The notes beneath the pieces were generated by a model, which was given only the letters and a program-made list of their open reading frames with translations, made no database searches and was not told the origin of the DNA. The translations under genes and the position numbers were made by a program. A DNA stretch of 64,000 bases from assembly GCA_002840765.1 (NCBI GenBank), contig PHCE01000001.1, forward strand, positions 124,001-188,000, given 5' to 3'. Below are positions 1-64,000 of this stretch, piece after piece; the first letter of the stretch is position 1, and the number at the start of each line of letters is the position of its first letter. Source of the stretch: Betaproteobacteria bacterium HGW-Betaproteobacteria-7 (lineage in GTDB: Bacteria; Pseudomonadota; Gammaproteobacteria; Burkholderiales; Rhodocyclaceae).

Positions 1-527
1 GCAAGGTCGATTTCCCGATGATTGCCCAGATAGCGGGCGAACGCCCAGATTGGCATTGGGTGCTAGTTGGCCGAATTGAAAGGCAGGAGCTTGAAAACGA
101 CCCGGAACTATCCGAGGCGTTTCATGCATGCAGGACGAAGACCAACGTTCATCTTCTTGGGCAAAAACACCGCAGCGAAATTCCCGCCTACGTGGGCAAC
201 ATGGACATCAACACCATGTGTTATCGCCACGGCGGCACCGGATGGTGGAATGCGGTATCTCCATTGAAACTCCACGAATACTTCAGCAGTGGCCAACCAG
301 TGATTTCCGCTCCTGTCCCAGCGGTCATGACCTTCTCGGAGTTATTGGAGGTTGCCGAATCTCCTCAGGACTGGATTGACCACCTGACTCAGTTATTGAA
401 AGAACCGGATTCTCGTACGGCAGCCCGGGTGAATGTAGCGTTGAAGAACTCCTGGAATAATCGCGTCGACGTTTATGAGAAATGGCTGGAAGAAATGCAG
501 CTAACAGCCATAGGCACAACTGGGTGA
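1..527 (+). CDS. Glycosyltransferase, C-terminal part (cut by window edge)
   Basis: The reading frame is open from the first bases of the window, so the ATG at 18 is probably internal and the gene starts to the left. The visible ~174 residues look like the C-terminal Rossmann half of a GT-B glycosyltransferase: a strand followed by a turn (WHWVLVG), then a region ending in [20 protein letters not shown], typical of the nucleotide-sugar binding part of GT4-type enzymes. It ends 4 bases before the UDP-glucuronate decarboxylase gene, so the two are probably co-transcribed. Role in assembling a surface polysaccharide is inferred from the neighbours; donor and acceptor cannot be read. Confidence 0.8.
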
Positions 528-531
528 AAAG

Positions 532-1542
532 ATGAGAAATTATTTCGAGACCAAACGAGTTCTTGTCACTGGTGGCGCAGGATTTCTCGGCTCACACCTG
601 ATTGATCGGCTACTCGCCCGTGGCGATGAGGTTGTTTGTATCGACAACCTGTTCACCGGTTCAAAACGCAATATTTACCATCTGCACAACCACCCCAGAT
701 TCGAGTTCATTCGTCATGACGTAACGTTCCCAATTTATCTTGAGGTCGACCAGATCTTCAACTTGGCTTGCCCCGCATCTCCTATTCACTACCAGCACGA
801 TCCGGTACAAACCACGAAGACCAGCGTCCACGGTGCCATCAACATGCTTGGGCTCGCCAAACGACTGCGCGCACGAATACTCCAGGCCAGCACCAGCGAA
901 GTTTACGGCGACCCATCGATTCACCCACAAAAGGAAGACTATTGGGGCAACGTCAATCCCATCGGCCCGCGTAGCTGCTACGACGAAGGCAAGCGATGCG
1001 CCGAGACCCTATTCTTCGACTACCACCGCCAGCATCGCCTGGATATCCGTGTTGCACGCATCTTCAACACCTACGGTCCGCGGATGCATGCCAACGACGG
1101 ACGTGTGGTCAGCAATTTCATTGTTCAAGCGCTCAAGGACGAAGACATCACTTTGTACGGTGATGGGCAGCAGACACGCAGCTTCTGCTATGTCGACGAC
1201 CTGATCGAGGGGTTTCTGCGCTTCATGGACAAGGAATCAGCCGATCCCGACCAGATGGCTTTACCCGGGCCAATCAACCTGGGCAATCCCAACGAGTTCA
1301 CCATCCGCCAGCTTGCCGAGCACGTCATCGCTCTGACTGGCTCGGCATCCCGGTTGATCTTCAAACCCCTACCGGAGGACGACCCCCGCCAACGGCAGCC
1401 CGATATCGCGCTTGCCCAGGAGTATCTCGGATGGGAACCCAAGGTGCAGCTTGACGAAGGGCTGGGCAAGACGATCGCTTATTTCGACGCCCTGCTGACC
1501 TCCGGGAGCGAAAGCCCCGAGAATTCTATCGGCATCAATTGA
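532..1542 (+). CDS. UDP-glucuronate decarboxylase (UDP-xylose synthase), SDR family
   Basis: Extended short-chain dehydrogenase of 336 residues, the usual size for bacterial Uxs enzymes. The N-terminal NAD-binding motif GGAGFLGSH is at residues 14-22, the STSEVYGDP block follows near 120, and the catalytic YxxxK is Y150-D-E-G-K154. The runs [21 protein letters not shown] and [15 protein letters not shown] are characteristic of UDP-glucuronate decarboxylases rather than 4-epimerases. The family converts UDP-glucuronate to UDP-xylose in the cytosol with bound NAD. It sits between two glycosyltransferase genes, so UDP-xylose is the likely donor made for this polysaccharide. The alternative, a 4,6-dehydratase, is less likely given the motifs. 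Confidence 0.9.
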
Positions 1543-1582
1543 TCGCCCAAGCTCAGCCAGGCCAACCCCAATTAAAGCCACC

Positions 1583-2740
1583 ATGCCCAAACGCGCCAGG
1601 ATTACCTTTCTTTCTCACAATGTCTCCGGCAACTGCATGTACCGTACCGCCCTGCTGTATCGCGCGCTGGAACCCTATTTCGACGTCGACATCGTCGGTT
1701 TCGACTGGGGGGGCGGAATCTGGGCGCCGCTTCGTGACGAGAATCTGAACATCCGCCATGAACCCTACGGGAGCTGGCCGGTTTTTGTGAAATCCTCGTG
1801 GCGCATACTGAAGTCGCTGCGCGCCGATCTGGTTATCGCTTCGAAGCCCCGTCTGCCCAGCTTCGGTCTTGGCCTCCTGAACCGCCTGCTGCATGGCACT
1901 CCAGTCATCGTCGACAATGAGGATGACGAGCTGGCAATGACCCGACCGCCGAACCACATCCGCTTGCCCCAGAAAATTGCCTTCCACCTGCGCAACCCGG
2001 ATGCCCACCTGCCGACCTTGCTCTTGCATCGCCTGCTCCAGCGTGCCGATCAGGTGTTCGTCGTCTCGACCTACTTCCAAAAGATCCATGGCGGCACCAT
2101 CGTACCGCACGGACTGCCGCCCAAATCTGCACCTGCAGAAGATGAGGTAAATCGGCTGCGCATGGAACTCGGCCTCGGTGATGCCTTCGTCGTGGTGTTC
2201 GTGGGGACGCCTCGCGCTCACAAGGGCATTGTCGAAACGCTGGATGCTGCTGCTGCCAGCGATATACCCGGCATTCGTGTAGTCGTCGTCGGCGTCAGCC
2301 CGGACGATGCCTACACCAATGGTTTGTCCGAACGCTACGGGGCCCTGCTTGTGCGGATACCGCCAGTGCCCAGTACCGAGGTACCCAGTTATCTGGCACT
2401 CGGTAACGTGACGGTCCTCGCCCAGCAAGCTTCGGAAGAATCCATGGGTCAGATGCCCGCCAAACTCACCGATGCCATGCTCTCGGGCATCCCGATCATT
2501 GCCACACGCGTGTCCGACATCCCACTGTATCTGGATGGCTGCGGAATCGTACTGGACACCGCCAGCCCCGAAGCCATCGCCAAAGCGCTACGCTGGGTTC
2601 ATGCCCATCCCGCGGATGCCGGCGCACTGGGCAAGCTGGGTCAAGCGCAGGCGCACGAACGGCTGACCGATGCTGCCATTGCCAGGATCATGCTGCCACG
2701 GGTGAACCAGGTACTCGACCGTCGCAATAACTCGAACTGA
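1583..2740 (+). CDS. Glycosyltransferase, GT4-like
   Basis: A 385-residue cytosolic protein with two-domain GT-B character. The N-terminal part (KRARITFLSHNVSGNCMYRTALLYRALEP) is an acceptor-binding Rossmann half. The second half has VVVFVGTPRAHKGIVETLDAA, the segment that opens the donor domain of GT4 enzymes, and then a late E-rich region (EESMGQMPAKLTDAMLSGIPIIATRVSD) that matches the E-x7-E donor site in position and flavour. It is 40 bases after the Uxs gene and 38 before the flippase. Sugar specificity cannot be assigned; transfer of xylose or another residue to the lipid-linked repeat unit is a guess from context. Confidence 0.82.
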   Translation: MPKRARITFLSHNVSGNCMYRTALLYRALEPYFDVDIVGFDWGGGIWAPLRDENLNIRHEPYGSWPVFVKSSWRILKSLRADLVIASKPRLPSFGLGLLNRLLHGTPVIVDNEDDELAMTRPPNHIRLPQKIAFHLRNPDAHLPTLLLHRLLQRADQVFVVSTYFQKIHGGTIVPHGLPPKSAPAEDEVNRLRMELGLGDAFVVVFVGTPRAHKGIVETLDAAAASDIPGIRVVVVGVSPDDAYTNGLSERYGALLVRIPPVPSTEVPSYLALGNVTVLAQQASEESMGQMPAKLTDAMLSGIPIIATRVSDIPLYLDGCGIVLDTASPEAIAKALRWVHAHPADAGALGKLGQAQAHERLTDAAIARIMLPRVNQVLDRRNNSN

Positions 2741-2778
2741 ACGCGGCCGAACCAAGACAACCCCCTTCCGATCACCTC

Positions 2779-4230
2779 ATGACCATCCGCAAGGCGCTCG
2801 CCTACGCCTTCACCACCCGCTATTTCGCCCTCGCCATCCAGTTTGCGGCGACGATCATCCTTGCGCGCCTGCTGACCCCAGCTGAGATCGGAATCTACTC
2901 AGTCGGCGCCGCCATAATCATGATCGCGCAAACGCTGCGCGACTTCGGCACCTCGACCTACATCATCCAGGAGCGCGAACTCTCCCGCGAGCGGCTCGCC
3001 ACAGCATTTACCGTCACCGTTATCGTCGCCTGGTCCATAGCAGCAGGACTATGGGGCATCGCCGAGCCAGCTGCCCGCTTCTACGTTGAACCTGGCGTTC
3101 GCGATGTCCTGCAGGTGATGGCGCTAAATTTCCTGCTCCTGCCGTTCGGTTCTATCAGCGCCGCCATGCTCCGCCGGGACATGAATTTTCAGGCAATTAT
3201 GTATATCGGCATAGCCAGTACGCTGGCGCACTCCGGATCAAGCGTGCTTTTCGCCTGGCTGGGCTGGGGCTTCATCAGCCTGGCCTGGGGTGCCGTATGT
3301 GGAAGCATCGTCAGCGTGCTGGGCGCCATGATCGCCAATCCGCGGAATTTCATGTTCCGCCCGACCCTGTCCGAACGGCAACGTGTACTCTCCTTCAGCC
3401 TGAAAAGCAGCATTTCCTCGATTGCGGCAGAAGCCGGCCATTCCGCCCCCGACATGGTGCTCGGCAAGACCCTGGGCATGGAGGCAACCGGCCTGTTTTC
3501 ACGGGCCATGGGCTATGTTCAGCTTTTCGAACGCCTCCTGCAGGACGTACTACGTAGTGTCATGCTGCCCTATCTGGCCGAAGCCGAACGCTCCGGTACC
3601 AACGTCTCGCAGAAACTGAAGCTAGCCCTCGACAGCATCGTCACCGTCTCGATGTTCATCATCGCGCTCACCGGCATTCTCGCCGAACCGCTGATCCTGC
3701 TGCTATTCGGTAATCAATGGCTGGCCGCTATACCGCTCGCGCAGATCCTCTGCGTCGCCATGATCCTCCGCTGCGCCGCACCGACAGTAGCAGCAGCTCT
3801 GGTGGCTAGCAGGAGGATTGACGTAGTCATGCGCGCCAGCATTGCGTCAACAATCCTGAAGTTCACCTTGCTGACACTGGGTTCGACCCAGGGTCTGATC
3901 TACGCTGCGATTGGCTATGCTGCTGCCGAGGGACTGAGTATTTGCATATTGCTGGTCGCCTGCTCACGCTGTGGCTTATTTACGCTGCGCGGATTCCTGT
4001 CTTCTTATGCTCAAGCCCTTCCCCCAACGTTTGCTGGCCTGATACCAGCCACTGTCATCATCCTGACGCTAGAAGCTAAAAAGGACCCAGCCTGGTTGCT
4101 GTTCTACCTGGGCATAACCGGGTTACTCTCTGCCGCCTGCTGGATAGGAACGCTTTACGCTACCCGTTCTCCGTTATGGCAAGAGATTATGCGAATAGCT
4201 AGCAAGCTGATCTCGCGCCGGACCGCATAA
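2779..4230 (+). CDS. Wzx-type oligosaccharide flippase (MOP superfamily)
   Basis: A 483-residue integral membrane protein with about 12 hydrophobic segments. It begins with the TTRYFALAIQFAATIILARLLTPAEIGIYSVG signature of polysaccharide flippases: an amphipathic start, first helix, then L-x-P-x-E-x-G. The loop DFGTSTYIIQE is also typical of the PST/Wzx branch. Family members move undecaprenol-linked repeat units across the inner membrane for Wzy-dependent polymerisation. Its neighbours are glycosyltransferases, and a matching polymerase is encoded on the other strand at 13.5-15.9 kb. It is the last high-GC gene before an AT-rich block. Confidence 0.88.
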   Translation: MTIRKALAYAFTTRYFALAIQFAATIILARLLTPAEIGIYSVGAAIIMIAQTLRDFGTSTYIIQERELSRERLATAFTVTVIVAWSIAAGLWGIAEPAARFYVEPGVRDVLQVMALNFLLLPFGSISAAMLRRDMNFQAIMYIGIASTLAHSGSSVLFAWLGWGFISLAWGAVCGSIVSVLGAMIANPRNFMFRPTLSERQRVLSFSLKSSISSIAAEAGHSAPDMVLGKTLGMEATGLFSRAMGYVQLFERLLQDVLRSVMLPYLAEAERSGTNVSQKLKLALDSIVTVSMFIIALTGILAEPLILLLFGNQWLAAIPLAQILCVAMILRCAAPTVAAALVASRRIDVVMRASIASTILKFTLLTLGSTQGLIYAAIGYAAAEGLSICILLVACSRCGLFTLRGFLSSYAQALPPTFAGLIPATVIILTLEAKKDPAWLLFYLGITGLLSAACWIGTLYATRSPLWQEIMRIASKLISRRTA

Positions 4231-4319
4231 GGCTTTCTAAGCTCTTAATTGTCATCAACAGTGCTCGGAGGCACGATCCGGTTGGCCTTAATAAAAGCAC
4301 AACCTTTATTGCATGAATT

Positions 4320-4345
4320 CGTTACTAATACGAGAGTAACGTTTT
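4320..4345 (+). terminator. Weak intrinsic terminator after the flippase gene
   Basis: CGTTACT and AGTAACG form a 7-bp inverted repeat around an 8-base loop and are followed directly by TTTTG. It lies 90 bases after the flippase stop codon and would end the + strand high-GC transcript. The stem is short, so efficiency is uncertain. The rest of the 4231-4445 gap is AT-rich and shows no gene. Confidence 0.4.
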
Positions 4346-4445
4346 GCTTAGCCAACTTTTAAACTTAACCTTTAGCTCTTGACTCAACAGATATACAAGA
4401 AAAACGCATAGACAACGAAAGACGAGAAATTCAGCGAGCCAAGTT

Positions 4446-5390
4446 ATGAAAAACCTGATTAATCACCTAAAAACATTTTTATTCTTCCCGATTTACACAA
4501 GAAAGAACAACCTAATCAACTTGGAAACATTAGAGAAAATCAACAATCTAGATCGCGAAATAAAGTCAAAATCAACAGAAACAAACGCCCTGATATTATC
4601 GTTATTATCCAACGACTACGGATTAAACAGAACAAAACGACAAAAAGAATTGATCGTTAGCCTTACAACACATTCACACAGAATAGAAAAAGTTGGATTA
4701 GTAATCCAATCAATAATGGATCAAACATTCAAGGCGGACAAAATAGTATTATCAATAAACAAAGAAAAATTTAACGACGAAAATATACCGAATACCCTCA
4801 AATTATTAGAGCAACGTGGACTGACCATAAATTACTGTAAAGATATTGGCCCATACACAAAGCTTGTACCTGTTTTAAAAAAATATCCGGAAAGTATTAT
4901 AGTTACTGTTGATGACGACTTAATATACCCACGCAACCTGCTGGAAACACTTTACAAGGCATACGAGGTAGAACCAAATTTCATACATTGTTTACGCATG
5001 CACTATATGAAATTCGCATCCAGTGGTGAAATTAAGCCATACATAGAGTGGGATCTATGTAGTTATATTACTAAAGCAGACGATTATGTCTTTCCGACAG
5101 GTGTAGGTGGCGTCTTATACCCGCCAAATTCTTTTGGCGACGAGGTTTTTAACGAAGATGCATTTATGAACCTATCGCCAAATGCTGATGATGTGTGGTT
5201 TAAGGCAATGAGCCTCTTGAATAACGTTTTATGCAAAAAAGTCGACTCAGACATCATGAACAACCCAGTCGTGATTAGCGGAACTGAGTTCTCCGGCCTT
5301 AAGCATGAGAATTTATACAATAACGCCAACGATGTGAAGATTGATCAAGTATTCAGCACGTATGATTTATGGAAAAAATTTAAAACCTAG
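4446..5390 (+). CDS. Putative GT2-like glycosyltransferase, AT-rich
   Basis: A 314-residue soluble protein. KELIVSLTTHSHRIEKVGLVIQSIMDQTFKADKIVLSIN resembles the start of a GT-A fold (strand, then a helix with pairwise I-x-S-I-x-x-Q motif). SIIVTVDDDLIYP supplies the DxD-like metal-binding motif expected of GT-A enzymes. The last third (VFPTGVGGVLYPP...ADDVWFKAMSL) looks like an acceptor region with a D-D-x-W element. This architecture occurs in uncharacterised polysaccharide-locus transferases. The gene uses many AAA/ATA codons and is much AT-richer than the flippase before it, which suggests recent transfer. Substrate unknown. Confidence 0.72.
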   Translation: MKNLINHLKTFLFFPIYTRKNNLINLETLEKINNLDREIKSKSTETNALILSLLSNDYGLNRTKRQKELIVSLTTHSHRIEKVGLVIQSIMDQTFKADKIVLSINKEKFNDENIPNTLKLLEQRGLTINYCKDIGPYTKLVPVLKKYPESIIVTVDDDLIYPRNLLETLYKAYEVEPNFIHCLRMHYMKFASSGEIKPYIEWDLCSYITKADDYVFPTGVGGVLYPPNSFGDEVFNEDAFMNLSPNADDVWFKAMSLLNNVLCKKVDSDIMNNPVVISGTEFSGLKHENLYNNANDVKIDQVFSTYDLWKKFKT

Positions 5391-5459
5391 GGATTCTTTT
5401 CTCACAAGCTCATTGACCATGCCGTCATTTTCTCAAATTAGACTGCATGACGGTCACTT

Positions 5460-6485
5460 ATGCAGACTTTCCCTAACGAACCAGGCCAATTCATGAACAA
5501 GCCAATTCGTCATCAACCCTTTGCCTGCCGAATTTGTTCAAAGCGCGCCGAGTCGGAAATATTTCTACTTAGCGAGATGATGCATGGCACCCGTGAGACG
5601 TTCGAGTACGCGAAATGCAGCAACTGTGGCTGTTTACAAATCCTCGAGATTCCAGCCGATCTTGGCCGCTATTACCCGCAGGATTACTATTCAATGCAGC
5701 CGCGCGACGAACCCGATGAATACAAAGGGATAAAGCGGCTGATCGCACAATGGTACTGTCGTAGCGCCGCACTGACCCCGTCTTCAATCTTGGGACATAC
5801 AGTACGACGACTCCTTCCAATGCCAACGGATTTTGTCTCGTATGGGACTTATCTGATCGAAAGCCGCTTGCGCAGTTCAAGAGACAAAATACTCGACGTA
5901 GGCTGTGGAGCTAGCCCGAACCGGCTTGCCGCTTTTCGTCGGTGTGGCTTCCGTAACGTTGAAGGAGTTGATCCCTTCATTGAGAAAGACCATATATATG
6001 AAGGGGTGCCAGTTCTTCGGCGCACGATTGATCAATTGGAAGGAGAGTACGGCCTCGTAATGTTGCACCACTCGCTTGAGCACACCCCAGACCCAGTAGG
6101 CACGCTTCGTCACGCAGCGCGCCTACTGCGCCCAGACGGCACCTGCCTTATACGGGTTCCGGTAATGGGAACCTACTTCTGGAGGCGCTTTGGAGAGAAT
6201 TGGGTGGAACTTGATCCGCCCCGCCACTTGTACTCCTTCAGCGTTGACGCTATGCGTTTGTTGGGTGAGCAAACTGGGCTTAGGCTTTACAAAACCACTT
6301 TCGACTCTAGTGCCTGGGAAATTGCGGCAAGCATCAGATATGAAAGAGGCATCCCGTTGCGAAGTACTCAAAAGTCAACGGATGGCTTCTCTGCAACCGA
6401 ATTGTCAGAGTTCAACAAGAAAGCTCAAGAGCTGAATGACAACCAAGATGCCGGACGCGCATGCTTTTACTTTAAACGGATTTGA
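5460..6485 (+). CDS. Class I SAM-dependent methyltransferase with N-terminal zinc ribbon
   Basis: Up to 341 residues. A C-x2-C pair (CRIC) and a second one (CSNC) about 30 residues later suggest a small zinc ribbon at the N terminus. The SAM-binding core follows: ILDVGCGASPNRLAAFRRCG (motif I) and VEGVDPF (acidic loop), then VMLHHSLEHTPDP and RLLRPDGTCLIRVPV, the pattern of Methyltransf_23-type enzymes. Such genes often modify sugars or lipids in polysaccharide loci, but the acceptor here cannot be told. The start is uncertain: ATG 5460 or ATG 5493 (MNKPIRHQPF), neither with a strong ribosome-binding site. It converges with the acyltransferase genes. Confidence 0.8.
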   Translation: MQTFPNEPGQFMNKPIRHQPFACRICSKRAESEIFLLSEMMHGTRETFEYAKCSNCGCLQILEIPADLGRYYPQDYYSMQPRDEPDEYKGIKRLIAQWYCRSAALTPSSILGHTVRRLLPMPTDFVSYGTYLIESRLRSSRDKILDVGCGASPNRLAAFRRCGFRNVEGVDPFIEKDHIYEGVPVLRRTIDQLEGEYGLVMLHHSLEHTPDPVGTLRHAARLLRPDGTCLIRVPVMGTYFWRRFGENWVELDPPRHLYSFSVDAMRLLGEQTGLRLYKTTFDSSAWEIAASIRYERGIPLRSTQKSTDGFSATELSEFNKKAQELNDNQDAGRACFYFKRI

Positions 6486-6590
6486 TCCAGCTTGAAAACG
6501 CCTGACTACCAGTATTTATCTGAGGTCAAACCAACTATTCTGAAACACTTAAAATATAGCACTGTCCATAGCTGTTAAATAAATAATAAA

Positions 6591-8540
6591 TCAATTTTGT
6601 TTATTAATTACTTTAGAAATAATTTCCCCAAAACCAATTTTACGCATTAGCAATACTGAGGCCTCATGCGTCAGATGGCCACCATCAACATAAATCGGAT
6701 TTTTATCCATAACGTTCATGCACTTATCTTGATCACAGAGAAGCGAATCAAACGAAACAACCGATATACCAGTTTTATCTTCAATAAGTCGCAAGAAATC
6801 CAGTGTTGGACCATATGTACTTTTGTATAAATCCAACGGAATCGTACAATCGTCCAATGGCGCACCATATACAATTTTACCCTGTACTCTTCGCTCGGTA
6901 CATGTACCGATATTAAATCCACCAGCAGGTGGCGGAGCAACAATAATTACTTCCCTCCCAAGCGACCTAATCTTATCAATTGTTTCTGCCATAGCTTGAA
7001 TAACGTTCTCAAGGCTGGGCTCCTGCCTGACATAACCACCCTCCAGCCGCCGCAGACCCAACCAGTGATGTTTCCCATCTACTGATTTCAAATATTGTTT
7101 GAATGGGCTCGATATCACCACGACACGAATCGATTTCGTGTTCTCTATGTATTGAACAATGTCAGCATTGAATTTCAAACATGATTCAGCCCATGGCTGT
7201 AAATAATAAATGTTTGATAAAGGAGCGAGATTTAAAAATGGGCCACAAGTACCGCGTGTTGCTTGAACCACTCCATGCTCCCATTCTTCCGCGATACCAC
7301 TGACCAAGTGCATGGCATACGAATCCCCCCAGACCAGCACCGTTGGACTTTCCGAATCGCGACATGCCTTTCTGGGTTCGAAATCCGATTCATATACACA
7401 TTGTGAAGCAAAGCCATCATTCGGACGGCGAATATGCGCAAAATCCGGTCCGGAAACTGGAATTTGTGCAGTTACGAACGGAATCGCCATAACAATGATT
7501 GATGCGCTCACACCTACTGCGATGTTCTTGCGCGACGGATGCAACTGCAAGCGCCGAGTCGGCAACTCGACGAAACGATATAACGCCAGGCCCAGCAAAA
7601 TCCCAACCAGCAGCGTCAGGAAAGAATGCTGCAAAGGTATCGCGCCAACTGATGCATTCTTGAGAAAGGCAAATGGCGGCCAGTGCGCAAGGTACAGCGA
7701 ATATGAAACATCGCCAATCCGTGCCATCCCCCTAACCACTGCCAATTCCTTGGCGGAAGAATGATTGCGCAGAATTACGATGACGGTTGCCAGGCAGATG
7801 GCCATCGCATCCAAACCTGGATGGGGAAGCCCCGTTGGCCATACCGGAATGACAACCAGGGTGGCGATGGCTGGCCAGAATAGAACTCTGACAACTTGCT
7901 GGGCCCAATCGGAACGGAGGGGAAAAATGGCTGCCAGAGAACCAATGCCAAGCTCCCATGCTCTAGTCGGCAGCAGATAGAAGGTCCACTCCGGTTTGTG
8001 CATCAGGCCAGCCAGGCAAAGCCCCAAACTACCAACAAACAGGAACAGAAGCCCCGGCTTCCAGAAACGCCGCGGCAAAAACACCAGCAATGCCGGAAGG
8101 AAAAGATAGTACTGCTCCTCGATCGACAAGGACCAGACATGTAATAGGGGCTTGAGATCTGCAGCGCCGGCAAAGTAGCCGGACTGCATCAACAGAACGA
8201 CGTTGCCAGTAAATGTGACCGCCCCCAACATCTGGGCGGAAAAGTCGTTCAATTCCTGGGCATTCAGAAAGAATGGTGCGGCAACGGCTGTTAGAACGAA
8301 GGTCGCGTAGGCTGCCGGCAGGAGACGTTTGGCACGCCGGAAATAAAACTCAGAAAAACTGAATATGCCTTGCTCGATCTCCTTCTTTATCAGCCCAGTA
8401 ATGAGAAAACCCGAGATTACAAAAAAAACATCAACACCCAAAAAACCAGCCTTCAAGAATCCGAAGTCAGCGTGATAAATTAAGACCAACGATACGGCGA
8501 ACCCGCGCAACGCTTGAATATCAGTTCTGAATTTGGTCAT
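6591..8540 (-). CDS. Acyltransferase-3 / SGNH two-domain O-acetyltransferase
   Basis: A 649-residue protein. The N-terminal ~370 residues form an acyltransferase-3 membrane domain: start TDIQALRGFAVSLVLIYHAD with the conserved histidine, then FYFRRAKRLLPAAYATF and about ten hydrophobic helices. A C-terminal periplasmic SGNH esterase-like domain follows, with VLVWGDSYAMHL (block I serine) and YVDGGHLTHEAS (block V D-x2-H). This OatA/OafA layout transfers acetyl groups from the cytosol to surface sugars. It is the distal gene of the AT-rich - strand block and probably decorates the polysaccharide made here; the acetylated sugar is unknown. Confidence 0.87.
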   Translation of the reverse strand: MTKFRTDIQALRGFAVSLVLIYHADFGFLKAGFLGVDVFFVISGFLITGLIKKEIEQGIFSFSEFYFRRAKRLLPAAYATFVLTAVAAPFFLNAQELNDFSAQMLGAVTFTGNVVLLMQSGYFAGAADLKPLLHVWSLSIEEQYYLFLPALLVFLPRRFWKPGLLFLFVGSLGLCLAGLMHKPEWTFYLLPTRAWELGIGSLAAIFPLRSDWAQQVVRVLFWPAIATLVVIPVWPTGLPHPGLDAMAICLATVIVILRNHSSAKELAVVRGMARIGDVSYSLYLAHWPPFAFLKNASVGAIPLQHSFLTLLVGILLGLALYRFVELPTRRLQLHPSRKNIAVGVSASIIVMAIPFVTAQIPVSGPDFAHIRRPNDGFASQCVYESDFEPRKACRDSESPTVLVWGDSYAMHLVSGIAEEWEHGVVQATRGTCGPFLNLAPLSNIYYLQPWAESCLKFNADIVQYIENTKSIRVVVISSPFKQYLKSVDGKHHWLGLRRLEGGYVRQEPSLENVIQAMAETIDKIRSLGREVIIVAPPPAGGFNIGTCTERRVQGKIVYGAPLDDCTIPLDLYKSTYGPTLDFLRLIEDKTGISVVSFDSLLCDQDKCMNVMDKNPIYVDGGHLTHEASVLLMRKIGFGEIISKVINKQN

Positions 8541-8594
8541 AAATTCAATCAGGCGTTAACAACAGGAAAGGCAAATAGATCTGGCAATTGAATT

Positions 8595-9548
8595 TCAACG
8601 AAAGTGCTTAGCCGCATTTTCTTCAAGCAAATGTCGCAATTTTGACAAAGTATAGGCACACGCCAAAACTAAGACCATTGACAACAAATACCCTAATGTA
8701 TTTCCGAGCTCGGGCAGTCGAACGAAAACATAGGTGTGCAGAAGATAGATCTCGAGAACACATGGCATCCACATCGCCAACGGCCCGATATAGCTCTCGC
8801 GCATAGGCACACACAGCAGGATAGCCACTGTCGCGATCGACATGGCGGCAATAAACAAAATATTGAACTGCTTGAATCCGAAAAAATTGGCCATTAGGAA
8901 AAACGACACGATCACAATCAAGGACAAGCATGCAAACAATTGCGAAGGACGCCAGTTAACTCTGCTTGCAAAAGCACCGAATCCAAAGCCAAAAACTGTT
9001 AACCAGAGCATGTAAGGTTGCGGTGCAAGAAGCTGCCCAACAAGACAAATAACTGTAAAGCAAGCAATGAATATGAAGGCTCTATTTCGGTTCGTGCAGA
9101 GAGCATTCACCAACGGATAAGCCACATAAAAAAGCAACAATACCGTCAAAAACCAGAGACCATTACCGAATGGACTGGCGTTTCGAATTCCGAACCAGTC
9201 AAGAATGCCACTTAGTCCAAACCAGGCGAAAATCGTGTGGGGATGCCATATTCCAGCTTTTTCTTGCCACAAAAAAAACAGCAATAGAAAAATATTCACA
9301 ATAAATAATGCTGGCAGCAAGCGTCGAAACTTGCTTGACCAAAACTTCCGGATGTTGAGACGTCCATGGTAACGCTCCGCCGAAAAGTATCCTGAAGAAA
9401 ATGAAAATACAAATAGTCCGATAGAAACTGGAATCCAGAGTAGCGAACCTTCAAAATAATGGCCAGTCACAACCAAAAGTATGGCCAAAAGTTTGGATAT
9501 CGAGAAATTTTCGCTGATCTGTTCTGCGAAATAATGCGCGTTTTTCAT
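8595..9548 (-). CDS. Acyltransferase-3 family membrane protein (short form)
   Basis: A 317-residue, very hydrophobic protein with roughly ten predicted helices and no extra-membrane C-terminal domain. FSISKLLAILLVVTGHYFEG carries the family histidine in the first helix, and FWSSKFRRLLPALFIVN supplies the R-R/L-P loop after the third. The family O-acylates sugars using cytosolic acyl donors. It is preceded and followed by related acyltransferase genes on the same strand and shares their low GC. The three proteins are not close copies of one another, so they may modify different positions. Confidence 0.75.
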   Translation of the reverse strand: MKNAHYFAEQISENFSISKLLAILLVVTGHYFEGSLLWIPVSIGLFVFSFSSGYFSAERYHGRLNIRKFWSSKFRRLLPALFIVNIFLLLFFLWQEKAGIWHPHTIFAWFGLSGILDWFGIRNASPFGNGLWFLTVLLLFYVAYPLVNALCTNRNRAFIFIACFTVICLVGQLLAPQPYMLWLTVFGFGFGAFASRVNWRPSQLFACLSLIVIVSFFLMANFFGFKQFNILFIAAMSIATVAILLCVPMRESYIGPLAMWMPCVLEIYLLHTYVFVRLPELGNTLGYLLSMVLVLACAYTLSKLRHLLEENAAKHFR

Positions 9549-9669
9549 TTAACAATAATTGACTGTCACGTCGAATTCAGAAGCTCGTTTAAACATGGCT
9601 AAAATGACACAACCAGACTAAACAATAGGGTGTGGATAAAATTCCATGCGTTAGACACCTCGCTTACAT

Positions 9670-10770
9670 TTATGCCAAAGCCTTATCTTGGAGCTGTTTA
9701 TAACTCTTACTTAAAAACCTGCTTTCGACAAATAAATAGAATGGATAACAAATGAACAAAGTACCAATTATTATCAATAACCCAGATAAGAAATTATTCA
9801 CGTCAACAACTTGACGGACGAACATGTATGGCAGCTGATATAGCTTACCGTGTAATAAATATACTGAATAAGACATAGCACCCAATACCAGCCACGGCTT
9901 CAGCAACCAGTAATGAATAATATTTTCATCACCATGTATTTTGTTAAGACACTTCTCAAAACCCGAGATCACCCACAGAAACAACCCGAAGCAGACAGCA
10001 AATAAAACCACAGACGAACTGAACACCACAGAGCATATTATCAACATGCTTACAAAAACGAAGGCAGCCAATTGTGATGTCTTATTTGTCAAAAGGCTCG
10101 TGACATATATGCCATTACGGTGCATATACGCCAAAACAATACCAACCAAGAATGAAGGCCAATAATTAATAAATAGGCCATAATTTGCTTGCAGCGGCAC
10201 AAACATAACCAACAAGGAAACAATCGAAACTAGTCCAATCGCGTATTTATAGTGGCTTTTAAAAAATAGAGAAACAAAAACAACCAGATAAAACTGAAAT
10301 TCAATGGCCAGAGTCCAATAAACCGAATTTATTGCGTTAAATTCAGCCTGCAAATCGTCAGATGTTGCCCAGAAGACTTTGCTTAGCAAGAGAAAATTAG
10401 ACCACTCAATATTGCTATATTTTGAAATAAGATTCTCTGGTGTTGTGTACACACCCGATTTCAGCGAGCTTATCAACTCCAGCAGATATGGCAGAATCAA
10501 CACAACAACCACGGAAACCCAGAATGTCGGGTAGATTCTTAAAAACCTCGACCTCAGAAACACCACGGGTGAGTTTTTCTTTTCTAGATTGGATTCCGCC
10601 GAATACGTAATCACATAGCCTGATATCACAAAGAACATCGGTACACCCAAACTACCATACGCAGACAGTTGATAGACAACTGGAGACGAAATTTCAAACA
10701 GGGGTCTTACATGAAATAGAAAAACCCATAGCGCCGCTAGCCCTCTTGCAACTTCCAATAACAACACCAA
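9670..10770 (-). CDS. Acyltransferase-3 family membrane protein
   Basis: A 366-residue membrane protein starting LLLEVARGLAALWVFLFHVRPLF, with the conserved family histidine, followed by GVPMFFVISGYVITYS and FLRSRFLRIYPTFWVSV, the diagnostic loops. SYSVYLLHG near the end is also typical. The chosen start is the TTG at 10770, because AAGGAG stands 7 bases upstream; a GTG follows directly and is a weaker alternative. Role: probable O-acylation of polysaccharide. About 150 AT-rich bases separate it from the TPR gene upstream, and base composition changes there. Confidence 0.83.
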   Translation of the reverse strand: MVLLLEVARGLAALWVFLFHVRPLFEISSPVVYQLSAYGSLGVPMFFVISGYVITYSAESNLEKKNSPVVFLRSRFLRIYPTFWVSVVVVLILPYLLELISSLKSGVYTTPENLISKYSNIEWSNFLLLSKVFWATSDDLQAEFNAINSVYWTLAIEFQFYLVVFVSLFFKSHYKYAIGLVSIVSLLVMFVPLQANYGLFINYWPSFLVGIVLAYMHRNGIYVTSLLTNKTSQLAAFVFVSMLIICSVVFSSSVVLFAVCFGLFLWVISGFEKCLNKIHGDENIIHYWLLKPWLVLGAMSYSVYLLHGKLYQLPYMFVRQVVDVNNFLSGLLIIIGTLFICYPFYLFVESRFLSKSYKQLQDKALA

Positions 10771-10918
10771 TCGATGACTCCTTGCCGTTGGAAAGGCTGA
10801 CGGTAAATCTATTAATTAAACGAAAAATTTTAGCAATTATTAAAAAATATCAAATATTCAATTCACGCTACTACTGGCATTGAATTACGGACAGTATCGA
10901 TATTAGATGGCAAGCTGA

Positions 10919-11713
10919 TCATCGTTCAGTTGTTTCGACCTTTTCCGTTTCCTCGATTAAATCGTTTGATGGGCCATTGGTAGCCGGCTTCTCACTGCTG
11001 GGCGGCTTAGTATTTATGGTGTAGCCAGCCTTTTCCAAGCGCTGCCGCAATGCCGCAAAAGTCACACCGGAACGGTAGGCCCGCTGTGCATGTTCCGCTG
11101 CTTTTTCCCAATTCTTGATATCGGCATAGAGCAGACCAATGTTGTATTGAAAAATGCGGTCATCTTCGTAATGTGATTCGGCAAGGCGATATTGTTCAAG
11201 TGCTTCCTGAAATTTACGATTCTGGTGCAGGTGAATGGCATACGAATAGCGAACTGCCTTGTCTTCCGGGCGAAAACGTATGGCCCTGTCGAAGAAGCAA
11301 TAGGCACTAATCTTGGGTGTGAAAACCGTGGATGAGCGCTGCGGAAGCTTCCCTCCTGCCATCCGTTCAAGGCGTGAAATTGCCACCAAGGCCTCCGGAT
11401 GATTGGGGAACACTCGCAGTGTGTAGTGAATTTCTCCGGTCAGTCGTTCGATGGAAAAACGCTTGGTATTCAGCATCTTCATTTCCGGGTTGAAGTGGAC
11501 ATTTTCCACCCGCTTGATCCGTCCCATCGGATCCGCCCCTGTCCTCGCCGAACTTGTTGGATCGGCATAATCCCATGGGCCAATATCGCCGAAGTTCCTG
11601 AGCTCGCCGCAATCCGCGACATCGGCAATTGCCGTCCCCATGGAGGCGGCTGTGATCGCAATCAGGATTACGTTGCGCATTGCCGGCCAAGAAAATTTAT
11701 TCATATTGGGCAT
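10919..11713 (-). CDS. Secreted TPR-repeat protein
   Basis: A 264-residue protein. Residues ~12-30 (AMRNVILIAITAASMGTAIA) form a signal peptide, so the protein is probably periplasmic. The mature part carries TPR-like helix pairs: RFSIERLTGEIHYTLRVFPNHPEAL, AVRYSYAIHLHQNRKFQEALEQYRLAESH and IFQYNIGLLYADIKNWEKAAEHAQRAYRSG. The tail is rich in E, K and P and probably disordered. It starts 20 bases after the amidotransferase gene, so it belongs to the polymerase operon and may scaffold periplasmic assembly. No enzymatic motif is seen and the exact role is unknown. Confidence 0.75.
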   Translation of the reverse strand: MPNMNKFSWPAMRNVILIAITAASMGTAIADVADCGELRNFGDIGPWDYADPTSSARTGADPMGRIKRVENVHFNPEMKMLNTKRFSIERLTGEIHYTLRVFPNHPEALVAISRLERMAGGKLPQRSSTVFTPKISAYCFFDRAIRFRPEDKAVRYSYAIHLHQNRKFQEALEQYRLAESHYEDDRIFQYNIGLLYADIKNWEKAAEHAQRAYRSGVTFAALRQRLEKAGYTINTKPPSSEKPATNGPSNDLIEETEKVETTER

Positions 11714-11733
11714 CGTTCTCTATCCAAAAGGGC

Positions 11734-13410
11734 TCAGGAGTTGGCGGACGCTGATCGCGCGGACTGGCCACGGAACCACTGTTCCATCATCATCGAAATC
11801 CAGATCATTTCACCGTAATAGCCAGGGTGTTCGTACAGGTAACGGCTGAACAGGGCATCAACGAAGTCTGCGCGCAGTATCTCGCGATCAACCAGGCCTC
11901 GGACTGAATCTTCCGCCAACGATTTCAGAGCGGAATCCTTGGCTGTCCAGACGCCGAACGGCAGACCAAAGCCCTGTTTTTTCTTGGTCAGAATTTCATC
12001 AGGCAGGAAACCGCGTAGCGCTTCCTTGAAGAACCAACGTAATTTCAGGCCCTTCAGCTTGTAATCCGTGGGCAGTTTCAAGGAGAACTCAAGGAGTTCT
12101 TCGTCCAGCATCGGGAAGCCAACTTCCAACCCGGCTAGCCTGGTCGTTCCACAAACCTTGGGCAGGTCGTTTTCACCCAGGGTGAAGCGCCAATCGAAGG
12201 CGAGTTCGCGGTTGGTGGCACTGCTGGCTTGTGGGCTATTCCATACCTGACGTTGGAGTTGCAAAGGCGCCGCAAGGTCGACTCCCGAAAGGAAACCTTC
12301 AGTGAATACCTGTTTCAGACCAAGACGGGTAACGAGGTTGTACATCTGCAGTCGATCCGGCATTGGGACGCTGGCTTGCTCGACATAGCTGGCGGCCTTG
12401 CGGATGAGGGGTATGCCTTTACCGATACCAGTTCCCAGAAAGGGCTCAAGCACCGACTCCCGTATAACTCCCGGAACGTTTTGGTAGAAGTTGAAGACGC
12501 GCTGCTTGGAGTAGCGGGAATTGCCGCCGAACAACTCGTCACCGCCATCGCCAGCCAGTATGCGAGTAACGCCATCTTCGCGCGCCATCTTTGCGCAGTA
12601 GTAGGCCGGCAGCGCTGAGGAGTTGCCGAAAGGCTGATCGTAGGATGCGGCCACCTGAGGAATGCTGCGCAGCAGGTCCTGCGGAGTGACGTAATACTCG
12701 TGGTGCTCGGTGTTGAATTGCTTAGACGCTAAGCGGGCAAATTCCATTTCGTCATAGCCTTCGGCCTCGAATCCGATCGAATAGCTTGCCGCTGGCCGCC
12801 CCAGAACCTGGCCAATCATGCCGGCCACGGTGGAGCTGTCGGTGCCGCCGCTGAGGAAGCAGCCTGCCTTGCCGCCATCAAGTTGGCGCGCCACTGCTTG
12901 TTGCAGCAACTCCCTGAACTCCGTGCGCAGTTGATCGAAGGAGGCTTGGCGCGGTTCTTCGAAGGTGGGTACCCAGTATGGAGCGACCGTTAGCACACCA
13001 TTGTTGAAAATAGCATAGTGCGCTGGCGGCAACCGATAGACACCCTGGAAGATGGTGCGGGGTGACGGGATGGTGTGGAAATAGAAGTAGTCGAAGATGG
13101 CCTGCGGGTCGATTTCCGCCATGCCACCGGCTACTTCGTCCGCACGCTCGGCAAAGCTGAGTTGCCGATCCTTATGGCGGTAGCACAGCGAGCGAACGGC
13201 GAATTTATCGACAGCCATGAAAACACCGCCATCCGGTGTCTGGAAAGCGATTGCGTAATCGCCCGCCACATGGTTGGGGGTCTGTATGCCATAGCGTCCG
13301 TAGGCCGCTTGCCAGGCAGCCAAGGCCCCTTGGCTGGCGGCGAGTTTTTCGAGATCCTCATCGAGGAAGCGAGGCTTTCCGATAATCAGGCTGTTCGAAC
13401 TGGGGGTCAT
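11734..13410 (-). CDS. Asparagine synthetase-like protein lacking the glutaminase cysteine
   Basis: A 558-residue AsnB-type protein. The C-terminal ATP-pyrophosphatase domain is complete: PP-loop SGGTDSS at 187-193 and the later GDGGDELFGG. The N-terminal Ntn glutaminase domain is shortened: it starts MTPSSNSLIIGKPRF, has no MC start, and lacks the R-H-R-G-P-D region. An in-frame TAA lies 9 bases upstream of the ATG, so no longer N terminus is available. The protein therefore probably adenylates a carboxylate and uses free ammonia or another amine, for example to amidate a uronic acid. Asparagine-synthetase paralogues occur in exosortase A/floc-formation loci. It is the third gene of the ACP-polymerase operon. 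Confidence 0.85.
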   Translation of the reverse strand: MTPSSNSLIIGKPRFLDEDLEKLAASQGALAAWQAAYGRYGIQTPNHVAGDYAIAFQTPDGGVFMAVDKFAVRSLCYRHKDRQLSFAERADEVAGGMAEIDPQAIFDYFYFHTIPSPRTIFQGVYRLPPAHYAIFNNGVLTVAPYWVPTFEEPRQASFDQLRTEFRELLQQAVARQLDGGKAGCFLSGGTDSSTVAGMIGQVLGRPAASYSIGFEAEGYDEMEFARLASKQFNTEHHEYYVTPQDLLRSIPQVAASYDQPFGNSSALPAYYCAKMAREDGVTRILAGDGGDELFGGNSRYSKQRVFNFYQNVPGVIRESVLEPFLGTGIGKGIPLIRKAASYVEQASVPMPDRLQMYNLVTRLGLKQVFTEGFLSGVDLAAPLQLQRQVWNSPQASSATNRELAFDWRFTLGENDLPKVCGTTRLAGLEVGFPMLDEELLEFSLKLPTDYKLKGLKLRWFFKEALRGFLPDEILTKKKQGFGLPFGVWTAKDSALKSLAEDSVRGLVDREILRADFVDALFSRYLYEHPGYYGEMIWISMMMEQWFRGQSARSASANS

Positions 13411-13465
13411 GGTCTGTTATTCGCAGTACGTTTTTGTGGGAAGGTGCCGGGGAATGCAGGCATGC

Positions 13466-15865
13466 TTAGTGGGCCAAATTTCGTGCCCTGTGCTTGGCAC
13501 TATGATTATTGGGTATCAAGGCAAGCAGCACCAAGAGATAGAAGATGAAAGCCAGCCGGGGTGTATCGATCAGGCTGTCGAACATCCCGACAACCAGGAA
13601 GCCAACAATGGCAGCCAGAAGGAAGGGGGCAAGTTCATGTTGTCTGAATTGCCCGAAGGCAAGGCGCAAAATTGCCGCACCAACGAGTAATGAAAAAACC
13701 AACAGACCGACAAGTCCCTGATCAAAAACGACATTTACCAGGATATTCTTTGCATGCCATGGCATGTGGTCGCGATCACTGCTGAAAAACCAGTTCTGCA
13801 TGTCAAGATCAAAATCGCCATTTTTCAAAAGATTGGTGCCACCCAAGGTCGTCAGTACGATGGTGTCGATTTCTGCCAAGCCGCTGCGATTGGCAACAGC
13901 CACCGAAAACACTTTGGCGCGAGGCGCGTACCAGGGTCCGTACCCAAGGAGGTCTCCTTTAAGCTGAACGTGAGCTGATTGAAGCTCTTCGTTTGGCTTG
14001 AGCTTCGCTTGGCCAATCGCACACTTGGCAGCGTAGAGCAAGTGCTTCTCACATACTTCAACCGTAATCGTTGCCCCTGACCTTGCCCGTACCTGTAGCG
14101 TTGCCTCAAAAGGCCCGGTCGCGTCAAAGTCAAGCCTCTGGGAAACCCGCAGAGCATCACCAAAACTGATCCCGCGTCTTGGCGCAACGAGAGATAAGGA
14201 TTTTTTCTCCTGCTCTTTGATGATTTGATAGGTACCAGGAAACTTGTTGTCGGGTATTGCGTAGAAATAGTTCGCGGAATAGCGCCCCAGACCTTTGCCA
14301 AACAAGACATCCAGTTCGTCCTGCAGCATGGACATGCTCAGGTTCCAGTGATCAAATCGCCCGTCGAGATCCTTTTCAGAAGTTGCAAATCGCTCGCCAA
14401 CGTAGCCACCACCGACAAATACTGCGACGACAGCACAGATTGCAACACCCCCACCGAAGAAATTGGCTTGCCAGCGTATATCGCTAGGCCAGATCGGATT
14501 GGCTGAAAAAACGCCACGCGATACAACGGCAATCACCGCGGCCATAGCGCCCAGCATTCCCCAAAGTGCTTCGCCCCCCCCCCAATGGAATGCCACGTGT
14601 ACCGCCGAAAGCGAGAGCGCCGCAAACGCCGCAGTGCAGGAGATATAGCGGTCACTGGTTAGTCGCCTCTTTGACCAATAGAGCAGGGCCAACATGCCAG
14701 CGAATAGCACTGAATACGCGATGTAGGGCCCCTTCGCTACAAGACCAGCAAAAAGAATGATCATTCCCCCGGCGATCAGGCCAATCACCATACCGACGAA
14801 ATATTGCCCTGGCTTGATGCCGCGCAACACCGCCGGCATCGACAGCGCCGCCACTACAACCCCCATTAGCGCCATCAATCCCCGATAGCCACCTCCGGAA
14901 AAAACGGCAAACGCCATTGCCCCAAGCGTCGCCAAGGCCATAGTCCAGCGCAGTGGCCCCCAGGTCTGCTGGTGTGGCTGCGCTGATTCGAGTCCGGCAA
15001 GGTGTCGTGTTTGCCAAGCAAGCAGAGGCAATGCAACGATCAGCGCCAAGTAAACGCCCCGCGAAAAGGTGGTCAACGCTGCATAGGCACCGATGATGAT
15101 GAGACCGACCGAGAACAACTGCTGGGGCCACGTGCGAGAGTTGCGCACCGCCCAAATGGCAAATGGGGTTGCAAGCAGCAACCATCCATCCAGGGCGGCA
15201 CCGCCAACGTGCATTTCCCAGAATAGGGCTGTCGATCGGTAATCGCTGGAAAAATTGAGCAGATCGGTAAATGCCAGGCGCTCCCACAAGGCAGCCAACG
15301 ATGCTGTACCCAGCCCTATCGCCATCCCCCAGGCTAGCTTGCCTCCGTTAGCTTCTTGCGGGTCGCGTAGAAGTTGTCTCAGCAATGGCAACAGCAAGAG
15401 CGCAAGGAAAAAACTCTTGCCGATGCGGATACTGTTCATCGGGCCGTCGTAGCCCTGAAACCAGCCGAATGAGAATCCACCTGCATCGGCAAATCCGCGA
15501 ACGAGCGAGGCTAGCACCGATAATCCCATCAACAGGGAAAGCACTGGTAACAGCCACGAGCGGCGCGATGAGCCGCCAGGAGGGTGATCCACGAACATCC
15601 GCGCATAGCCTCCAGAGGCCATGCCAAGAACTATCAGATCAATTTCTTCGAAGGTAAGCCAACCTGTCCACGGAGCAAATCCGACTACCGGCAACAACGC
15701 CGGTACGATTACCAAGAACCACGACAATCGGTAGTAGGCTAACAGGCCCGTTGCAACAAATAGGGTTGTCGCAGTGATATGACCGAGCGGATAGTGCCAG
15801 GCCAAGAATCCACCAACAACAAAAGCAGTCAGCGCAGCCAAGAGATCACGCAGACGCCCCAACAT
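13466..15865 (-). CDS. O-antigen ligase/polymerase-like membrane protein with inserted beta domain
   Basis: A 799-residue integral membrane protein with many helices from residue 10 onward and pairs of G/A-rich segments, as in Wzy/WaaL proteins. The large periplasmic loop begins near residue 525 (GKGLGRYSANYFY) and the catalytic-type H-x-K-N stretch (HMPWHAKNILVNVVFDQGLVGLLVF) comes only near 700. Between them lies a ~150-residue soluble segment with beta-sandwich character, containing LKNGDFDLDMQNWFF, similar to carbohydrate-binding modules. Predicted job: polymerise or ligate the flipped repeat units. It is the second gene of the - strand operon after the acyl carrier protein. Polymerase versus ligase cannot be decided from sequence. 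Confidence 0.78.
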   Translation of the reverse strand: MLGRLRDLLAALTAFVVGGFLAWHYPLGHITATTLFVATGLLAYYRLSWFLVIVPALLPVVGFAPWTGWLTFEEIDLIVLGMASGGYARMFVDHPPGGSSRRSWLLPVLSLLMGLSVLASLVRGFADAGGFSFGWFQGYDGPMNSIRIGKSFFLALLLLPLLRQLLRDPQEANGGKLAWGMAIGLGTASLAALWERLAFTDLLNFSSDYRSTALFWEMHVGGAALDGWLLLATPFAIWAVRNSRTWPQQLFSVGLIIIGAYAALTTFSRGVYLALIVALPLLAWQTRHLAGLESAQPHQQTWGPLRWTMALATLGAMAFAVFSGGGYRGLMALMGVVVAALSMPAVLRGIKPGQYFVGMVIGLIAGGMIILFAGLVAKGPYIAYSVLFAGMLALLYWSKRRLTSDRYISCTAAFAALSLSAVHVAFHWGGGEALWGMLGAMAAVIAVVSRGVFSANPIWPSDIRWQANFFGGGVAICAVVAVFVGGGYVGERFATSEKDLDGRFDHWNLSMSMLQDELDVLFGKGLGRYSANYFYAIPDNKFPGTYQIIKEQEKKSLSLVAPRRGISFGDALRVSQRLDFDATGPFEATLQVRARSGATITVEVCEKHLLYAAKCAIGQAKLKPNEELQSAHVQLKGDLLGYGPWYAPRAKVFSVAVANRSGLAEIDTIVLTTLGGTNLLKNGDFDLDMQNWFFSSDRDHMPWHAKNILVNVVFDQGLVGLLVFSLLVGAAILRLAFGQFRQHELAPFLLAAIVGFLVVGMFDSLIDTPRLAFIFYLLVLLALIPNNHSAKHRARNLAH

Positions 15866-16032
15866 GTCAGATCTTCACAACTTGTTGTGGCACGCGGCAC
15901 AACCTGGCGTGCCTCTATGCCATTCGACCGACCGAGACTTGCCCGGCAAGCCTGAATCGAGCCTGAACGTTGCCTCCAGGTCCCTCCTGTTCGTCCTTGC
16001 AAGACAGGCGGAGATCAGCACAACGCACCGCA

Positions 16033-16284
16033 TCAGCCAGCCAGCTTGCCGTCTACAAATTCGACCAGCGAACCGACGGTGGCGAATGTGCTGCCTTCGA
16101 TCTCGTCGTCTTCGACGGTGAAGCCGAAACGGTCTTCGAAACCGGTAATCAGAGCAACTACGGCCATCGAATCAAGCTCGGGAATGGCGCCGAGGAGAGG
16201 CGTGCTGGCAGTAAACTCCGCCGCACGACCGTTCAAACTCAGAATTTCGTCCAGAAGGGACAGCACTTCCTTTTCGGTATTCAA
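16033..16284 (-). CDS. Acyl carrier protein, exosortase A-associated type
   Basis: An 83-residue, strongly acidic protein. PELDSMAVVALITGFEDRFG holds the D-S-M motif whose serine receives 4'-phosphopantetheine, and the four-helix pattern of carrier proteins is clear. It is not the fatty-acid AcpP (no ADSLDTVELVM). It is divergent from the ligase gene, 112 bases away, which is the arrangement seen in exosortase A loci. It probably carries an acyl group activated by that ligase and could also feed the FeeM-like synthase at 20-21 kb. A TATAAT box precedes it. The gap between it and the polymerase gene (167 bases) shows nothing else. Confidence 0.88.
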   Translation of the reverse strand: MNTEKEVLSLLDEILSLNGRAAEFTASTPLLGAIPELDSMAVVALITGFEDRFGFTVEDDEIEGSTFATVGSLVEFVDGKLAG

Positions 16285-16318
16285 GCCTTGCTCCTACGAC
16301 AACAGTATGGGAGGCCGA

Positions 16319-16324
16319 ATTATA
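16319..16324 (-). promoter_or_regulatory. Candidate -10 box for the ACP-polymerase operon
   Basis: Reading the - strand, TATAAT lies 35-40 bases before the ACP start codon, preceded by ...GTGGAAATGGCATTCTCCCCC. The -35 region is poor, so an activator or an unusual promoter is possible. This 112-base intergenic stretch also has to serve the divergent ligase gene. Confidence 0.4.
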
Positions 16325-16396
16325 GGGGGAGAATGCCATTTCCACTGTGAGATACTCCACGTCGTCATACCCCGTTTCCTGCCAGACTACCTGCCC

Positions 16397-17995
16397 ATGC
16401 GAGACTCGACGCTTCTACCCGAACTGATTGCCCGCGCCGCCGAGCGCGACGCCGCCGCCCCTGCCCTTACCTATGGCAAGACCACCCTCAGCTATGGCGA
16501 ACTGCAGGAATCCGTTTCCCGCTTCGCCAGCGGCCTGATCGGCCTTGGTCTGGCACGTGGTGAGCGGGTTGCCATCTACCTGGAAAAACGCTTCGAGACG
16601 GTGATCGCCAGCTTTGGCTCACCGGCGGCCGGCGGCGTGTTCGTACCGATCAATCCGCTGCTCAAACCGGAACAGGTGGGTTACATCATGCGCGACTGCA
16701 ATGTCCGCGTGCTGGTCACCTCGCCCGAGCGCCTGGCCCTGCTGCAGGAAACACTGCCGGCCTGCCACGATCTGCGCCATGTGGTCGTACTTGATTCGGC
16801 CGATGCGCTGCCAGCGCTGGGCGCCTTGAACGTGCTGCGCTGGAGCGCACTGCTTGAAGCGCCCTCGGCGCTGGCACACCGGGTCATCGACACCGATGTT
16901 GTCGGCATTCTTTACACCTCAGGCAGCACCGGCAAGCCGAAGGGTGTGGTGCTTTCGCACCGCAACATGGTGGCCGGCGCCAAGAGCGTTGCCAGCTACC
17001 TGGAAAACCATGCTGGCGACACGCTGCTGGCCGCCCTGCCCCTTTCCTTCGATGCCGGTTTCAGCCAGTTGACGACAGCCTTCCATGTCGGCGCCCGGGT
17101 CGTACTGCTCAACTACCTGTTGCCGCGCGACGTGATCAAGGCGATCGAACGTGAGAAGGTCACCGGCCTGACCGCCGTACCGCCGCTGTACATCCAGCTG
17201 ACCCAACTGGCCTGGCCGGAAAGCATCACCGGCCATCTGCGTTATTTCGCCAATACCGGCGGCCGCATGCCGCGCGAGACGCTCGATGCGCTGCGCCGCC
17301 ACCTGCCGCGGAGCAAGCCTGTCCTGATGTACGGCCTGACCGAGGCTTTCCGCTCAACTTTCCTGCCGCCGGCCGAGGTCGATAAGCGGCCGGATTCCAT
17401 CGGCAAGGCCATTCCCAATGCCGAAATCCTGGTGCTGCGCGAGGATGGCTCGCCCTGCGCGCCGAACGAGCCGGGCGAACTGGTGCATCGCGGCGCCCTG
17501 GTCGGCATGGGTTACTGGAACGATCCGGAAAAGACGGCCGAGCGCTACAAGCCGCTGCCGGTGCATGCCCCGGGCCGCGAGGCCGGGCTGGTGCTGCCGG
17601 AGATCGCCGTTTTCTCGGGCGATACGGTGCGTATGGACGAGGAAGGCTTCCTCTATTTCATCGGCCGCCGCGACGAGATGATGAAGACCTCCGGCTATCG
17701 CGTCAGTCCGACCGAGGTCGAGGAAATCCTCTACGCCACGAAGATGGTTGGCGAGTGCGTGGCTTTCGGCGTCGATGACGACCGGCTCGGCCAGGCGATC
17801 CAGGTCATCGCCACGCCGCCGGCCGACGGTGCACTCGACGTCGCCGTCTTGCTCGCCGAATGCAAGACGCGCATGCCGGCTTACATGCTCCCGGCTGGCA
17901 TCGAGGTGCGCAACGGCCCGCTGCCGCGCAATCCCAATGGCAAGATCGACCGCAAGACGCTGTCGACTGAATGGGTTGAACGCCATGGCAGTTAA
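16397..17995 (+). CDS. AMP-forming acyl-CoA/acyl-ACP ligase, exosortase A-associated
   Basis: ANL-superfamily enzyme of 532 residues from the ATG at 16397 (MRDSTLLPELIARAAERD); the longer ORF from 16046 would run through the antisense of the ACP gene and is rejected. Key motifs: VGILYTSGSTGKPKGVVLSHRNM (P-loop, A3), YGLTEAFRSTFLPP (A5), SGDTVRMDEEGFLYFIGRRDEMMKTSGYRVSPTEVEEIL (A7-A8) and a C-terminal NPNGKIDRK lysine (A10). It resembles the exosortase A system-associated ligase family. It presumably adenylates a carboxylic acid and loads it on the neighbouring carrier protein. The normally adjacent decarboxylase gene is displaced by a toxin-antitoxin pair. Confidence 0.88.
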   Translation: MRDSTLLPELIARAAERDAAAPALTYGKTTLSYGELQESVSRFASGLIGLGLARGERVAIYLEKRFETVIASFGSPAAGGVFVPINPLLKPEQVGYIMRDCNVRVLVTSPERLALLQETLPACHDLRHVVVLDSADALPALGALNVLRWSALLEAPSALAHRVIDTDVVGILYTSGSTGKPKGVVLSHRNMVAGAKSVASYLENHAGDTLLAALPLSFDAGFSQLTTAFHVGARVVLLNYLLPRDVIKAIEREKVTGLTAVPPLYIQLTQLAWPESITGHLRYFANTGGRMPRETLDALRRHLPRSKPVLMYGLTEAFRSTFLPPAEVDKRPDSIGKAIPNAEILVLREDGSPCAPNEPGELVHRGALVGMGYWNDPEKTAERYKPLPVHAPGREAGLVLPEIAVFSGDTVRMDEEGFLYFIGRRDEMMKTSGYRVSPTEVEEILYATKMVGECVAFGVDDDRLGQAIQVIATPPADGALDVAVLLAECKTRMPAYMLPAGIEVRNGPLPRNPNGKIDRKTLSTEWVERHGS

Positions 17996-18032
17996 TAAAT
18001 CCCTGCTTGCCTGCGTGTAATCGCCGGCTAAA

Positions 18033-18052
18033 ATGTAGAAACATCACTACAT
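18033..18052 (+). promoter_or_regulatory. Candidate operator of the toxin-antitoxin operon
   Basis: ATGTAG and CTACAT form a perfect 6-bp inverted repeat separated by 8 bases, ending 14 bases before the antitoxin start. Phd/YefM antitoxins bind such palindromes to repress their own operon, so this is a likely autoregulatory site. Binding is inferred. Confidence 0.55.
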
Positions 18053-18066
18053 AAACTTCAGGTGCC

Positions 18067-18321
18067 ATGATGATTACTACCCTGACTAGCCGTGAATTTA
18101 ATCAGGACGCCAGCCGTGCCAAGAAAGCTGCTGAGGATGGCCCGGTCATCATTACCGATCGCGGACGGCCCGCCCACGTGCTGCTCAGCATCGAAGCCTA
18201 TCAACGCCTGACCGGCGAAGGTGGCAGCATCGTCGATCTGCTGGCCATGCCGGAGGGTGCCGAAGTAGCTTTTGAACCACCGCGTGCTGATGGCCTCAGC
18301 CGCCCTGCCGACCTGAGCTGA
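18067..18321 (+). CDS. Phd/YefM-family antitoxin
   Basis: An 84-residue protein with the Phd/YefM fold signature: TLTSREFNQDASRAKKAAEDGPVIITDRGRPAHVLLSIEAYQRLTG, a DNA-binding N-terminal half with the V-I-I-T-D-R-G-R-P turn. The C-terminal tail (DLLAMPEGAEVAFEPPRA) would wrap the toxin. Its TGA overlaps the toxin ATG by one base (TGATG), the usual translational coupling of these modules. The start ATG at 18067 is followed by a second ATG (18070), and either could be used. It neutralises the PIN toxin and probably represses the operon. Confidence 0.9.
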   Translation: MMITTLTSREFNQDASRAKKAAEDGPVIITDRGRPAHVLLSIEAYQRLTGEGGSIVDLLAMPEGAEVAFEPPRADGLSRPADLS

Positions 18322-18743
18322 TGTTCATTCTCGACACCAACGTCGTCTCGGAACTGCGCAAGGCGAAGCTTGGGAAAGCGGACGCGAAAGTCAGCGCCTG
18401 GGCGGCATCGGTGCCGCTCGGCAGCCTCCATCTGTCGGTCATCACCATTCTTGAATTGGAAACCGGTGTTCTTCTTGTTGAACGACGTGACGCGAAACAG
18501 GGGCAGTTGCTCCGTGCCTGGCTGGATAGTCAGGTGATGCCCGCCTTTGACAACCGCATACTGGCGATCGATGCGGCCATTGCCCAACGTTGCGCCCGGC
18601 TTCACGTTCCCGACCCGCGCGCCGAGCGCGATGCCTTGATTGCAGCGACGGCCCTGGTTCATGGCATGACTGTCGTCACCCGCAACATTGCCGACTTCGC
18701 GCCAACAGGCGTTACCACCCTCAATCCCTGGCTGGCTCACTGA
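18321..18743 (+). CDS. PIN-domain toxin (VapC/FitB-like ribonuclease)
   Basis: A 140-residue PIN domain. Acidic metal-binding residues are in place: FILDTNVVSELRK (first Asp), ILELETGV (Glu), ERDALIAATALVHG (Asp) and VVTRNIADFAPTGV (last Asp). The sequence is of the FitB/VapC group that pairs with Phd-like antitoxins. Such enzymes are Mg2+-dependent endoribonucleases, commonly cutting tRNA or other structured RNA, and are held inactive by the antitoxin. It ends 49 bases before the PLP-decarboxylase gene. The module appears complete and functional. Confidence 0.9.
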   Translation: MFILDTNVVSELRKAKLGKADAKVSAWAASVPLGSLHLSVITILELETGVLLVERRDAKQGQLLRAWLDSQVMPAFDNRILAIDAAIAQRCARLHVPDPRAERDALIAATALVHGMTVVTRNIADFAPTGVTTLNPWLAH

Positions 18744-18792
18744 ATCCTGCCCCTCCTCTCGCGGCATCACCAACCGACGGCGAAAAACCTGA

Positions 18793-20034
18793 ATGACCAC
18801 CCCGACTCACCGCCCCATCCACGCCCCGATGACCCAGTTCGCAGCCGCTGACGGCCAGTTGCTGGTCAATGGCCTAGCGCTCGAACGCCTGGCTGCCCGC
18901 GTCGGCCAGACGCCTTTCTATGCCTACGACCGCAGCCTGCTGACGGCGCGCGTGGCGGAATTGCGGGCGGCTCTGCCGACAGGCATCAAGCTGCATTACG
19001 CCATGAAGGCCAATCCGCTGCCGGCGGTGGTCGGGCTGATGGCTGGGCTGGTCGACGGCATTGATGTTGCCTCGGCTGGCGAACTGAAAGTGGCCCTCGA
19101 CTCTGGCGCCGATCCGCATGAAATCAGTTTTGCCGGCCCCGGCAAGCGGGATGTTGAATTGCGCCAGGCGGTTGCGGCCGGCGTCCTGGTGAATCTCGAA
19201 TCCTTCCGCGAAATTGGCGTGCTGGCCACGATTTCGGCCGATCTTGGCTGCCTGGCGCGAGTAGCCGTGCGCGTCAATCCGGATTTCGAGCTGAAGGGTT
19301 CCGGCATGAAGATGGGTGGCGGCCCCAAGCAGTTCGGCGTCGATGCCGAGCTGGTGCCGCAATTGCTCGGCGAGATCGGCGCCGCCGGCCTGCAGTTCGA
19401 AGGTTTCCATTTATTCGCCGGCTCACAGAACCTGAAGGCCGAGTCGATCTGCGAAGCCCAGCAAAAATCCTGGGAACTGGCCCGTCGGCTGGCTGACCAC
19501 GCACCGGCACCGGTGCGCTTTCTCAATCTCGGTGGCGGCTTCGGCATTCCTTATTTCCCCGGCGAGCAGCGCCTGGATCTGACTCCGATCGGCGCCAACC
19601 TGGGCGAACTGGCCGAGCGCACCGCCCGCGAGATGCCGCTGGCCGAGTTGGTCATCGAACTCGGTCGTTACTTCGTCGGCGAGGCCGGCATCTACGTGAC
19701 TCGCGTCATCGACCGCAAGGTGTCACGCGGCCAGACCTACTTGGTGGTCGACGGTGGCCTGAACCATCATCTGTCGGCTTCCGGCAACTTCGGCCAGGTC
19801 ATCCGCAAGAACTACCCGGCCGCTATCGGCAATCGGATGGGCAGTGGCGAAACTGAGGTTGTCTCGGTGGTCGGCCCACTATGCACGCCGCTCGACTTGC
19901 TGGCGGACCGCATGGAGCTGCCGGTTGCCCAGCCAGGCGACTTGGTCGTGCTTTTCCAGAGCGGCGCCTATGGAGCCAGTGCCAGCCCACAGGCCTTCCT
20001 CGGCCATCCGGTGGTGACCGAGGTACTGGTTTAG
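18793..20034 (+). CDS. PLP-dependent decarboxylase, exosortase A-associated
   Basis: A 413-residue fold-type III decarboxylase of the diaminopimelate/ornithine decarboxylase superfamily. The PLP lysine is in LHYAMKANPLPAVV (K72). Further landmarks are GIDVASAGELKVAL, the phosphate-binding GGGFGIP, and GPLCTPLDLLADRMELP with the active-site cysteine contributed across the dimer. EPGR is replaced by IELGRYFVG. It matches the exosortase A system-associated decarboxylase type. It should decarboxylate an amino acid, perhaps giving an amine that is joined to the ACP-bound acid. The substrate is unknown. The stop codon overlaps that of the convergent FeeM-PilZ gene. Confidence 0.88.
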   Translation: MTTPTHRPIHAPMTQFAAADGQLLVNGLALERLAARVGQTPFYAYDRSLLTARVAELRAALPTGIKLHYAMKANPLPAVVGLMAGLVDGIDVASAGELKVALDSGADPHEISFAGPGKRDVELRQAVAAGVLVNLESFREIGVLATISADLGCLARVAVRVNPDFELKGSGMKMGGGPKQFGVDAELVPQLLGEIGAAGLQFEGFHLFAGSQNLKAESICEAQQKSWELARRLADHAPAPVRFLNLGGGFGIPYFPGEQRLDLTPIGANLGELAERTAREMPLAELVIELGRYFVGEAGIYVTRVIDRKVSRGQTYLVVDGGLNHHLSASGNFGQVIRKNYPAAIGNRMGSGETEVVSVVGPLCTPLDLLADRMELPVAQPGDLVVLFQSGAYGASASPQAFLGHPVVTEVLV

Positions 20035-21329
20035 GCGAGGAACATCGTTGAGTGCTCCAGATCCTCGTGCGTATGCCCGTTCTCAAGGGCGCTGACGAAC
20101 TTGCGCCAGATGAGATCCGGCTCACCCACCCGGAAACCGTAGAAACCGTTGAAGCCATTGGCCTTGTCGCGCACGGCCAGGGCCTTGACGACTGACACTT
20201 CGCTGCGCCCGAGATGCACGGTGGCGGAACTCCAGACGTTGAGCGGCAGGCCTTCACGGGCGTAGGCCTGAAAGCCGTACTCCGATACCTCAATTACCTG
20301 GAGTTCGAATTCGCTACCGCCGTCGACACTCATGCGCCCCGGGCATTTAACCGAGAAGCGCCGATGCTGACGCAAGTGCACGCCGCCGCCCTGTTCCGGA
20401 AAATCGGGAAGAATGTCGCGATAGGCCGGCAGGTCGTAGATGGAATGCAGCAGGGCTTTCTTGCGCGGATCGAGATTGACGAAGCCTTCGGTTGCCTGAT
20501 TGAAGAAAAAATCGAGCAATTGCGGCGTCAGCACCGGGTCGTTGGTGGTGAAGTAGCGCCGGTTGGGTAATTGCACGTTAGCCAGGCGAACCTCGGTGAA
20601 ATAGGCCAGCAAATTCTTGCGCGGCGCTTTGCCAGCGTAGGCCGGAGCCATGACAGTCGGCGCCTGGTGCAGGTCGAGCGCCGCGCCGACCGCCGGCGCG
20701 CCATTGGCGAAGTCATATTTGTCGACGATGTTGGCCGTCAGGCGTTCGAAAAAGAGCAGCGATTCGTACATCTCGATGCGGTTCGGATTGACGGCGATGA
20801 GCAGGTGGCGCGTGTCGAAATACGCCGTCGCGTACTCGTACATGAATTTCATCAGTGGAAACAGGATGGCCCCGCCCGTCTTGCGGAATTTCGGATGCAC
20901 GGCCAGCGCGGAAACTTCGGCCAGATTGCCGCCCTTGAGGCGGACAGCGCTGAGGTCGAAGATTTTCTGCAACGGAAAGCCGAAGGCGCTTTCACGTATC
21001 AGCGAAATGGTGCCGACCACCTCGCCATCCCATTTGGCACACAGGGTCGTCGTCGTCGGCAGCGCATGGTAGATGGTGACGCGCATCCCGGACGGGTCCG
21101 GTTTCATGAAGCCCGCGTCCACGTAAGCATCGTGCAGCAGCGAAAAACAGGCTTCGAGTTCCTGGCGGGTATCGGCGATTTTCAGCACCAGGCGCGAACT
21201 TGGCGCCGGATCGCAATCGACGAAGGAACGGTAGACCGCAAAGCGGGTTTGCCGCGGCAAGGCTGCCAGCAGGCGGCGCAAACCCTGACGCACAACTTTT
21301 CTAATTGCCTTGATCGTGCCGTTCGCCAC
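20031..21329 (-). CDS. FeeM-like N-acyl amino acid synthase fused to a PilZ domain
   Basis: 432 residues from the GTG at 21329 (VANGTIKAIRKVVRQ), chosen because AAAGGGG stands 5 bases upstream; the ORF track extends 39 residues further. Residues ~50-260 form a GNAT fold like FeeM/PEP-CTERM-associated acyltransferases: CFSLLHDAYVDAGFMKPDPSGMR, AKWDGEVVGTISLIRES, EVSALAVHPKFRKTGGAILFPLMK. These enzymes join an acyl-ACP chain to an amino acid. The C-terminal ~110 residues look like PilZ: LRQHRRF (RxxxR) and VIEVSEYGFQA in the place of D/NxSxxG, with Glu for the first residue. This suggests control by cyclic di-GMP. Long-chain N-acyl amino acid synthases have been linked to PEP-CTERM loci. Confidence 0.82.
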   Translation of the reverse strand: MANGTIKAIRKVVRQGLRRLLAALPRQTRFAVYRSFVDCDPAPSSRLVLKIADTRQELEACFSLLHDAYVDAGFMKPDPSGMRVTIYHALPTTTTLCAKWDGEVVGTISLIRESAFGFPLQKIFDLSAVRLKGGNLAEVSALAVHPKFRKTGGAILFPLMKFMYEYATAYFDTRHLLIAVNPNRIEMYESLLFFERLTANIVDKYDFANGAPAVGAALDLHQAPTVMAPAYAGKAPRKNLLAYFTEVRLANVQLPNRRYFTTNDPVLTPQLLDFFFNQATEGFVNLDPRKKALLHSIYDLPAYRDILPDFPEQGGGVHLRQHRRFSVKCPGRMSVDGGSEFELQVIEVSEYGFQAYAREGLPLNVWSSATVHLGRSEVSVVKALAVRDKANGFNGFYGFRVGEPDLIWRKFVSALENGHTHEDLEHSTMFLA

Positions 21330-21853
21330 GCAAGCCCCTTTGCCAGGCAAGATTGATGTTGGTGGGATAGCGTACTTATACACCAGCGGCAAAGCAAACC
21401 CTATCATCCCCGTCAGCAATGACTTGCCGCTGGTCCACAATATCACTTTGGTAATAAAGATTTTTTAACAAACCGCAGCTACACTTACAGGCTTTCGTGC
21501 ACTGCAATAAAACAGCAAGCAAGGTCATTTGCGCCTACTGATCTGCTTTAACACGCTTTAATAAAAATGATAAATTTGCGTCATTCGGCAACATCCACGG
21601 CTCATTCCACTACCAGCCTCTTTTTCCGGCCATGTTTGGCATTTCGGGAACCCGACATGGGAATTGGCAGTCTTTGTGAAATACTGCACAGGCATCATTT
21701 GCTCGGCCTCCTAGAATCAATTTGTACACAACCTTGCCAGAACAGGCCGCAAGGTTGCCGGATATTGAACGTGCGGAAAATTCCACCGCCTTCGCCGGCC
21801 TACGACGAATTCGGGGAGTTGGAGAATATGCAAGTCAGGAGCGGGGACTGATC
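21330..21853 (+). other. Intergenic region between divergent FeeM-PilZ and sugar transferase genes
   Basis: 524 bases without a convincing gene. It contains a candidate promoter at 21548-21576 and, at 21644-21655, the small palindrome TCGGGAACCCGA followed by CA. A 94-codon ORF (21567-21851) runs up to the transferase start, but has no ribosome-binding site or recognisable domain. No -24/-12 sigma-54 site with correct spacing was found. The long leader (about 270 bases from the candidate promoter) suggests regulation at RNA level or a closer unseen promoter. Confidence 0.5.
21548..21576 (+). promoter_or_regulatory. Candidate sigma-70 promoter upstream of the priming sugar transferase
   Basis: TTAACA, a 17-base spacer and TAAATT fit a sigma-70 promoter moderately well, in the most AT-rich part of the gap. 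The start codon of the transferase is 277 bases downstream, so the assignment is tentative. Confidence 0.33.
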
Positions 21854-23239
21854 ATGGTCAGAATATTCAATCACTGGTTGCGCTGGCGCTCGCTGGTTCA
21901 GATGCTTTTCGACTTTTCCTTCGTCATCGTTGCCATCGTCATCGCCATGATGTGGGTGCACAACGGTCTGCCAGTCAATCATCGCCAAGTGCTTCTGTTC
22001 GCCGGGTTGCTCGCCGGTGCCATGCTGCTGATCAATGCCTGGCTGGGTTTTTACCAGCGCCTCAGTCAACGTAGTCCGATGGAGACCCGCGCCCGCGCCG
22101 TACTTTCGCTCTATCTTGCGGTCCCGGTAGCCTACGGCATTTACGCACTGCTGCCATTGACCGGCGTCAGCCGCGAGTTCATTCAGCTGTCTGCCATGTC
22201 GGCCGTCTTCGGCATGCTGATCACCCGCGTCACCACCACCCAGAGCAGTTCCAACGGCAGCATCCTCTCCCGGCGCATCATGGTTTTCGGCACCGGCGCC
22301 CATGCGCTGGCCGTCAAGCGTGCCCTGAACAAGTCTGATCCGTCAGCCGAGATCATCGGTTTCTTCCCAGGTCCGAACGAAGAATCGCCCTCGGTGCCGA
22401 GCAACCTGCTGCTGCCGCGCGAACGCTCGTTGACCGATTCCGCCCTCAGCCTGAAAGCCGATGAGATCGTCGTTGCCCTCAGCGAACGCCGTGGCGGCGC
22501 CATGCCACTACGCGAACTCCTCGACTGCAAGCTGCAGGGTATCCGCGTTCTTGACCTGGCCAGCCACTTCGAGCAGACACTCGGTCAGATTCGCCTCGAT
22601 TCGCTCTACGCCGGCTGGCTGATCTTCGGTGACGGTTTCCGCCAGGGCGCGTTGCGCACGGTCGTCAAGCGCATCTTCGACATCATCTGTGCCCTGATTC
22701 TGATCATCCTGGCCTTGCCGATGATGGCCGTTGCCGCCATCGCCATCGTCATCGAGAACGGCTTCCCGATTCTCTACCGCCAGGAGCGGGTCGGCCTCAA
22801 CGGCCGCCTGTTCAACGTCATCAAGTTCCGCAGCATGCGCCGCGATGCGGAAAAAGATGGCAAGCCGGTCTGGGCGACCAAGCAGGACGACCGCGTGACA
22901 CGCGTCGGCAAGATCATCCGCAAGTTGCGCATCGACGAGCTCCCCCAACTGTTCAGCGTGCTCAAGGGTGACATGAGCTTGGTCGGGCCACGTCCAGAAC
23001 GCCCTTTCTTCGTCGATCAACTGACTAAGGAAATCCCCTTCTACGCCGTACGCCACAGCGTCAAGCCGGGCGTTACCGGCTGGGCCCAGGTTCGCTATCA
23101 CTACGGGGCGACGGTCGAAGATTCAGCCGAGAAGCTGCAGTACGACTTGTATTACGTCAAGAATCACTCTTTGTTCCTGGACATCCTGGTGCTTTTCGAC
23201 ACCATCGGTGTCGTGCTCACCGGCAAGGGTGCCCAATAA
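21854..23239 (+). CDS. Priming sugar transferase of the XrtA/PEP-CTERM EPS system (EpsB-like)
   Basis: 461 residues from ATG 21854 (MVRIFNHWLRWRS); the ORF track begins 44 residues earlier without support. The N-terminal half has four to five membrane helices, then a CoA-binding-like Rossmann segment (RRIMVFGTGAHALAVKRALNKSDPSAEIIGFF). After one more helix (IFDIICALILIILALPMMAVAAIAI) comes the bacterial sugar transferase domain: YRQERVGLNGRLFNVIKFRSMRRDAEKDGKPVWA, RVTRVGKIIRKLRIDELPQLFSVLKGDMSLVGPRPERPFFV and VKPGVTGWAQVRYHYGA. It transfers a sugar phosphate to undecaprenyl phosphate and so starts the repeat unit. Length and layout match the PEP-CTERM/XrtA-associated family. It lies 40 bases before prsK. 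Confidence 0.92.
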   Translation: MVRIFNHWLRWRSLVQMLFDFSFVIVAIVIAMMWVHNGLPVNHRQVLLFAGLLAGAMLLINAWLGFYQRLSQRSPMETRARAVLSLYLAVPVAYGIYALLPLTGVSREFIQLSAMSAVFGMLITRVTTTQSSSNGSILSRRIMVFGTGAHALAVKRALNKSDPSAEIIGFFPGPNEESPSVPSNLLLPRERSLTDSALSLKADEIVVALSERRGGAMPLRELLDCKLQGIRVLDLASHFEQTLGQIRLDSLYAGWLIFGDGFRQGALRTVVKRIFDIICALILIILALPMMAVAAIAIVIENGFPILYRQERVGLNGRLFNVIKFRSMRRDAEKDGKPVWATKQDDRVTRVGKIIRKLRIDELPQLFSVLKGDMSLVGPRPERPFFVDQLTKEIPFYAVRHSVKPGVTGWAQVRYHYGATVEDSAEKLQYDLYYVKNHSLFLDILVLFDTIGVVLTGKGAQ

Positions 23240-23279
23240 TTCTTCGACACCGCATTCGCGGCGTCCTTCCTGACTGCGC

Positions 23280-25391
23280 ATGGAAACTGCCTCGGCCCCG
23301 TTGATCGCTTGGAGCTTCGGAATTGCCGCGGCGGCCTACGGGCTTTTCGCTGCTTATCTGCTCGTCCTCGGCCCCCCCCTGCAATCCGGCCCGCGCACCC
23401 GCAGGATGCTGCTGGCCGTTGCGACAGCCCTGATCTGGGCAACGATTTCCTGGGCATCGTTCGACACCGGCCATCCCTTCCTGCTCTTCCTATCGTCGAT
23501 CGCCGATGTGCTGCGCCATGGTGCCTGGTTCGCCTTCCTGATCCTGCTGCTGCGCCCAGCCGCCAGCGGCGAAGGCCAAGACCTGCTCCCCAGCTGGCTG
23601 GTACCTGCCTGCTGGCTGAGCGTGGCCAGCAGCATCGTCTGGCAGATTTCGCTGACCTTTGGCCTGCTGGCCGGCGAGCAATGGCTGCGCATAGCGCTGT
23701 TTCTCGGCCTCGCCCTGCCGGTCCTCGGCCTGATCCTGGTCGAGCAACTGTTTCGCAGCGTCGCCGATGACTCGGTCTGGAACATCAAGCCGCTCTGCCT
23801 CGGCCTGGGCGGCCAACTGGTTTTTGACGTCTATCTCTTCTCCGAAGCTCTGATGTTCAACCGCCTCGATCCGGATGCCTACGCTGCCCGCGGCTTCATC
23901 CATGCGATCACGGTTCCGCTGCTGCTACTGGCCACCTTGCGCAGTCGCGACTGGACCACCAAGATCCGGCTGTCACAGCGTGCTGCCTTCCACTCGGCGA
24001 CACTCCTGATGGCCGGCCTGTATCTGCTGTTCATGGCTAGCGTTGGTTACTACGTCCGCTACTTCGGCGGCGAGTGGGGACGGGCCCTGCAGCTGGCCCT
24101 GGTTTTCGCTGCCGTGCTCGGTCTCGGCGTACTTTTCCTGTCCGGCGCCATACGGGCCAGGATGCGCGTGCTGGTCGGCAAGCATTTCTATCGTTATCGC
24201 TACGATTACCGCGAGGAGTGGCTACGCTTCACGCGTACTCTGGCGACTCAGGATTCCCCCCAGGCCATGGGCCAGCAGGTGATCCGCGGTCTGGCGACGA
24301 TGGTCGAGAGCCCGGCCGGCGGGCTCTGGCTGCGCGAAGGGGGCCAGGACAGCTATCGTCAGACGGCGCGCTGGAACATCCCGGCCAGCGAGGCAGAAGA
24401 AAAAATCGATTCGCCGCTCGTCGAGTTCCTGATTTCCAGCGGCTGGGTGGTCAATCTCGAGGAATACCGCTGCTTCCCCGGCCGCTATGGCGAACTCGAC
24501 ATTCCGCCCTGGCTCTCCGAACTGCCGAATGCCTGGCTGATCGTGCCGCTGATGGTGGGCAGCCAGATGACCGGTTTCGTTGTCCTGGCCAGTGCCCGGA
24601 CACCGATTGATGTCAATTGGGAGGTTAACGACCTGCTGCGCACCGCCGGTTGCCAGGCGGCCGGTTTCCTGGCCAACATGCAGGCAACCGAGGCGCTGCT
24701 CGAAGCCCGCAAGTTCGACGCCTTCAACCGCATGTCGGCCTTCGTTGTCCATGACCTGAAGAACATCGTCACCCAGCTCGCCCTGATGTTGAAGAATGCC
24801 GAGCGGCATCGCGACAACCCGGAGTTCCAGCAGGACATGCTGATGACCGTCGAACATTCGGTGGAACGCATGCGTCAATTGATGATGCAATTGCGCGAAG
24901 GGGCCACCCCCCCGGGAACGGCCTGCGGTGTTAATCTTCCAGACGTCATCGAACGTATCCGCAAGGAAAAGGCGGACCAAGGGAGGGAGGTCGAATTGCA
25001 ATTGCACGAAAACCTGGCTACCCGTGGCCATGAGGATCGCCTCGAACGGGTTATCGGCCATCTGGTGCAGAACGCGCTCGACGCCACCGATCCGGCTGGC
25101 CGTGTCGCCGTCACCCTGGAGCGCCGTGGTGACCGGGCGGCACTGGAAGTTGCCGACACCGGCCACGGCATGACCCCGGAATTCATCCGCGAACGCCTGT
25201 TCAAGCCCTTCCAGAGCACCAAGCAGGCAGGCATGGGCATTGGTGCCTTCGAAAGCGCCCAGTACATCCGCGAACTCGGCGGCGAAATGCAGGTGGAGAG
25301 CGAGCCCGACAAGGGCACGCGGATCACCGTCATCCTGCCCTTGTTCGAGGTCCGCACCGAATCCGATTTGCGCGAAAAGGAAATCGTTTGA
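23280..25391 (+). CDS. prsK: XrtA/PEP-CTERM system sensor histidine kinase PrsK
   Basis: 703 residues. About nine to ten hydrophobic helices fill the first ~300 residues, followed by a GAF-like domain (~310-455), then a HisKA-type dimerisation helix FVVHDLKNIVTQLALMLKNAERHR with the phosphoacceptor His. The ATPase domain has VIGHLVQNALDATDP (N box), VADTGHGMT (G1) and GMGIGAFESAQYIRELGGEMQVES (G2). This layout is characteristic of PrsK. It should phosphorylate PrsR, whose TTG start overlaps its TGA. The input signal is unknown; the multi-helix part could sense a membrane or envelope state. PrsK/PrsR with RpoN are known to control PEP-CTERM genes in floc-forming relatives. Confidence 0.93.
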   Translation: METASAPLIAWSFGIAAAAYGLFAAYLLVLGPPLQSGPRTRRMLLAVATALIWATISWASFDTGHPFLLFLSSIADVLRHGAWFAFLILLLRPAASGEGQDLLPSWLVPACWLSVASSIVWQISLTFGLLAGEQWLRIALFLGLALPVLGLILVEQLFRSVADDSVWNIKPLCLGLGGQLVFDVYLFSEALMFNRLDPDAYAARGFIHAITVPLLLLATLRSRDWTTKIRLSQRAAFHSATLLMAGLYLLFMASVGYYVRYFGGEWGRALQLALVFAAVLGLGVLFLSGAIRARMRVLVGKHFYRYRYDYREEWLRFTRTLATQDSPQAMGQQVIRGLATMVESPAGGLWLREGGQDSYRQTARWNIPASEAEEKIDSPLVEFLISSGWVVNLEEYRCFPGRYGELDIPPWLSELPNAWLIVPLMVGSQMTGFVVLASARTPIDVNWEVNDLLRTAGCQAAGFLANMQATEALLEARKFDAFNRMSAFVVHDLKNIVTQLALMLKNAERHRDNPEFQQDMLMTVEHSVERMRQLMMQLREGATPPGTACGVNLPDVIERIRKEKADQGREVELQLHENLATRGHEDRLERVIGHLVQNALDATDPAGRVAVTLERRGDRAALEVADTGHGMTPEFIRERLFKPFQSTKQAGMGIGAFESAQYIRELGGEMQVESEPDKGTRITVILPLFEVRTESDLREKEIV

Positions 25392-26743
25392 GCAACGAAA
25401 AGCTACGCCCCCTGCTGATTGTCGAGGACGATCCGGCATTGCAGAAGCAGTTGCGCTGGTCCTTCGACCAGTACGAGACGCTCACTGCCGGCGATCGGGA
25501 AAGCGCGCTGAGCCAGATTCACCGCCATAATCCGGCGGTCGTCACCATGGACCTCGGCCTACCGCCGGATGCCGACTCCGTCTCCGAGGGCTTCCGCCTG
25601 CTTGAACAGATCCTCGCGGCAGCGCCCGACACCAAGGTCATAGTCCTTACCGGCCAGAACGACCGGACCAATGCCTTACGCGCCATCGGCCTCGGCGCCT
25701 ACGATTTTTTTGCCAAGCCATTCGAGCCGGAACTGCTGCTCCTAACCATCGACCGCGCCTTCCGGCTGTACGACCTGCAACAGGAAAACCGGCGCCTGCA
25801 GTCCGCCCAACACCCCGACGCTCTGGCCGGACTGATCACCCGCAGCCCGGAGATGCTGCGCGTCTGCCGTACCATCGAAAAAGTCGCCGGCAGCAATGCC
25901 ACCGTGCTCCTGCTCGGCGAAAGCGGCACCGGCAAGGAAGTTTTGGCGCGTGGCCTGCACGAGGCCTCGCCGCGCAAGAACGAACGGTTTGTCGCCATCA
26001 ACTGCGCGGCCATTCCCGACAATCTGCTGGAAAGCGAGCTGTTCGGCTATGAAAAGGGGGCCTTCACCGGCGCCGCCAAGACGACGCCGGGCAAGATCGA
26101 GAGTGCCGACGGCGGCACCCTGATGCTCGACGAAATCGGCGATCTGCCCCATCCGCTACAGGCCAAGTTGTTGCGCTTCCTGCAAGAGCGCGTCGTCGAA
26201 CGCCTGGGCGGGCGCCAGGAAATCCCGGTCGATGTGCGCATCGTCTGTGCCACCCATCAGGATCTGAAGACGCTGATCAAGGAAGGGCGTTTCCGCGAGG
26301 ACCTGTTCTACCGTCTGGCCGAGATCATCATCAACATCCCGCCGCTGCGCCAGCGTCAGGGCGATGCCGCGCTGCTCGCCCACGCCTTTGTCCGCCGCTT
26401 TGCCAACGAACACAATTGCGGCAGCATGACCCTAACCGAGGATGCCGTGCGCACCATCGAGGCGCATCCGTGGCCGGGCAACGTCCGCGAGCTGGAAAAC
26501 TGCATCAAGCGTGCGGTCATCATGGCCGACGGCGCCCAGATCAACCGCGACGACATTGGTCTGGAAAACGATGCCGAGCAATCTGAATTCATCGACCTGC
26601 GCAAGATTCGCGACGACGCCGAGCGCAATGCCGTAGTCACCGCCCTTGGCCGCGCCAACGGCAATGTCGTGCGCGCCGCGGAAATTCTCGGCATCAGCCG
26701 GCCAACCCTCTACGACCTGATGCATCGCCTGGGCCTCAAGTAA
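25388..26743 (+). CDS. prsR: PEP-CTERM-box response regulator PrsR (sigma-54 activator)
   Basis: 451 residues from a TTG start that overlaps the prsK stop (TTGA). Receiver domain: acidic pocket VEDD near residue 13, phosphoacceptor in VVTMDLGLPPD, VIVLTG and FFAKPFE. Central AAA+ domain: GESGTGKEVLARGLHEAS (Walker A), the intact sigma-54 loop KGAFTGAAK and GGTLMLDEIGDLP (Walker B). C-terminal Fis-type helix-turn-helix: RAAEILGISRPTLYDLMHRLGLK. It is an AtoC/NtrC-class activator that should work with RpoN. One plausible target in this window is the sigma-54 promoter at 35404-35419; this link is inferred. Confidence 0.95.
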   Translation: MSNEKLRPLLIVEDDPALQKQLRWSFDQYETLTAGDRESALSQIHRHNPAVVTMDLGLPPDADSVSEGFRLLEQILAAAPDTKVIVLTGQNDRTNALRAIGLGAYDFFAKPFEPELLLLTIDRAFRLYDLQQENRRLQSAQHPDALAGLITRSPEMLRVCRTIEKVAGSNATVLLLGESGTGKEVLARGLHEASPRKNERFVAINCAAIPDNLLESELFGYEKGAFTGAAKTTPGKIESADGGTLMLDEIGDLPHPLQAKLLRFLQERVVERLGGRQEIPVDVRIVCATHQDLKTLIKEGRFREDLFYRLAEIIINIPPLRQRQGDAALLAHAFVRRFANEHNCGSMTLTEDAVRTIEAHPWPGNVRELENCIKRAVIMADGAQINRDDIGLENDAEQSEFIDLRKIRDDAERNAVVTALGRANGNVVRAAEILGISRPTLYDLMHRLGLK

Positions 26744-26767
26744 CCTCGAAAAGAGAAAGAACGTCAC

Positions 26768-29539
26768 ATGAAAAAGCCTACCTCCATCATTTCTACCGCG
26801 ATTTCAACCGCCCTGCTGGCTGCCTTTCTCGGCGGCTGCGGCGGCGACGATCCAGCCCAACTGATCGCCTCTGGCAAGGATTTCCTGGCCAAAAACGACA
26901 ACAAGGCCGCAGTCATTCAGCTGAAGAATGCCCTGCAGGCCGATCCTGATCTCGGCGAAGCGCGCTTCCTGCTCGGCAAGGCCCTGCTGGCCAGCGGCGA
27001 TGTCGCCGGCGCCGAAGTCGAATTGCGCAAGGCCTACAACCTGAAGTACGCCAGCGACGATGTCGTTCCCCTCCTCGCCCAGGCCATGCTGACCAACGGC
27101 CAGGCAAAGAAGGTAACCGATGAGTTCGCGACCACCGAGCTGGGCACCAACCTGGCCAAGGCCAGTTTGAAAACCGTCCTCAGCACCGCCTGGGCCATCC
27201 AGGACAAGAACGAACAGGCGAACAACGAACTGACCAGCGCCCTCGCCGCCCAGGCAGACTACGCCCCGGCCCTGCTCGCCCAGTCACGGCAGAAGGCAAT
27301 CAGCAGCGACCTGCCCGGTGCCCTGAAAATTGTTGAAGGCGTGCTCGTCGCCAATCCCAAGGATCATGATGCCCTGCTCCTGGCCGGTTCGCTGCTGGCA
27401 GCAACATCGGATAGCCAGGGTGCGCTTGAGCGCTATCGCCAGGCGGTCACCGTCAAACCTGATTCCCTGATGGCTCACTCGGCAGTCATATCGACACTGT
27501 TCCAGTTGCGTAAACCAGAAGATGCAGCGGTGCAGATCGAAGCGATGCAGAAGATCGCCCCCAAGCATCCGCAGACACTCTACCTTTCCGGGCAATCGGC
27601 CTATCAGCGCAAGGACTTCAAGGCGGCGCGCGAAATCAGCCAGGAACTCCTGAAAGTAACCCCCGACAACGTCAGTGCCCTGCTGCTCGCTGGCGCCAGC
27701 GAGTTCCAGCTGCGCTCTTACTTGCAGGCGGAGGCGCATCTGAGCAAGCTGCTGCAGAAGAGTCCCAACTCGGCGCTGGGCCGCCGCCTGCTCGTCGCCA
27801 CCTACCTCCGTTCCGGTCAGGCAACCAAGGCCATGGCCGCCCTGCAACCAGCACTTGAACAAATCGAAAATGATCCCACCCTGCTCGCCCTGGCGGGCGA
27901 AACCTATCTAATGAACGGCGATGCGGACAAGTCTGCGGAATACTTCGCCAAGGCCGCGAAACTTGACCCGGACAACAAAGGCAAGCAGGTTTCCGTCGCC
28001 ATTGCCCATCTCGCCCAAGGCAAGAGCGGTGCTGTGACGGAGCTGGAACAGATTGCCAGTACCGACAGCGGGACCAGCGCCGATCTGGCGCTGATTGCCA
28101 CCCATCTGAAAGCCAGGCAACTAGACAAAGCGCTGAAAGCCATCGACGCACTTGAGAAAAAGCAACCTGACAACGCGGCAACCCACAACCTGCGCGGACG
28201 TACATTGCTCGGCAAGAAAGACATCGTCGGCGCCCGAGTCAGCTTCGCGAAGGCCCTGCAACTCAATCCCACCTTCTTCCCTGCAGCCGCCAGCCTAGCT
28301 GCCCTTGACGTCGCCGACAAAAAACCCGAGGAGGCCCGCAAGCGCTTCGAGGCGATACTCGCCGTCGATCCCAAGCATGCCCAGGCCCTGCTCGCCACCG
28401 CCGAACTGGCAACCAGCACGGGCGGCAAACCGGCAGAAGTTGAAAAACTGATCGGTAACGCTGTTCTGGCCAATCCTCAGGACATTACGGCCCGCCTTGC
28501 GCTGATCCAGCACCATCTGAAGAACAAGGATAACAAGAAGGCAATGACCGCAGCCAATGATGCAACGGCCGCCATACCCGATCGGCCCGAAATCCTTGAT
28601 GCACTCGGCCGAACCCAGCAAATATCCGGGGATACCAGCCAGGCACTGAACACTTACGGCAAACTGGCCACCCTGCAGCCGACCTCACCTTTGGCCCACA
28701 TGCGTCTGGCGGAAATCCATCTGGCCGAGAAAAACCGCGACGAAGCAGTCAAGAACCTGCGGAAGGCTCTGGAGATCCGGCCGGATTTGCTTGACGCCCA
28801 GCGCGGCCTGATTCTGTTCTTCGTTGAGGACAAGAAAATGGCTGAAGCCTTGGCCGTTACCCGTCAGATACAGCAACAACGACCCAAGGAAGCCATCGGC
28901 CACATTCTCGAAGGTGATGCTCATGCCACCGCCAGCTCCTGGCCAGAAGCCATCAAGGCATATCGTGCCGGCCTCAAGCTTGAGCCTTCCCCGGATCTGG
29001 CAATCAAGCTTTTCAGCGCGCTGAAAGCCTCGGGCAACACTGCCGAAGCCGAGCGCTGGGCGGCAACGTGGATGAAGGAGTATCCGAAGGATATCGCCCT
29101 GCGCATGCATCAGGGAGATATTGCTCTCGCGCGCAAGGATTACGAGAGTGCAGCCCAGATTTATCGCGCTGCTCTTGAAATTCAGCCAGAGAATCCCCTG
29201 ATTCTCAACAACCTGGCCTGGGTCTCGGGCCAGCTTAAGTCGCCAAAGGCGATTGAATACGCGGAAAAGGCCAATCGCATCGCTCCCAATCAGCCCGCTG
29301 TCATGGATACCCTAGCTATGCTGCTGGCCGAAAAGGGTGATTCTGCGCAGGCAATCGAACTGCTGCGCAAGGCGATGCAGATTGCTCCGCAAGCCGCACT
29401 GGTCCAGTTGAACCTTGCCAAGGTACTAATCGGCAGCGGTCAAAAGGATGCGGCGCGCAAGGAACTGGACGAATTGGCCAAGCTGGGCGACAAGTTCACC
29501 GGCCATTCGGAAGTCGCGCGTCTGCAAAAGGAACTCTGA
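26768..29539 (+). CDS. prsT: XrtA/PEP-CTERM system TPR-repeat lipoprotein PrsT
   Basis: 923 residues. The N terminus is a lipoprotein signal with lipobox LGGC (Cys24): ISTALLAAFLGGC followed by GGDD. The rest is an almost continuous array of TPR units, visible as repeated A-x-x-x-L/Y-x-x-A-L-x-x-x-P patterns, for example AEVELRKAYNLKYASDDVVPLLAQAML and YESAAQIYRAALEIQPENPLILNNLAWV. Such a size and layout is typical of PrsT, a periplasmic scaffold anchored in a membrane. GGDD after the Cys suggests possible inner-membrane retention, but that rule is from enterobacteria. It starts 24 bases after prsR. Confidence 0.93.
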   Translation: MKKPTSIISTAISTALLAAFLGGCGGDDPAQLIASGKDFLAKNDNKAAVIQLKNALQADPDLGEARFLLGKALLASGDVAGAEVELRKAYNLKYASDDVVPLLAQAMLTNGQAKKVTDEFATTELGTNLAKASLKTVLSTAWAIQDKNEQANNELTSALAAQADYAPALLAQSRQKAISSDLPGALKIVEGVLVANPKDHDALLLAGSLLAATSDSQGALERYRQAVTVKPDSLMAHSAVISTLFQLRKPEDAAVQIEAMQKIAPKHPQTLYLSGQSAYQRKDFKAAREISQELLKVTPDNVSALLLAGASEFQLRSYLQAEAHLSKLLQKSPNSALGRRLLVATYLRSGQATKAMAALQPALEQIENDPTLLALAGETYLMNGDADKSAEYFAKAAKLDPDNKGKQVSVAIAHLAQGKSGAVTELEQIASTDSGTSADLALIATHLKARQLDKALKAIDALEKKQPDNAATHNLRGRTLLGKKDIVGARVSFAKALQLNPTFFPAAASLAALDVADKKPEEARKRFEAILAVDPKHAQALLATAELATSTGGKPAEVEKLIGNAVLANPQDITARLALIQHHLKNKDNKKAMTAANDATAAIPDRPEILDALGRTQQISGDTSQALNTYGKLATLQPTSPLAHMRLAEIHLAEKNRDEAVKNLRKALEIRPDLLDAQRGLILFFVEDKKMAEALAVTRQIQQQRPKEAIGHILEGDAHATASSWPEAIKAYRAGLKLEPSPDLAIKLFSALKASGNTAEAERWAATWMKEYPKDIALRMHQGDIALARKDYESAAQIYRAALEIQPENPLILNNLAWVSGQLKSPKAIEYAEKANRIAPNQPAVMDTLAMLLAEKGDSAQAIELLRKAMQIAPQAALVQLNLAKVLIGSGQKDAARKELDELAKLGDKFTGHSEVARLQKEL

Positions 29540-29599
29540 CTCGGCCGCACCGCCCTATCCAATATACAAAACCATAACGCTTACTCTTCAAGGAAAAAC

Positions 29600-30880
<1,281 letters not shown>

Positions 30881-30889
30881 GGAGTTCCG

Positions 30890-31768
30890 ATGAAGCCTCG
30901 CCGTCCGGCATTTCGCCCCCTGCCCTGGGTGTTGCTCACCCTGCTGGCAACGGGCGTCTATACCCGGCCGGCGCTGGCTGATCCGGCCAAGGCCAGCGCC
31001 CTGCGTGTCGAAGCCGCCCAGTACGAGCATGGTGACGGTGTGGACCGTGATCCCGAGAAGGCGGTTCAACTGTATTGCGAAGCCTCGCGGCTCGGCGATG
31101 TTGTCGCCCAGTACAACCTCGGCTGGATGTACGCCAACGGCCGCGGCATAGCCCGTGATGACGCTACGGCCGCCTGGTTTTTCTCGATGGCGGCCAAACA
31201 GGGCGATCCGCTGGCCGAACGCATGCTGCGCCAGGTCGGTGATCCGTTGGCCCAGGCTCCAGCCTGCCTGTTCGATACTGACGGTCACGACATCGTCGCC
31301 CGGGCGATTCCCGAGCACCGCAAGGTCATGGATCTGGTGCGCAAGCTGGCACCCGAATACGGCGTCTATCCGCGCCTGGCCATGGCCATCATCCGCGCCG
31401 AATCCAATTTCAACCCGGCCGCCGTCTCACCAAAGAATGCCCAGGGCCTGATGCAATTGATTCCAGAAACGGCTGAACGCTTCAATGTCCGCAAGCCCTT
31501 CGATCCGGAACAGAACATTCGTGGCGGTCTCTCCTATCTGCGCTGGCTGCTCGCCTACTTCAAGGGCGATGTCGAACTCGTCGCCGCTGCCTACAACGCT
31601 GGTGAAGGCGCGGTGAATCGCTACGCGGGTATTCCTCCCTATCCGGAAACCCAGGGTTACGTGCGGCGTATCCGAGAGATTTTCAAGCGCGAGGATCATC
31701 CCTTCGACCCGGCCATTACCGAGCCCTCACCCAACTTGCCGAAGATCAACAAGCGCAGGTTGATGTGA
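30890..31768 (+). CDS. Periplasmic lytic transglycosylase with Sel1 repeats
   Basis: 292 residues. A signal peptide (FRPLPWVLLTLLATGVYTRPALA) is followed by two Sel1-like repeats (AVQLYCEASRLGDVVAQYNLGWMYANGRGIARDDATAAWFFSMAAKQGDPLAE). A SLT domain then has the catalytic glutamate in MAIIRAESNFNPAAVSPKNAQGLMQLIPETAERF, plus GGLSYLRWLLAYFKGDVELVAAAYNAGEGAV and the GIPPYPETQGYVRRI end. It cuts peptidoglycan non-hydrolytically, perhaps making room for envelope-spanning machinery. It is 9 bases after the dehydrogenase gene and overlaps the protease gene by 4 bases. Confidence 0.9.
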   Translation: MKPRRPAFRPLPWVLLTLLATGVYTRPALADPAKASALRVEAAQYEHGDGVDRDPEKAVQLYCEASRLGDVVAQYNLGWMYANGRGIARDDATAAWFFSMAAKQGDPLAERMLRQVGDPLAQAPACLFDTDGHDIVARAIPEHRKVMDLVRKLAPEYGVYPRLAMAIIRAESNFNPAAVSPKNAQGLMQLIPETAERFNVRKPFDPEQNIRGGLSYLRWLLAYFKGDVELVAAAYNAGEGAVNRYAGIPPYPETQGYVRRIREIFKREDHPFDPAITEPSPNLPKINKRRLM

Positions 31769-32529
31769 GGGTGCTCAGACGCACCACTGCCCTCGTGCTC
31801 AGCACCTGTCTGGCCCTGTCGGCAATAGCCGCCGATTTGGTGGACACCATCGCCCGCGTCAAGCCGTCGATTGTCGTCGTCGGCACTTATCAGAAAACCG
31901 CCAGCCCGCAATTCAACATGCGCGGCACGGGTTTCGTCATCGGCAACGGTAACCTGGTCGCTACCAATGCCCATGTCGTGCCCCAGGAAAGCGGCCCGGA
32001 CGACCCGGCCCTGGTCATTCATGTGCGCACCGGCGAGGCTTCGTCCCAACTGCGCGGCGCCCGCCTGATCAGCCGTGATGTCGAACGCGATCTGGCAGTA
32101 CTGCGTGTCGATGGCTTGCCCCTGCCTGCCTTGCTCCTGCGCGACTCAGATTCCGTTCGCGAAGGCCAGATGATCGGCTTCACCGGTTTCCCAATTGGCG
32201 GCGCACTGGGTTTTTCGCCGGTCACGCATCGCGGCATGATCGCCTCGATCACACCCATCGTGCTACCCGGCGGTACGGCACGCCAACTGAACGAAAAAGC
32301 AATTCGCCAGATCAAGCGCGGCAGCTTCAACATCTTTCAACTTGATGCAACGGCCTATCCGGGCAACAGCGGCAGCCCCGTCTTCGATCCGGAGACCGGC
32401 GAGGTGATCGGCGTCATCAACATGGTTTTCATCAAGGGCAGCAAGGAGTCGGCCCTCAGCCACCCTTCGGGAATCAGCTATGCAATCCCGGCCAATTACC
32501 TTAAAAGCCTGGTCGATCAGGGACGCTGA
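31765..32529 (+). CDS. Trypsin-like serine protease (S1C type) without PDZ domain
   Basis: 254 residues. It starts at a GTG overlapping the stop of the transglycosylase gene (GTGA); a second GTG 6 bases later is possible. A signal peptide (LRRTTALVLSTCLALSAIAA) precedes a chymotrypsin fold with the triad visible: LVATNAHVVPQ (His), DVERDLAVLRVDG (Asp) and DATAYPGNSGSPVFD (Ser). There is no PDZ domain after it, unlike DegP/DegS. It is probably periplasmic. Its coupling to a muramidase gene suggests a joint role in envelope remodelling. It converges with the nucleotidyltransferase gene and overlaps its end by 13 bases. Confidence 0.88.
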   Translation: MRVLRRTTALVLSTCLALSAIAADLVDTIARVKPSIVVVGTYQKTASPQFNMRGTGFVIGNGNLVATNAHVVPQESGPDDPALVIHVRTGEASSQLRGARLISRDVERDLAVLRVDGLPLPALLLRDSDSVREGQMIGFTGFPIGGALGFSPVTHRGMIASITPIVLPGGTARQLNEKAIRQIKRGSFNIFQLDATAYPGNSGSPVFDPETGEVIGVINMVFIKGSKESALSHPSGISYAIPANYLKSLVDQGR

Positions 32530-33593
32530 ACGTCGGCTGTCGGCACGGACAGCATGCCGACCCGCAACTTGTGGGCGAGGTGCACCAGTAGCAAGCGTCC
32601 CGGCAGGCGCAAGGAAACTTCGCGGATTAACAAGATAAGATCGGCGACCGCCTGGAATGCCGGGCGGGTTTCCGGATGGCGTGGCTTCACTGCCAGTTCC
32701 AGCAGAGCGAGCAGCGAACCCCGCTGTAGGGGTAGTTTGTTCTCGGGGATCGGCGTCGCAAAGAAACGATGTACCAGCCACAATGCCTGGCCAAGCATCG
32801 TACTCAGACCGACTTCCTGCGCACGCTGGCCAAGACGCCCCCAAAAGCCCTCATCAGAACCAGAAAAGTGACGAAGCAGGACATCGAGATCCCACAAGTC
32901 GCGCAAGCCATGGTCGAATTCCCCGTTAAGCAGGAGATGCGCTATCGAATGGAGAAGCATATCTTCATCCTGCAGTCGCCACCAACGGCTGCCATCGCCA
33001 ACGGGCTTTGCGCTGGCCAACATCGCTGCCGAATCGATGGCAATCCGGCAGGTCGGCATGACTAGCGAATGGTGAAGATCAATCGTCGTTCCACGCTTTA
33101 GATGGGTCAACGGCGGGATTTCATGAGACCACTCGCGATAGTAGCGTTCGTCGTAAGCCTCAATCTGTCCGGCAACCCAGCCACCGAGCATGAGTTCAGC
33201 TTCAACGTTCGCAATTTGTTGGTGCGCCACCAACAAATCGATGTCGCTGAAGATGCGACCTTCGGCAGCTGGCAGGCCAAGGGCCACGTAGGATGCCCCC
33301 TTGAGCAGCAAGACGGGCGTTTCGACACGCGCCAAGGCGGTGGCGATGTGTGAGAGTTCCCGCTGGACATCGCTGCGGAATGCCTCGCCCTGGATTAGCG
33401 CCGCCTCCAGTTGCCGGCTCGTTCGAGCCGGCAGATCCGCGATCAGGCCAAGCGCCTTGCAGCGGCAGGCCAGACGAACCAGCAGGCCGGCACGCCGGGC
33501 CTCTGCCAGCAGCAGGCTGCATGTTTCCGGATCGAATGTCCTTACGACAATCGGATCGAGGAGAAAATGAAGCAACGGCGAATGATCAGCCAT
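32517..33593 (-). CDS. Nucleotidyltransferase-fold protein of the HPr-rel-A type cassette
   Basis: 358 residues from ATG 33593 (MADHSPLLHFLLDP); the ORF track runs 39 residues further into the kinase gene. The core VLLLKGASYVALGLPAAEGRIFSDIDLLVA matches the uncharacterised nucleotidyltransferase family (PF14907 type): an L-K-G segment followed by R-x-x-S-D-I-D-L-L-V with the two metal-binding aspartates. THLKRGTTIDLHHSL and LLHSIAHLLLNGEFDHGLRDLWDLDVLL are further family blocks. A homologue (PsmN) adds groups to a phosphorylated lasso peptide, so modifying a peptide or protein phosphate is a reasonable idea. It overlaps the kinase gene by 8 bases. Confidence 0.82.
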   Translation of the reverse strand: MADHSPLLHFLLDPIVVRTFDPETCSLLLAEARRAGLLVRLACRCKALGLIADLPARTSRQLEAALIQGEAFRSDVQRELSHIATALARVETPVLLLKGASYVALGLPAAEGRIFSDIDLLVAHQQIANVEAELMLGGWVAGQIEAYDERYYREWSHEIPPLTHLKRGTTIDLHHSLVMPTCRIAIDSAAMLASAKPVGDGSRWWRLQDEDMLLHSIAHLLLNGEFDHGLRDLWDLDVLLRHFSGSDEGFWGRLGQRAQEVGLSTMLGQALWLVHRFFATPIPENKLPLQRGSLLALLELAVKPRHPETRPAFQAVADLILLIREVSLRLPGRLLLVHLAHKLRVGMLSVPTADVQRP

Positions 33594-34497
33594 ACTGCGC
33601 CGCCAGATCACGTAAAGCGTCACGTGCTTCATCCAGAGATGAGTACTCGAGATCCCAGGCCTCTGCAGTGCCAACCAGATCCGCCAAGCGGACAAAGCCG
33701 GCAGGACCAAGATTCGAATAGTTGAAAGACTGATCTATCAGCCGCATTGCCGCCCGTCCCTGAGCAACAGGTTCGATGCTCAAGGAAGCGCCGGCCTGCC
33801 ATTTCGGGAATACGATCAAGCGAGGAATGGCCAGTTCGGAAGCTCGCGCCACTGCCGAGGCGGGCGCTGGAACATGGCCAATCGTTCCCTTGTGAGTATC
33901 GCGAGCCAACGGGCCAAGGACCACTTCAGGATGACGCGTACGAATGACTTCAATCGAGTCATTTTTCAGACTGACCGGCCTTGGACAAGGTTGTAGTCTC
34001 CCCTCGGTATCGATCAGCGCCAGTTCATCCGATAGCAGACGCCACCCGGAGAGCGCCATTTCTGCGGCTAGTGTGCTCTTGCCACTGCCCGAGGTCGCGG
34101 AAAGGAGAACACCCTTTCCGCCCGTTTCAAGAACTGCTGAGTGAAGGATCAGGAACTGGTGCGCGTGGGCGCCAATACTCCAGTTGAAGCCCCATTCGAA
34201 CAAAGCGTGTGCATGATCTGTTGCCACAGGCAGGAATGGGCGCTCGCCGGACAATTCGAAAACCACGTTGTGCCGGATGTAACGTCGGAGCAGATTGGGA
34301 TGAATGACCCCGATGTCGTAATCAAACTCGCCACCGTCAAGATTGCAGGGGTGGTCCGCATAGAGAACCTGGAGCGCTGAAGCAAATCCCCAAATATCAC
34401 TTGTCACCTTGACCCGGAAACTCCCCGCATCAAGCCGAAAACGACCACTGGTCAGACTTTCCCGAATATCTTCTGGCGACAGTTCCCGAACGATCAA
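33586..34497 (-). CDS. HprK-related kinase A
   Basis: 303 residues, starting at a TTG that overlaps the preceding stop (TTGA). HPr kinase-like P-loop: VLETGGKGVLLSATSGSGKSTLAAEMALSGWRLLSDELALID, with GSGKST at 137-142 and the acidic S-D-E Walker B. Upstream, HQFLILHSAVLE has the family His-Ser pair. It lacks the HprK N-terminal domain. Relatives with this architecture occur next to PqqD-like and PF14907 genes (HPr-rel-A system) and in lasso-peptide clusters, where a homologous kinase phosphorylates the peptide C terminus. Here the probable substrate is the exported protein encoded first in the operon; that is inference. Confidence 0.87.
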   Translation of the reverse strand: MIVRELSPEDIRESLTSGRFRLDAGSFRVKVTSDIWGFASALQVLYADHPCNLDGGEFDYDIGVIHPNLLRRYIRHNVVFELSGERPFLPVATDHAHALFEWGFNWSIGAHAHQFLILHSAVLETGGKGVLLSATSGSGKSTLAAEMALSGWRLLSDELALIDTEGRLQPCPRPVSLKNDSIEVIRTRHPEVVLGPLARDTHKGTIGHVPAPASAVARASELAIPRLIVFPKWQAGASLSIEPVAQGRAAMRLIDQSFNYSNLGPAGFVRLADLVGTAEAWDLEYSSLDEARDALRDLAAQYG

Positions 34498-34745
34498 TCT
34501 TCAACCAATCCCGAATTGAGAAATATGGACTGCCAGTGTGCCACAGCCATCATGTCGCTACCCAAGCGTGTTTCAAGGAAATGGCTGCATGATTGCATAT
34601 CAGGCGGCAACAATACTGTTTCGCCCGACATCCTGTCGAATAGGAACAGGCCATCCTCCAGACGGCGAAACAAAAACCGCGAGGTAATCTCGCGGTCGGT
34701 TCCAGAAAGTCCAGTCAAGTTTGACTGCCGCTCGTCAGGGTCCAT
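34494..34745 (-). CDS. PqqD-like peptide-recognition protein (HPr-rel-A type)
   Basis: 83 residues from ATG 34745, which overlaps the upstream stop by one base (TGATG); the ORF track uses the TTG just before it. The body reads FLFRRLEDGLFLFDRMSGETVLLPPDMQSCSHFLETRL: beta-hairpin, then a D-x-x-S-G-E-T turn and helix, the winged-helix pattern of PqqD/RiPP-recognition elements. These small proteins bind a peptide segment and present it to an enzyme. It stands between the putative substrate gene and the kinase gene, as a recognition subunit should. The family match is by eye and moderately weak because of its size. Confidence 0.75.
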   Translation of the reverse strand: MDPDERQSNLTGLSGTDREITSRFLFRRLEDGLFLFDRMSGETVLLPPDMQSCSHFLETRLGSDMMAVAHWQSIFLNSGLVED

Positions 34746-35359
34746 CAAGTGCCGGTGAAGGTGCTCGACAGATATTTAACGATTGTCTCAGATGACCAAG
34801 GGTTTTCCATGCCCGGTACTGGCTGATAACCCGTATTGCGATAACGCCACATATCCTGCAGCTGTTCCAGCGAGATCACCGTGGGCGGAACAAAATTAAC
34901 CTGCAGATTGCACCAGGCTGCAGCCAGATGGAAGCCCAGCTTGTACTGATCCGCAAACTTCGGTTCGTTGCGCATACCATTGCGTAACACCTGTTTCAGG
35001 GTCTTTCCGGGAAAAGCACTGGAGTCACCGAAAACAGTTGAGAAAAGTTTCCCTTCTGCACTGCTTTGTACCCAAAAACTATGATTTGGGTGCGTTGAGT
35101 TGGCCGCCTCGCTCCAAAAGCCAGGAGAACGGCCAGCACATGAGACGAGCTCACGATCGGGGCGGCTGTTGAGCAGCGCGATGGAGGCAGAGGCCGATGG
35201 TGAGAGACACAAACCTCCGTTAGCCAAGGCAGAACGGGAAGACAAGGCGAGCATCACAGGCGTTGCCAAGCCAACCCCACGCACAAAGCGGCGACGGGAT
35301 TCTGAGCCGGTTGGGGTTACCACCTGCTGGGAATCTTCGTGATGTTGGGAATCGCTCAT
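34745..35359 (-). CDS. Twin-arginine exported protein, likely substrate of the adjacent kinase cassette
   Basis: 204 residues from ATG 35359 (MSDSQHHEDSQ), chosen because GAAGAG stands just upstream; the ORF track adds 21 residues. A Tat signal is clear: SESRRRFVRGVGLATPVMLALSSRSALA, cut before NGGLCL. The mature domain has three cysteines (LCLSPSAS, VSCAGRSPGFWSEA, AWCNLQV). The SPGFW stretch recalls the [T/S]PGFWKNHP motif of many secreted proteins. The C terminus is Ser/Thr-rich: KYLSSTFTGT. No PEP-CTERM or LPXTG sorting signal is present. It is first in a four-gene operon behind a sigma-54 promoter. Function unknown. Confidence 0.75.
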   Translation of the reverse strand: MSDSQHHEDSQQVVTPTGSESRRRFVRGVGLATPVMLALSSRSALANGGLCLSPSASASIALLNSRPDRELVSCAGRSPGFWSEAANSTHPNHSFWVQSSAEGKLFSTVFGDSSAFPGKTLKQVLRNGMRNEPKFADQYKLGFHLAAAWCNLQVNFVPPTVISLEQLQDMWRYRNTGYQPVPGMENPWSSETIVKYLSSTFTGT

Positions 35360-35403
35360 AGTGTTCTCTTCGGAGTATCGATAGGTTATTTCACGCAGTT
35401 CAA

Positions 35404-35419
35404 AGCAAATTTCAAACCA
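35404..35419 (-). promoter_or_regulatory. Sigma-54 (-24/-12) promoter of the four-gene cassette
   Basis: On the - strand TGGTTTGAAATTTGCT matches TGGCACG-N4-TTGCT: GG and GC are separated by exactly 10 bases and TTGCT is complete. The expected start of transcription (~35393) leaves a leader of about 34 bases before the ATG at 35359. It is the only well-spaced -24/-12 site I found upstream of a gene in the polysaccharide/exosortase part of the window. Confidence 0.65.
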
Positions 35420-35492
35420 CAATCAGAAAAAACCAATTAATCATAAACATAAAAATAACAAACGACCTGAAAGCAGCGCCCGGATAGCTAAG

Positions 35493-35509
35493 TGTAAAGT
35501 TTCCCGACA
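35493..35509 (-). promoter_or_regulatory. Candidate enhancer (PEP-CTERM box-like) for a sigma-54 activator
   Basis: TGTCGGGAAACTTTACA on the - strand lies 75-91 bases upstream of the -24 element, a normal distance for an NtrC-class activator. PrsR encoded at 25.4-26.7 kb is such an activator. Between this and the next gene there is also the palindrome ACTTCCAGGAAGT (35553-35565). The link to PrsR is inferred, not shown. Confidence 0.4.
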
Positions 35510-35616
35510 TCGCTTTGGACGCGTCAATTGCATTGTAGATCGTCGGTGGATCACTTCCAGGAAGTAATTCACGCCAGCCGTCATACGTTTAATTGGTGCA
35601 TGGCGAAAAAGTCCGG

Positions 35617-36204
35617 CTAAGCGACCAGCCACTGCTGCAATTGGCCGACTGAGAAGGCGATGATCAGTGTGCCGGGCAGCATGCCCACCAGCGTTCCCGG
35701 AATAAAGTCCCTCAACCGCAGGTGCGAGGCACCGGCGATCATGTTAACGATGGCGAAGGGCGCGATGGGCAGCAGCCGGATGATGATGACCGAGAGCAAA
35801 CCGCGCTCGGCCAGACGGCGGCTGATCCGGTTGATGCGTTCGCCGGCGAAGCGCTGCAGACCGTCGTGCCCCAGGTAATTGCCGATAGCGTAGCTGACCA
35901 CCCCACCCAAGGTCGCCCCGGTCAGCACGTAGGCGGTAGCGGGCAAGGGGCCAAACAGTAGCGCACTGGCGACGATGATAATGCCTAGGGGCACGGCGAC
36001 GATGCTGGCGAGAAGCACACCAGCCAGTACCAACCAGACTGGCCAACTACCGGCACTCAGACGCAGCGCGGCAACCAGTTCGGCCATCCCCTGGTTATCG
36101 TCGGGGGCGTAGATATTCCAGACGACAGCGAGGGCGATCAGGGCCAGCAGCAGGCCGATGAGGGTCAGCACCCGCAGTCGGGCGAAGCGCGGCGACGGCG
36201 TCAT
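35617..36204 (-). CDS. TVP38/TMEM64 (VTT-domain) membrane protein
   Basis: 195 residues with five to six hydrophobic helices. The VTT/SNARE-associated core is visible: ASALLFGPLPATAYVLTGATLGGVVSYAIGNYLG, then GLLSVIIIRLLPIAPFAIVNMIAGASHLRLRDFIPGTLVGMLPGTLI, including the R-L-x-P-x-x-P-F motif of DedA-like proteins. Members act in lipid movement across the inner membrane or envelope homeostasis. It is the last gene of the galE operon, with its ATG overlapping the synthetase stop by one base. Specific substrate unknown. Confidence 0.87.
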   Translation of the reverse strand: MTPSPRFARLRVLTLIGLLLALIALAVVWNIYAPDDNQGMAELVAALRLSAGSWPVWLVLAGVLLASIVAVPLGIIIVASALLFGPLPATAYVLTGATLGGVVSYAIGNYLGHDGLQRFAGERINRISRRLAERGLLSVIIIRLLPIAPFAIVNMIAGASHLRLRDFIPGTLVGMLPGTLIIAFSVGQLQQWLVA

Positions 36205-39200
36205 CAGAAAGGATTCCCGGTGCTATTGTCATTAATGACCAGCTCAAGAATCCGGGCCAATTCGCCGATATTGCCCGCTTCGAACAGCGATCCGTGCAGC
36301 CCTGGCACTTCCCTTTCCTTCAGCCCAGCGCTGAACAACTTGCGCCAGGGCCGGAAGACCCAGCGTTCCCAGCGCAACATGCCGGTCGACTTGATCAGGC
36401 TGGTCGACACCGTGCAGGGTGCTGGCCGATAGGTAGCGATGGCATCGATTTGCGCCAGCAGACCGCGATCGCTGAGCAATGCCCCGAGATGACGGCCATT
36501 GAGGCTGAGCTGCTGGACATTCAGATGGCGGGCGGACCAGCCAAGAAAGCGCCAGAACACGGCACTGCGCAGGATGGCGCCGGGGAACACGGTATCGATC
36601 AGGCACAGGTGGCTGACCGGAAATCCTCCGGCCTGCAATTGACGCGCTGTTTCCAGGGCGGCGATGCCGCCGACCGAAAAACCGGCCAACAGCGCCGGCC
36701 GCCCCATCTCGGCGATACACCCGGCGTAGGCTTCGGCCAGTTCGCCAATGCTGCCGATCGAGCGGCCAGCGGGCGGCTGCAACATGAACACATCAGCCGC
36801 CTCGCCAAGCAAACCGGCCAGGCGACGAAAACGCATCAGATCACCATGTCCTGAGGCGGCCAGAAAGATGGCCGGACGCCCGGAAGGATGAATCAGCGGC
36901 AACAAAATATCCTGACTCGCATCGCAACGCTCTGGCGCCAGCGCCGCGGCAAGCAGTTCGACGCTCGGATGCTCGGTCAGCATGAACAGCGGAACCGGCC
37001 GTTCGAGCAGGGTTTCCATGCCGGTCAGGATGTCGATGGCAGCCAGCGAGTCCCCTCCGGCGGCAAAGAAGTTGTCGTTCACCCCCAGCCTGTCGTTTTT
37101 GAGTGCCACGCGCCAAATGGCGAGCAGGCTTCTTTCGCGATCGCCGGATGGTGGCCGACTAACTCTTTCGACTGCCTCGTCAGCCATTGCGGGTAACAGA
37201 TCGTAGGCGATCTTGCCGGTCGCCCCGAGCGGCAATTCCAGCAGACAAGCGATAGCGCCGGGCAGCATGTAATCGGGCAGGCGGCTGGCCAGTTGGCTAC
37301 GCAGGCGGTCGGCCGACAAGGAACTGGCAACCCAGGCCTGCAGGCGAGCGCCCCCACGAGCATCGACCAGTTTGACGGCCGCTTGCCAAACGCCGTCGAT
37401 CGCCAGCAACGTACTCTCGATCTCGCCCAGTTCGACGCGATAACCGCGCAGCTTGACCTGCCGGTCGCGTCGCCCGACAAAGTGGAGCAGGCCGTCATCA
37501 GCCAGCCAGCCGAGGTCGCCACTACGGTACAGGCGAGCGCCGGGAACGAACGGGTCTGCGATAAAGGCAGTACGGGTAGCCGCCGGCTGGTTCAGGTAGG
37601 CGTCGGCCAGCCCAGCCCCGCCGATGCAGATTTCGCCAATCACACCGAACGGCCGGGGATTGCCTTTTTCATCGAGGAGCAGGATGCGCGCACCATCGAT
37701 GGCTCTGCCGATCGGTAGAGAATCAGCCGGTAATGGCTGGCTGCAGTCCCAGGCAGTGGCGAAGATCAGGGCCTCGGTCGGCCCGTAGACATTGAACAGT
37801 TGCGCGCTCGTTTGCTGTTGCAAGCGGCCGGCCAGTTCGGGCGAAAGGGTTTCGCCGCCACAGCAGGCGACCCGCAACGTGCACGGCTGCCCGTCTGGCA
37901 GTGAGTCGAGCAGTCCGCGCAGGGTGGATGGCACCAGGGCCATCATCGTCACGCCATGCTCAGCGACAAATGGACCGATAGCCAGCGGCGCCAGCCGACC
38001 GGGCGATGGCAGCGCGATGCGGGCGCCGTTGATCAGCGGCACCAGCAATTCGATCAGCGACGGATCAAACGGCAATTGCGTCACCTGCCCGCTACAATCG
38101 GCAGGCGTAACTGCAAAGAGTCGGGATATTCCGGCCAGGCGCACGGCCAGGGCACGATGGCTGACCATCACCCCTTTCGGCCGGCCGGTCGAGCCTGAGG
38201 TGTACAGCACATAGGCGAGGCTGGCGGCGGCTGGCGGCGGCAGGGCGAGCGGACTGTCCGCAACTTCCGGTTCGCCAACGAGCATCTGCCGGACCGATAG
38301 CGTGGCGAAGCGCCCGGCCAGTTCCGGCTGAACGAGCAAGGCAATGGCTCCGGCATCGGCGAGAATGCCCGCCAGGCGAGCCAGCGGCGCATCCGGATCG
38401 AGCGGCAGGAAGGCCGCACCGGCCTTGCCGATGGCCAACAGGGCGGCGACCATGGCCGGCGAACGCTCGATGGCCAGGGCGACAATTTTGTTCGGTCCGG
38501 CGCCGAGGTCGTGCAAGCGGCCAGCAAGAGCGTCGGACCAGCCATCCAGCACGGCGTAATCGAGACGGCAGCCAGCCCGAAGCAGCGCACATGCTTGCGG
38601 ATTAAGCACCGCCTGGCGACGGAATTGCTCGACATAGCTCGCCTCCCCCAGCCCGGACGACAGCGGCGATCCAGCCAGACCCTGCAGCGCCGCCAGTTCT
38701 TCCGGAGCGATCAACGGAAACTCATCGAGCGGACGTTCCGTATCGCTCACCAGGGAATCGGCGAGATGGGCGAGACGCTGACCGAGCCAGCCCAGCTCCG
38801 CGGCGGAAAAGAACTCGGGAGACGCCTCGAGATGCAGCTCCACGTCCTGTCCGGCCTGGAATTCGCACAGCGTGATGCCCAACGGATAGCGGGCCAGCCC
38901 GGAAAAGGTCTGGCAGGCACCGAAACTTTTGCCGGCGCCGAAATGCAGGTCGTAGTCCTGACGCTCGAAGGAGAACAGGACATCGAAGAGGCTGTCGCGT
39001 CGATGGCGGATCAACTCCAGCCGGCGCGCCAGTTCGCTGAGCGGATAGCGCTGGTGCCGCACCGCGGCTTTCAGGGCCAGGCTGACGGCCTGCAGCAGCT
39101 GCCCGAAGTTCATCCGCGGCGCCAATCTGACGACCAGCGGAAAAACGCCGACGAACATGCCCGGCGTATCGCGATAGCGTTTGCCACCACGATTGAGGCT

Positions 39201-40019
39201 GGGCAAGCCGATGATCACCTCTTCGCGGGCCTCGCCGGCACGCCCCAGGTAAGCGGCAAAGACCGCAATCAGCAAGGCGAAGGCCGTCGTTCCCTGCTCC
39301 GCGGCAAAGGTGGCAAGGCCGGCGAAGACACTGCGCGGCAATGCCTGACAATGCAGGTGAGCGGATGGCAGTTGGCCCCCCGTGGCCGCCGGAAAGCGCC
39401 GAATGAACAGCGGCGGTGGCAACCGGGGCAATTGTTCGGCCCAGAATTCGCCATCCTTGATGAAAGCCGGTGACGAACGATAGTCGATCGATTCGGCAAT
39501 GAAGCGGCGATAGCCGGGGTCGTTCGTCGCTGGTGCCGGCAGCCCCGCGGCCAGCGCATTGTAGAGTTCCGCCCAGCGCTGCATGATGCGCGAGGTGCCC
39601 CAGCCGTCCATGATCAGATGGTGGAACTGGATGCTCAGACCATGCAACTGCTCGCTGTGCCGGAGCAGCGCGAAGCGCCAGGGCGGCCGGCCGTCGAAGG
39701 CGAAGGGCTCGGCGATGCGCCGGCCCCACCAGTTGCGCATGGCCAGCAGCGGCTCGCCGGCCGCCGAGACGTCGACCATGTCCAGCTCCGCCGGCCATTC
39801 CGGCAGCAAGAGCTGGCCGCCTTCCACCAGCGGCACCAGGCGCAGCGCTTCATTTTCGGCAACCAGTTGCTGCAGGGCCCGACGAAACAGGGCGAGATCG
39901 AAAGGTCCGTCGATGAAACCGGCTCCGCCAATATTGAGGTGCGTGCTGTCGGGCCAGGCACGCTGGTCCAGCCAGACTTCCTGCTGACTGAGGGAGAGGG
40001 GCAGTCGCGCGCCGTTCAT
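36204..40019 (-). CDS. Single-module nonribosomal peptide synthetase-like protein (C-A-T-TE)
   Basis: 1271 residues from ATG 40019 (MNGARLPLSLSQQEVW), which overlaps the patatin stop (ATGA); the longer ORF is an artefact. Condensation domain ~1-430 with HHLIMDGWG (HHxxxDG). Adenylation domain ~430-960 with LAYVLYTSGSTGRPKGVMVSHRAL, FNVYGPTEALIFATAW and YRSGDLGWLADDGLLHFVGRRDRQVKLRGYRVELGEIES. Carrier domain with FFAAGGDSLAAIDIL, then thioesterase with ALLAGFSVGGIAALE. By hand alignment to GrsA the pocket reads about D-P-I-A-A-C-V-I-F; the retained first Asp suggests an alpha-amino acid. It could join one amino acid to an acyl or amine partner. The product is unknown. Confidence 0.88.
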   Translation of the reverse strand: MNGARLPLSLSQQEVWLDQRAWPDSTHLNIGGAGFIDGPFDLALFRRALQQLVAENEALRLVPLVEGGQLLLPEWPAELDMVDVSAAGEPLLAMRNWWGRRIAEPFAFDGRPPWRFALLRHSEQLHGLSIQFHHLIMDGWGTSRIMQRWAELYNALAAGLPAPATNDPGYRRFIAESIDYRSSPAFIKDGEFWAEQLPRLPPPLFIRRFPAATGGQLPSAHLHCQALPRSVFAGLATFAAEQGTTAFALLIAVFAAYLGRAGEAREEVIIGLPSLNRGGKRYRDTPGMFVGVFPLVVRLAPRMNFGQLLQAVSLALKAAVRHQRYPLSELARRLELIRHRRDSLFDVLFSFERQDYDLHFGAGKSFGACQTFSGLARYPLGITLCEFQAGQDVELHLEASPEFFSAAELGWLGQRLAHLADSLVSDTERPLDEFPLIAPEELAALQGLAGSPLSSGLGEASYVEQFRRQAVLNPQACALLRAGCRLDYAVLDGWSDALAGRLHDLGAGPNKIVALAIERSPAMVAALLAIGKAGAAFLPLDPDAPLARLAGILADAGAIALLVQPELAGRFATLSVRQMLVGEPEVADSPLALPPPAAASLAYVLYTSGSTGRPKGVMVSHRALAVRLAGISRLFAVTPADCSGQVTQLPFDPSLIELLVPLINGARIALPSPGRLAPLAIGPFVAEHGVTMMALVPSTLRGLLDSLPDGQPCTLRVACCGGETLSPELAGRLQQQTSAQLFNVYGPTEALIFATAWDCSQPLPADSLPIGRAIDGARILLLDEKGNPRPFGVIGEICIGGAGLADAYLNQPAATRTAFIADPFVPGARLYRSGDLGWLADDGLLHFVGRRDRQVKLRGYRVELGEIESTLLAIDGVWQAAVKLVDARGGARLQAWVASSLSADRLRSQLASRLPDYMLPGAIACLLELPLGATGKIAYDLLPAMADEAVERVSRPPSGDRERSLLAIWRVALKNDRLGVNDNFFAAGGDSLAAIDILTGMETLLERPVPLFMLTEHPSVELLAAALAPERCDASQDILLPLIHPSGRPAIFLAASGHGDLMRFRRLAGLLGEAADVFMLQPPAGRSIGSIGELAEAYAGCIAEMGRPALLAGFSVGGIAALETARQLQAGGFPVSHLCLIDTVFPGAILRSAVFWRFLGWSARHLNVQQLSLNGRHLGALLSDRGLLAQIDAIATYRPAPCTVSTSLIKSTGMLRWERWVFRPWRKLFSAGLKEREVPGLHGSLFEAGNIGELARILELVINDNSTGNPF

Positions 40020-41809
40020 GACTGACCGGGTGGCGCCGGCCAGTGGGCGATCTGCTCCATGGCGTGGCGATAACCGACTTCGGCGATTTCGGCAGCCCGC
40101 CGATAAGCCATCAGGGGAAAGGCGCCAACCGGCGGTTCGAGACAGTAGTCGGCCATGGCCATGGTCCGGCTGCGCTCGTGCATGCCGCCGACGTGGCCGG
40201 CACGATAGAGGATGGCGGCGATCGAGGGCGACTGGCCGCCCTGCCCGCCCAGAAAACCACGCAGGTTGCGCCAGACGGAGAGCCGGGCCATTTCCGGATC
40301 GACGCACAGTTGCTCGCGCAAATCGACATCGACGGCGATGATCGTGCCGTTGCCGCGCCGCCGTTCGAGCGGCGTGCCAAGCCGGCCGCGCATGGCGGCG
40401 ACGGGCACGTTGTCGAGGATCGCCCCGTCGACCAACAGGTCACCGTTCCAGAGCACCGGCGGCAGCAGGCCGGCTGGCGAATTGCTGGCCAGCACTGCCC
40501 GCCACAGCGGGCCGCTGTCCTGCACCGTGGTGCACGCCTGGCTCAAATTGCAGGCCGAGGCGAAAAACGGCCGCCACAATTGTTCGATGCGCGTATCGCC
40601 GAACATGCGGTGCAGGTCGCGTTCCAGGCGCTTGCCAGAGAGCAGCGAGATCAGCGGCAGGGTCGGCCGTTCGCCGCCAAGGGCGAAACGCCGGGTGTTG
40701 TCGAGAATCTCGTCGAGCGCCATGCCACTGGCGTACTGCGCCCCGATCAGCGCGCCCATGCTGTTGCCCCCGATCAGATCGACCGGAATGCCGCATTCCT
40801 CCAGGGCGCGCAGCACCCCCACATGGGAGAAGCCACGGGCGCCGCCGCCACCGAGGACGACGCCGACCGCGCGGCTGCCAAGGAAGCGGGCCAGTCGCGC
40901 CGTGTCGGCGGCATGCCCGCCGCGCAACGGGTAGATACGCTCGACGTCGCGGACCGCAAGCCAGGCCTGCAAGTCGCCCGGCAGTTCGGCGCCGGCTGGG
41001 TGAATCAGGGCAAGATGCTTGCGCTTCATGACGAAGCCCTGCTCCTGTGCCAGTTCCGCCTCGACTGCCGAAAGCTCCGGTGACTCGGCGCTGGCCGCGA
41101 CGAAGACGACCTGATCGGCCTGGCGGAGCAACCGTCGGGTACGCGGGTGATTGTCCGTATCGGCCGTCAGGACGAGAAATTCGAATTGCTGTTCCAGCTG
41201 GTCGAGTTGCCGGCCGTCAACCTCGGCCCCGGCGAACTCGGCGGCTCGGCCGAAAGCCCCGAGGGCAGCAGCCAGTTCGTCAGCCACTTGGCGCCCGAGG
41301 AGAACATCGCGCAGGGCGATGACGGCAATCGTGTGCGCCCTCGCCTGCTCCGCCACCTGCGGCACATGGCGCAACTTCTGATACACCGCCTGGGCGAAGA
41401 AACGGTTCAACTCCACCGGATGCCGGCGCAACAGTACCTCGAAGGGATCCCGACGCAAACGGGCGACCAGCGTATCGCGCACTGCCGTCACATCGGCAAA
41501 GCGCACTTCGCCAAGGATCATCCCGGTTTCGCCGACGGTCTCGCCGGGACATATCTCGTTATAAAGGTTCAGCGTTCCGTCCGCATTGCGCCGCGAAACC
41601 CGCAAGCGGCCACTGACCACGACCAGCATGCTGTCGGCCACCTCGCCTTCGGACAGGACAGCCTGCCCGCCAGCGACCTCCTCCAGCTCCAGGACGGCTG
41701 CCAGATCATCGACAATGCCCTCACCCAGCGCCGCGAATGTCCGGCTGCCCAGCAGCACCTCGCGCAGCTTGTCGCGCGCTGAAGGCGACGCTGAGGGTGC
41801 CGGCTGCAT
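40016..41809 (-). CDS. Patatin-like phospholipase with cyclic nucleotide-binding domain (NTE type)
   Basis: 597 residues from ATG 41809 (MQPAPSASPSARDKLREVL), 10 bases after galE; the longer ORF reads through galE antisense-frame sequence. Residues ~15-130 look like a cNMP-binding domain (ILDDLAAVLELEEVAGGQAVLSEGEVADSMLVVVSGRLRV...GETVGETGMI). A middle region of ~170 residues shows weak nucleotide/Rossmann character. The patatin domain has VVLGGGGARGFSHVGVLRAL (oxyanion hole), GGNSMGALIGA (GxSxG nucleophile) and LLVDGAILDNVP (catalytic Asp in D-G-A). It is expected to hydrolyse phospholipids or lysophospholipids. Its neighbour is a peptide synthetase with a thioesterase. Confidence 0.88.
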   Translation of the reverse strand: MQPAPSASPSARDKLREVLLGSRTFAALGEGIVDDLAAVLELEEVAGGQAVLSEGEVADSMLVVVSGRLRVSRRNADGTLNLYNEICPGETVGETGMILGEVRFADVTAVRDTLVARLRRDPFEVLLRRHPVELNRFFAQAVYQKLRHVPQVAEQARAHTIAVIALRDVLLGRQVADELAAALGAFGRAAEFAGAEVDGRQLDQLEQQFEFLVLTADTDNHPRTRRLLRQADQVVFVAASAESPELSAVEAELAQEQGFVMKRKHLALIHPAGAELPGDLQAWLAVRDVERIYPLRGGHAADTARLARFLGSRAVGVVLGGGGARGFSHVGVLRALEECGIPVDLIGGNSMGALIGAQYASGMALDEILDNTRRFALGGERPTLPLISLLSGKRLERDLHRMFGDTRIEQLWRPFFASACNLSQACTTVQDSGPLWRAVLASNSPAGLLPPVLWNGDLLVDGAILDNVPVAAMRGRLGTPLERRRGNGTIIAVDVDLREQLCVDPEMARLSVWRNLRGFLGGQGGQSPSIAAILYRAGHVGGMHERSRTMAMADYCLEPPVGAFPLMAYRRAAEIAEVGYRHAMEQIAHWPAPPGQS

Positions 41810-41819
41810 CACCTGTCGT

Positions 41820-42830
41820 TCAGCTGTCGAAACCAAGCGGATTGGCGGACTGCCAGCGCCAGGCATCGGCACACATCGCGGCGATGTTGTGCTCGGCCTG
41901 CCAGCCGAGCAGTTCACGGGCGCGCCGGGGATCGGCATAGCAGGCGGCAACATCACCCGGCCGCCGATCGACGATGCGATACGGCACCGGCCGGCCACTC
42001 GCCTGCTCGAAGGCCGCGACGATGTCGAGGACGCTGTAGCCTTGGCCGGTTCCCAGGTTGACCGGCACGACGCCGGCCAGCGTATCGAGCTTGGCGAGCG
42101 CGGCAAGATGGCCGCGCGCCAGATCGACGACATGAATGTAATCGCGCACCCCGGTACCGTCCGCCGTCGCATAGTCGCCGCCGAAGACGCTGAGTTCGGC
42201 ACGCCGGCCAACGGCCACCTGCGCCACGTAGGGCATCAGATTGTTGGGAATGCCGCGCGGATCCTCACCGATCAGGCCACTGGCGTGCGCGCCGACCGGA
42301 TTGAAATAGCGCAGCAGGGCCACCCGCCAGCGCGGGTCGGCATGGCCAATGTCGCGCAGCATGTCTTCGATGATCAGTTTGCTGCGCCCATAGGGATTGG
42401 TCGCCTGCAACGGAAAGCTCTCGTCGATCGGCACCGCGTGCGGGTCACCGTAGACGGTCGCCGACGAGCTGAACACCAGATTGAACACCCCGGCCGCGGC
42501 CATGGCCTCGAATAGATGCAGCGAACCGACGACATTGTTGTCGTAATAGCGCAGCGGCTGTTCGACGGATTCGCCGACCGCCTTCAATCCGGCAAAGTGA
42601 ATGACCGCCTTTATCGGATGTTTGGCGAACAGAGTGGCCAGCAATGGCCGGTCGCGGATGTCGCCTTCGACGAGATGTGGCCGCCGGCCTGCGATTCGCT
42701 CGATACGCTCGAGCACCTTGGCCGAACTATTGGAAAAATTGTCGAGAATCAGCAGTTCGTGTCCCGCCGCCAGCAATTCGACGACGGTATGCGAGCCAAT
42801 GTAGCCCGCCCCTCCGGTGACCAGAATCAT
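41820..42830 (-). CDS. galE: UDP-glucose 4-epimerase
   Basis: 336 residues from ATG 42830 ([14 protein letters not shown]), with a GGGGAACGA ribosome-binding region just before it. NAD motif [19 protein letters not shown] with the catalytic serine/threonine; Y147-G-R-S-K151; [37 protein letters not shown] and [15 protein letters not shown] are GalE hallmarks. It interconverts UDP-glucose and UDP-galactose, and some members also act on the N-acetyl forms, which would feed the 6-dehydrogenase at 29.6 kb. It is first in the galE-patatin-synthetase-VTT operon. Confidence 0.93.
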
Positions 42831-42956
42831 TCGTTCCCCGCTATTCGATTTATGCCGGCATTCCGCGCCGGACAGCGCAATTGCCGCATTCTGCCCGATT
42901 CGCCAACGGAACTGAACAGCCACAGCAGATACCTGAAATCGGGCAGGACGATTGGC

Positions 42957-43033
42957 TGGCGTGCCCGGAGGGACTCGAACCCCCGACCTGCTGCTTAGAA
43001 GGCAGCTGCTCTATCCAGTTGAGCTACGGGCAC
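42957..43033 (-). tRNA. tRNA-Arg (anticodon TCT)
   Basis: On the - strand the sequence folds as a 77-base cloverleaf: GTGCCCG acceptor arm pairing with CGGGCAC, D-arm AGCTCAACTGGATAGAGC, anticodon loop CTTCTAA giving TCT (reads AGA), and T-arm GGGGGTTCGAGTCCCTC. The CCA end is encoded (discriminator G). Confidence 0.95.
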
Positions 43034-43062
43034 TTGAGGGTGATGCACAGACAGGGAAGAAT

Positions 43063-43139
43063 TGGTCGGGGCGGTGGGATTCGAACTCACGACCCTCTGC
43101 TCCCAAAGCAGATGCGCTACCAGACTGCGCTACGCCCCG
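43063..43139 (-). tRNA. tRNA-Pro (anticodon TGG)
   Basis: On the - strand: acceptor arm CGGGGCG pairing with CGCCCCG, D-arm GCGCAGTCTGGTAGCGC, anticodon stem CTGCT...with loop TTTGGGA giving TGG, and T-arm GAGTTCGAATCCC. CCA is encoded after discriminator A. It lies 29 bases upstream of the tRNA-Arg gene and is probably co-transcribed with it. Confidence 0.95.
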
Positions 43140-43216
43140 ACACGAGAAGACGCATTCTAGCACCGGGCGGAAACCCGCACCAGATCAACAGCCTATGTTG
43201 GCAAAACAAACTTTCC

Positions 43217-43245
43217 TTGCCTGCCCGGCGCCTTTCTGATATTTA
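43217..43245 (+). promoter_or_regulatory. Candidate sigma-70 promoter of dksA
   Basis: TTGCCT, a 17-base spacer and TATTTA lie 35-63 bases before the dksA start codon, in the right orientation and with a leader of about 28 bases. Confidence 0.5.
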
Positions 43246-43279
43246 ATCGCCTTTTTCGTCACCAGGACGCTCTAGAAAA

Positions 43280-43705
43280 ATGGCTGAAGAATTGCTCCAC
43301 AAACATTTCGCACCGTACGAACCCAAGCCGGGCGAGGACTACATGAGTGCGAAGCAACTCACACATTTCCGCAAGATTCTCGAAGCGGTCAAGAAAGAGT
43401 TGAGCGAAGATATCGACCGTACCGTGCATACGATGCAGGACGAGGCTACCGTCTTTGCCGACCCCAACGACCGCGCCAGCCAGGAAACCGACATCGCCAT
43501 CGAACTGCGCAACCGCGACCGCGAACGCAAACTGATCAAGAAGATCGACGAGACGCTGTCGAGCATCGAAAGCGGCGATTACGGCTTCTGCTCCAAGTGT
43601 GGCGTCGAAATCGGCATCAAGCGCCTGGAAGCCCGGCCGACGGCGACGCTGTGCATCGACTGCAAGACGCTGGACGAAATGAAAGAAAAACAAATGGCGA
43701 AATAA
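43280..43705 (+). CDS. dksA: RNA polymerase-binding transcription factor DksA
   Basis: 141 residues. The long coiled coil has its tip motif in DPNDRASQETDIA (D-x-x-D-x-A), needed for action in the RNA polymerase secondary channel. The C-terminal zinc finger is CSKCG...CIDC with all four cysteines. With ppGpp the protein adjusts rRNA and amino-acid promoter activity. It is monocistronic here, flanked by a -35/-10 pair and a terminator that begins inside the last codons. Confidence 0.96.
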   Translation: MAEELLHKHFAPYEPKPGEDYMSAKQLTHFRKILEAVKKELSEDIDRTVHTMQDEATVFADPNDRASQETDIAIELRNRDRERKLIKKIDETLSSIESGDYGFCSKCGVEIGIKRLEARPTATLCIDCKTLDEMKEKQMAK

Positions 43706-43719
43706 TCGCCATTTGTTTT
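43687..43719 (+). terminator. dksA terminator overlapping the end of the gene
   Basis: AAAACAAATGGCGA and TCGCCATTTGTTTT form a perfect 14-bp stem around a 5-base loop. The loop holds the dksA stop codon, and the 5' arm encodes the last residues. T-rich ends follow on + strand; the symmetrical form could also stop opposing transcripts. Confidence 0.75.
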
Positions 43720-43864
43720 CAGCGCAGACTTACCTTCGTTAGTCGGAGCTAAAAACAGATGGCCAAGTAACGGCCACCAGCTCGCGTTAGCGGCCTCGCT
43801 TCAACAGGCTGGCGTAGCGGGCCAATACAACTGCCGCCAACGCAATCACCGATTGCCGGACGGC

Positions 43865-43896
43865 CAAAAACAAAGGGCACCTCGCGGTGCCCTTTG
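43865..43896 (-). terminator. pnp operon terminator
   Basis: On the - strand ACAAAGGGCAC-CGCGAG-GTGCCCTTTGT forms an 11-bp stem with a 6-base loop, followed by TTTTT. It lies 25 bases after the pnp stop codon. Confidence 0.85.
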
Positions 43897-43920
43897 TGCA
43901 TTCCGGCTGTGGCCGGCTGA

Positions 43921-46056
43921 TTACTGCTGTTGCTGCTCTTGCTGAACCACCGGGGCGATTACCGTGCCCTCTTCGCTGGCAGCGGCCTTCATCGACAGCT
44001 TGACGCGGCCGCGATCATCGGTTTCGAGAACCTTGACGCGAACGATCTGGCCTTCCTTGACGTAGTCTTCGACCTTGTTGACACGTTCCTGGGCGATCTG
44101 CGAGATGTGCAGCAGACCATCCTTGCCCGGCAGCACGGAAACGATCGCACCGAAATCAAGAATCTTCAGCACGGTGCCTTCGTAGATCTTGCCGATCTCG
44201 ACTTCCGCCGTGATCGCGTCGATGCGCGAACGGGCGGCAGCGGCAGCTTCGCCACTGGTGGCGGCGATGGTGATCGTGCCGTCATCCTGGATGTCGATGG
44301 TGGTGCCGGTCTCTTCGGTCAGCGCGCGGATCACCGCGCCGCCCTTGCCGATCACGTCACGGATCTTTTCCGGATTGATCTTGAAGGTGTACAGACGCGG
44401 GGCGTAGGCCGACATTTCTTCGCGCGGGCCAGCAGCCGATTCCTGCATCAGGCCGAGGATGTGCAGACGGGCTTCCTGGGCTTGTGCCAGGGCAACCTGC
44501 ATGATTTCCTTGGTGATGCCCTGGATCTTGATGTCCATCTGCAGCGCGGTGATACCAGCGGTCGTGCCAGCCACCTTGAAGTCCATGTCGCCGAGGTGAT
44601 CTTCGTCACCGAGAATGTCGGTGAGCACGGCAAAGCGGTTGCCGTCCTTGATCAGGCCCATGGCGATACCGGCAACGTGTGCCTTCAGCGGCACGCCGGC
44701 GTCGAGCAGCGCCAGACAGCCGCCGCAAACGGAAGCCATCGACGACGAACCATTGGATTCGGTAATTTCCGACACCAGGCGCATCGAGTAGGAAAAGTCT
44801 TCCGGCTTCGGCAGCACGGCCAGCAGTGCGCGCTTGGCCAGACGGCCGTGACCGACTTCACGACGCTTCGGCGTCCCGACGCGACCGCATTCGCCGGTCG
44901 CGTACGGAGGCATGTTGTAATGCAGCATGAAGCGATCGCGATACTCACCGGCAAGCGCGTCGATGATCTGCTCATCGCGGTTGGTGCCCAGCGTAGCCAC
45001 AGCCAGCGCCTGGGTTTCGCCACGGGTGAACAGCGCCGAGCCATGAGTGCGCGGCAGCACGCCGGAACGCATGGTGATCGGGCGCACGGTGCGCGTGTCG
45101 CGACCGTCGATACGCGGGGCACCGCTGAGGATGCGGCCACGCACGATGGCGGCTTCGATTTCATGGAACAGGTTGCCGACGGTATTCTCGTCCGGCGCGC
45201 CTTCACCAGCGCACAGGGCGGCAACTGCTTCGGCACGAATGGCCTTGACTGCCTGGCTGCGCGTCTGCTTGACGGTGATGTTGTAGGCTTCTTCGAGCTT
45301 GGCAGCGACCAGATCCTTCAACTTGGCGACCAGGGCTTCGTCCTGGGCCGGCGCTTGCCAGTCCCATTCCGGCTTGCCGGCTTCTTCGACCAGTTCGTTG
45401 ATGGCGTTGATCGCCTTCTGCATTTCGGTGTGACCGAAGACGACGGCGCCGAGCATGACATCTTCCGGCAGTTGGTCAGCTTCCGATTCAACCATCAGCA
45501 CGGCAGCTTCGGTACCGGCGACGACGAGGTCGAGCTGGCTGGTCTTGAGCTGGCTCAGGGTCGGGCACAGGACATACTGGCCGTCGATGTAGCCGACGCG
45601 GGCAGCACCGATCGGGCCGTTGAACGGCACGCCTGAGATGGCCAGGGCGGCGGAGGCGCCGATCAGGGCCGGGATGTCGGAATCGACTTCCGGATTCAGC
45701 GACATCACCGTGGCGATGACCTGGACTTCATTGTAGAAGCCGTCCGGGAACAGCGGGCGAATCGGGCGGTCGATCAGGCGGCAGGTCAGCGTTTCCTTTT
45801 CGGAAGGACGGCCTTCGCGCTTGAAGAAGCCACCGGGGATACGGCCGGCAGCGTAAACTTTTTCCTGGTAATCAACGGTCAGCGGGAAGAAATCCTGACC
45901 GGGCTTGGCATTCTTGGCGGCCACGACGGTGACCAGAACCACGGTTTCTTCCATGGAAACGAGGACGGCACCGCCGGCCTGGCGGGCGATTTCGCCGGTT
46001 TCGATAGTGACCTGATGGTCACCGTAGGCGAAGGTTTTTTTCACGACATTAAACAT
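43921..46056 (-). CDS. pnp: Polyribonucleotide nucleotidyltransferase
   Basis: 711 residues. Two RNase PH-like cores (first begins [33 protein letters not shown]; second contains [23 protein letters not shown] and [35 protein letters not shown]), then a KH domain ([25 protein letters not shown]) and a C-terminal S1 domain ([34 protein letters not shown]). The tail QQEQQQQ is an ordinary low-complexity end. PNPase degrades RNA phosphorolytically in the degradosome. Start ATG 46056 has AAAGGAA upstream. It follows rpsO by 128 bases with a terminator between. Confidence 0.97.
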
Positions 46057-46133
46057 AATTTCCTTTCACTCTCATCACAATTAACAACGATAACAACAAC
46101 TTACAACGACAACAAAAGCATTGTGCCAAAAAC

Positions 46134-46176
46134 AAAAAAAGCGGCCGGGAGTTTTCCGGGCCGCTCTTTCTTGGCT
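46134..46176 (-). terminator. rpsO terminator (partial, within rpsO-pnp interval)
   Basis: On the - strand AGCGGCCCGGAAAACTCCCGGCCGCT folds into a GC-rich hairpin followed by TTTTTTTG, 9 bases after the rpsO stop. Read-through or a separate pnp promoter is expected, as in other proteobacteria. Confidence 0.8.
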
Positions 46177-46184
46177 TCGTCTGC

Positions 46185-46454
46185 TTACTTGCGCAGACCG
46201 AGCTTGGTAATCAGGGTGCGGTAAGAATCGACGTTCTTGCCCTTCAGGTAGTCGAGCAGCTTGCGACGCTGCGAAACCAGGCGCAGCAGACCACGACGCG
46301 AGTGGTGATCCTTCTTGTGTTCCTTGAAGTGCGGGGTCAGGTCGTTGATGCGTCCGGTCAGCAGCGCGATCTGGACTTCCGGGGAACCGGTGTCGCCTTG
46401 GGCGCGTTGATATTCGGCAACGATGCCGGCCTTGATTTCGGTGGTGAATGCCAT
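46185..46454 (-). CDS. rpsO: 30S ribosomal protein S15
   Basis: 89 residues from ATG 46454 ([57 protein letters not shown]...), the standard length; the ORF track adds 19 residues. H-H-S-R-R-G-L and Y-L-K are rRNA-binding landmarks. AAAGAGGG stands upstream as ribosome-binding site. S15 commonly represses its own translation by binding its leader; a short hairpin is present there (46524-46542). Confidence 0.97.
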
Positions 46455-46523
46455 TTCAAAACCCTCTTTCTTGGTTACGACGCTGCCCCGGTTTGATAGA
46501 GCGAGCGCCAAGTTGAAGTAAAT

Positions 46524-46542
46524 TTTCCGTTGGCGACGGAAA
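46524..46542 (-). promoter_or_regulatory. rpsO leader hairpin
   Basis: TTTCCGT-CGCCA-ACGGAAA forms a 7-bp hairpin in the 5' leader, 70 to 88 bases before the rpsO start. A TATAAT box (46550-46555, - strand) stands just upstream with a poor -35, so a private rpsO promoter is possible. By analogy with E. coli, S15 could bind here; not shown by sequence alone. Confidence 0.4.
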
Positions 46543-46560
46543 GCGCGCGATTATACCCGC

Positions 46561-47460
46561 TCAGGCCGACAATTGCACCAAGCGTTTTGGCCACAGGCGT
46601 CCATCAGCCGCCGGCTCGCCGACGCCGATCAGACGGCCATCGGCATAGACGCGAATCTTGCCGGCAAGACCGGCCGGCAGCTCAACCGGATTGCCGTGGC
46701 TGAAGCGCTCGGCTGCCTCGCCTTCAACATTGACCACGGGCAGCGACTGTAACAGGGCATCGACTGGCTGCAAGCAGGATGCCCTTGCCTCTTGGGCCAG
46801 TGCTTCCAGTTCGGCCAGCGTGACGGCACCGTTCAGGTCGAGATCGCCGACCGCAGTACGCCGCAGACCGATCAGGTGGGCGCCGCAGCCCAGTACCTGG
46901 CCGAGATCGGCGGCCAGCACGCGAATGTAGGTACCCTTGCTACAGCGCACGCGTAGGCTCAGGCGGTCGCCGGCAAAGTTCAGGAGCTCCAGGGCATGAA
47001 TGGTCACCGGCCGCGGCAGCCGCTCGACCTCGATACCCTGACGGGCCAGTTCATAGAGCGGCCGACCGTTGCGCTTGAGCGCCGAATGCATCGGTGGAAT
47101 CTGCTCGATGGCCCCGATGAATCGCGGCAGCGCCCGCCGGACATCGGCCTCGTCGACCGTGACTGGCGCCGTCGCCACGACCTGGCCATCAGCATCGCCA
47201 GAATCAGTCGTCACACCGAGCTGGACGATGGCTTCGTAGGTCTTGTCGGCATCAAGCAGATCGGCGGAAAATTTGGTCGCCTCGCCGAAACACAGCGGCA
47301 GCAAGCCGGTCGCTGCCGGATCGAGGGTACCGGTATGGCCGCCCTTGGCCGCCGAGAACAGGCGGCGCGCCTTTTGCAGTGCGTCGTTGGAAGTCAGCCC
47401 GAGTGGCTTGTCGAGCAGCAGAACGCCATCGACCCGTTGCCAGGTCTTTTTCACTTGCAT
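46561..47460 (-). CDS. truB: tRNA pseudouridine(55) synthase
   Basis: 299 residues. The catalytic Asp is in GHTGTLDPAATGLLPLCFGEATKF, and VDGVLLLDKPLGLTSNDALQKARR and the IPPMHSALKRNGRPLYELARQG block confirm TruB. The C-terminal PUA-like part (QSLPVVNVEGEAAERFSHGNPVELP) is present. It makes pseudouridine 55 in the T-loop of tRNAs. It starts 7 bases after rbfA. Confidence 0.96.
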   Translation of the reverse strand: MQVKKTWQRVDGVLLLDKPLGLTSNDALQKARRLFSAAKGGHTGTLDPAATGLLPLCFGEATKFSADLLDADKTYEAIVQLGVTTDSGDADGQVVATAPVTVDEADVRRALPRFIGAIEQIPPMHSALKRNGRPLYELARQGIEVERLPRPVTIHALELLNFAGDRLSLRVRCSKGTYIRVLAADLGQVLGCGAHLIGLRRTAVGDLDLNGAVTLAELEALAQEARASCLQPVDALLQSLPVVNVEGEAAERFSHGNPVELPAGLAGKIRVYADGRLIGVGEPAADGRLWPKRLVQLSA

Positions 47461-47467
47461 GCGCTGC

Positions 47468-47839
47468 TCAGTCTTCCGGCGTCTGGTCGCTGACGGCCTT
47501 GGCCTGCTCGATCAGCGCCGACATGCTGGCACCGCGCTCGATGGAATCGTCGTAGATGAAATGCAGTTCGGGCAAGGTGTGGATGTGAATCCGCCGGCCC
47601 AGTTCGCGGCGCAGGAAACCGGCGGCGCGCTTCAGACCTTGCTCGACTTCGGCCAGATGCTCGTCATTGAGCGTGGCGAAGAAAACCTTGGCATGGGCGT
47701 AATCCGGGGTCAGCTCGACGGCGGTCAGACTGACCATGCCGACCCGCGGATCCTTCAGTTCGGTACGAATCAGGTCGGCGAGGTCGCGGCGCACCTGCTC
47801 CGCGACCCGGTCACTGCGCTGAAATGCTTTCTTCTTCAT
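47468..47839 (-). CDS. rbfA: 30S ribosome-binding factor A
   Basis: 123 residues with the KH-like RbfA fold: FQRSDRVAEQVRRDLADLIRTELKDPRVGMVSLTAVELTPDYAHAKVFFATLN, and the ending LRRELGRRIHIHTLPELHFIYDDSIERGASMSALI. It acts in late 16S rRNA maturation. Its ATG overlaps the infB stop by one base (TAATG). Confidence 0.96.
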   Translation of the reverse strand: MKKKAFQRSDRVAEQVRRDLADLIRTELKDPRVGMVSLTAVELTPDYAHAKVFFATLNDEHLAEVEQGLKRAAGFLRRELGRRIHIHTLPELHFIYDDSIERGASMSALIEQAKAVSDQTPED

Positions 47840-50547
47840 TACAGCGAGCGCGCCACTTCCTGGATTTCGTACACTTCGAGCTGGTCACCTTCCTGGATGT
47901 CGTTGTTGTTCTTCAGCGACAGACCGCACTCGAAGTTGCTGCGGACTTCCTTGACGTCATCCTTGAAGCGCTTGAGCGAATCGAGTTCGCCGTCCCACTG
48001 GACAACGTTGTTGCGCAGCAGACGGACGCGCGAAGCGCGCTTGATGAAACCTTCCAGCACGTAACAGCCAGCGATGGAACCGACCTTGGAGACGTGGAAG
48101 ACCTGACGGATTTCGACCATGCCGGTGATCTGCTCGCGCTTCTCCGGCGAGAGCATGCCGGACAGCGCCGACTTGACTTCGTCGACGGCGTCGTAGATCA
48201 CGTTGTAGTAACGGATATCGACACCGAAAGTCTCGGCCAGCTTGCGTGCCCCGACATCGGCCCGGGTGTTGAAGCCAATGATGACGGCACCGGAAGCCTG
48301 CGCCAGATTGACGTCGGATTCGCTGATCGCGCCGACCGCACCGTGGATGATCTGCACGCGCACTTCGGCGTTCGACAGCTTGGCCAGGGTCTGCACCAGG
48401 GCCTCCTGGGAACCTTGCACGTCGGCCTTGACGATCAACGGCAAGGTCTTGACCTCGCCCTCTTCCATCTGCTGGAACATGTTTTCCAGCTTGGCCGCCT
48501 GTTGCTTGGCCAACTTGACGTCGCGGAACTTGCCCTGACGGAACAGCGCTATTTCGCGCGCCTTCTTTTCGTCGGCCAGAACAATGGCTTCTTCACCTGC
48601 TGCCGGCACATCCGAGAGGCCGAGGATTTCGACCGGGATCGACGGACCTGCCTCGGTGATCGGCTTGCCGTTTTCGTCCAGCATGGCCCGCACGCGACCG
48701 GAAACCTGACCTGCCAGCACGACGTCGCCGCGCTTCAAGGTGCCGGAAAGCACCAGCATGGTGGCCACGGCACCGCGACCCTTGTCGAGACGCGCTTCGA
48801 TGATCAGACCCTTGGCCGGCGCATCCTTCTGCGCCGTCAATTCGAGCACTTCGGCCTGCAGGAGCACCTGTTCGAGCAACTCGTCGATACCGGTGCCCTT
48901 CTTGGCGGAAACCGGCACGAAGGGCGAATCGCCACCGTACTCTTCGGGAATGACGCCTTCGGCCACCAGTTCCTGCTTGACGCGGTCCGGGTTGGCATCG
49001 GGCTTGTCCATCTTGTTGATCGCTACCACCAGCGGCACGCCGGCCGCCTTGGCATGGTGGATCGCTTCCTTGGTCTGCGGCATCACGCCGTCGTCAGCCG
49101 CGACGACCAGAATGACGATGTCGGTCGCCTTGGCGCCGCGGGCACGCATTGCCGTAAAGGCCTCGTGACCCGGGGTGTCGAGGAAGGTGACCATGCCGCG
49201 TTCGGTTTCGACATGGTAGGCACCGATGTGTTGGGTAATGCCGCCGGCTTCGCCAGCCGCCACCTTGGCACGACGGATGTAGTCGAGCAGCGAGGTCTTG
49301 CCGTGGTCGACGTGGCCCATGACGGTAACCACCGGGGCACGCGGCTCCAGCGGCACATCCTTGTGATCGCCGGCATCGACGAGGAAGGCATCGGGATCGT
49401 CGAGCTTGGCGGGGAACGCCTTGTGGCCCATTTCCTCGACCACGATCATGGCCGTTTCCTGATCCAGAACCTGGTTGATGGTGACCATCGAACCCATCTT
49501 CATCATCGCCTTGATCACTTCGATGGCCTTGACGGCCATCTTGTGCGCCAGGTCGGAAACGGAAATGGTCTCCGGCACATGCACTTCGCGAACGATGACT
49601 TCGGTTGGCGCCTGGAAGCTGCCCTGACCGTCGTCACTGGCGTGACCATGCTTCTTGTGACCACCGCGGCCGCTCTTCCAGGAAGAGCCGGTATCTGCAG
49701 AACGCGTCTTGATGCCCGGCTTCTTCTTGCCGTCGTCGGCGCGGGCGTTGCCGCCCTTCTTGGCATCCTTGCCCGGGGCATCCGGACGCTTGTGCAGCGT
49801 TCCCTTTTCTGCCGGCGCTTCCTGCGTCTTGGCCTGAGCAGCAGCCTGCTGCTTGGCCTGTTCGGCCAGCTTGGCGGCGGCAGAAGCGGCTTCGGCCTGC
49901 AGGCGCATCTGGGCCAACTGGATTTCGCGGGCCTGCTTTTCCTTCAGCTCGCGCTCCTGAATGGCACGCAACTGACCGTGGCGACGCATCTGCTCGTCAC
50001 GAGCACGCAACTCGTCCTCACCGATGATGTCGGCGCGGGTCAGCGGCGGTGCCACGACCTTGGGCACTTCGGGCGGCGCGGTGTCTTCAACGACAACCGG
50101 CGCTTCAACGATCGGCTCGGCAACAACCTCGATAACCGGCTCTTCAACCACCGGCTCGGGAATGGGTTCGGGTGCCGGCGGAATTTCAACGACGGGCGGC
50201 TCAACCAGCAGCTCCTCGGATTCGACAGGCGCATCCTGAAGGGCTTCACCGATATCGCGTTTGACCAGCACGCGCTTCTTGCGCACTTCGACCTGCACCG
50301 TGCGCGCCCGGCCATGCGAGTCGGTCGACTTGATTTCGCTCGTCTGCTTGCGGGTCAGGGTGATCTTGGTCTTTGACTCGTCGCCATGGGCGCGGCGCAG
50401 GTAGTCGAGCAACCTCGCCTTGTCCTGGTCGGTCAGCGTATCTTCGGCGCCCTGCTTGCCGACGCCGGCCTTGCCCAATTGCTCGAGCAGGGCCGCGACC
50501 GGCATTTTGAGTTCAACGGCAAATTGTGAGACTGATGTTGCGGACAT
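47839..50547 (-). CDS. infB: Translation initiation factor IF-2
   Basis: 902 residues from ATG 50547 ([16 protein letters not shown]), chosen because GGAGG stands 8 bases upstream; the GTG at 50568 overlaps the nusA stop and is less likely. Parts in order: IF2 N-terminal domain, a linker rich in E, P, V and A/K ([17 protein letters not shown]), the G domain ([35 protein letters not shown]) and the beta-barrel domains to the end. It brings initiator tRNA to the 30S subunit. Confidence 0.97.
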
Positions 50548-50564
50548 ACTTCCTACCTCCCCGC

Positions 50565-52037
50565 TCACTCGAACCAGTGAGCCCGTGCCTTGAGAATGAG
50601 TTCTTTGGCACGCTCTTCGTCGATGCCAGTCAATTCCGTGAGTTCATCCACCGCCAGTTCGGCGAGGTCATCACGCGTCTTGACTTCGTGTTCGGCCAAC
50701 TTGGCGGCCAGTTCCTTGGTCATACCTTCGAGACCGATCAAATCCTCGGAGACGCTCTCCAGCTTCTCCTCGGTAGCGATGGCTTCGGTCAGCAGGACGT
50801 TGCGCGCCCGATTGCGCAGTTCGTTGACGATGCCTTCATCCAGGCCTTCAATCTCGAGCATTTCCGCCAGCGGCACGTAGGCCACTTCTTCCAGCGTCGA
50901 GAAGCCTTCTTCGATCAGCAAGTCGGCGAGTTCTTCGTCGATGTCCAGCTTTTCCATGAAGGTGACGCGGGTCACGGCATATTCGGCTTCCGAGCGCTTG
51001 GCCGACTCGTCCTGGGTCATCAGGTTGATGGTCCAGCCGGTCAGTTCCGACGCCAGACGAACGTTCTGACCGCTACGACCAATGGCGATGGCCAGGTTGT
51101 CCTCGTCGACGACGACATCCATGGTGTGCTTCTCTTCATCGACGACGATGGAAGAGACTTCGGCCGGCGACAGGGCGCCGATCACGAACTGGGCCGGGTC
51201 GGCCGACCACAGCACGATGTCGATGTTCTCGCCACCGATCTCGTTACGCACGGCGGTGACGCGTGAACCGCGCAGACCGACGCAGGTACCGATCGGATCG
51301 ACGCGCGGGTCGTTCGACTTGACGGCGATCTTGGCGCGCAGACCGGGGTCGCGGGCACAAGCCTTCAATTCCATCAGGCCGTCGGAAATTTCCGGCACTT
51401 CCATGTCGAACAGCTTGATGACGAATTCCGGCGCGGTACGCGACAGAATGATCTGCGGGCCACGAGCATTGCGGTCAATGCGCAGCAGATAGGCGCGGAT
51501 GCGGTCACCGATACGCAGGTTTTCCTTGGGAATCATCTGGTCGCGCGGCAGCACGGCTTCGATCTTGCCGGCTTCGACGATGGCGTTGCCACGTTCCATG
51601 CGCTTGATGGTGCCGGAAACGACATGCTCCTTGCGATCAAGGAAGTCAGCCAGGATCTGTTCCCGCTCGGCGTCACGGATCTTCTGCAGAATGACCTGCT
51701 TGGCAGCCTGCGCCCCGATGCGGCCGAAGTCGATTGGCTCCAGCGGCTCTTCCAGCGAATCACCGGACTCGATCTCGGGATCGTCTTTCTGCGCTTCGGA
51801 AAGCGGAATCTCGAGGAATTCGTTCACGTACTCGTTGTCCGGCACAACCTGCCAGCGACGGAAGGATTCGTAACTACCGGTATTGCGGTCGATGGAGACC
51901 CGCACGTCTGCCTCGTCGTGGATGCGCTTCTTGGTCGCAGACGCGAGCGCCAGCTCAAGGGCACCGAAAACGATTTCCTTGCCGACGTTCTTTTCGCGGG
52001 CCAGTGCATCGACCAGCAGCAAAATTTCACGGCTCAT
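50565..52037 (-). CDS. nusA: Transcription termination/antitermination factor NusA
   Basis: 490 residues. N-terminal RNA polymerase-binding domain ([36 protein letters not shown]), S1 domain ([32 protein letters not shown]), two KH domains ([51 protein letters not shown]) and two acidic C-terminal helix-hairpin repeats ([47 protein letters not shown]). It modulates pausing, termination and antitermination. It follows rimP by 21 bases and may act on its own leader. Confidence 0.97.
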
Positions 52038-52058
52038 GGGCTAAAACCTCCTAGTCCT

Positions 52059-52499
52059 TCAGTCGAAACGAGGCACCAGACGTGCCTTCTCGATATTGGT
52101 GAATTCCAGTTCCACATCATCTTTTTCCAGGCGCAGGCCAACCTTGCCATCCTTGCAGCCAAGCAGTTCACCCTGGAAATTACGGCGACCACCATGCGGA
52201 ATACGAACTTTGATCTGGATATCCTGACCGGCGAAGCGCGTGAAATCCTCGGCCTTCTTGACGACCCGATCGAGCCCCGGCGAGGAGATTTCCAGGCGGT
52301 CAAAATCGACGTTATCGACTTCGAAAACACGCGTCAGCTGATTGGAAACGCGCGCACAGTCCTCGACATCGATGCCCGTTTCCTTGCCCGGCGCATCGAT
52401 GAAGACGCGAATGGTGCGGCCGCGCGGCGACATCTCGATGTCGACCAATTCATAACCCAGACCGCTCACGGTCGTTTCGATCAGCGTGTTTAAATCCAT
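52059..52499 (-). CDS. rimP: Ribosome maturation factor RimP
   Basis: 146 residues from ATG 52499 (MDLNTLIETTVSGLGYELVDIEMSPRGRTIRVFIDAPGKETGIDVEDCARVSNQLTRVFEV); the ORF track begins two codons earlier at a GTG. VDFDRLEISSPGLDR and FQGELLGCKDGKVGLRLEKDDVELEFTNIEKARLVP are the other family blocks. It helps assemble the 30S subunit. First gene of the nusA-infB operon; a leader with an intrinsic terminator-like hairpin precedes it. Confidence 0.96.
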   Translation of the reverse strand: MDLNTLIETTVSGLGYELVDIEMSPRGRTIRVFIDAPGKETGIDVEDCARVSNQLTRVFEVDNVDFDRLEISSPGLDRVVKKAEDFTRFAGQDIQIKVRIPHGGRRNFQGELLGCKDGKVGLRLEKDDVELEFTNIEKARLVPRFD

Positions 52500-52508
52500 G
52501 ACCACAAA

Positions 52509-52531
52509 TAAAAAATGGGCGAAACGCCCAT
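52509..52531 (-). terminator. Attenuator-like terminator in the rimP leader
   Basis: On the - strand ATGGGCG-TTT-CGCCCAT forms a perfect 7-bp stem followed by TTTTTTA and ends about 10 bases before the rimP start. Upstream CATCTT can pair with AAGATG, which shares three bases with the terminator stem, so the two structures exclude each other. A further hairpin CCGCCA-TTTT-TGGCGG (52551-52566) lies before it. Confidence 0.6.
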
Positions 52532-52583
52532 CTTGTTGAAAAAAGATGTTCCGCCAAAAATGGCGGGTGAAACAAACCCGTGA

Positions 52584-52612
52584 ATTATAACGAGTTTACT
52601 CCCCCCGGTAAA
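52584..52612 (-). promoter_or_regulatory. Candidate promoter of the rimP-nusA-infB operon
   Basis: On the - strand TTTACC, a 17-base spacer and a perfect TATAAT lie in the gap between rluB and rimP. Transcription would begin near 52577, giving a leader of about 78 bases that contains the hairpins. Confidence 0.6.
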
Positions 52613-52629
52613 TGAATACGGCGGACTAT

Positions 52630-53628
52630 TTATGCGCTTTCGCGAGACCCTGGCCCGTTTTGCGGCGTTTTCTCCAATTCACGCATCAGGGCCCTGACCT
52701 CAGCCTCCGACAATTCGTGTACGCGGCCGCGCTTCAGTTGCGGCGGCAGGGTGAACGGGCCATAGCGCACGCGGATCAGGCGGCTGACCGTGCAGCCGAC
52801 CGCCTCGAACATCCGTCGCACCTCGCGATTGCGCCCTTCGAACAGGCTGACGCGATACCAGTGGTTGGCGCCTTCGCCGCCGCCATCGACCAGGCTGGAG
52901 AAATTCGCCAGTCCGTCCTCCAACTCGATGCCGTTAAGCAGCTTCTGCTGCGCGTCCAATGTCAGTTCGCCGAGCACGCGCACGGCGTATTCACGCACCA
53001 GTTCCGAGCTCGGATGCATCAGGCGGTTGGCGAGATCACCGGAGGTGGTGAACAGCAACAGGCCGGAGGTATTGAAGTCGAGCCGGCCGACGACGATCCA
53101 GCGACCGCCGCGCATGCGCGGCAAGGCTGTAAAGACCGACGGACGGCCATCAGGATCGTCGCGCGAGACGATCTCACCTTCCGGCTTGTGATACATCAGC
53201 ACGCGCGCCGGGCGCGAGCTGCCGGTGAAGCGGATGTTGATCAGACGACCGCCGATCTTGACCTTGTCGGTCGGCACCACGGACTGGCCGAGCGTGGCCA
53301 CCTGACCATTGACACTGATCTTGCCAGCCGCGATCCATTCCTCCATCTCCCGACGGGAACCGACCCCGGCCTGGGCCAGTATCTTCTGCAAGCGCTCCGG
53401 CTTGGCTTCGATCAGCGGCTTACCGTTGCGGCCGATGGTGCCGCGATTGGCCCGCCCGGTCGGTACCTTGACCTGGCGACGGCGCGTCGTCGGCGCGGCA
53501 GCAACTTCCTCGCCAGGCGCTTGCACCTCGGCCTCCGACGCCCGGCGCGGGGAGCCCCGGGGCGGACGGGAAGTGTCGGCGGCTTTGCTCGGCGCCGAAC
53601 GGAAAGGCGTGCGTTTATTGGTTTTCAT
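52630..53628 (-). CDS. rluB: 23S rRNA pseudouridine(2605) synthase
   Basis: 332 residues. An arginine/proline-rich N-terminal tail (~60 residues) precedes an S4 domain ([39 protein letters not shown]) and the RsuA-type synthase domain, with catalytic Asp in [42 protein letters not shown]. The ending [17 protein letters not shown] is ordinary. RluB is favoured over RluE/RsuA by the linkage to scpB. Its start overlaps scpB by 14 bases. Confidence 0.93.
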
Positions 53629-54160
53629 GATTCAACTCCAGTGTCTGACTGATCTGTTCGATCGGCGGCAATTCGCTGAGACTGCGCAAGCCCAGATCGT
53701 CGAGAAATTGTTTGGTGGTGGCCAGCAGCGCCGGCCGCCCAGGGGTGTCGCGATGACCGACGACGTCGATCCAGCCACGCTCTTCCAGCGTCCGGACGAC
53801 GTTGGCATTGACTACGACGCCGCGGATCTCCTCGATGTCACCGCGCGTCACCGGCTGGCGATAGGCGATGATGGCCAGGGTTTCGAGCATGGCCCGCGAG
53901 TATTTCGGCGGCTTTTCCGGATTCAGCCGCTCCAGATACGGCAGGTATTCGGCGCGCGTCCGGAAGCGCCAGCCGGAGGCCAGCTGGATCAGCTCAACCG
54001 GCCGCGCCGTCCAGTCCTCGCGCAATTCATCGAGCAGCTTGCGCAGGGTATCGGAAGACAGTTCCTCGTCGAACATCTTCTTCATGTCGTGCGTCGTCAG
54101 CGGCTCACGGGCAGCGAGCAGCGCGGCTTCAAGAATCTTCTTGACCTGGCTCGGTTCCAC
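53615..54160 (-). CDS. scpB: Segregation and condensation protein ScpB
   Basis: 181 residues. Tandem winged-helix fold: [44 protein letters not shown], then [99 protein letters not shown]. It works with ScpA and Smc in chromosome compaction. It overlaps scpA by 32 bases. Confidence 0.95.
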
Positions 54161-54968
54161 CGGAATGCACTCGGACGTAAATAGGTTGAAAGGCTTCGCT
54201 CTGGGTGATTTCGATCAGCTTCTCGCGGGCCAGTTCGAGCATCGCCAAAAAATGGACGACCAGGCCGGGAATCCCCATTTCGGCCGCGAACAGGGTTTCG
54301 AACTGGACGAAACCGCCGCGTTCCTGCAAGTGGCGCAGGATGATGCCCATGTGCTCGCGCACCGACAGCTCCTCGCGCCCGATCTTGTGATGCTGCTTCA
54401 GGTTCGCCTGGCGCAGCACGGCCATCCAGGCCGCCTTCAGGTCGTCCGGCGAGACTTCCGGGAGGCGTACGTAAAGCGACTTCTCGACCAGCGTTTCGAC
54501 CCAGAAGAACTCGCGTCCGGCCTGCGGCTGTTCGTTCAGCTTCTGACCGGCGATTTTCATCTGCTCGTATTCCATCAGCCGGCGCACCAGTTCGGCCCGC
54601 GGATCCTCCGCCTCGCCGTCAGCGCCGAGCTTGGGCCGCGGAAGCAGCATGCGCGACTTGATCTCGATCAGCATCGCCGCCATCACCAGATAGTCGGCCG
54701 CCAGTTCGAGATTGCTCGAACGCATGCTCTCGATGTAATCGAGGTATTGCCGGGTCAGCGGCGCCATCGGGATGTCGAGAATATCGACGTTGGCCTTGCG
54801 GATCAGGTAGAGCAGCAGGTCAAGCGGCCCCTCGAAGGCGTCGAGCATGATCGCCAGCGCATCGGGCGGGATGTACAGATCCTGCGGCATGTGTTCCAGC
54901 GGCTGCCCATAGATCAGGGCAACCGGCTCGAACAGGGTGGCCTGCGGCGCGTCGACGGCGGCGTTCAT
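54129..54968 (-). CDS. scpA: Segregation and condensation protein ScpA
   Basis: 279 residues from ATG 54968 ([24 protein letters not shown]); the ORF track extends 41 residues upstream. The kleisin N-terminal domain [68 protein letters not shown] is clear. It bridges the Smc heads with ScpB. It begins 37 bases after trpS. Confidence 0.95.
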
Positions 54969-55005
54969 GAGCGCCCGTCGCCGGGAATCCAGGCCGGATT
55001 CGCCA

Positions 55006-56208
55006 TCAGTGGTATTCCAGCCCCATCGCTTCGCGGACGTCGCGCATCGTTTCGCGCGCCAGCATGCGAGCCTTGTCGCAGCCGTCAGCAATGATGTTCT
55101 TGACCAGCACCGGGTCGTCGAGATAGACCTGCGCCCGTTCGCGCATCGGCACCTGCTCGCGCAGGATGCCGTCGATCACCGGCTGCTTGCACTCGATGCA
55201 GCCGATACCGGCGCTGCGGCAACCCTGTTGCACCCACTCCTTGCAGGCATCGTCGGAATAGACCTGGTGCAATTGCCAGACCGGACACTTGCTCGGCTCG
55301 CCCGGATCATTGCGGCGGACGCGAGCCGGGTCGGTCGGCATGCTCTTGACCTTCTTCGCCACTGAATCCTCGGATTCGCGCAGGGTGATGGTGTTGCCGT
55401 AGGACTTGGACATCTTCTGCCCGTCCAGGCCCGGCATCTTCGACTCAGGCGTCAGCAGGTAGCCCGGCTCAACCAGGATCATCTTGCCGGTGCCTTCGAG
55501 ATAACCGGCCAGGCGCTCGTGGTCGGCCGGCGCCAGTTGCGTCATCTCATGCAACAAGGCCTTGCCGCGCTCGAGCGCCTCCTTGTCACCGTTCTGCTGG
55601 AAGCGCGTGCGCAGATCCTTGAAGCTGCGGCGGCTCTTGCTGTTCAGACTGGCCAGCGCCGCCTCGACCTTGTCGGCGAAACCGGGTTCACGACCATACA
55701 TGTGGTTGAAGCGGCGAGCCAGCTCGCGGGTGAATTCGACGTGCGGAATCTGGTCCTCGCCGACCGGCACCTTGTCGGCGCGGTAGATCAGGATGTCGGC
55801 GCTCATCAGCAGCGGATAGCCGAGGAAGCCGTAGGTCGTCAGATCCTTGCCGGCCAGCTTCTCCTGCTGGTCCTTGTAGGTCGGCACGCGCTCGAGCCAG
55901 CCGAGCGGCGTCATCATCGACATCAGCAGGTGCAGTTCGGCATGCTCCGGCACGCGCGACTGGATGAACAGCGTCGCCTGCTTGGGATCGACGCCAGCCG
56001 CCAGCCAGTCGATGATCATGTCCCAGGAAGCCTTCTCGATGCCCTGCGGATCGTCGTAATGAGTGGTCAGGGCATGCCAGTCGGCGACGAAGAACAGACA
56101 GGGATAGTCATGCTGGAGTTTGACCCAGTTCTTCAGCACCCCGTGATAGTGGCCGAGATGGAGAGCGCCGGTCGGGCGCATGCCGGAAAGGACACGTTCT
56201 GCGTACAT
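55006..56208 (-). CDS. trpS: Tryptophan-tRNA ligase
   Basis: 400 residues. Class I signature: SGMRPTGALHLGHYHGVLKNW (HxGH) and GQKMSKSYGNTI (KMSKS). A C-terminal-half insertion with cysteines (EPSKCPVWQLHQVYSDDACKEWVQQGCRSAGIGCIECKQP) marks the longer subtype common in betaproteobacteria. It charges tRNA-Trp. It is 6 bases after the M50 gene. Confidence 0.95.
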   Translation of the reverse strand: MYAERVLSGMRPTGALHLGHYHGVLKNWVKLQHDYPCLFFVADWHALTTHYDDPQGIEKASWDMIIDWLAAGVDPKQATLFIQSRVPEHAELHLLMSMMTPLGWLERVPTYKDQQEKLAGKDLTTYGFLGYPLLMSADILIYRADKVPVGEDQIPHVEFTRELARRFNHMYGREPGFADKVEAALASLNSKSRRSFKDLRTRFQQNGDKEALERGKALLHEMTQLAPADHERLAGYLEGTGKMILVEPGYLLTPESKMPGLDGQKMSKSYGNTITLRESEDSVAKKVKSMPTDPARVRRNDPGEPSKCPVWQLHQVYSDDACKEWVQQGCRSAGIGCIECKQPVIDGILREQVPMRERAQVYLDDPVLVKNIIADGCDKARMLARETMRDVREAMGLEYH

Positions 56209-56214
56209 GGTCGA

Positions 56215-56871
56215 TCAGTAAAGTCCGAAAAGGGATTCGATGGCGTGCGCCGAGAAGCTCACCAGTGGTGTCATGACTTCGCCGAGGATGCCGGTGAATA
56301 ACAGCAGCAGCAAGATGGGAAAGCCCCAGGGCTCGATACGGGCGAACTTCCAGGCAAGCCGGTGCGGCAGCAGGCTGACGGCAACGCGTCCGCCATCGAG
56401 CGGTGGCAGGGGCAACAGGTTGAGCACCATGAGCACACAATTGACGATGATGCCGGCTTCGGCCATACGCGCCAGCGGCAGGCTGAAAAAGGCAGGCAGC
56501 ACCCAGGAGAGCTTGAACATCAGGGCCCAGAAGAAGGCCATGAAAAGATTGGCCGCCGGGCCGGCCAAGGCCACCCACAACATGTCGCTCTTCGGATGAC
56601 GCAGGCGGCTGAAATCGACGGGTACCGGCTTGGCATAACCGAACAGGAAGGTACCGCCGGAGAACAGTAGAATGGCAGCCGGAATCAGGATAGTGCCGAC
56701 CGGGTCGATGTGACGGATCGGATTGAGGCTGATACGCCCCTGCTCCCAGGCCGTCGGATCACCGAAATGGCGGGCGGCGTAGCCATGCGCCGCCTCATGC
56801 AGCGTGATCGCAAAAATGACCGGCAGGGCGATGATGGCGATCGTCTGGATGATGGCGTTGATGTCGAGCAT
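56215..56871 (-). CDS. Site-2 protease family (M50) membrane zinc protease
   Basis: 218 residues and five to six membrane helices. The zinc site is ITLHEAAHGYAARHFGD (HExxH), and the third ligand is in LNLLPLPPLDGGRVAVSLLP (xPxxDGG). There is no PDZ domain, unlike RseP, so it belongs to the small M50B group. Substrates are unknown; such proteases cut membrane-bound regulators. It starts 3 bases after the YciO-like gene. Confidence 0.9.
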   Translation of the reverse strand: MLDINAIIQTIAIIALPVIFAITLHEAAHGYAARHFGDPTAWEQGRISLNPIRHIDPVGTILIPAAILLFSGGTFLFGYAKPVPVDFSRLRHPKSDMLWVALAGPAANLFMAFFWALMFKLSWVLPAFFSLPLARMAEAGIIVNCVLMVLNLLPLPPLDGGRVAVSLLPHRLAWKFARIEPWGFPILLLLLFTGILGEVMTPLVSFSAHAIESLFGLY

Positions 56872-56874
56872 GCC

Positions 56875-57501
56875 TCACTCCAGCCCAAAGGGAGCCAGCG
56901 CCCCACGACCGGCGCGCACCAGTTCCGGCGCCGAGCCGGTCAGGTCGATGACGGTGGTCGGTTCAGTGCCGCAGCCACCGGCATCGAGAATGAGCTCGAG
57001 GTGATCGTCAAGGCGGTCCTGGATTTCCCAGCCCTCGGTCAGCGGGTACTCGTCGCCCGGCAACTGCAGCGTCGTCGTCAGCAGCGGCTCGTTCAGTTCC
57101 GCCAGCAGCGCCAGTGCCACCGGATGATCCGGCACGCGCAGGCCGATGGTCTTGCGCTTCGGGTGCAGGACGCGGCGCGGCAATTCCTTGGTGCCTTCGA
57201 GGATGAAGGTATAGCTGCCCGGCGTCGTCGCCTTGAGCAGCCGGTACTGGGCGTTGTCGACGCGGGCGAAATGAGCGATCTCCGACAGGTCGCGGACCAT
57301 CAGCGTCAGGTGGTGGCGATCATCAATCTGGCGAATCTGGCGAATGCGATCCATGGCCTCCTTGTCGCCCAGGTGGCAACAGAGGGCATAGCAGGAGTCA
57401 GTCGGCAGGGCGACGACACCACCATCGCGAATGAACTCTGCCGCCTGGACAAGCAGGCGCGATTGGGGCGACTCGGGATGAATATTGACGACGCGTGCCA
57501 T
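56875..57501 (-). CDS. YciO/YrdC/Sua5 family protein
   Basis: 208 residues from ATG 57501 (MARVVNIHPESPQSRLLVQAAEFIRDGGVVALPTDSCYALCC); the longer ORF runs through the PHP gene. The YrdC fold is visible in VVALPTDSCYAL, RHHLTLMVRDLSEIAHFA, PGSYTFILEGTKELPRRVLHPKRKTIGLRVP and TTVIDLTG. The R-I-R-Q-I-D-D-R-H-H pattern is of the YciO branch rather than the tRNA-modifying TsaC. It binds double-stranded RNA or nucleotide-like ligands; the exact role is unsettled. Confidence 0.88.
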   Translation of the reverse strand: MARVVNIHPESPQSRLLVQAAEFIRDGGVVALPTDSCYALCCHLGDKEAMDRIRQIRQIDDRHHLTLMVRDLSEIAHFARVDNAQYRLLKATTPGSYTFILEGTKELPRRVLHPKRKTIGLRVPDHPVALALLAELNEPLLTTTLQLPGDEYPLTEGWEIQDRLDDHLELILDAGGCGTEPTTVIDLTGSAPELVRAGRGALAPFGLE

Positions 57502-57509
57502 AACTTGAC

Positions 57510-58349
57510 TTAACGAATCAGACGCCAGACCGGTTTCAGGTCTTCCGGCAGTTGCGGCAATTTGCCGAGGTCGACATAACTTTCGTCCGGCCCGTGAAAA
57601 TCCGAACCACGCGAGGCGTGAAAGGCGTAGGTTCTGGCCAGGCGGGCGAAATGCAGGATGTGGTCGGGCGAATGGCTGCCGCAGGTAACTTCGATGCCCT
57701 GCCCGCCCAGATCCTTGAAATCGTCGAGGAACTTGCGCTGGTCGCCACCGGACATCTTGTAGCGACCGGGATGGGCAATCACGGCGACACCACCGGCACC
57801 GGTGATCCAGCCGACCGCCTGGGCCAACGTCGCCCAGCGGTGATCGACATAACCCGGCTTGCCCGGCGTCAGGTAATGCTGGAAGACGCCCGGCAGATCG
57901 CGGGCGATGCCGATCGACACCAGATAGCGGGCAAAATGGGCGCGCGAGATCAGGCTCGGGTTGGTGACGAAACACTGGGCGCCTTCATAGGCCCCGGGAA
58001 TGCCGATGGCGGCCAGCGCCTCACCCATCCTCTTGGCCCGCTCGACACGGCCGGAGCGCAGTTCGTCGAGGCCGCCGGTCAATGCCGGATCGGCAGCATC
58101 GAAACCGAGGCCGACGATATGGATCGGCACGCCTTTCCACTCAATGGAAATCTCGACGCCATTGATGAAATCCATGCCAGCCTCATCAGCCGTGCTACGG
58201 GCGATGGCGAGTCCGCCCAGATCGTCATGGTCGGTCAGCGCCCAGAGGTCGACTCCATTGGCCGCCGCCCGGCGCGCCACCACATCCGGCGGCAGCATGC
58301 CGTCGGAAACGGTGGAATGGCAGTGGAAATCGAAATTGGCTGGATTCAC
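57510..58349 (-). CDS. PHP-domain phosphoesterase (TrpH/RNase AM type)
   Basis: 279 residues from GTG 58349 (VNPANFDFHCHSTVSDG), the position where family members begin; the ORF track starts 32 residues earlier. The start lacks a clear ribosome-binding site. Metal-binding motifs: FHCHSTVSDG (HxH), ALTDHDDLGGL, NGVEISIEW (E), VAVIAHPGRYKMSG, HASRGSDFHGPDES. These enzymes remove phosphates from short nucleotides or process the 5' end of rRNA. First gene of the - strand operon toward rluB. Confidence 0.88.
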   Translation of the reverse strand: MNPANFDFHCHSTVSDGMLPPDVVARRAAANGVDLWALTDHDDLGGLAIARSTADEAGMDFINGVEISIEWKGVPIHIVGLGFDAADPALTGGLDELRSGRVERAKRMGEALAAIGIPGAYEGAQCFVTNPSLISRAHFARYLVSIGIARDLPGVFQHYLTPGKPGYVDHRWATLAQAVGWITGAGGVAVIAHPGRYKMSGGDQRKFLDDFKDLGGQGIEVTCGSHSPDHILHFARLARTYAFHASRGSDFHGPDESYVDLGKLPQLPEDLKPVWRLIR

Positions 58350-58427
58350 AAATAATCTATGCGGGGCAAACGAGGAGTTTATCACGAAGGAACCCGGCGA
58401 CCGGCGTCCCTTGTGCAGTGCAGCAGG

Positions 58428-58456
58428 TTGCCACCGCTGCGCCATCCCGCTATAGT
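58428..58456 (+). promoter_or_regulatory. Promoter of the glycine cleavage operon
   Basis: TTGCCA, exactly 17 bases, and TATAGT. The expected start (~58463) coincides with the 5' base of the glycine riboswitch, which supports both. The remainder of the 367-base gap 58350-58716 holds the riboswitch and its terminator. Confidence 0.75.
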
Positions 58457-58462
58457 GCCAGC

Positions 58463-58635
58463 CGTTCCGTGGGAGAGCGCAGATCAGTCTGCCGCCGAAG
58501 GCGCAATTTCACCCGAAAACGCTCAGGCAAAAGGACCGCGGAACACGGCGCAAGCCAAAAACTCTGGAGAGCGATGGCGGCTATTGCCGACATCCACCGA
58601 TGGGGCAAATCTCTCAGGTATCGAGGACAGAGGGG
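58463..58635 (+). promoter_or_regulatory. Tandem glycine riboswitch (gcvT leader)
   Basis: Two aptamers in a row. Aptamer 1 begins with GTTCCG (58464) closing on CGGAAC (58539-58544) and holds GGGAGAGC, GCCGAAGGCGCAA and CGCTCAGGCAAAAGGACCG. Aptamer 2 has CTCTGGAGAGC, CCGATGGGGCAAA and CTCTCAGGTATCGAGGACAGAG. These are the conserved glycine aptamer blocks. It lies upstream of gcvT, so glycine should turn the operon on. Confidence 0.93.
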
Positions 58636-58672
58636 TGAAACGCAAGATTCGTTCTTTCGTTTCACCCCTTTT
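58631..58672 (+). terminator. Riboswitch expression platform terminator
   Basis: AGGGGTGAAACG and CGTTTCACCCCT form a 12-bp stem (loop 15 bases with an inner AAGA/TCTT pairing) followed by TTTT. The 5' arm shares its first bases with the closing stem of aptamer 2. Glycine binding would compete with the terminator, giving an ON switch. Confidence 0.75.
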
Positions 58673-58716
58673 CCGTTTCCAGAAATGGCTTTATATAAAG
58701 CCTGTAAAGGATTGAT

Positions 58717-59808
58717 ATGCTGAAGAAAACAGTTCTCAACGATGCCCATCGCGCGCTCAATGCCCGGATGGTCGACTTCGGCGGCTGGGACATGCCGGTC
58801 AACTACGGCTCCCAGATCGAGGAACATCACGCCGTGCGCAACGACTGCGGCATGTTCGATGTTTCGCACATGTGCCCGGTCGATGTCGTCGGCGCCGATT
58901 GCCGTCCCTTCCTCTCCCGTCTGGTCGCCAACGATGTGGCCAAGCTGACGGTCTCCGGCAAGGCGCTGTATTCAGCCATGCTCAACGAGGCCGGCGGCGT
59001 CATCGACGACCTGATCATCTATTTCCTGACCGACACGCGCTTCCGCATTGTCATCAACGCCGGCACGGCCGACAAGGATCTGGCCTGGATGCAGGCCAAG
59101 GCCGCCGAGTGGCAGATGGACGTCACCATCACCCAGCGCCGCAACGGCGACAACGCCCTCGGCATCATCGCCGTGCAAGGCCCGAATGCCCGCGCCAAGG
59201 TATGGTCAGTGCTACCCCAGGCCAAGGCCGCCATCGCCGAGCTGAAGCCCTTCTTCGCCGCCGAAGTCGACCAGTACTTCATCGCCAGCACCGGCTATAC
59301 CGGGGAAGACGGCTACGAGATCATGCTGCCGGCCGGCGAGGCGGAAGCCATGTGGAATGCCCTGAACAATGCCGGCGTCGCCCCCTGCGGTCTGGGCGCC
59401 CGCGACACGCTGCGCCTGGAAGCCGGCATGAACCTCTACGGCCAGGACATGGACGAGAGCGTCTCGCCGCTCGACGCCGGCCTGGCGTGGACGGTGGCGC
59501 TCAAGGACGCGCGCGAGTTCGTTGGCAAGACCGCCCTGCTCGCCAATGGCCAGCAGAAACAGTTCCTCGGCCTGATCCTGCTCGACAAGGGTGTGTTGCG
59601 CGGCCACCAGAAGGTCGTCACCGCCCACGGCGAAGGCGAAATCACGTCCGGGTCCTTCTCGCCGACCCTGCAACAATCCATCGCCCTCGCCCGCCTGCCG
59701 CTCGGCGTTGCCATCGGCGACCAAGTCGAAGTCGATATTCGCGGCAAGCTGCTCAAGGCCAAGGTCACCAAACCCGTATTCGCCCGAAACGGCAAAGCTG
59801 TCATCTAA
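58717..59808 (+). CDS. gcvT: Glycine cleavage system T protein (aminomethyltransferase)
   Basis: 363 residues. [89 protein letters not shown] and [10 protein letters not shown]-like ([14 protein letters not shown]) are GcvT landmarks. It releases ammonia and passes the methylene group to tetrahydrofolate. Its expression is set by the riboswitch just upstream. gcvH follows after 22 bases. Confidence 0.97.
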
Positions 59809-59830
59809 CACCCCCATTCAGGAGAAAACC

Positions 59831-60217
59831 ATGTCCAACGTTCCCGCCAACCTCAAGTACACCGCCTCCCACGAATGGATGCTGCTCAACGCTGACGGCA
59901 CCGTCACCGTCGGCATCACCGACCACGCCCAGGAAGCCCTCGGTGACCTGGTCTTCGTCGAGCTGCCGGAAGTCGGTGCGCATTTTGATGCCGAGAAGGA
60001 AATCGCCGTCGTCGAATCGGTCAAGGCCGCTGCCGACGTCTATGCCCCGCTCGCTGGCACCGTCGCCGAAGTGAACCAGGCCGCCGCCGACGCGCCGGAA
60101 TCAGTCAACCAGGACGCCTACGCCGCCTGGCTGTTCAAGCTGACCCCGGATAACGTCGCCGACCTCGACACGATGCTCGACGCCGCCGCCTACCAGGCCG
60201 CCGCCGACGCCGCCTGA
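59831..60217 (+). CDS. gcvH: Glycine cleavage system H protein
   Basis: 128 residues from ATG 59831 with CAGGAG upstream; the ORF track begins far earlier. The lipoyl lysine is in [18 protein letters not shown] (K65). It carries the aminomethyl group between GcvP, GcvT and the dihydrolipoyl dehydrogenase. The alanine-rich end ([12 protein letters not shown]) is a little longer than usual. Confidence 0.97.
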
Positions 60218-60246
60218 GTCCGGCCCCAGCTTTGCCGCCGCTGCTT

Positions 60247-60282
60247 GCCACGCGCCGGTTCGCTAACGAACCGGCGCGTGGC
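60247..60282 (+). repeat. Perfect 16-bp inverted repeat between gcvH and gcvP
   Basis: GCCACGCGCCGGTTCG and CGAACCGGCGCGTGGC pair without mismatch around the 4-base loop CTAA. No T-tract follows, so it is not an ordinary terminator. It could protect or partly process the message between gcvH and gcvP. Confidence 0.85.
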
Positions 60283-60312
60283 GCGTTGAAACGCTTTTCC
60301 CAGGATTCCACC

Positions 60313-63195
60313 ATGCCCTTCGCCCAACCGCTTGCCGCGCTGGAACAGCACGACGAGTTCATCGACCGTCACATCGGCCCCTGCGCCACTGAAATTTCCG
60401 CCATGCTGGCCGCCATTGGTGCCACCAGCCTGGAACAACTGATCGACCAGACCGTTCCCGCCGCCATCCGCCTGCCGGCCGACCTGCCGCTGCCGGCTCC
60501 GCAGCGCGAGCATGAGGCGCTGGCCACGCTGAAGGCCATCGCCAGCAAGAATGTGATCCACAAGTCGTGCATCGGCATGGGCTACTACGACACGCTGACA
60601 CCCAAGGTGATCCTGCGCAACGTCATGGAAAATCCCGGCTGGTACACCGCCTACACGCCCTACCAGGCCGAAATCGCCCAAGGCCGCCTGGAAGCGCTGA
60701 TGAACTTCCAGCAGATGGTCGTCGACCTGACCGGCCTGGAAATCGCCAACGCCTCGCTGCTCGACGAAGCCACCGCCGCGGCCGAGGCGATGACCATGGC
60801 CCGCCGCGTCTCGAAGTCGAAGTCCAACCGCTTCCTGGTCGATGCCGCCTGCTTCCCGCAGACCCTCGACGTAGTCAAGACGCGCGCCAAGTATTTCGGT
60901 TTCGAACTGATCATCGCCCCGGCCGACAGCTGCAAGGACGGCGAGTTCTTTGGCGCCCTGCTCCAGTATCCGGGCGACAACGGCGAAGTGCGCGACCTCT
61001 CCGCCACCATCGTCAGCCTCAAGGCCCAGGGTGCCACCGTCGCCGTCGCCAGCGACCTGATGGCCCTGGTGCTGCTCAAGTCGCCGGGCGCCATGGGCGC
61101 CGACATCGCCCTCGGCTCGAGCCAGCGCTTCGGCATCCCGATGGGCTTCGGCGGCCCGCACGCCGCCTTCTTTGCCACCCGCGAAGCCTTCGTCCGCTCG
61201 ATGCCGGGCCGCATCATCGGCGTCTCCAAGGATGCCCGCGGCAACACCGCCTACCGCATGACGCTGCAGACGCGCGAACAGCACATCCGGCGCGAAAAGG
61301 CCAATTCCAATATCTGCACCTCGCAGGTGCTGCTTGCCAACATGGCCGGCATGTACGCCGTCTATCACGGCGCCGCAGGCCTGCGCACCATCGCCGGCCG
61401 CATCCACCGCCTGACCGCGATCCTCGCCGAAGGCCTCAAGCGTGCCGGCATCAAGCTGCTGACCCAGCAGTTCTACGACACCGTGCATTTCGACCTCGGT
61501 GCCCGCGCCGAAGCGGTTTACAACGACGCACTGGCGGCTGGCTACAACCTGCGCCGCGTCGCCGCCGGCGTGCTCGGCATTTCTTTCGACGAAACGACCA
61601 CCCGCCACGACGTCGCCACCCTGTTCAAGCTGATCGCCCAGGTCACGCTCGACATCGAAGCCCTCGACGCTCAGGTCGCCGCCGCCGACACAGCCCTGCC
61701 AGACGAACTGATCCGCACTGACGCCGTGCTGCAGCACCCGGTGTTCAACACGCACCACACCGAGCACGAGATGCTGCGCTACCTGAAATCGCTGCAGAAC
61801 AAGGATCTGGCGCTCGACCACTCGATGATCTCGCTCGGCTCGTGCACCATGAAGCTGAACGCCACCAGCGAGATGATCCCGGTCACCTGGCCGGAATTCG
61901 GCGCCATCCACCCCTTCGCCCCGCGCGACCAGGTGCAGGGCTACCACGAGATGATCGCCGGCCTGACCGAATGGCTGAAGACGGTCACCGGCTTCGACGC
62001 CATCTGCATGCAGCCGAACTCCGGCGCCCAGGGCGAGTATGCCGGCCTGGTGGCCATCGACCGCTATCACGCCAGCCGCGGTGAGGAACACCGCAACGTC
62101 TGCCTGATCCCAAAATCGGCCCACGGCACCAACCCGGCCACCGCCCAGATGGCCAACATGAAGGTCGTCGTCGTGGACTGCGACGACAACGGCAACGTCG
62201 ATGTCGCCGACCTCCGGGCCAAGGCCGAGGCGCACAAGGACGACCTGGCCTGCCTGATGATCACCTACCCATCCACGCACGGCGTGTTCGAGGAAGCGGT
62301 GCGCGAGATCTGCGCCATCGTCCACCAGTACGGCGGCCAGGTGTACATGGACGGCGCCAATCTCAACGCCCAGGTCGGCCTGACCGCACCCGGCTTCATC
62401 GGCGCCGACGTCAGCCACATGAACCTGCACAAGACCTTCGCCATCCCGCACGGCGGCGGCGGACCGGGCATGGGCCCGATCGGCCTGAAGGCCCATCTCG
62501 CCCCGTTCATGGCCAACCACGTCGTCGCCCCGATCGACGGCCCGCACTATGGCCAGGGCGCGGTTTCCGCCGCCCCGTTTGGCTCGGCCTCGATCCTGAC
62601 CATCTCCTGGATGTACCTGGCGATGCTCGGCGGCGCCGGCGTCAAAAAGGCCACCCAGGTCGCCATCCTCAACGCCAACTACGTCGCCAGCCGGCTGAAC
62701 GAACACTACCCGGTGCTCTATGTTGGCAAGAATGGCCGCGTGGCGCACGAGTGCATCCTCGACATCCGTCCGATCAAGGCCGCCACCGGCATCGCCGAGA
62801 TCGACATCGCCAAGCGCCTGATGGACTACGGCTTCCATGCGCCGACGGTCTCCTTCCCAGTGGCCGGCACGATCATGGTCGAGCCAACCGAATCGGAATC
62901 GAAGGCCGAGCTGGACCGCTTCATCGCCGCGATGATCGCCATCCGCAACGAGATCCGCCGCATCGAGCAGGGCGAACTGCCGGCCGACGACAACCCGCTG
63001 AAGAATGCCCCGCACTCCCAGGCGGATGTCATCGAAGGCGAGTGGCAACGTCCCTACAGCCGCCAAGAGGCCGTCTTCCCACTGCCCTGGGTGGCGGCCA
63101 ACAAGTTCTGGCCGAGCGTCAATCGCATCGACGATGTGTATGGCGACCGCAACCTGAACTGCGCCTGCCCGCCGATGGAAGCGTACGCCGACTGA
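60313..63195 (+). CDS. gcvP: Glycine dehydrogenase (decarboxylating), P protein
   Basis: 960 residues, the single-chain form, from ATG 60313 ([23 protein letters not shown]); the ORF track adds 27 residues. The PLP lysine is in [22 protein letters not shown] (about residue 707). It decarboxylates glycine and loads the aminomethyl group on GcvH. The ATG of the next gene overlaps its stop (TGATG). Leader: CAGGATTCCACC, a weak ribosome-binding site. Confidence 0.97.
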
Positions 63196-63737
63196 TGGCG
63201 GTCGATCTCTCTGCCATCGCCAAGTGGCCGAACGTTCCGGCCTGCTACGACTGGTTGTCGCTCGACCGGCGTGGCGACTGGCGATTGCAGGGAGAGCGCG
63301 TCACTCATCGCGGCCTGATCGAGTTCATCAACCGGCAGTACGGCAGCGATGCCGCCGGCTGCTGGTTCATGCAGAACGGGCCGCAACGTGTTTTCGTCAG
63401 GCTGGCCGGCACGCCCTGGGTGTTCCGCCGCGCTGGCGACGGCTTCATCAGCCACACCGGCGCGGTGGCTGGAGCCGTGCAGGAAGTCCTGCTCGATGAC
63501 GGCGGCAACATGCTGCTGGAAACCGAACTGGGCATCGGCCTGCTCGACGACCGCGATCTGCCGCAGTTCCTTGCCGAATGCTGCGACGATACCGGCGCGC
63601 CAGCCGGCGAGGCCACGCTACTGGCCTTGATGGCCGGCACGACGCCGCCGGTTTTCTGGCAAGGACATCGGCTGCAACCCATCTCCACCGCCGAACTGCC
63701 GCAGCGCTACGGTTTCAATCCCCGCCCTCAGCCCTGA
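63195..63737 (+). CDS. Conserved hypothetical protein translationally coupled to gcvP
   Basis: 180 residues from ATG 63195 ([50 protein letters not shown]). It is not recognised. It has no signal peptide or membrane helix and looks like a compact cytosolic beta-rich protein (GCWFMQNGPQRVFVRLAGTPWVF...HTGAVAGAVQEVLLDDGGNMLLET). Overlap with the gcvP stop by one base suggests joint translation and a role linked to glycine or one-carbon metabolism. It converges with the arginase-family gene and overlaps it by 10 bases. Confidence 0.7.
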   Translation: MAVDLSAIAKWPNVPACYDWLSLDRRGDWRLQGERVTHRGLIEFINRQYGSDAAGCWFMQNGPQRVFVRLAGTPWVFRRAGDGFISHTGAVAGAVQEVLLDDGGNMLLETELGIGLLDDRDLPQFLAECCDDTGAPAGEATLLALMAGTTPPVFWQGHRLQPISTAELPQRYGFNPRPQP

Positions 63738-64000
63738 AGCCGGTCGTTCAGGCCAGACAGCATTTCTGCAATAAGTTCGGCAATCAGCCGCGCCGTCCGC
63801 CCCTGCCAGTCACGGTCCGGGTTGTATTCGGCGATCTCGACGGCGCGCAGGCCGGGCAGCGTCGCCAATTGCGCCACAGCAGCCAGCACGTCGCCATCCC
63901 ACAGACCGTCCGGCTCGGGACTGCCAACCCCAGGCGCACAGCCCGGATCGATGGCATCCAGATCAAGCGTCAGGCCGAAGCCGGCCGGCGCCGCCGTGAC
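63728..64000 (-). CDS. Arginase/agmatinase/formiminoglutamase family protein, C-terminal part
   Basis: 91 codons open to the right edge of the window; the start is outside. Reading the - strand: GFGLTLDLDAIDPGCAPGVGSPEPDGL has the D-x-D-A-x-D-P metal-binding segment of the ureohydrolase family, and LRAVEIAEYNPDRD is the last conserved block (EIxEYNPxxD). The enzyme hydrolyses a guanidino or formimino compound with two Mn2+ ions. Arginase versus formiminoglutamase cannot be told from this part. This gene is not in the ORF track. Confidence 0.88.
   Translation of the reverse strand, partial: VTAAPAGFGLTLDLDAIDPGCAPGVGSPEPDGLWDGDVLAAVAQLATLPGLRAVEIAEYNPDRDWQGRTARLIAELIAEMLSGLNDRLQG

Follow-up and report, generated by a model that had tools for sequence, protein, structure and literature searches.

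The genes of PEP-CTERM proteins in proteobacteria are preceded by a bipartite element that Haft et al. (2006) assigned to PrsR and sigma-54 (PMC1569441). It consists of a 17-nt motif ending in TTTACA (motif 1), a spacer of 32 to 92 nt, and a GG/GC site (motif 2), and lies in noncoding DNA 23 to 221 nt before the start codon; a few unnamed sites at non-PEP-CTERM genes were already seen in that study (PMC1569441). In Aquincola tertiaricarbonis RN12, pepA is RpoN dependent, and its -24/-12 start was mapped by primer extension (PMC9850573). In Zoogloea, both floc formation and the expression of PEP-CTERM genes require PrsK, PrsR, and RpoN, as cited, with prsK/prsR mutants, in PMC9012009; this agrees with the reported control of PEP-CTERM genes noted in the initial annotation of the present locus. 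Flocculation in activated-sludge bacteria is under the control of PrsK/PrsR/RpoN, with only PEP-CTERM genes as named targets so far. On the other side of the comparison are the lasso peptides, in which an HPr-kinase-like enzyme and an annotated nucleotidyltransferase act on a co-encoded substrate (paeninodin PadeK, pseudomycoidin PsmK/PsmN). In pseudomycoidin, the C-terminal Ser is phosphorylated by PsmK, and the addition of hexose needs PsmN (PMC9266682).

We found the known bipartite element of PEP-CTERM genes on the minus strand at 35509 to 35404 of a 64,000-nt stretch of Betaproteobacteria bacterium HGW-Betaproteobacteria-7 (the window), sitting before a kinase cassette (Table 1). Its upstream box, TGTCGGGAAACTTTACA, is an imperfect 6-5-6 dyad with the half-sites TGTCGG and TGTAAA, the layout of NtrC-family operators, and reads exactly TGTCGG-N5-TTTACA, the form common to PEP-CTERM genes of the same genome. 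The downstream site, TGGTTTGAAATTTGCT, has the form GG-N10-GC and matches 9 of 12 consensus positions; its -24 element is TGGTTTG, not TGGCACG, and relatives carry the same variant. The element is intergenic, and its -24/-12 site ends 44 nt short of the ATG at 35359. Transcription is predicted to start 12 nt past the GC, near 35393, leaving a leader of about 34 nt. The sequence and spacing of the GG/GC pair and of the box above it are thus as first annotated. No further box copy with three or fewer mismatches was found within 500 nt upstream.

Table 1. Features of the cassette locus and of the prs genes in the window
Feature	Position	Strand	Basis
Upstream activator box TGTCGGGAAACTTTACA (Haft motif 1)	35493..35509	minus	
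Sigma-54 -24/-12 promoter (predicted) TGGTTTGAAATTTGCT (Haft motif 2)	35404..35419	minus	
Spacer, 73 nt, between box and -24/-12 site	35420..35492	minus	
Terminator-like hairpin, end of preceding gene	35613..35631	minus	consensus scan only
Cassette gene 1 (leader), 204 aa, Tat-like RR signal, without PEP-CTERM	34745..35359	minus	
Cassette gene 2, PqqD-like small protein (TIGR04353, below cut-off)	34494..34748	minus	
Cassette gene 3, HprK-related kinase A (TIGR04352)	33586..34497	minus	profile score
Cassette gene 4, NTP_transf_5 nucleotidyltransferase (PF14907)	32517..33710	minus	
prsK, histidine kinase (TIGR02916, 917 bits)	23280..25391	plus	
prsR, sigma-54 activator response regulator (TIGR02915, 763 bits), GAFTGA intact	25388..26743	plus	
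prsT, TPR lipoprotein (TIGR02917, 924 bits)	26768..29539	plus	

The genome holds eight exact matches to TGTCGG-N5-TTTACA, five before PEP-CTERM genes and one before the cassette, and two further PEP-CTERM genes have a box with one mismatch. At all seven box-bearing PEP-CTERM genes, a -24/-12 site follows 51 to 73 nt past the box. The initial annotation had proposed to drop the idea should the box be absent from PEP-CTERM genes; the genome-wide check found the element upstream of 7 of the 16, with weight-matrix scores of 32 to 41, whereas none of the remaining nine scored above 5.4. The boxes at cassettes could not be told apart from the PEP-CTERM ones. Most of the nine genes without the element (L019, L020, L025-L027, L030-L033) have a PEPxxxAMLLAGLG-type tail, which sets them apart from the genes with a box and suggests that the PEP-CTERM genes of this genome fall into two differently regulated subtypes. 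We also observed one exact box before a non-PEP-CTERM gene (L010, G000:C30:275852), which has no well-spaced -24/-12 site behind it.

The prsK, prsR, and prsT genes are on the same contig as the cassette, and all score far above their NCBIfam cut-offs. The GAFTGA loop first noted in PrsR is indeed intact. The genome has a single rpoN copy, and only one of its proteins passes the PrsR cut-off. Among 370 genomes of the class, HprK_rel_A was over the cut-off in 42 and PrsR in 114, and 41 of the 42 had PrsR (p ~1e-22, with genomes treated as independent though they are related); the kinase was likewise accompanied by PrsR in 20 of 21 relatives and 36 of 37 named genomes. The element was present in 80 of the 114 PrsR genomes versus 12 of the 256 others (p ~2e-40, again counting related genomes as independent), while 34 PrsR genomes gave no strict match. 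PrsR-negative genomes were considered as a negative control and set aside: they comprised only G397, G041, and one Phycisphaeraceae MAG, and the absence of PrsR is not a clean control because G041, in which PrsR is not over the cut-off, still has element-like sites at PEP-CTERM genes. A different, PrsR-paralogous enhancer-binding protein might instead bind the box, with the promoter still being sigma-54 dependent, given that several regulators of the NtrC family are found in genomes of this group and that those 12 genomes have the element with no PrsR over the cut-off. However, we consider this improbable, since this genome has only one protein over the PrsR cut-off, the element tracks PrsR across the class, and cassette boxes and PEP-CTERM boxes look alike.

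Most cassette transcripts might instead come from read-through of the gene before it (36204-35617), the element then playing a minor part; that gene does lie on the same strand and ends 108 nt before the box. This reading appears somewhat less probable still, as a 257-nt gap without any annotated-looking gene separates that gene from the cassette, a terminator-like hairpin stands at its end, and no sigma-70-like site was seen in the gap.

Among 21 relatives, 18 carry the element ahead of the leader gene, and one more has it with the -24 GG changed to TG; it was found at 30 of 40 class loci, while two controls, one of them strand flipped, each gave 1 of 40. A matrix made from these cassette elements gave 28 to 48 at the positive loci and never exceeded 12.6 on the opposite strand, scored on the very loci from which it was built. 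In the named genomes, 39 of 80 cassette loci passed a matrix score of 25, compared with 0 of 80 on the opposite strand; these counts come from relatives, class, and named-genome sets that overlap in part, with G320 and L220, for example, apparently being the same contig. The association of element and cassette is thus conserved across the class, in many genera. It is not universal, because all 12 of the alphaproteobacterial cassettes (L271-L282, mostly Sphingomonadales, with the nucleotidyltransferase) had no PrsR box within 2 kb, although PrsR is encoded in their genomes.

A strict pattern search of 61 relatives gave 62 sites in 25 genomes, and the reversed pattern gave 1. By reading of the downstream ORFs, with four cassette loci taken from a separate locus survey, we assigned 43 of the 62 to PEP-CTERM-like targets, 10 to kinase cassettes, and 9 to other or unclear targets; among the strict sites, no target outside the PEP-CTERM genes other than the cassette was thus seen to recur. 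At another locus (L187, G026:C181:23509), the box and -24/-12 site precede an ORF of more than 1,200 aa that resembles, by eye only, a filamentous-haemagglutinin-type adhesin.

The gap between the box and the -24/-12 site clusters at about 52, 63, 74, and 85 nt in the 61 relatives and the 370 class genomes. The vector strength reached 0.87 at a period of 10.9 in a set of 46 PEP-CTERM sites (99.9th percentile of the jitter null, 0.49) and 0.65 at a period of 11.2 in 150 class-wide sites (maximum of the uniform null, 0.37). The cassette sites alone (n = 21) reached 0.58, under their 99.9th percentile of 0.63, and a low-score phasing control was weak, having just 14 sites. The 73-nt gap at the present promoter lies at the common phase peak of the related promoters. 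Such phasing is expected if an enhancer-binding protein activates the promoter through a DNA loop. Helical phasing is not mentioned in the text of Haft et al. (PMC1569441), and it offers a quantitative criterion to predict true PrsR promoters.

Within the window, the composite of box and -24/-12 site occurs once, compared with none in 100 dinucleotide shuffles. There are two copies of the box by itself; the second, at 16900, is a chance match in coding sequence, as it falls within an acyl-CoA ligase gene and is not followed by a sigma-54 site. The -24/-12 half-site is common (7 versus 2.25 expected) and, taken alone, is weak evidence. Even with such a common half-site and a coding copy of the box, chance resemblance is practically negligible as an explanation and already refuted by the conservation of the phased element at orthologous cassettes, along with the shuffles and the reversed pattern.

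The four genes of the cassette follow a recurrent plan. The order of leader, PqqD-like ORF, and kinase recurs across loci, and the nucleotidyltransferase is near the kinase in 40 of 40 class loci and present at 80 of 80 named-genome loci. The HprK_rel_A kinase scored 326.7 bits on TIGR04352 (cut-off, 200), and its Walker A residues are invariant in the alignment; the PqqD-like protein scored 16.8 bits on TIGR04353, below the cut-off of 35, but its position and size fit. In the leader proteins, an RR pair is invariant (37/37) and is followed by a hydrophobic stretch, from which Tat export is predicted. A PEP-CTERM signal is absent from all 37 aligned leader proteins, which bears out the first description of the cassette as lacking one. 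These 37 proteins share no family by Pfam or NCBIfam, with one weak single-member match each. The predicted structure of the leader protein is mostly helical (pLDDT 80), and comparison of the model with the PDB gave no similar fold at E <= 0.001. The leader proteins (the one at 34745-35359 and 36 relatives) show two C-terminal types, ending near LxxTx(W/F/Y) or LNxR, which are a possible modification site. Near the cassette, 36204-40307 encodes a large NRPS-like protein with an amino acid adenylation domain and similarity to the enterobactin synthetase EntF, situated in the exosortase A exopolysaccharide region.

Taken from sequence comparison, 35509 to 35404 is in all likelihood a PrsR-activated sigma-54 promoter of the PEP-CTERM kind that drives the cassette alongside XrtA-type PEP-CTERM proteins. 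Phosphorylated PrsR would bind the 17-bp box, the helically phased 73-nt spacer would form a loop, and the GAFTGA-bearing AAA+ domain of PrsR would open RNA polymerase-sigma54 waiting at the -24/-12 site, so that the leader-PqqD-HprK_rel_A-NTP_transf_5 cassette would be transcribed together with those proteins. PrsR binding, the start site, the operon structure, and induction at the cassette are all predicted. More speculatively, the kinase, the nucleotidyltransferase, and the PqqD-like protein may act on the leader protein while it is still in the cytoplasm, and Tat export of the leader protein would fit a modification made before export; the modified protein might then be exported in its folded state via Tat and join the extracellular matrix. 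By analogy, it is possible, if rather doubtful, that PrsR co-induces with the matrix proteins a kinase/nucleotidyltransferase system that, guided by the PqqD-like protein as a chaperone, modifies its partner before Tat export, perhaps at the C-terminus in the manner of lasso kinases. If so, the exopolysaccharide matrix would receive modified proteins by a second pathway as well, one independent of exosortase.

The PrsR-type switch very probably controls more than the PEP-CTERM surface proteins of biofilm- or floc-forming bacteria, because the element, with its conserved spacing, precedes a four-gene cassette without the sorting tag. The initial annotation had spoken of a regulon wider than protein sorting. 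We prefer "wider than PEP-CTERM substrates," since the first cassette gene encodes a protein with an export signal. A conserved second class of targets would thus exist in a large share of PrsR genomes in several orders, and an uncharacterized kinase cassette gains a physiological context and a testable inducer.

With respect to known systems, the cassette resembles lasso peptide tailoring in having a predicted HPr-kinase-like enzyme and a predicted nucleotidyltransferase beside a co-encoded putative partner. It differs in the nature of that partner, which is about 200 aa long and has a Tat-like signal, and the conserved unit of leader, PqqD-like protein, kinase, and NTP_transf_5 includes neither a lasso protease nor a lasso cyclase. 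It matches the HPr-rel-A system (TIGR04352, TIGR04353) in its kinase, well over the cut-off; the PqqD-like protein beside the kinase scores below its own cut-off. Regulation of that system is apparently undescribed in the open-access literature searched, because no mention of the family was found there. The pepA promoter of RN12 has, like that of the cassette, a -24/-12 site and an upstream enhancer box, but a PEP-CTERM gene downstream (PMC9850573). With the element of Haft et al., the present one shares the motif end, the spacer, the GG/GC site, the long 5′ intergenic region, and PrsK/PrsR/RpoN, whereas its downstream gene lacks PEP-CTERM and heads a kinase/nucleotidyltransferase cassette. 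A downstream PEP-CTERM gene describes the usual target of that element, not the promoter itself. The element and its regulon were already known from Haft et al. (2006), and what is new is a conserved target outside the PEP-CTERM genes.
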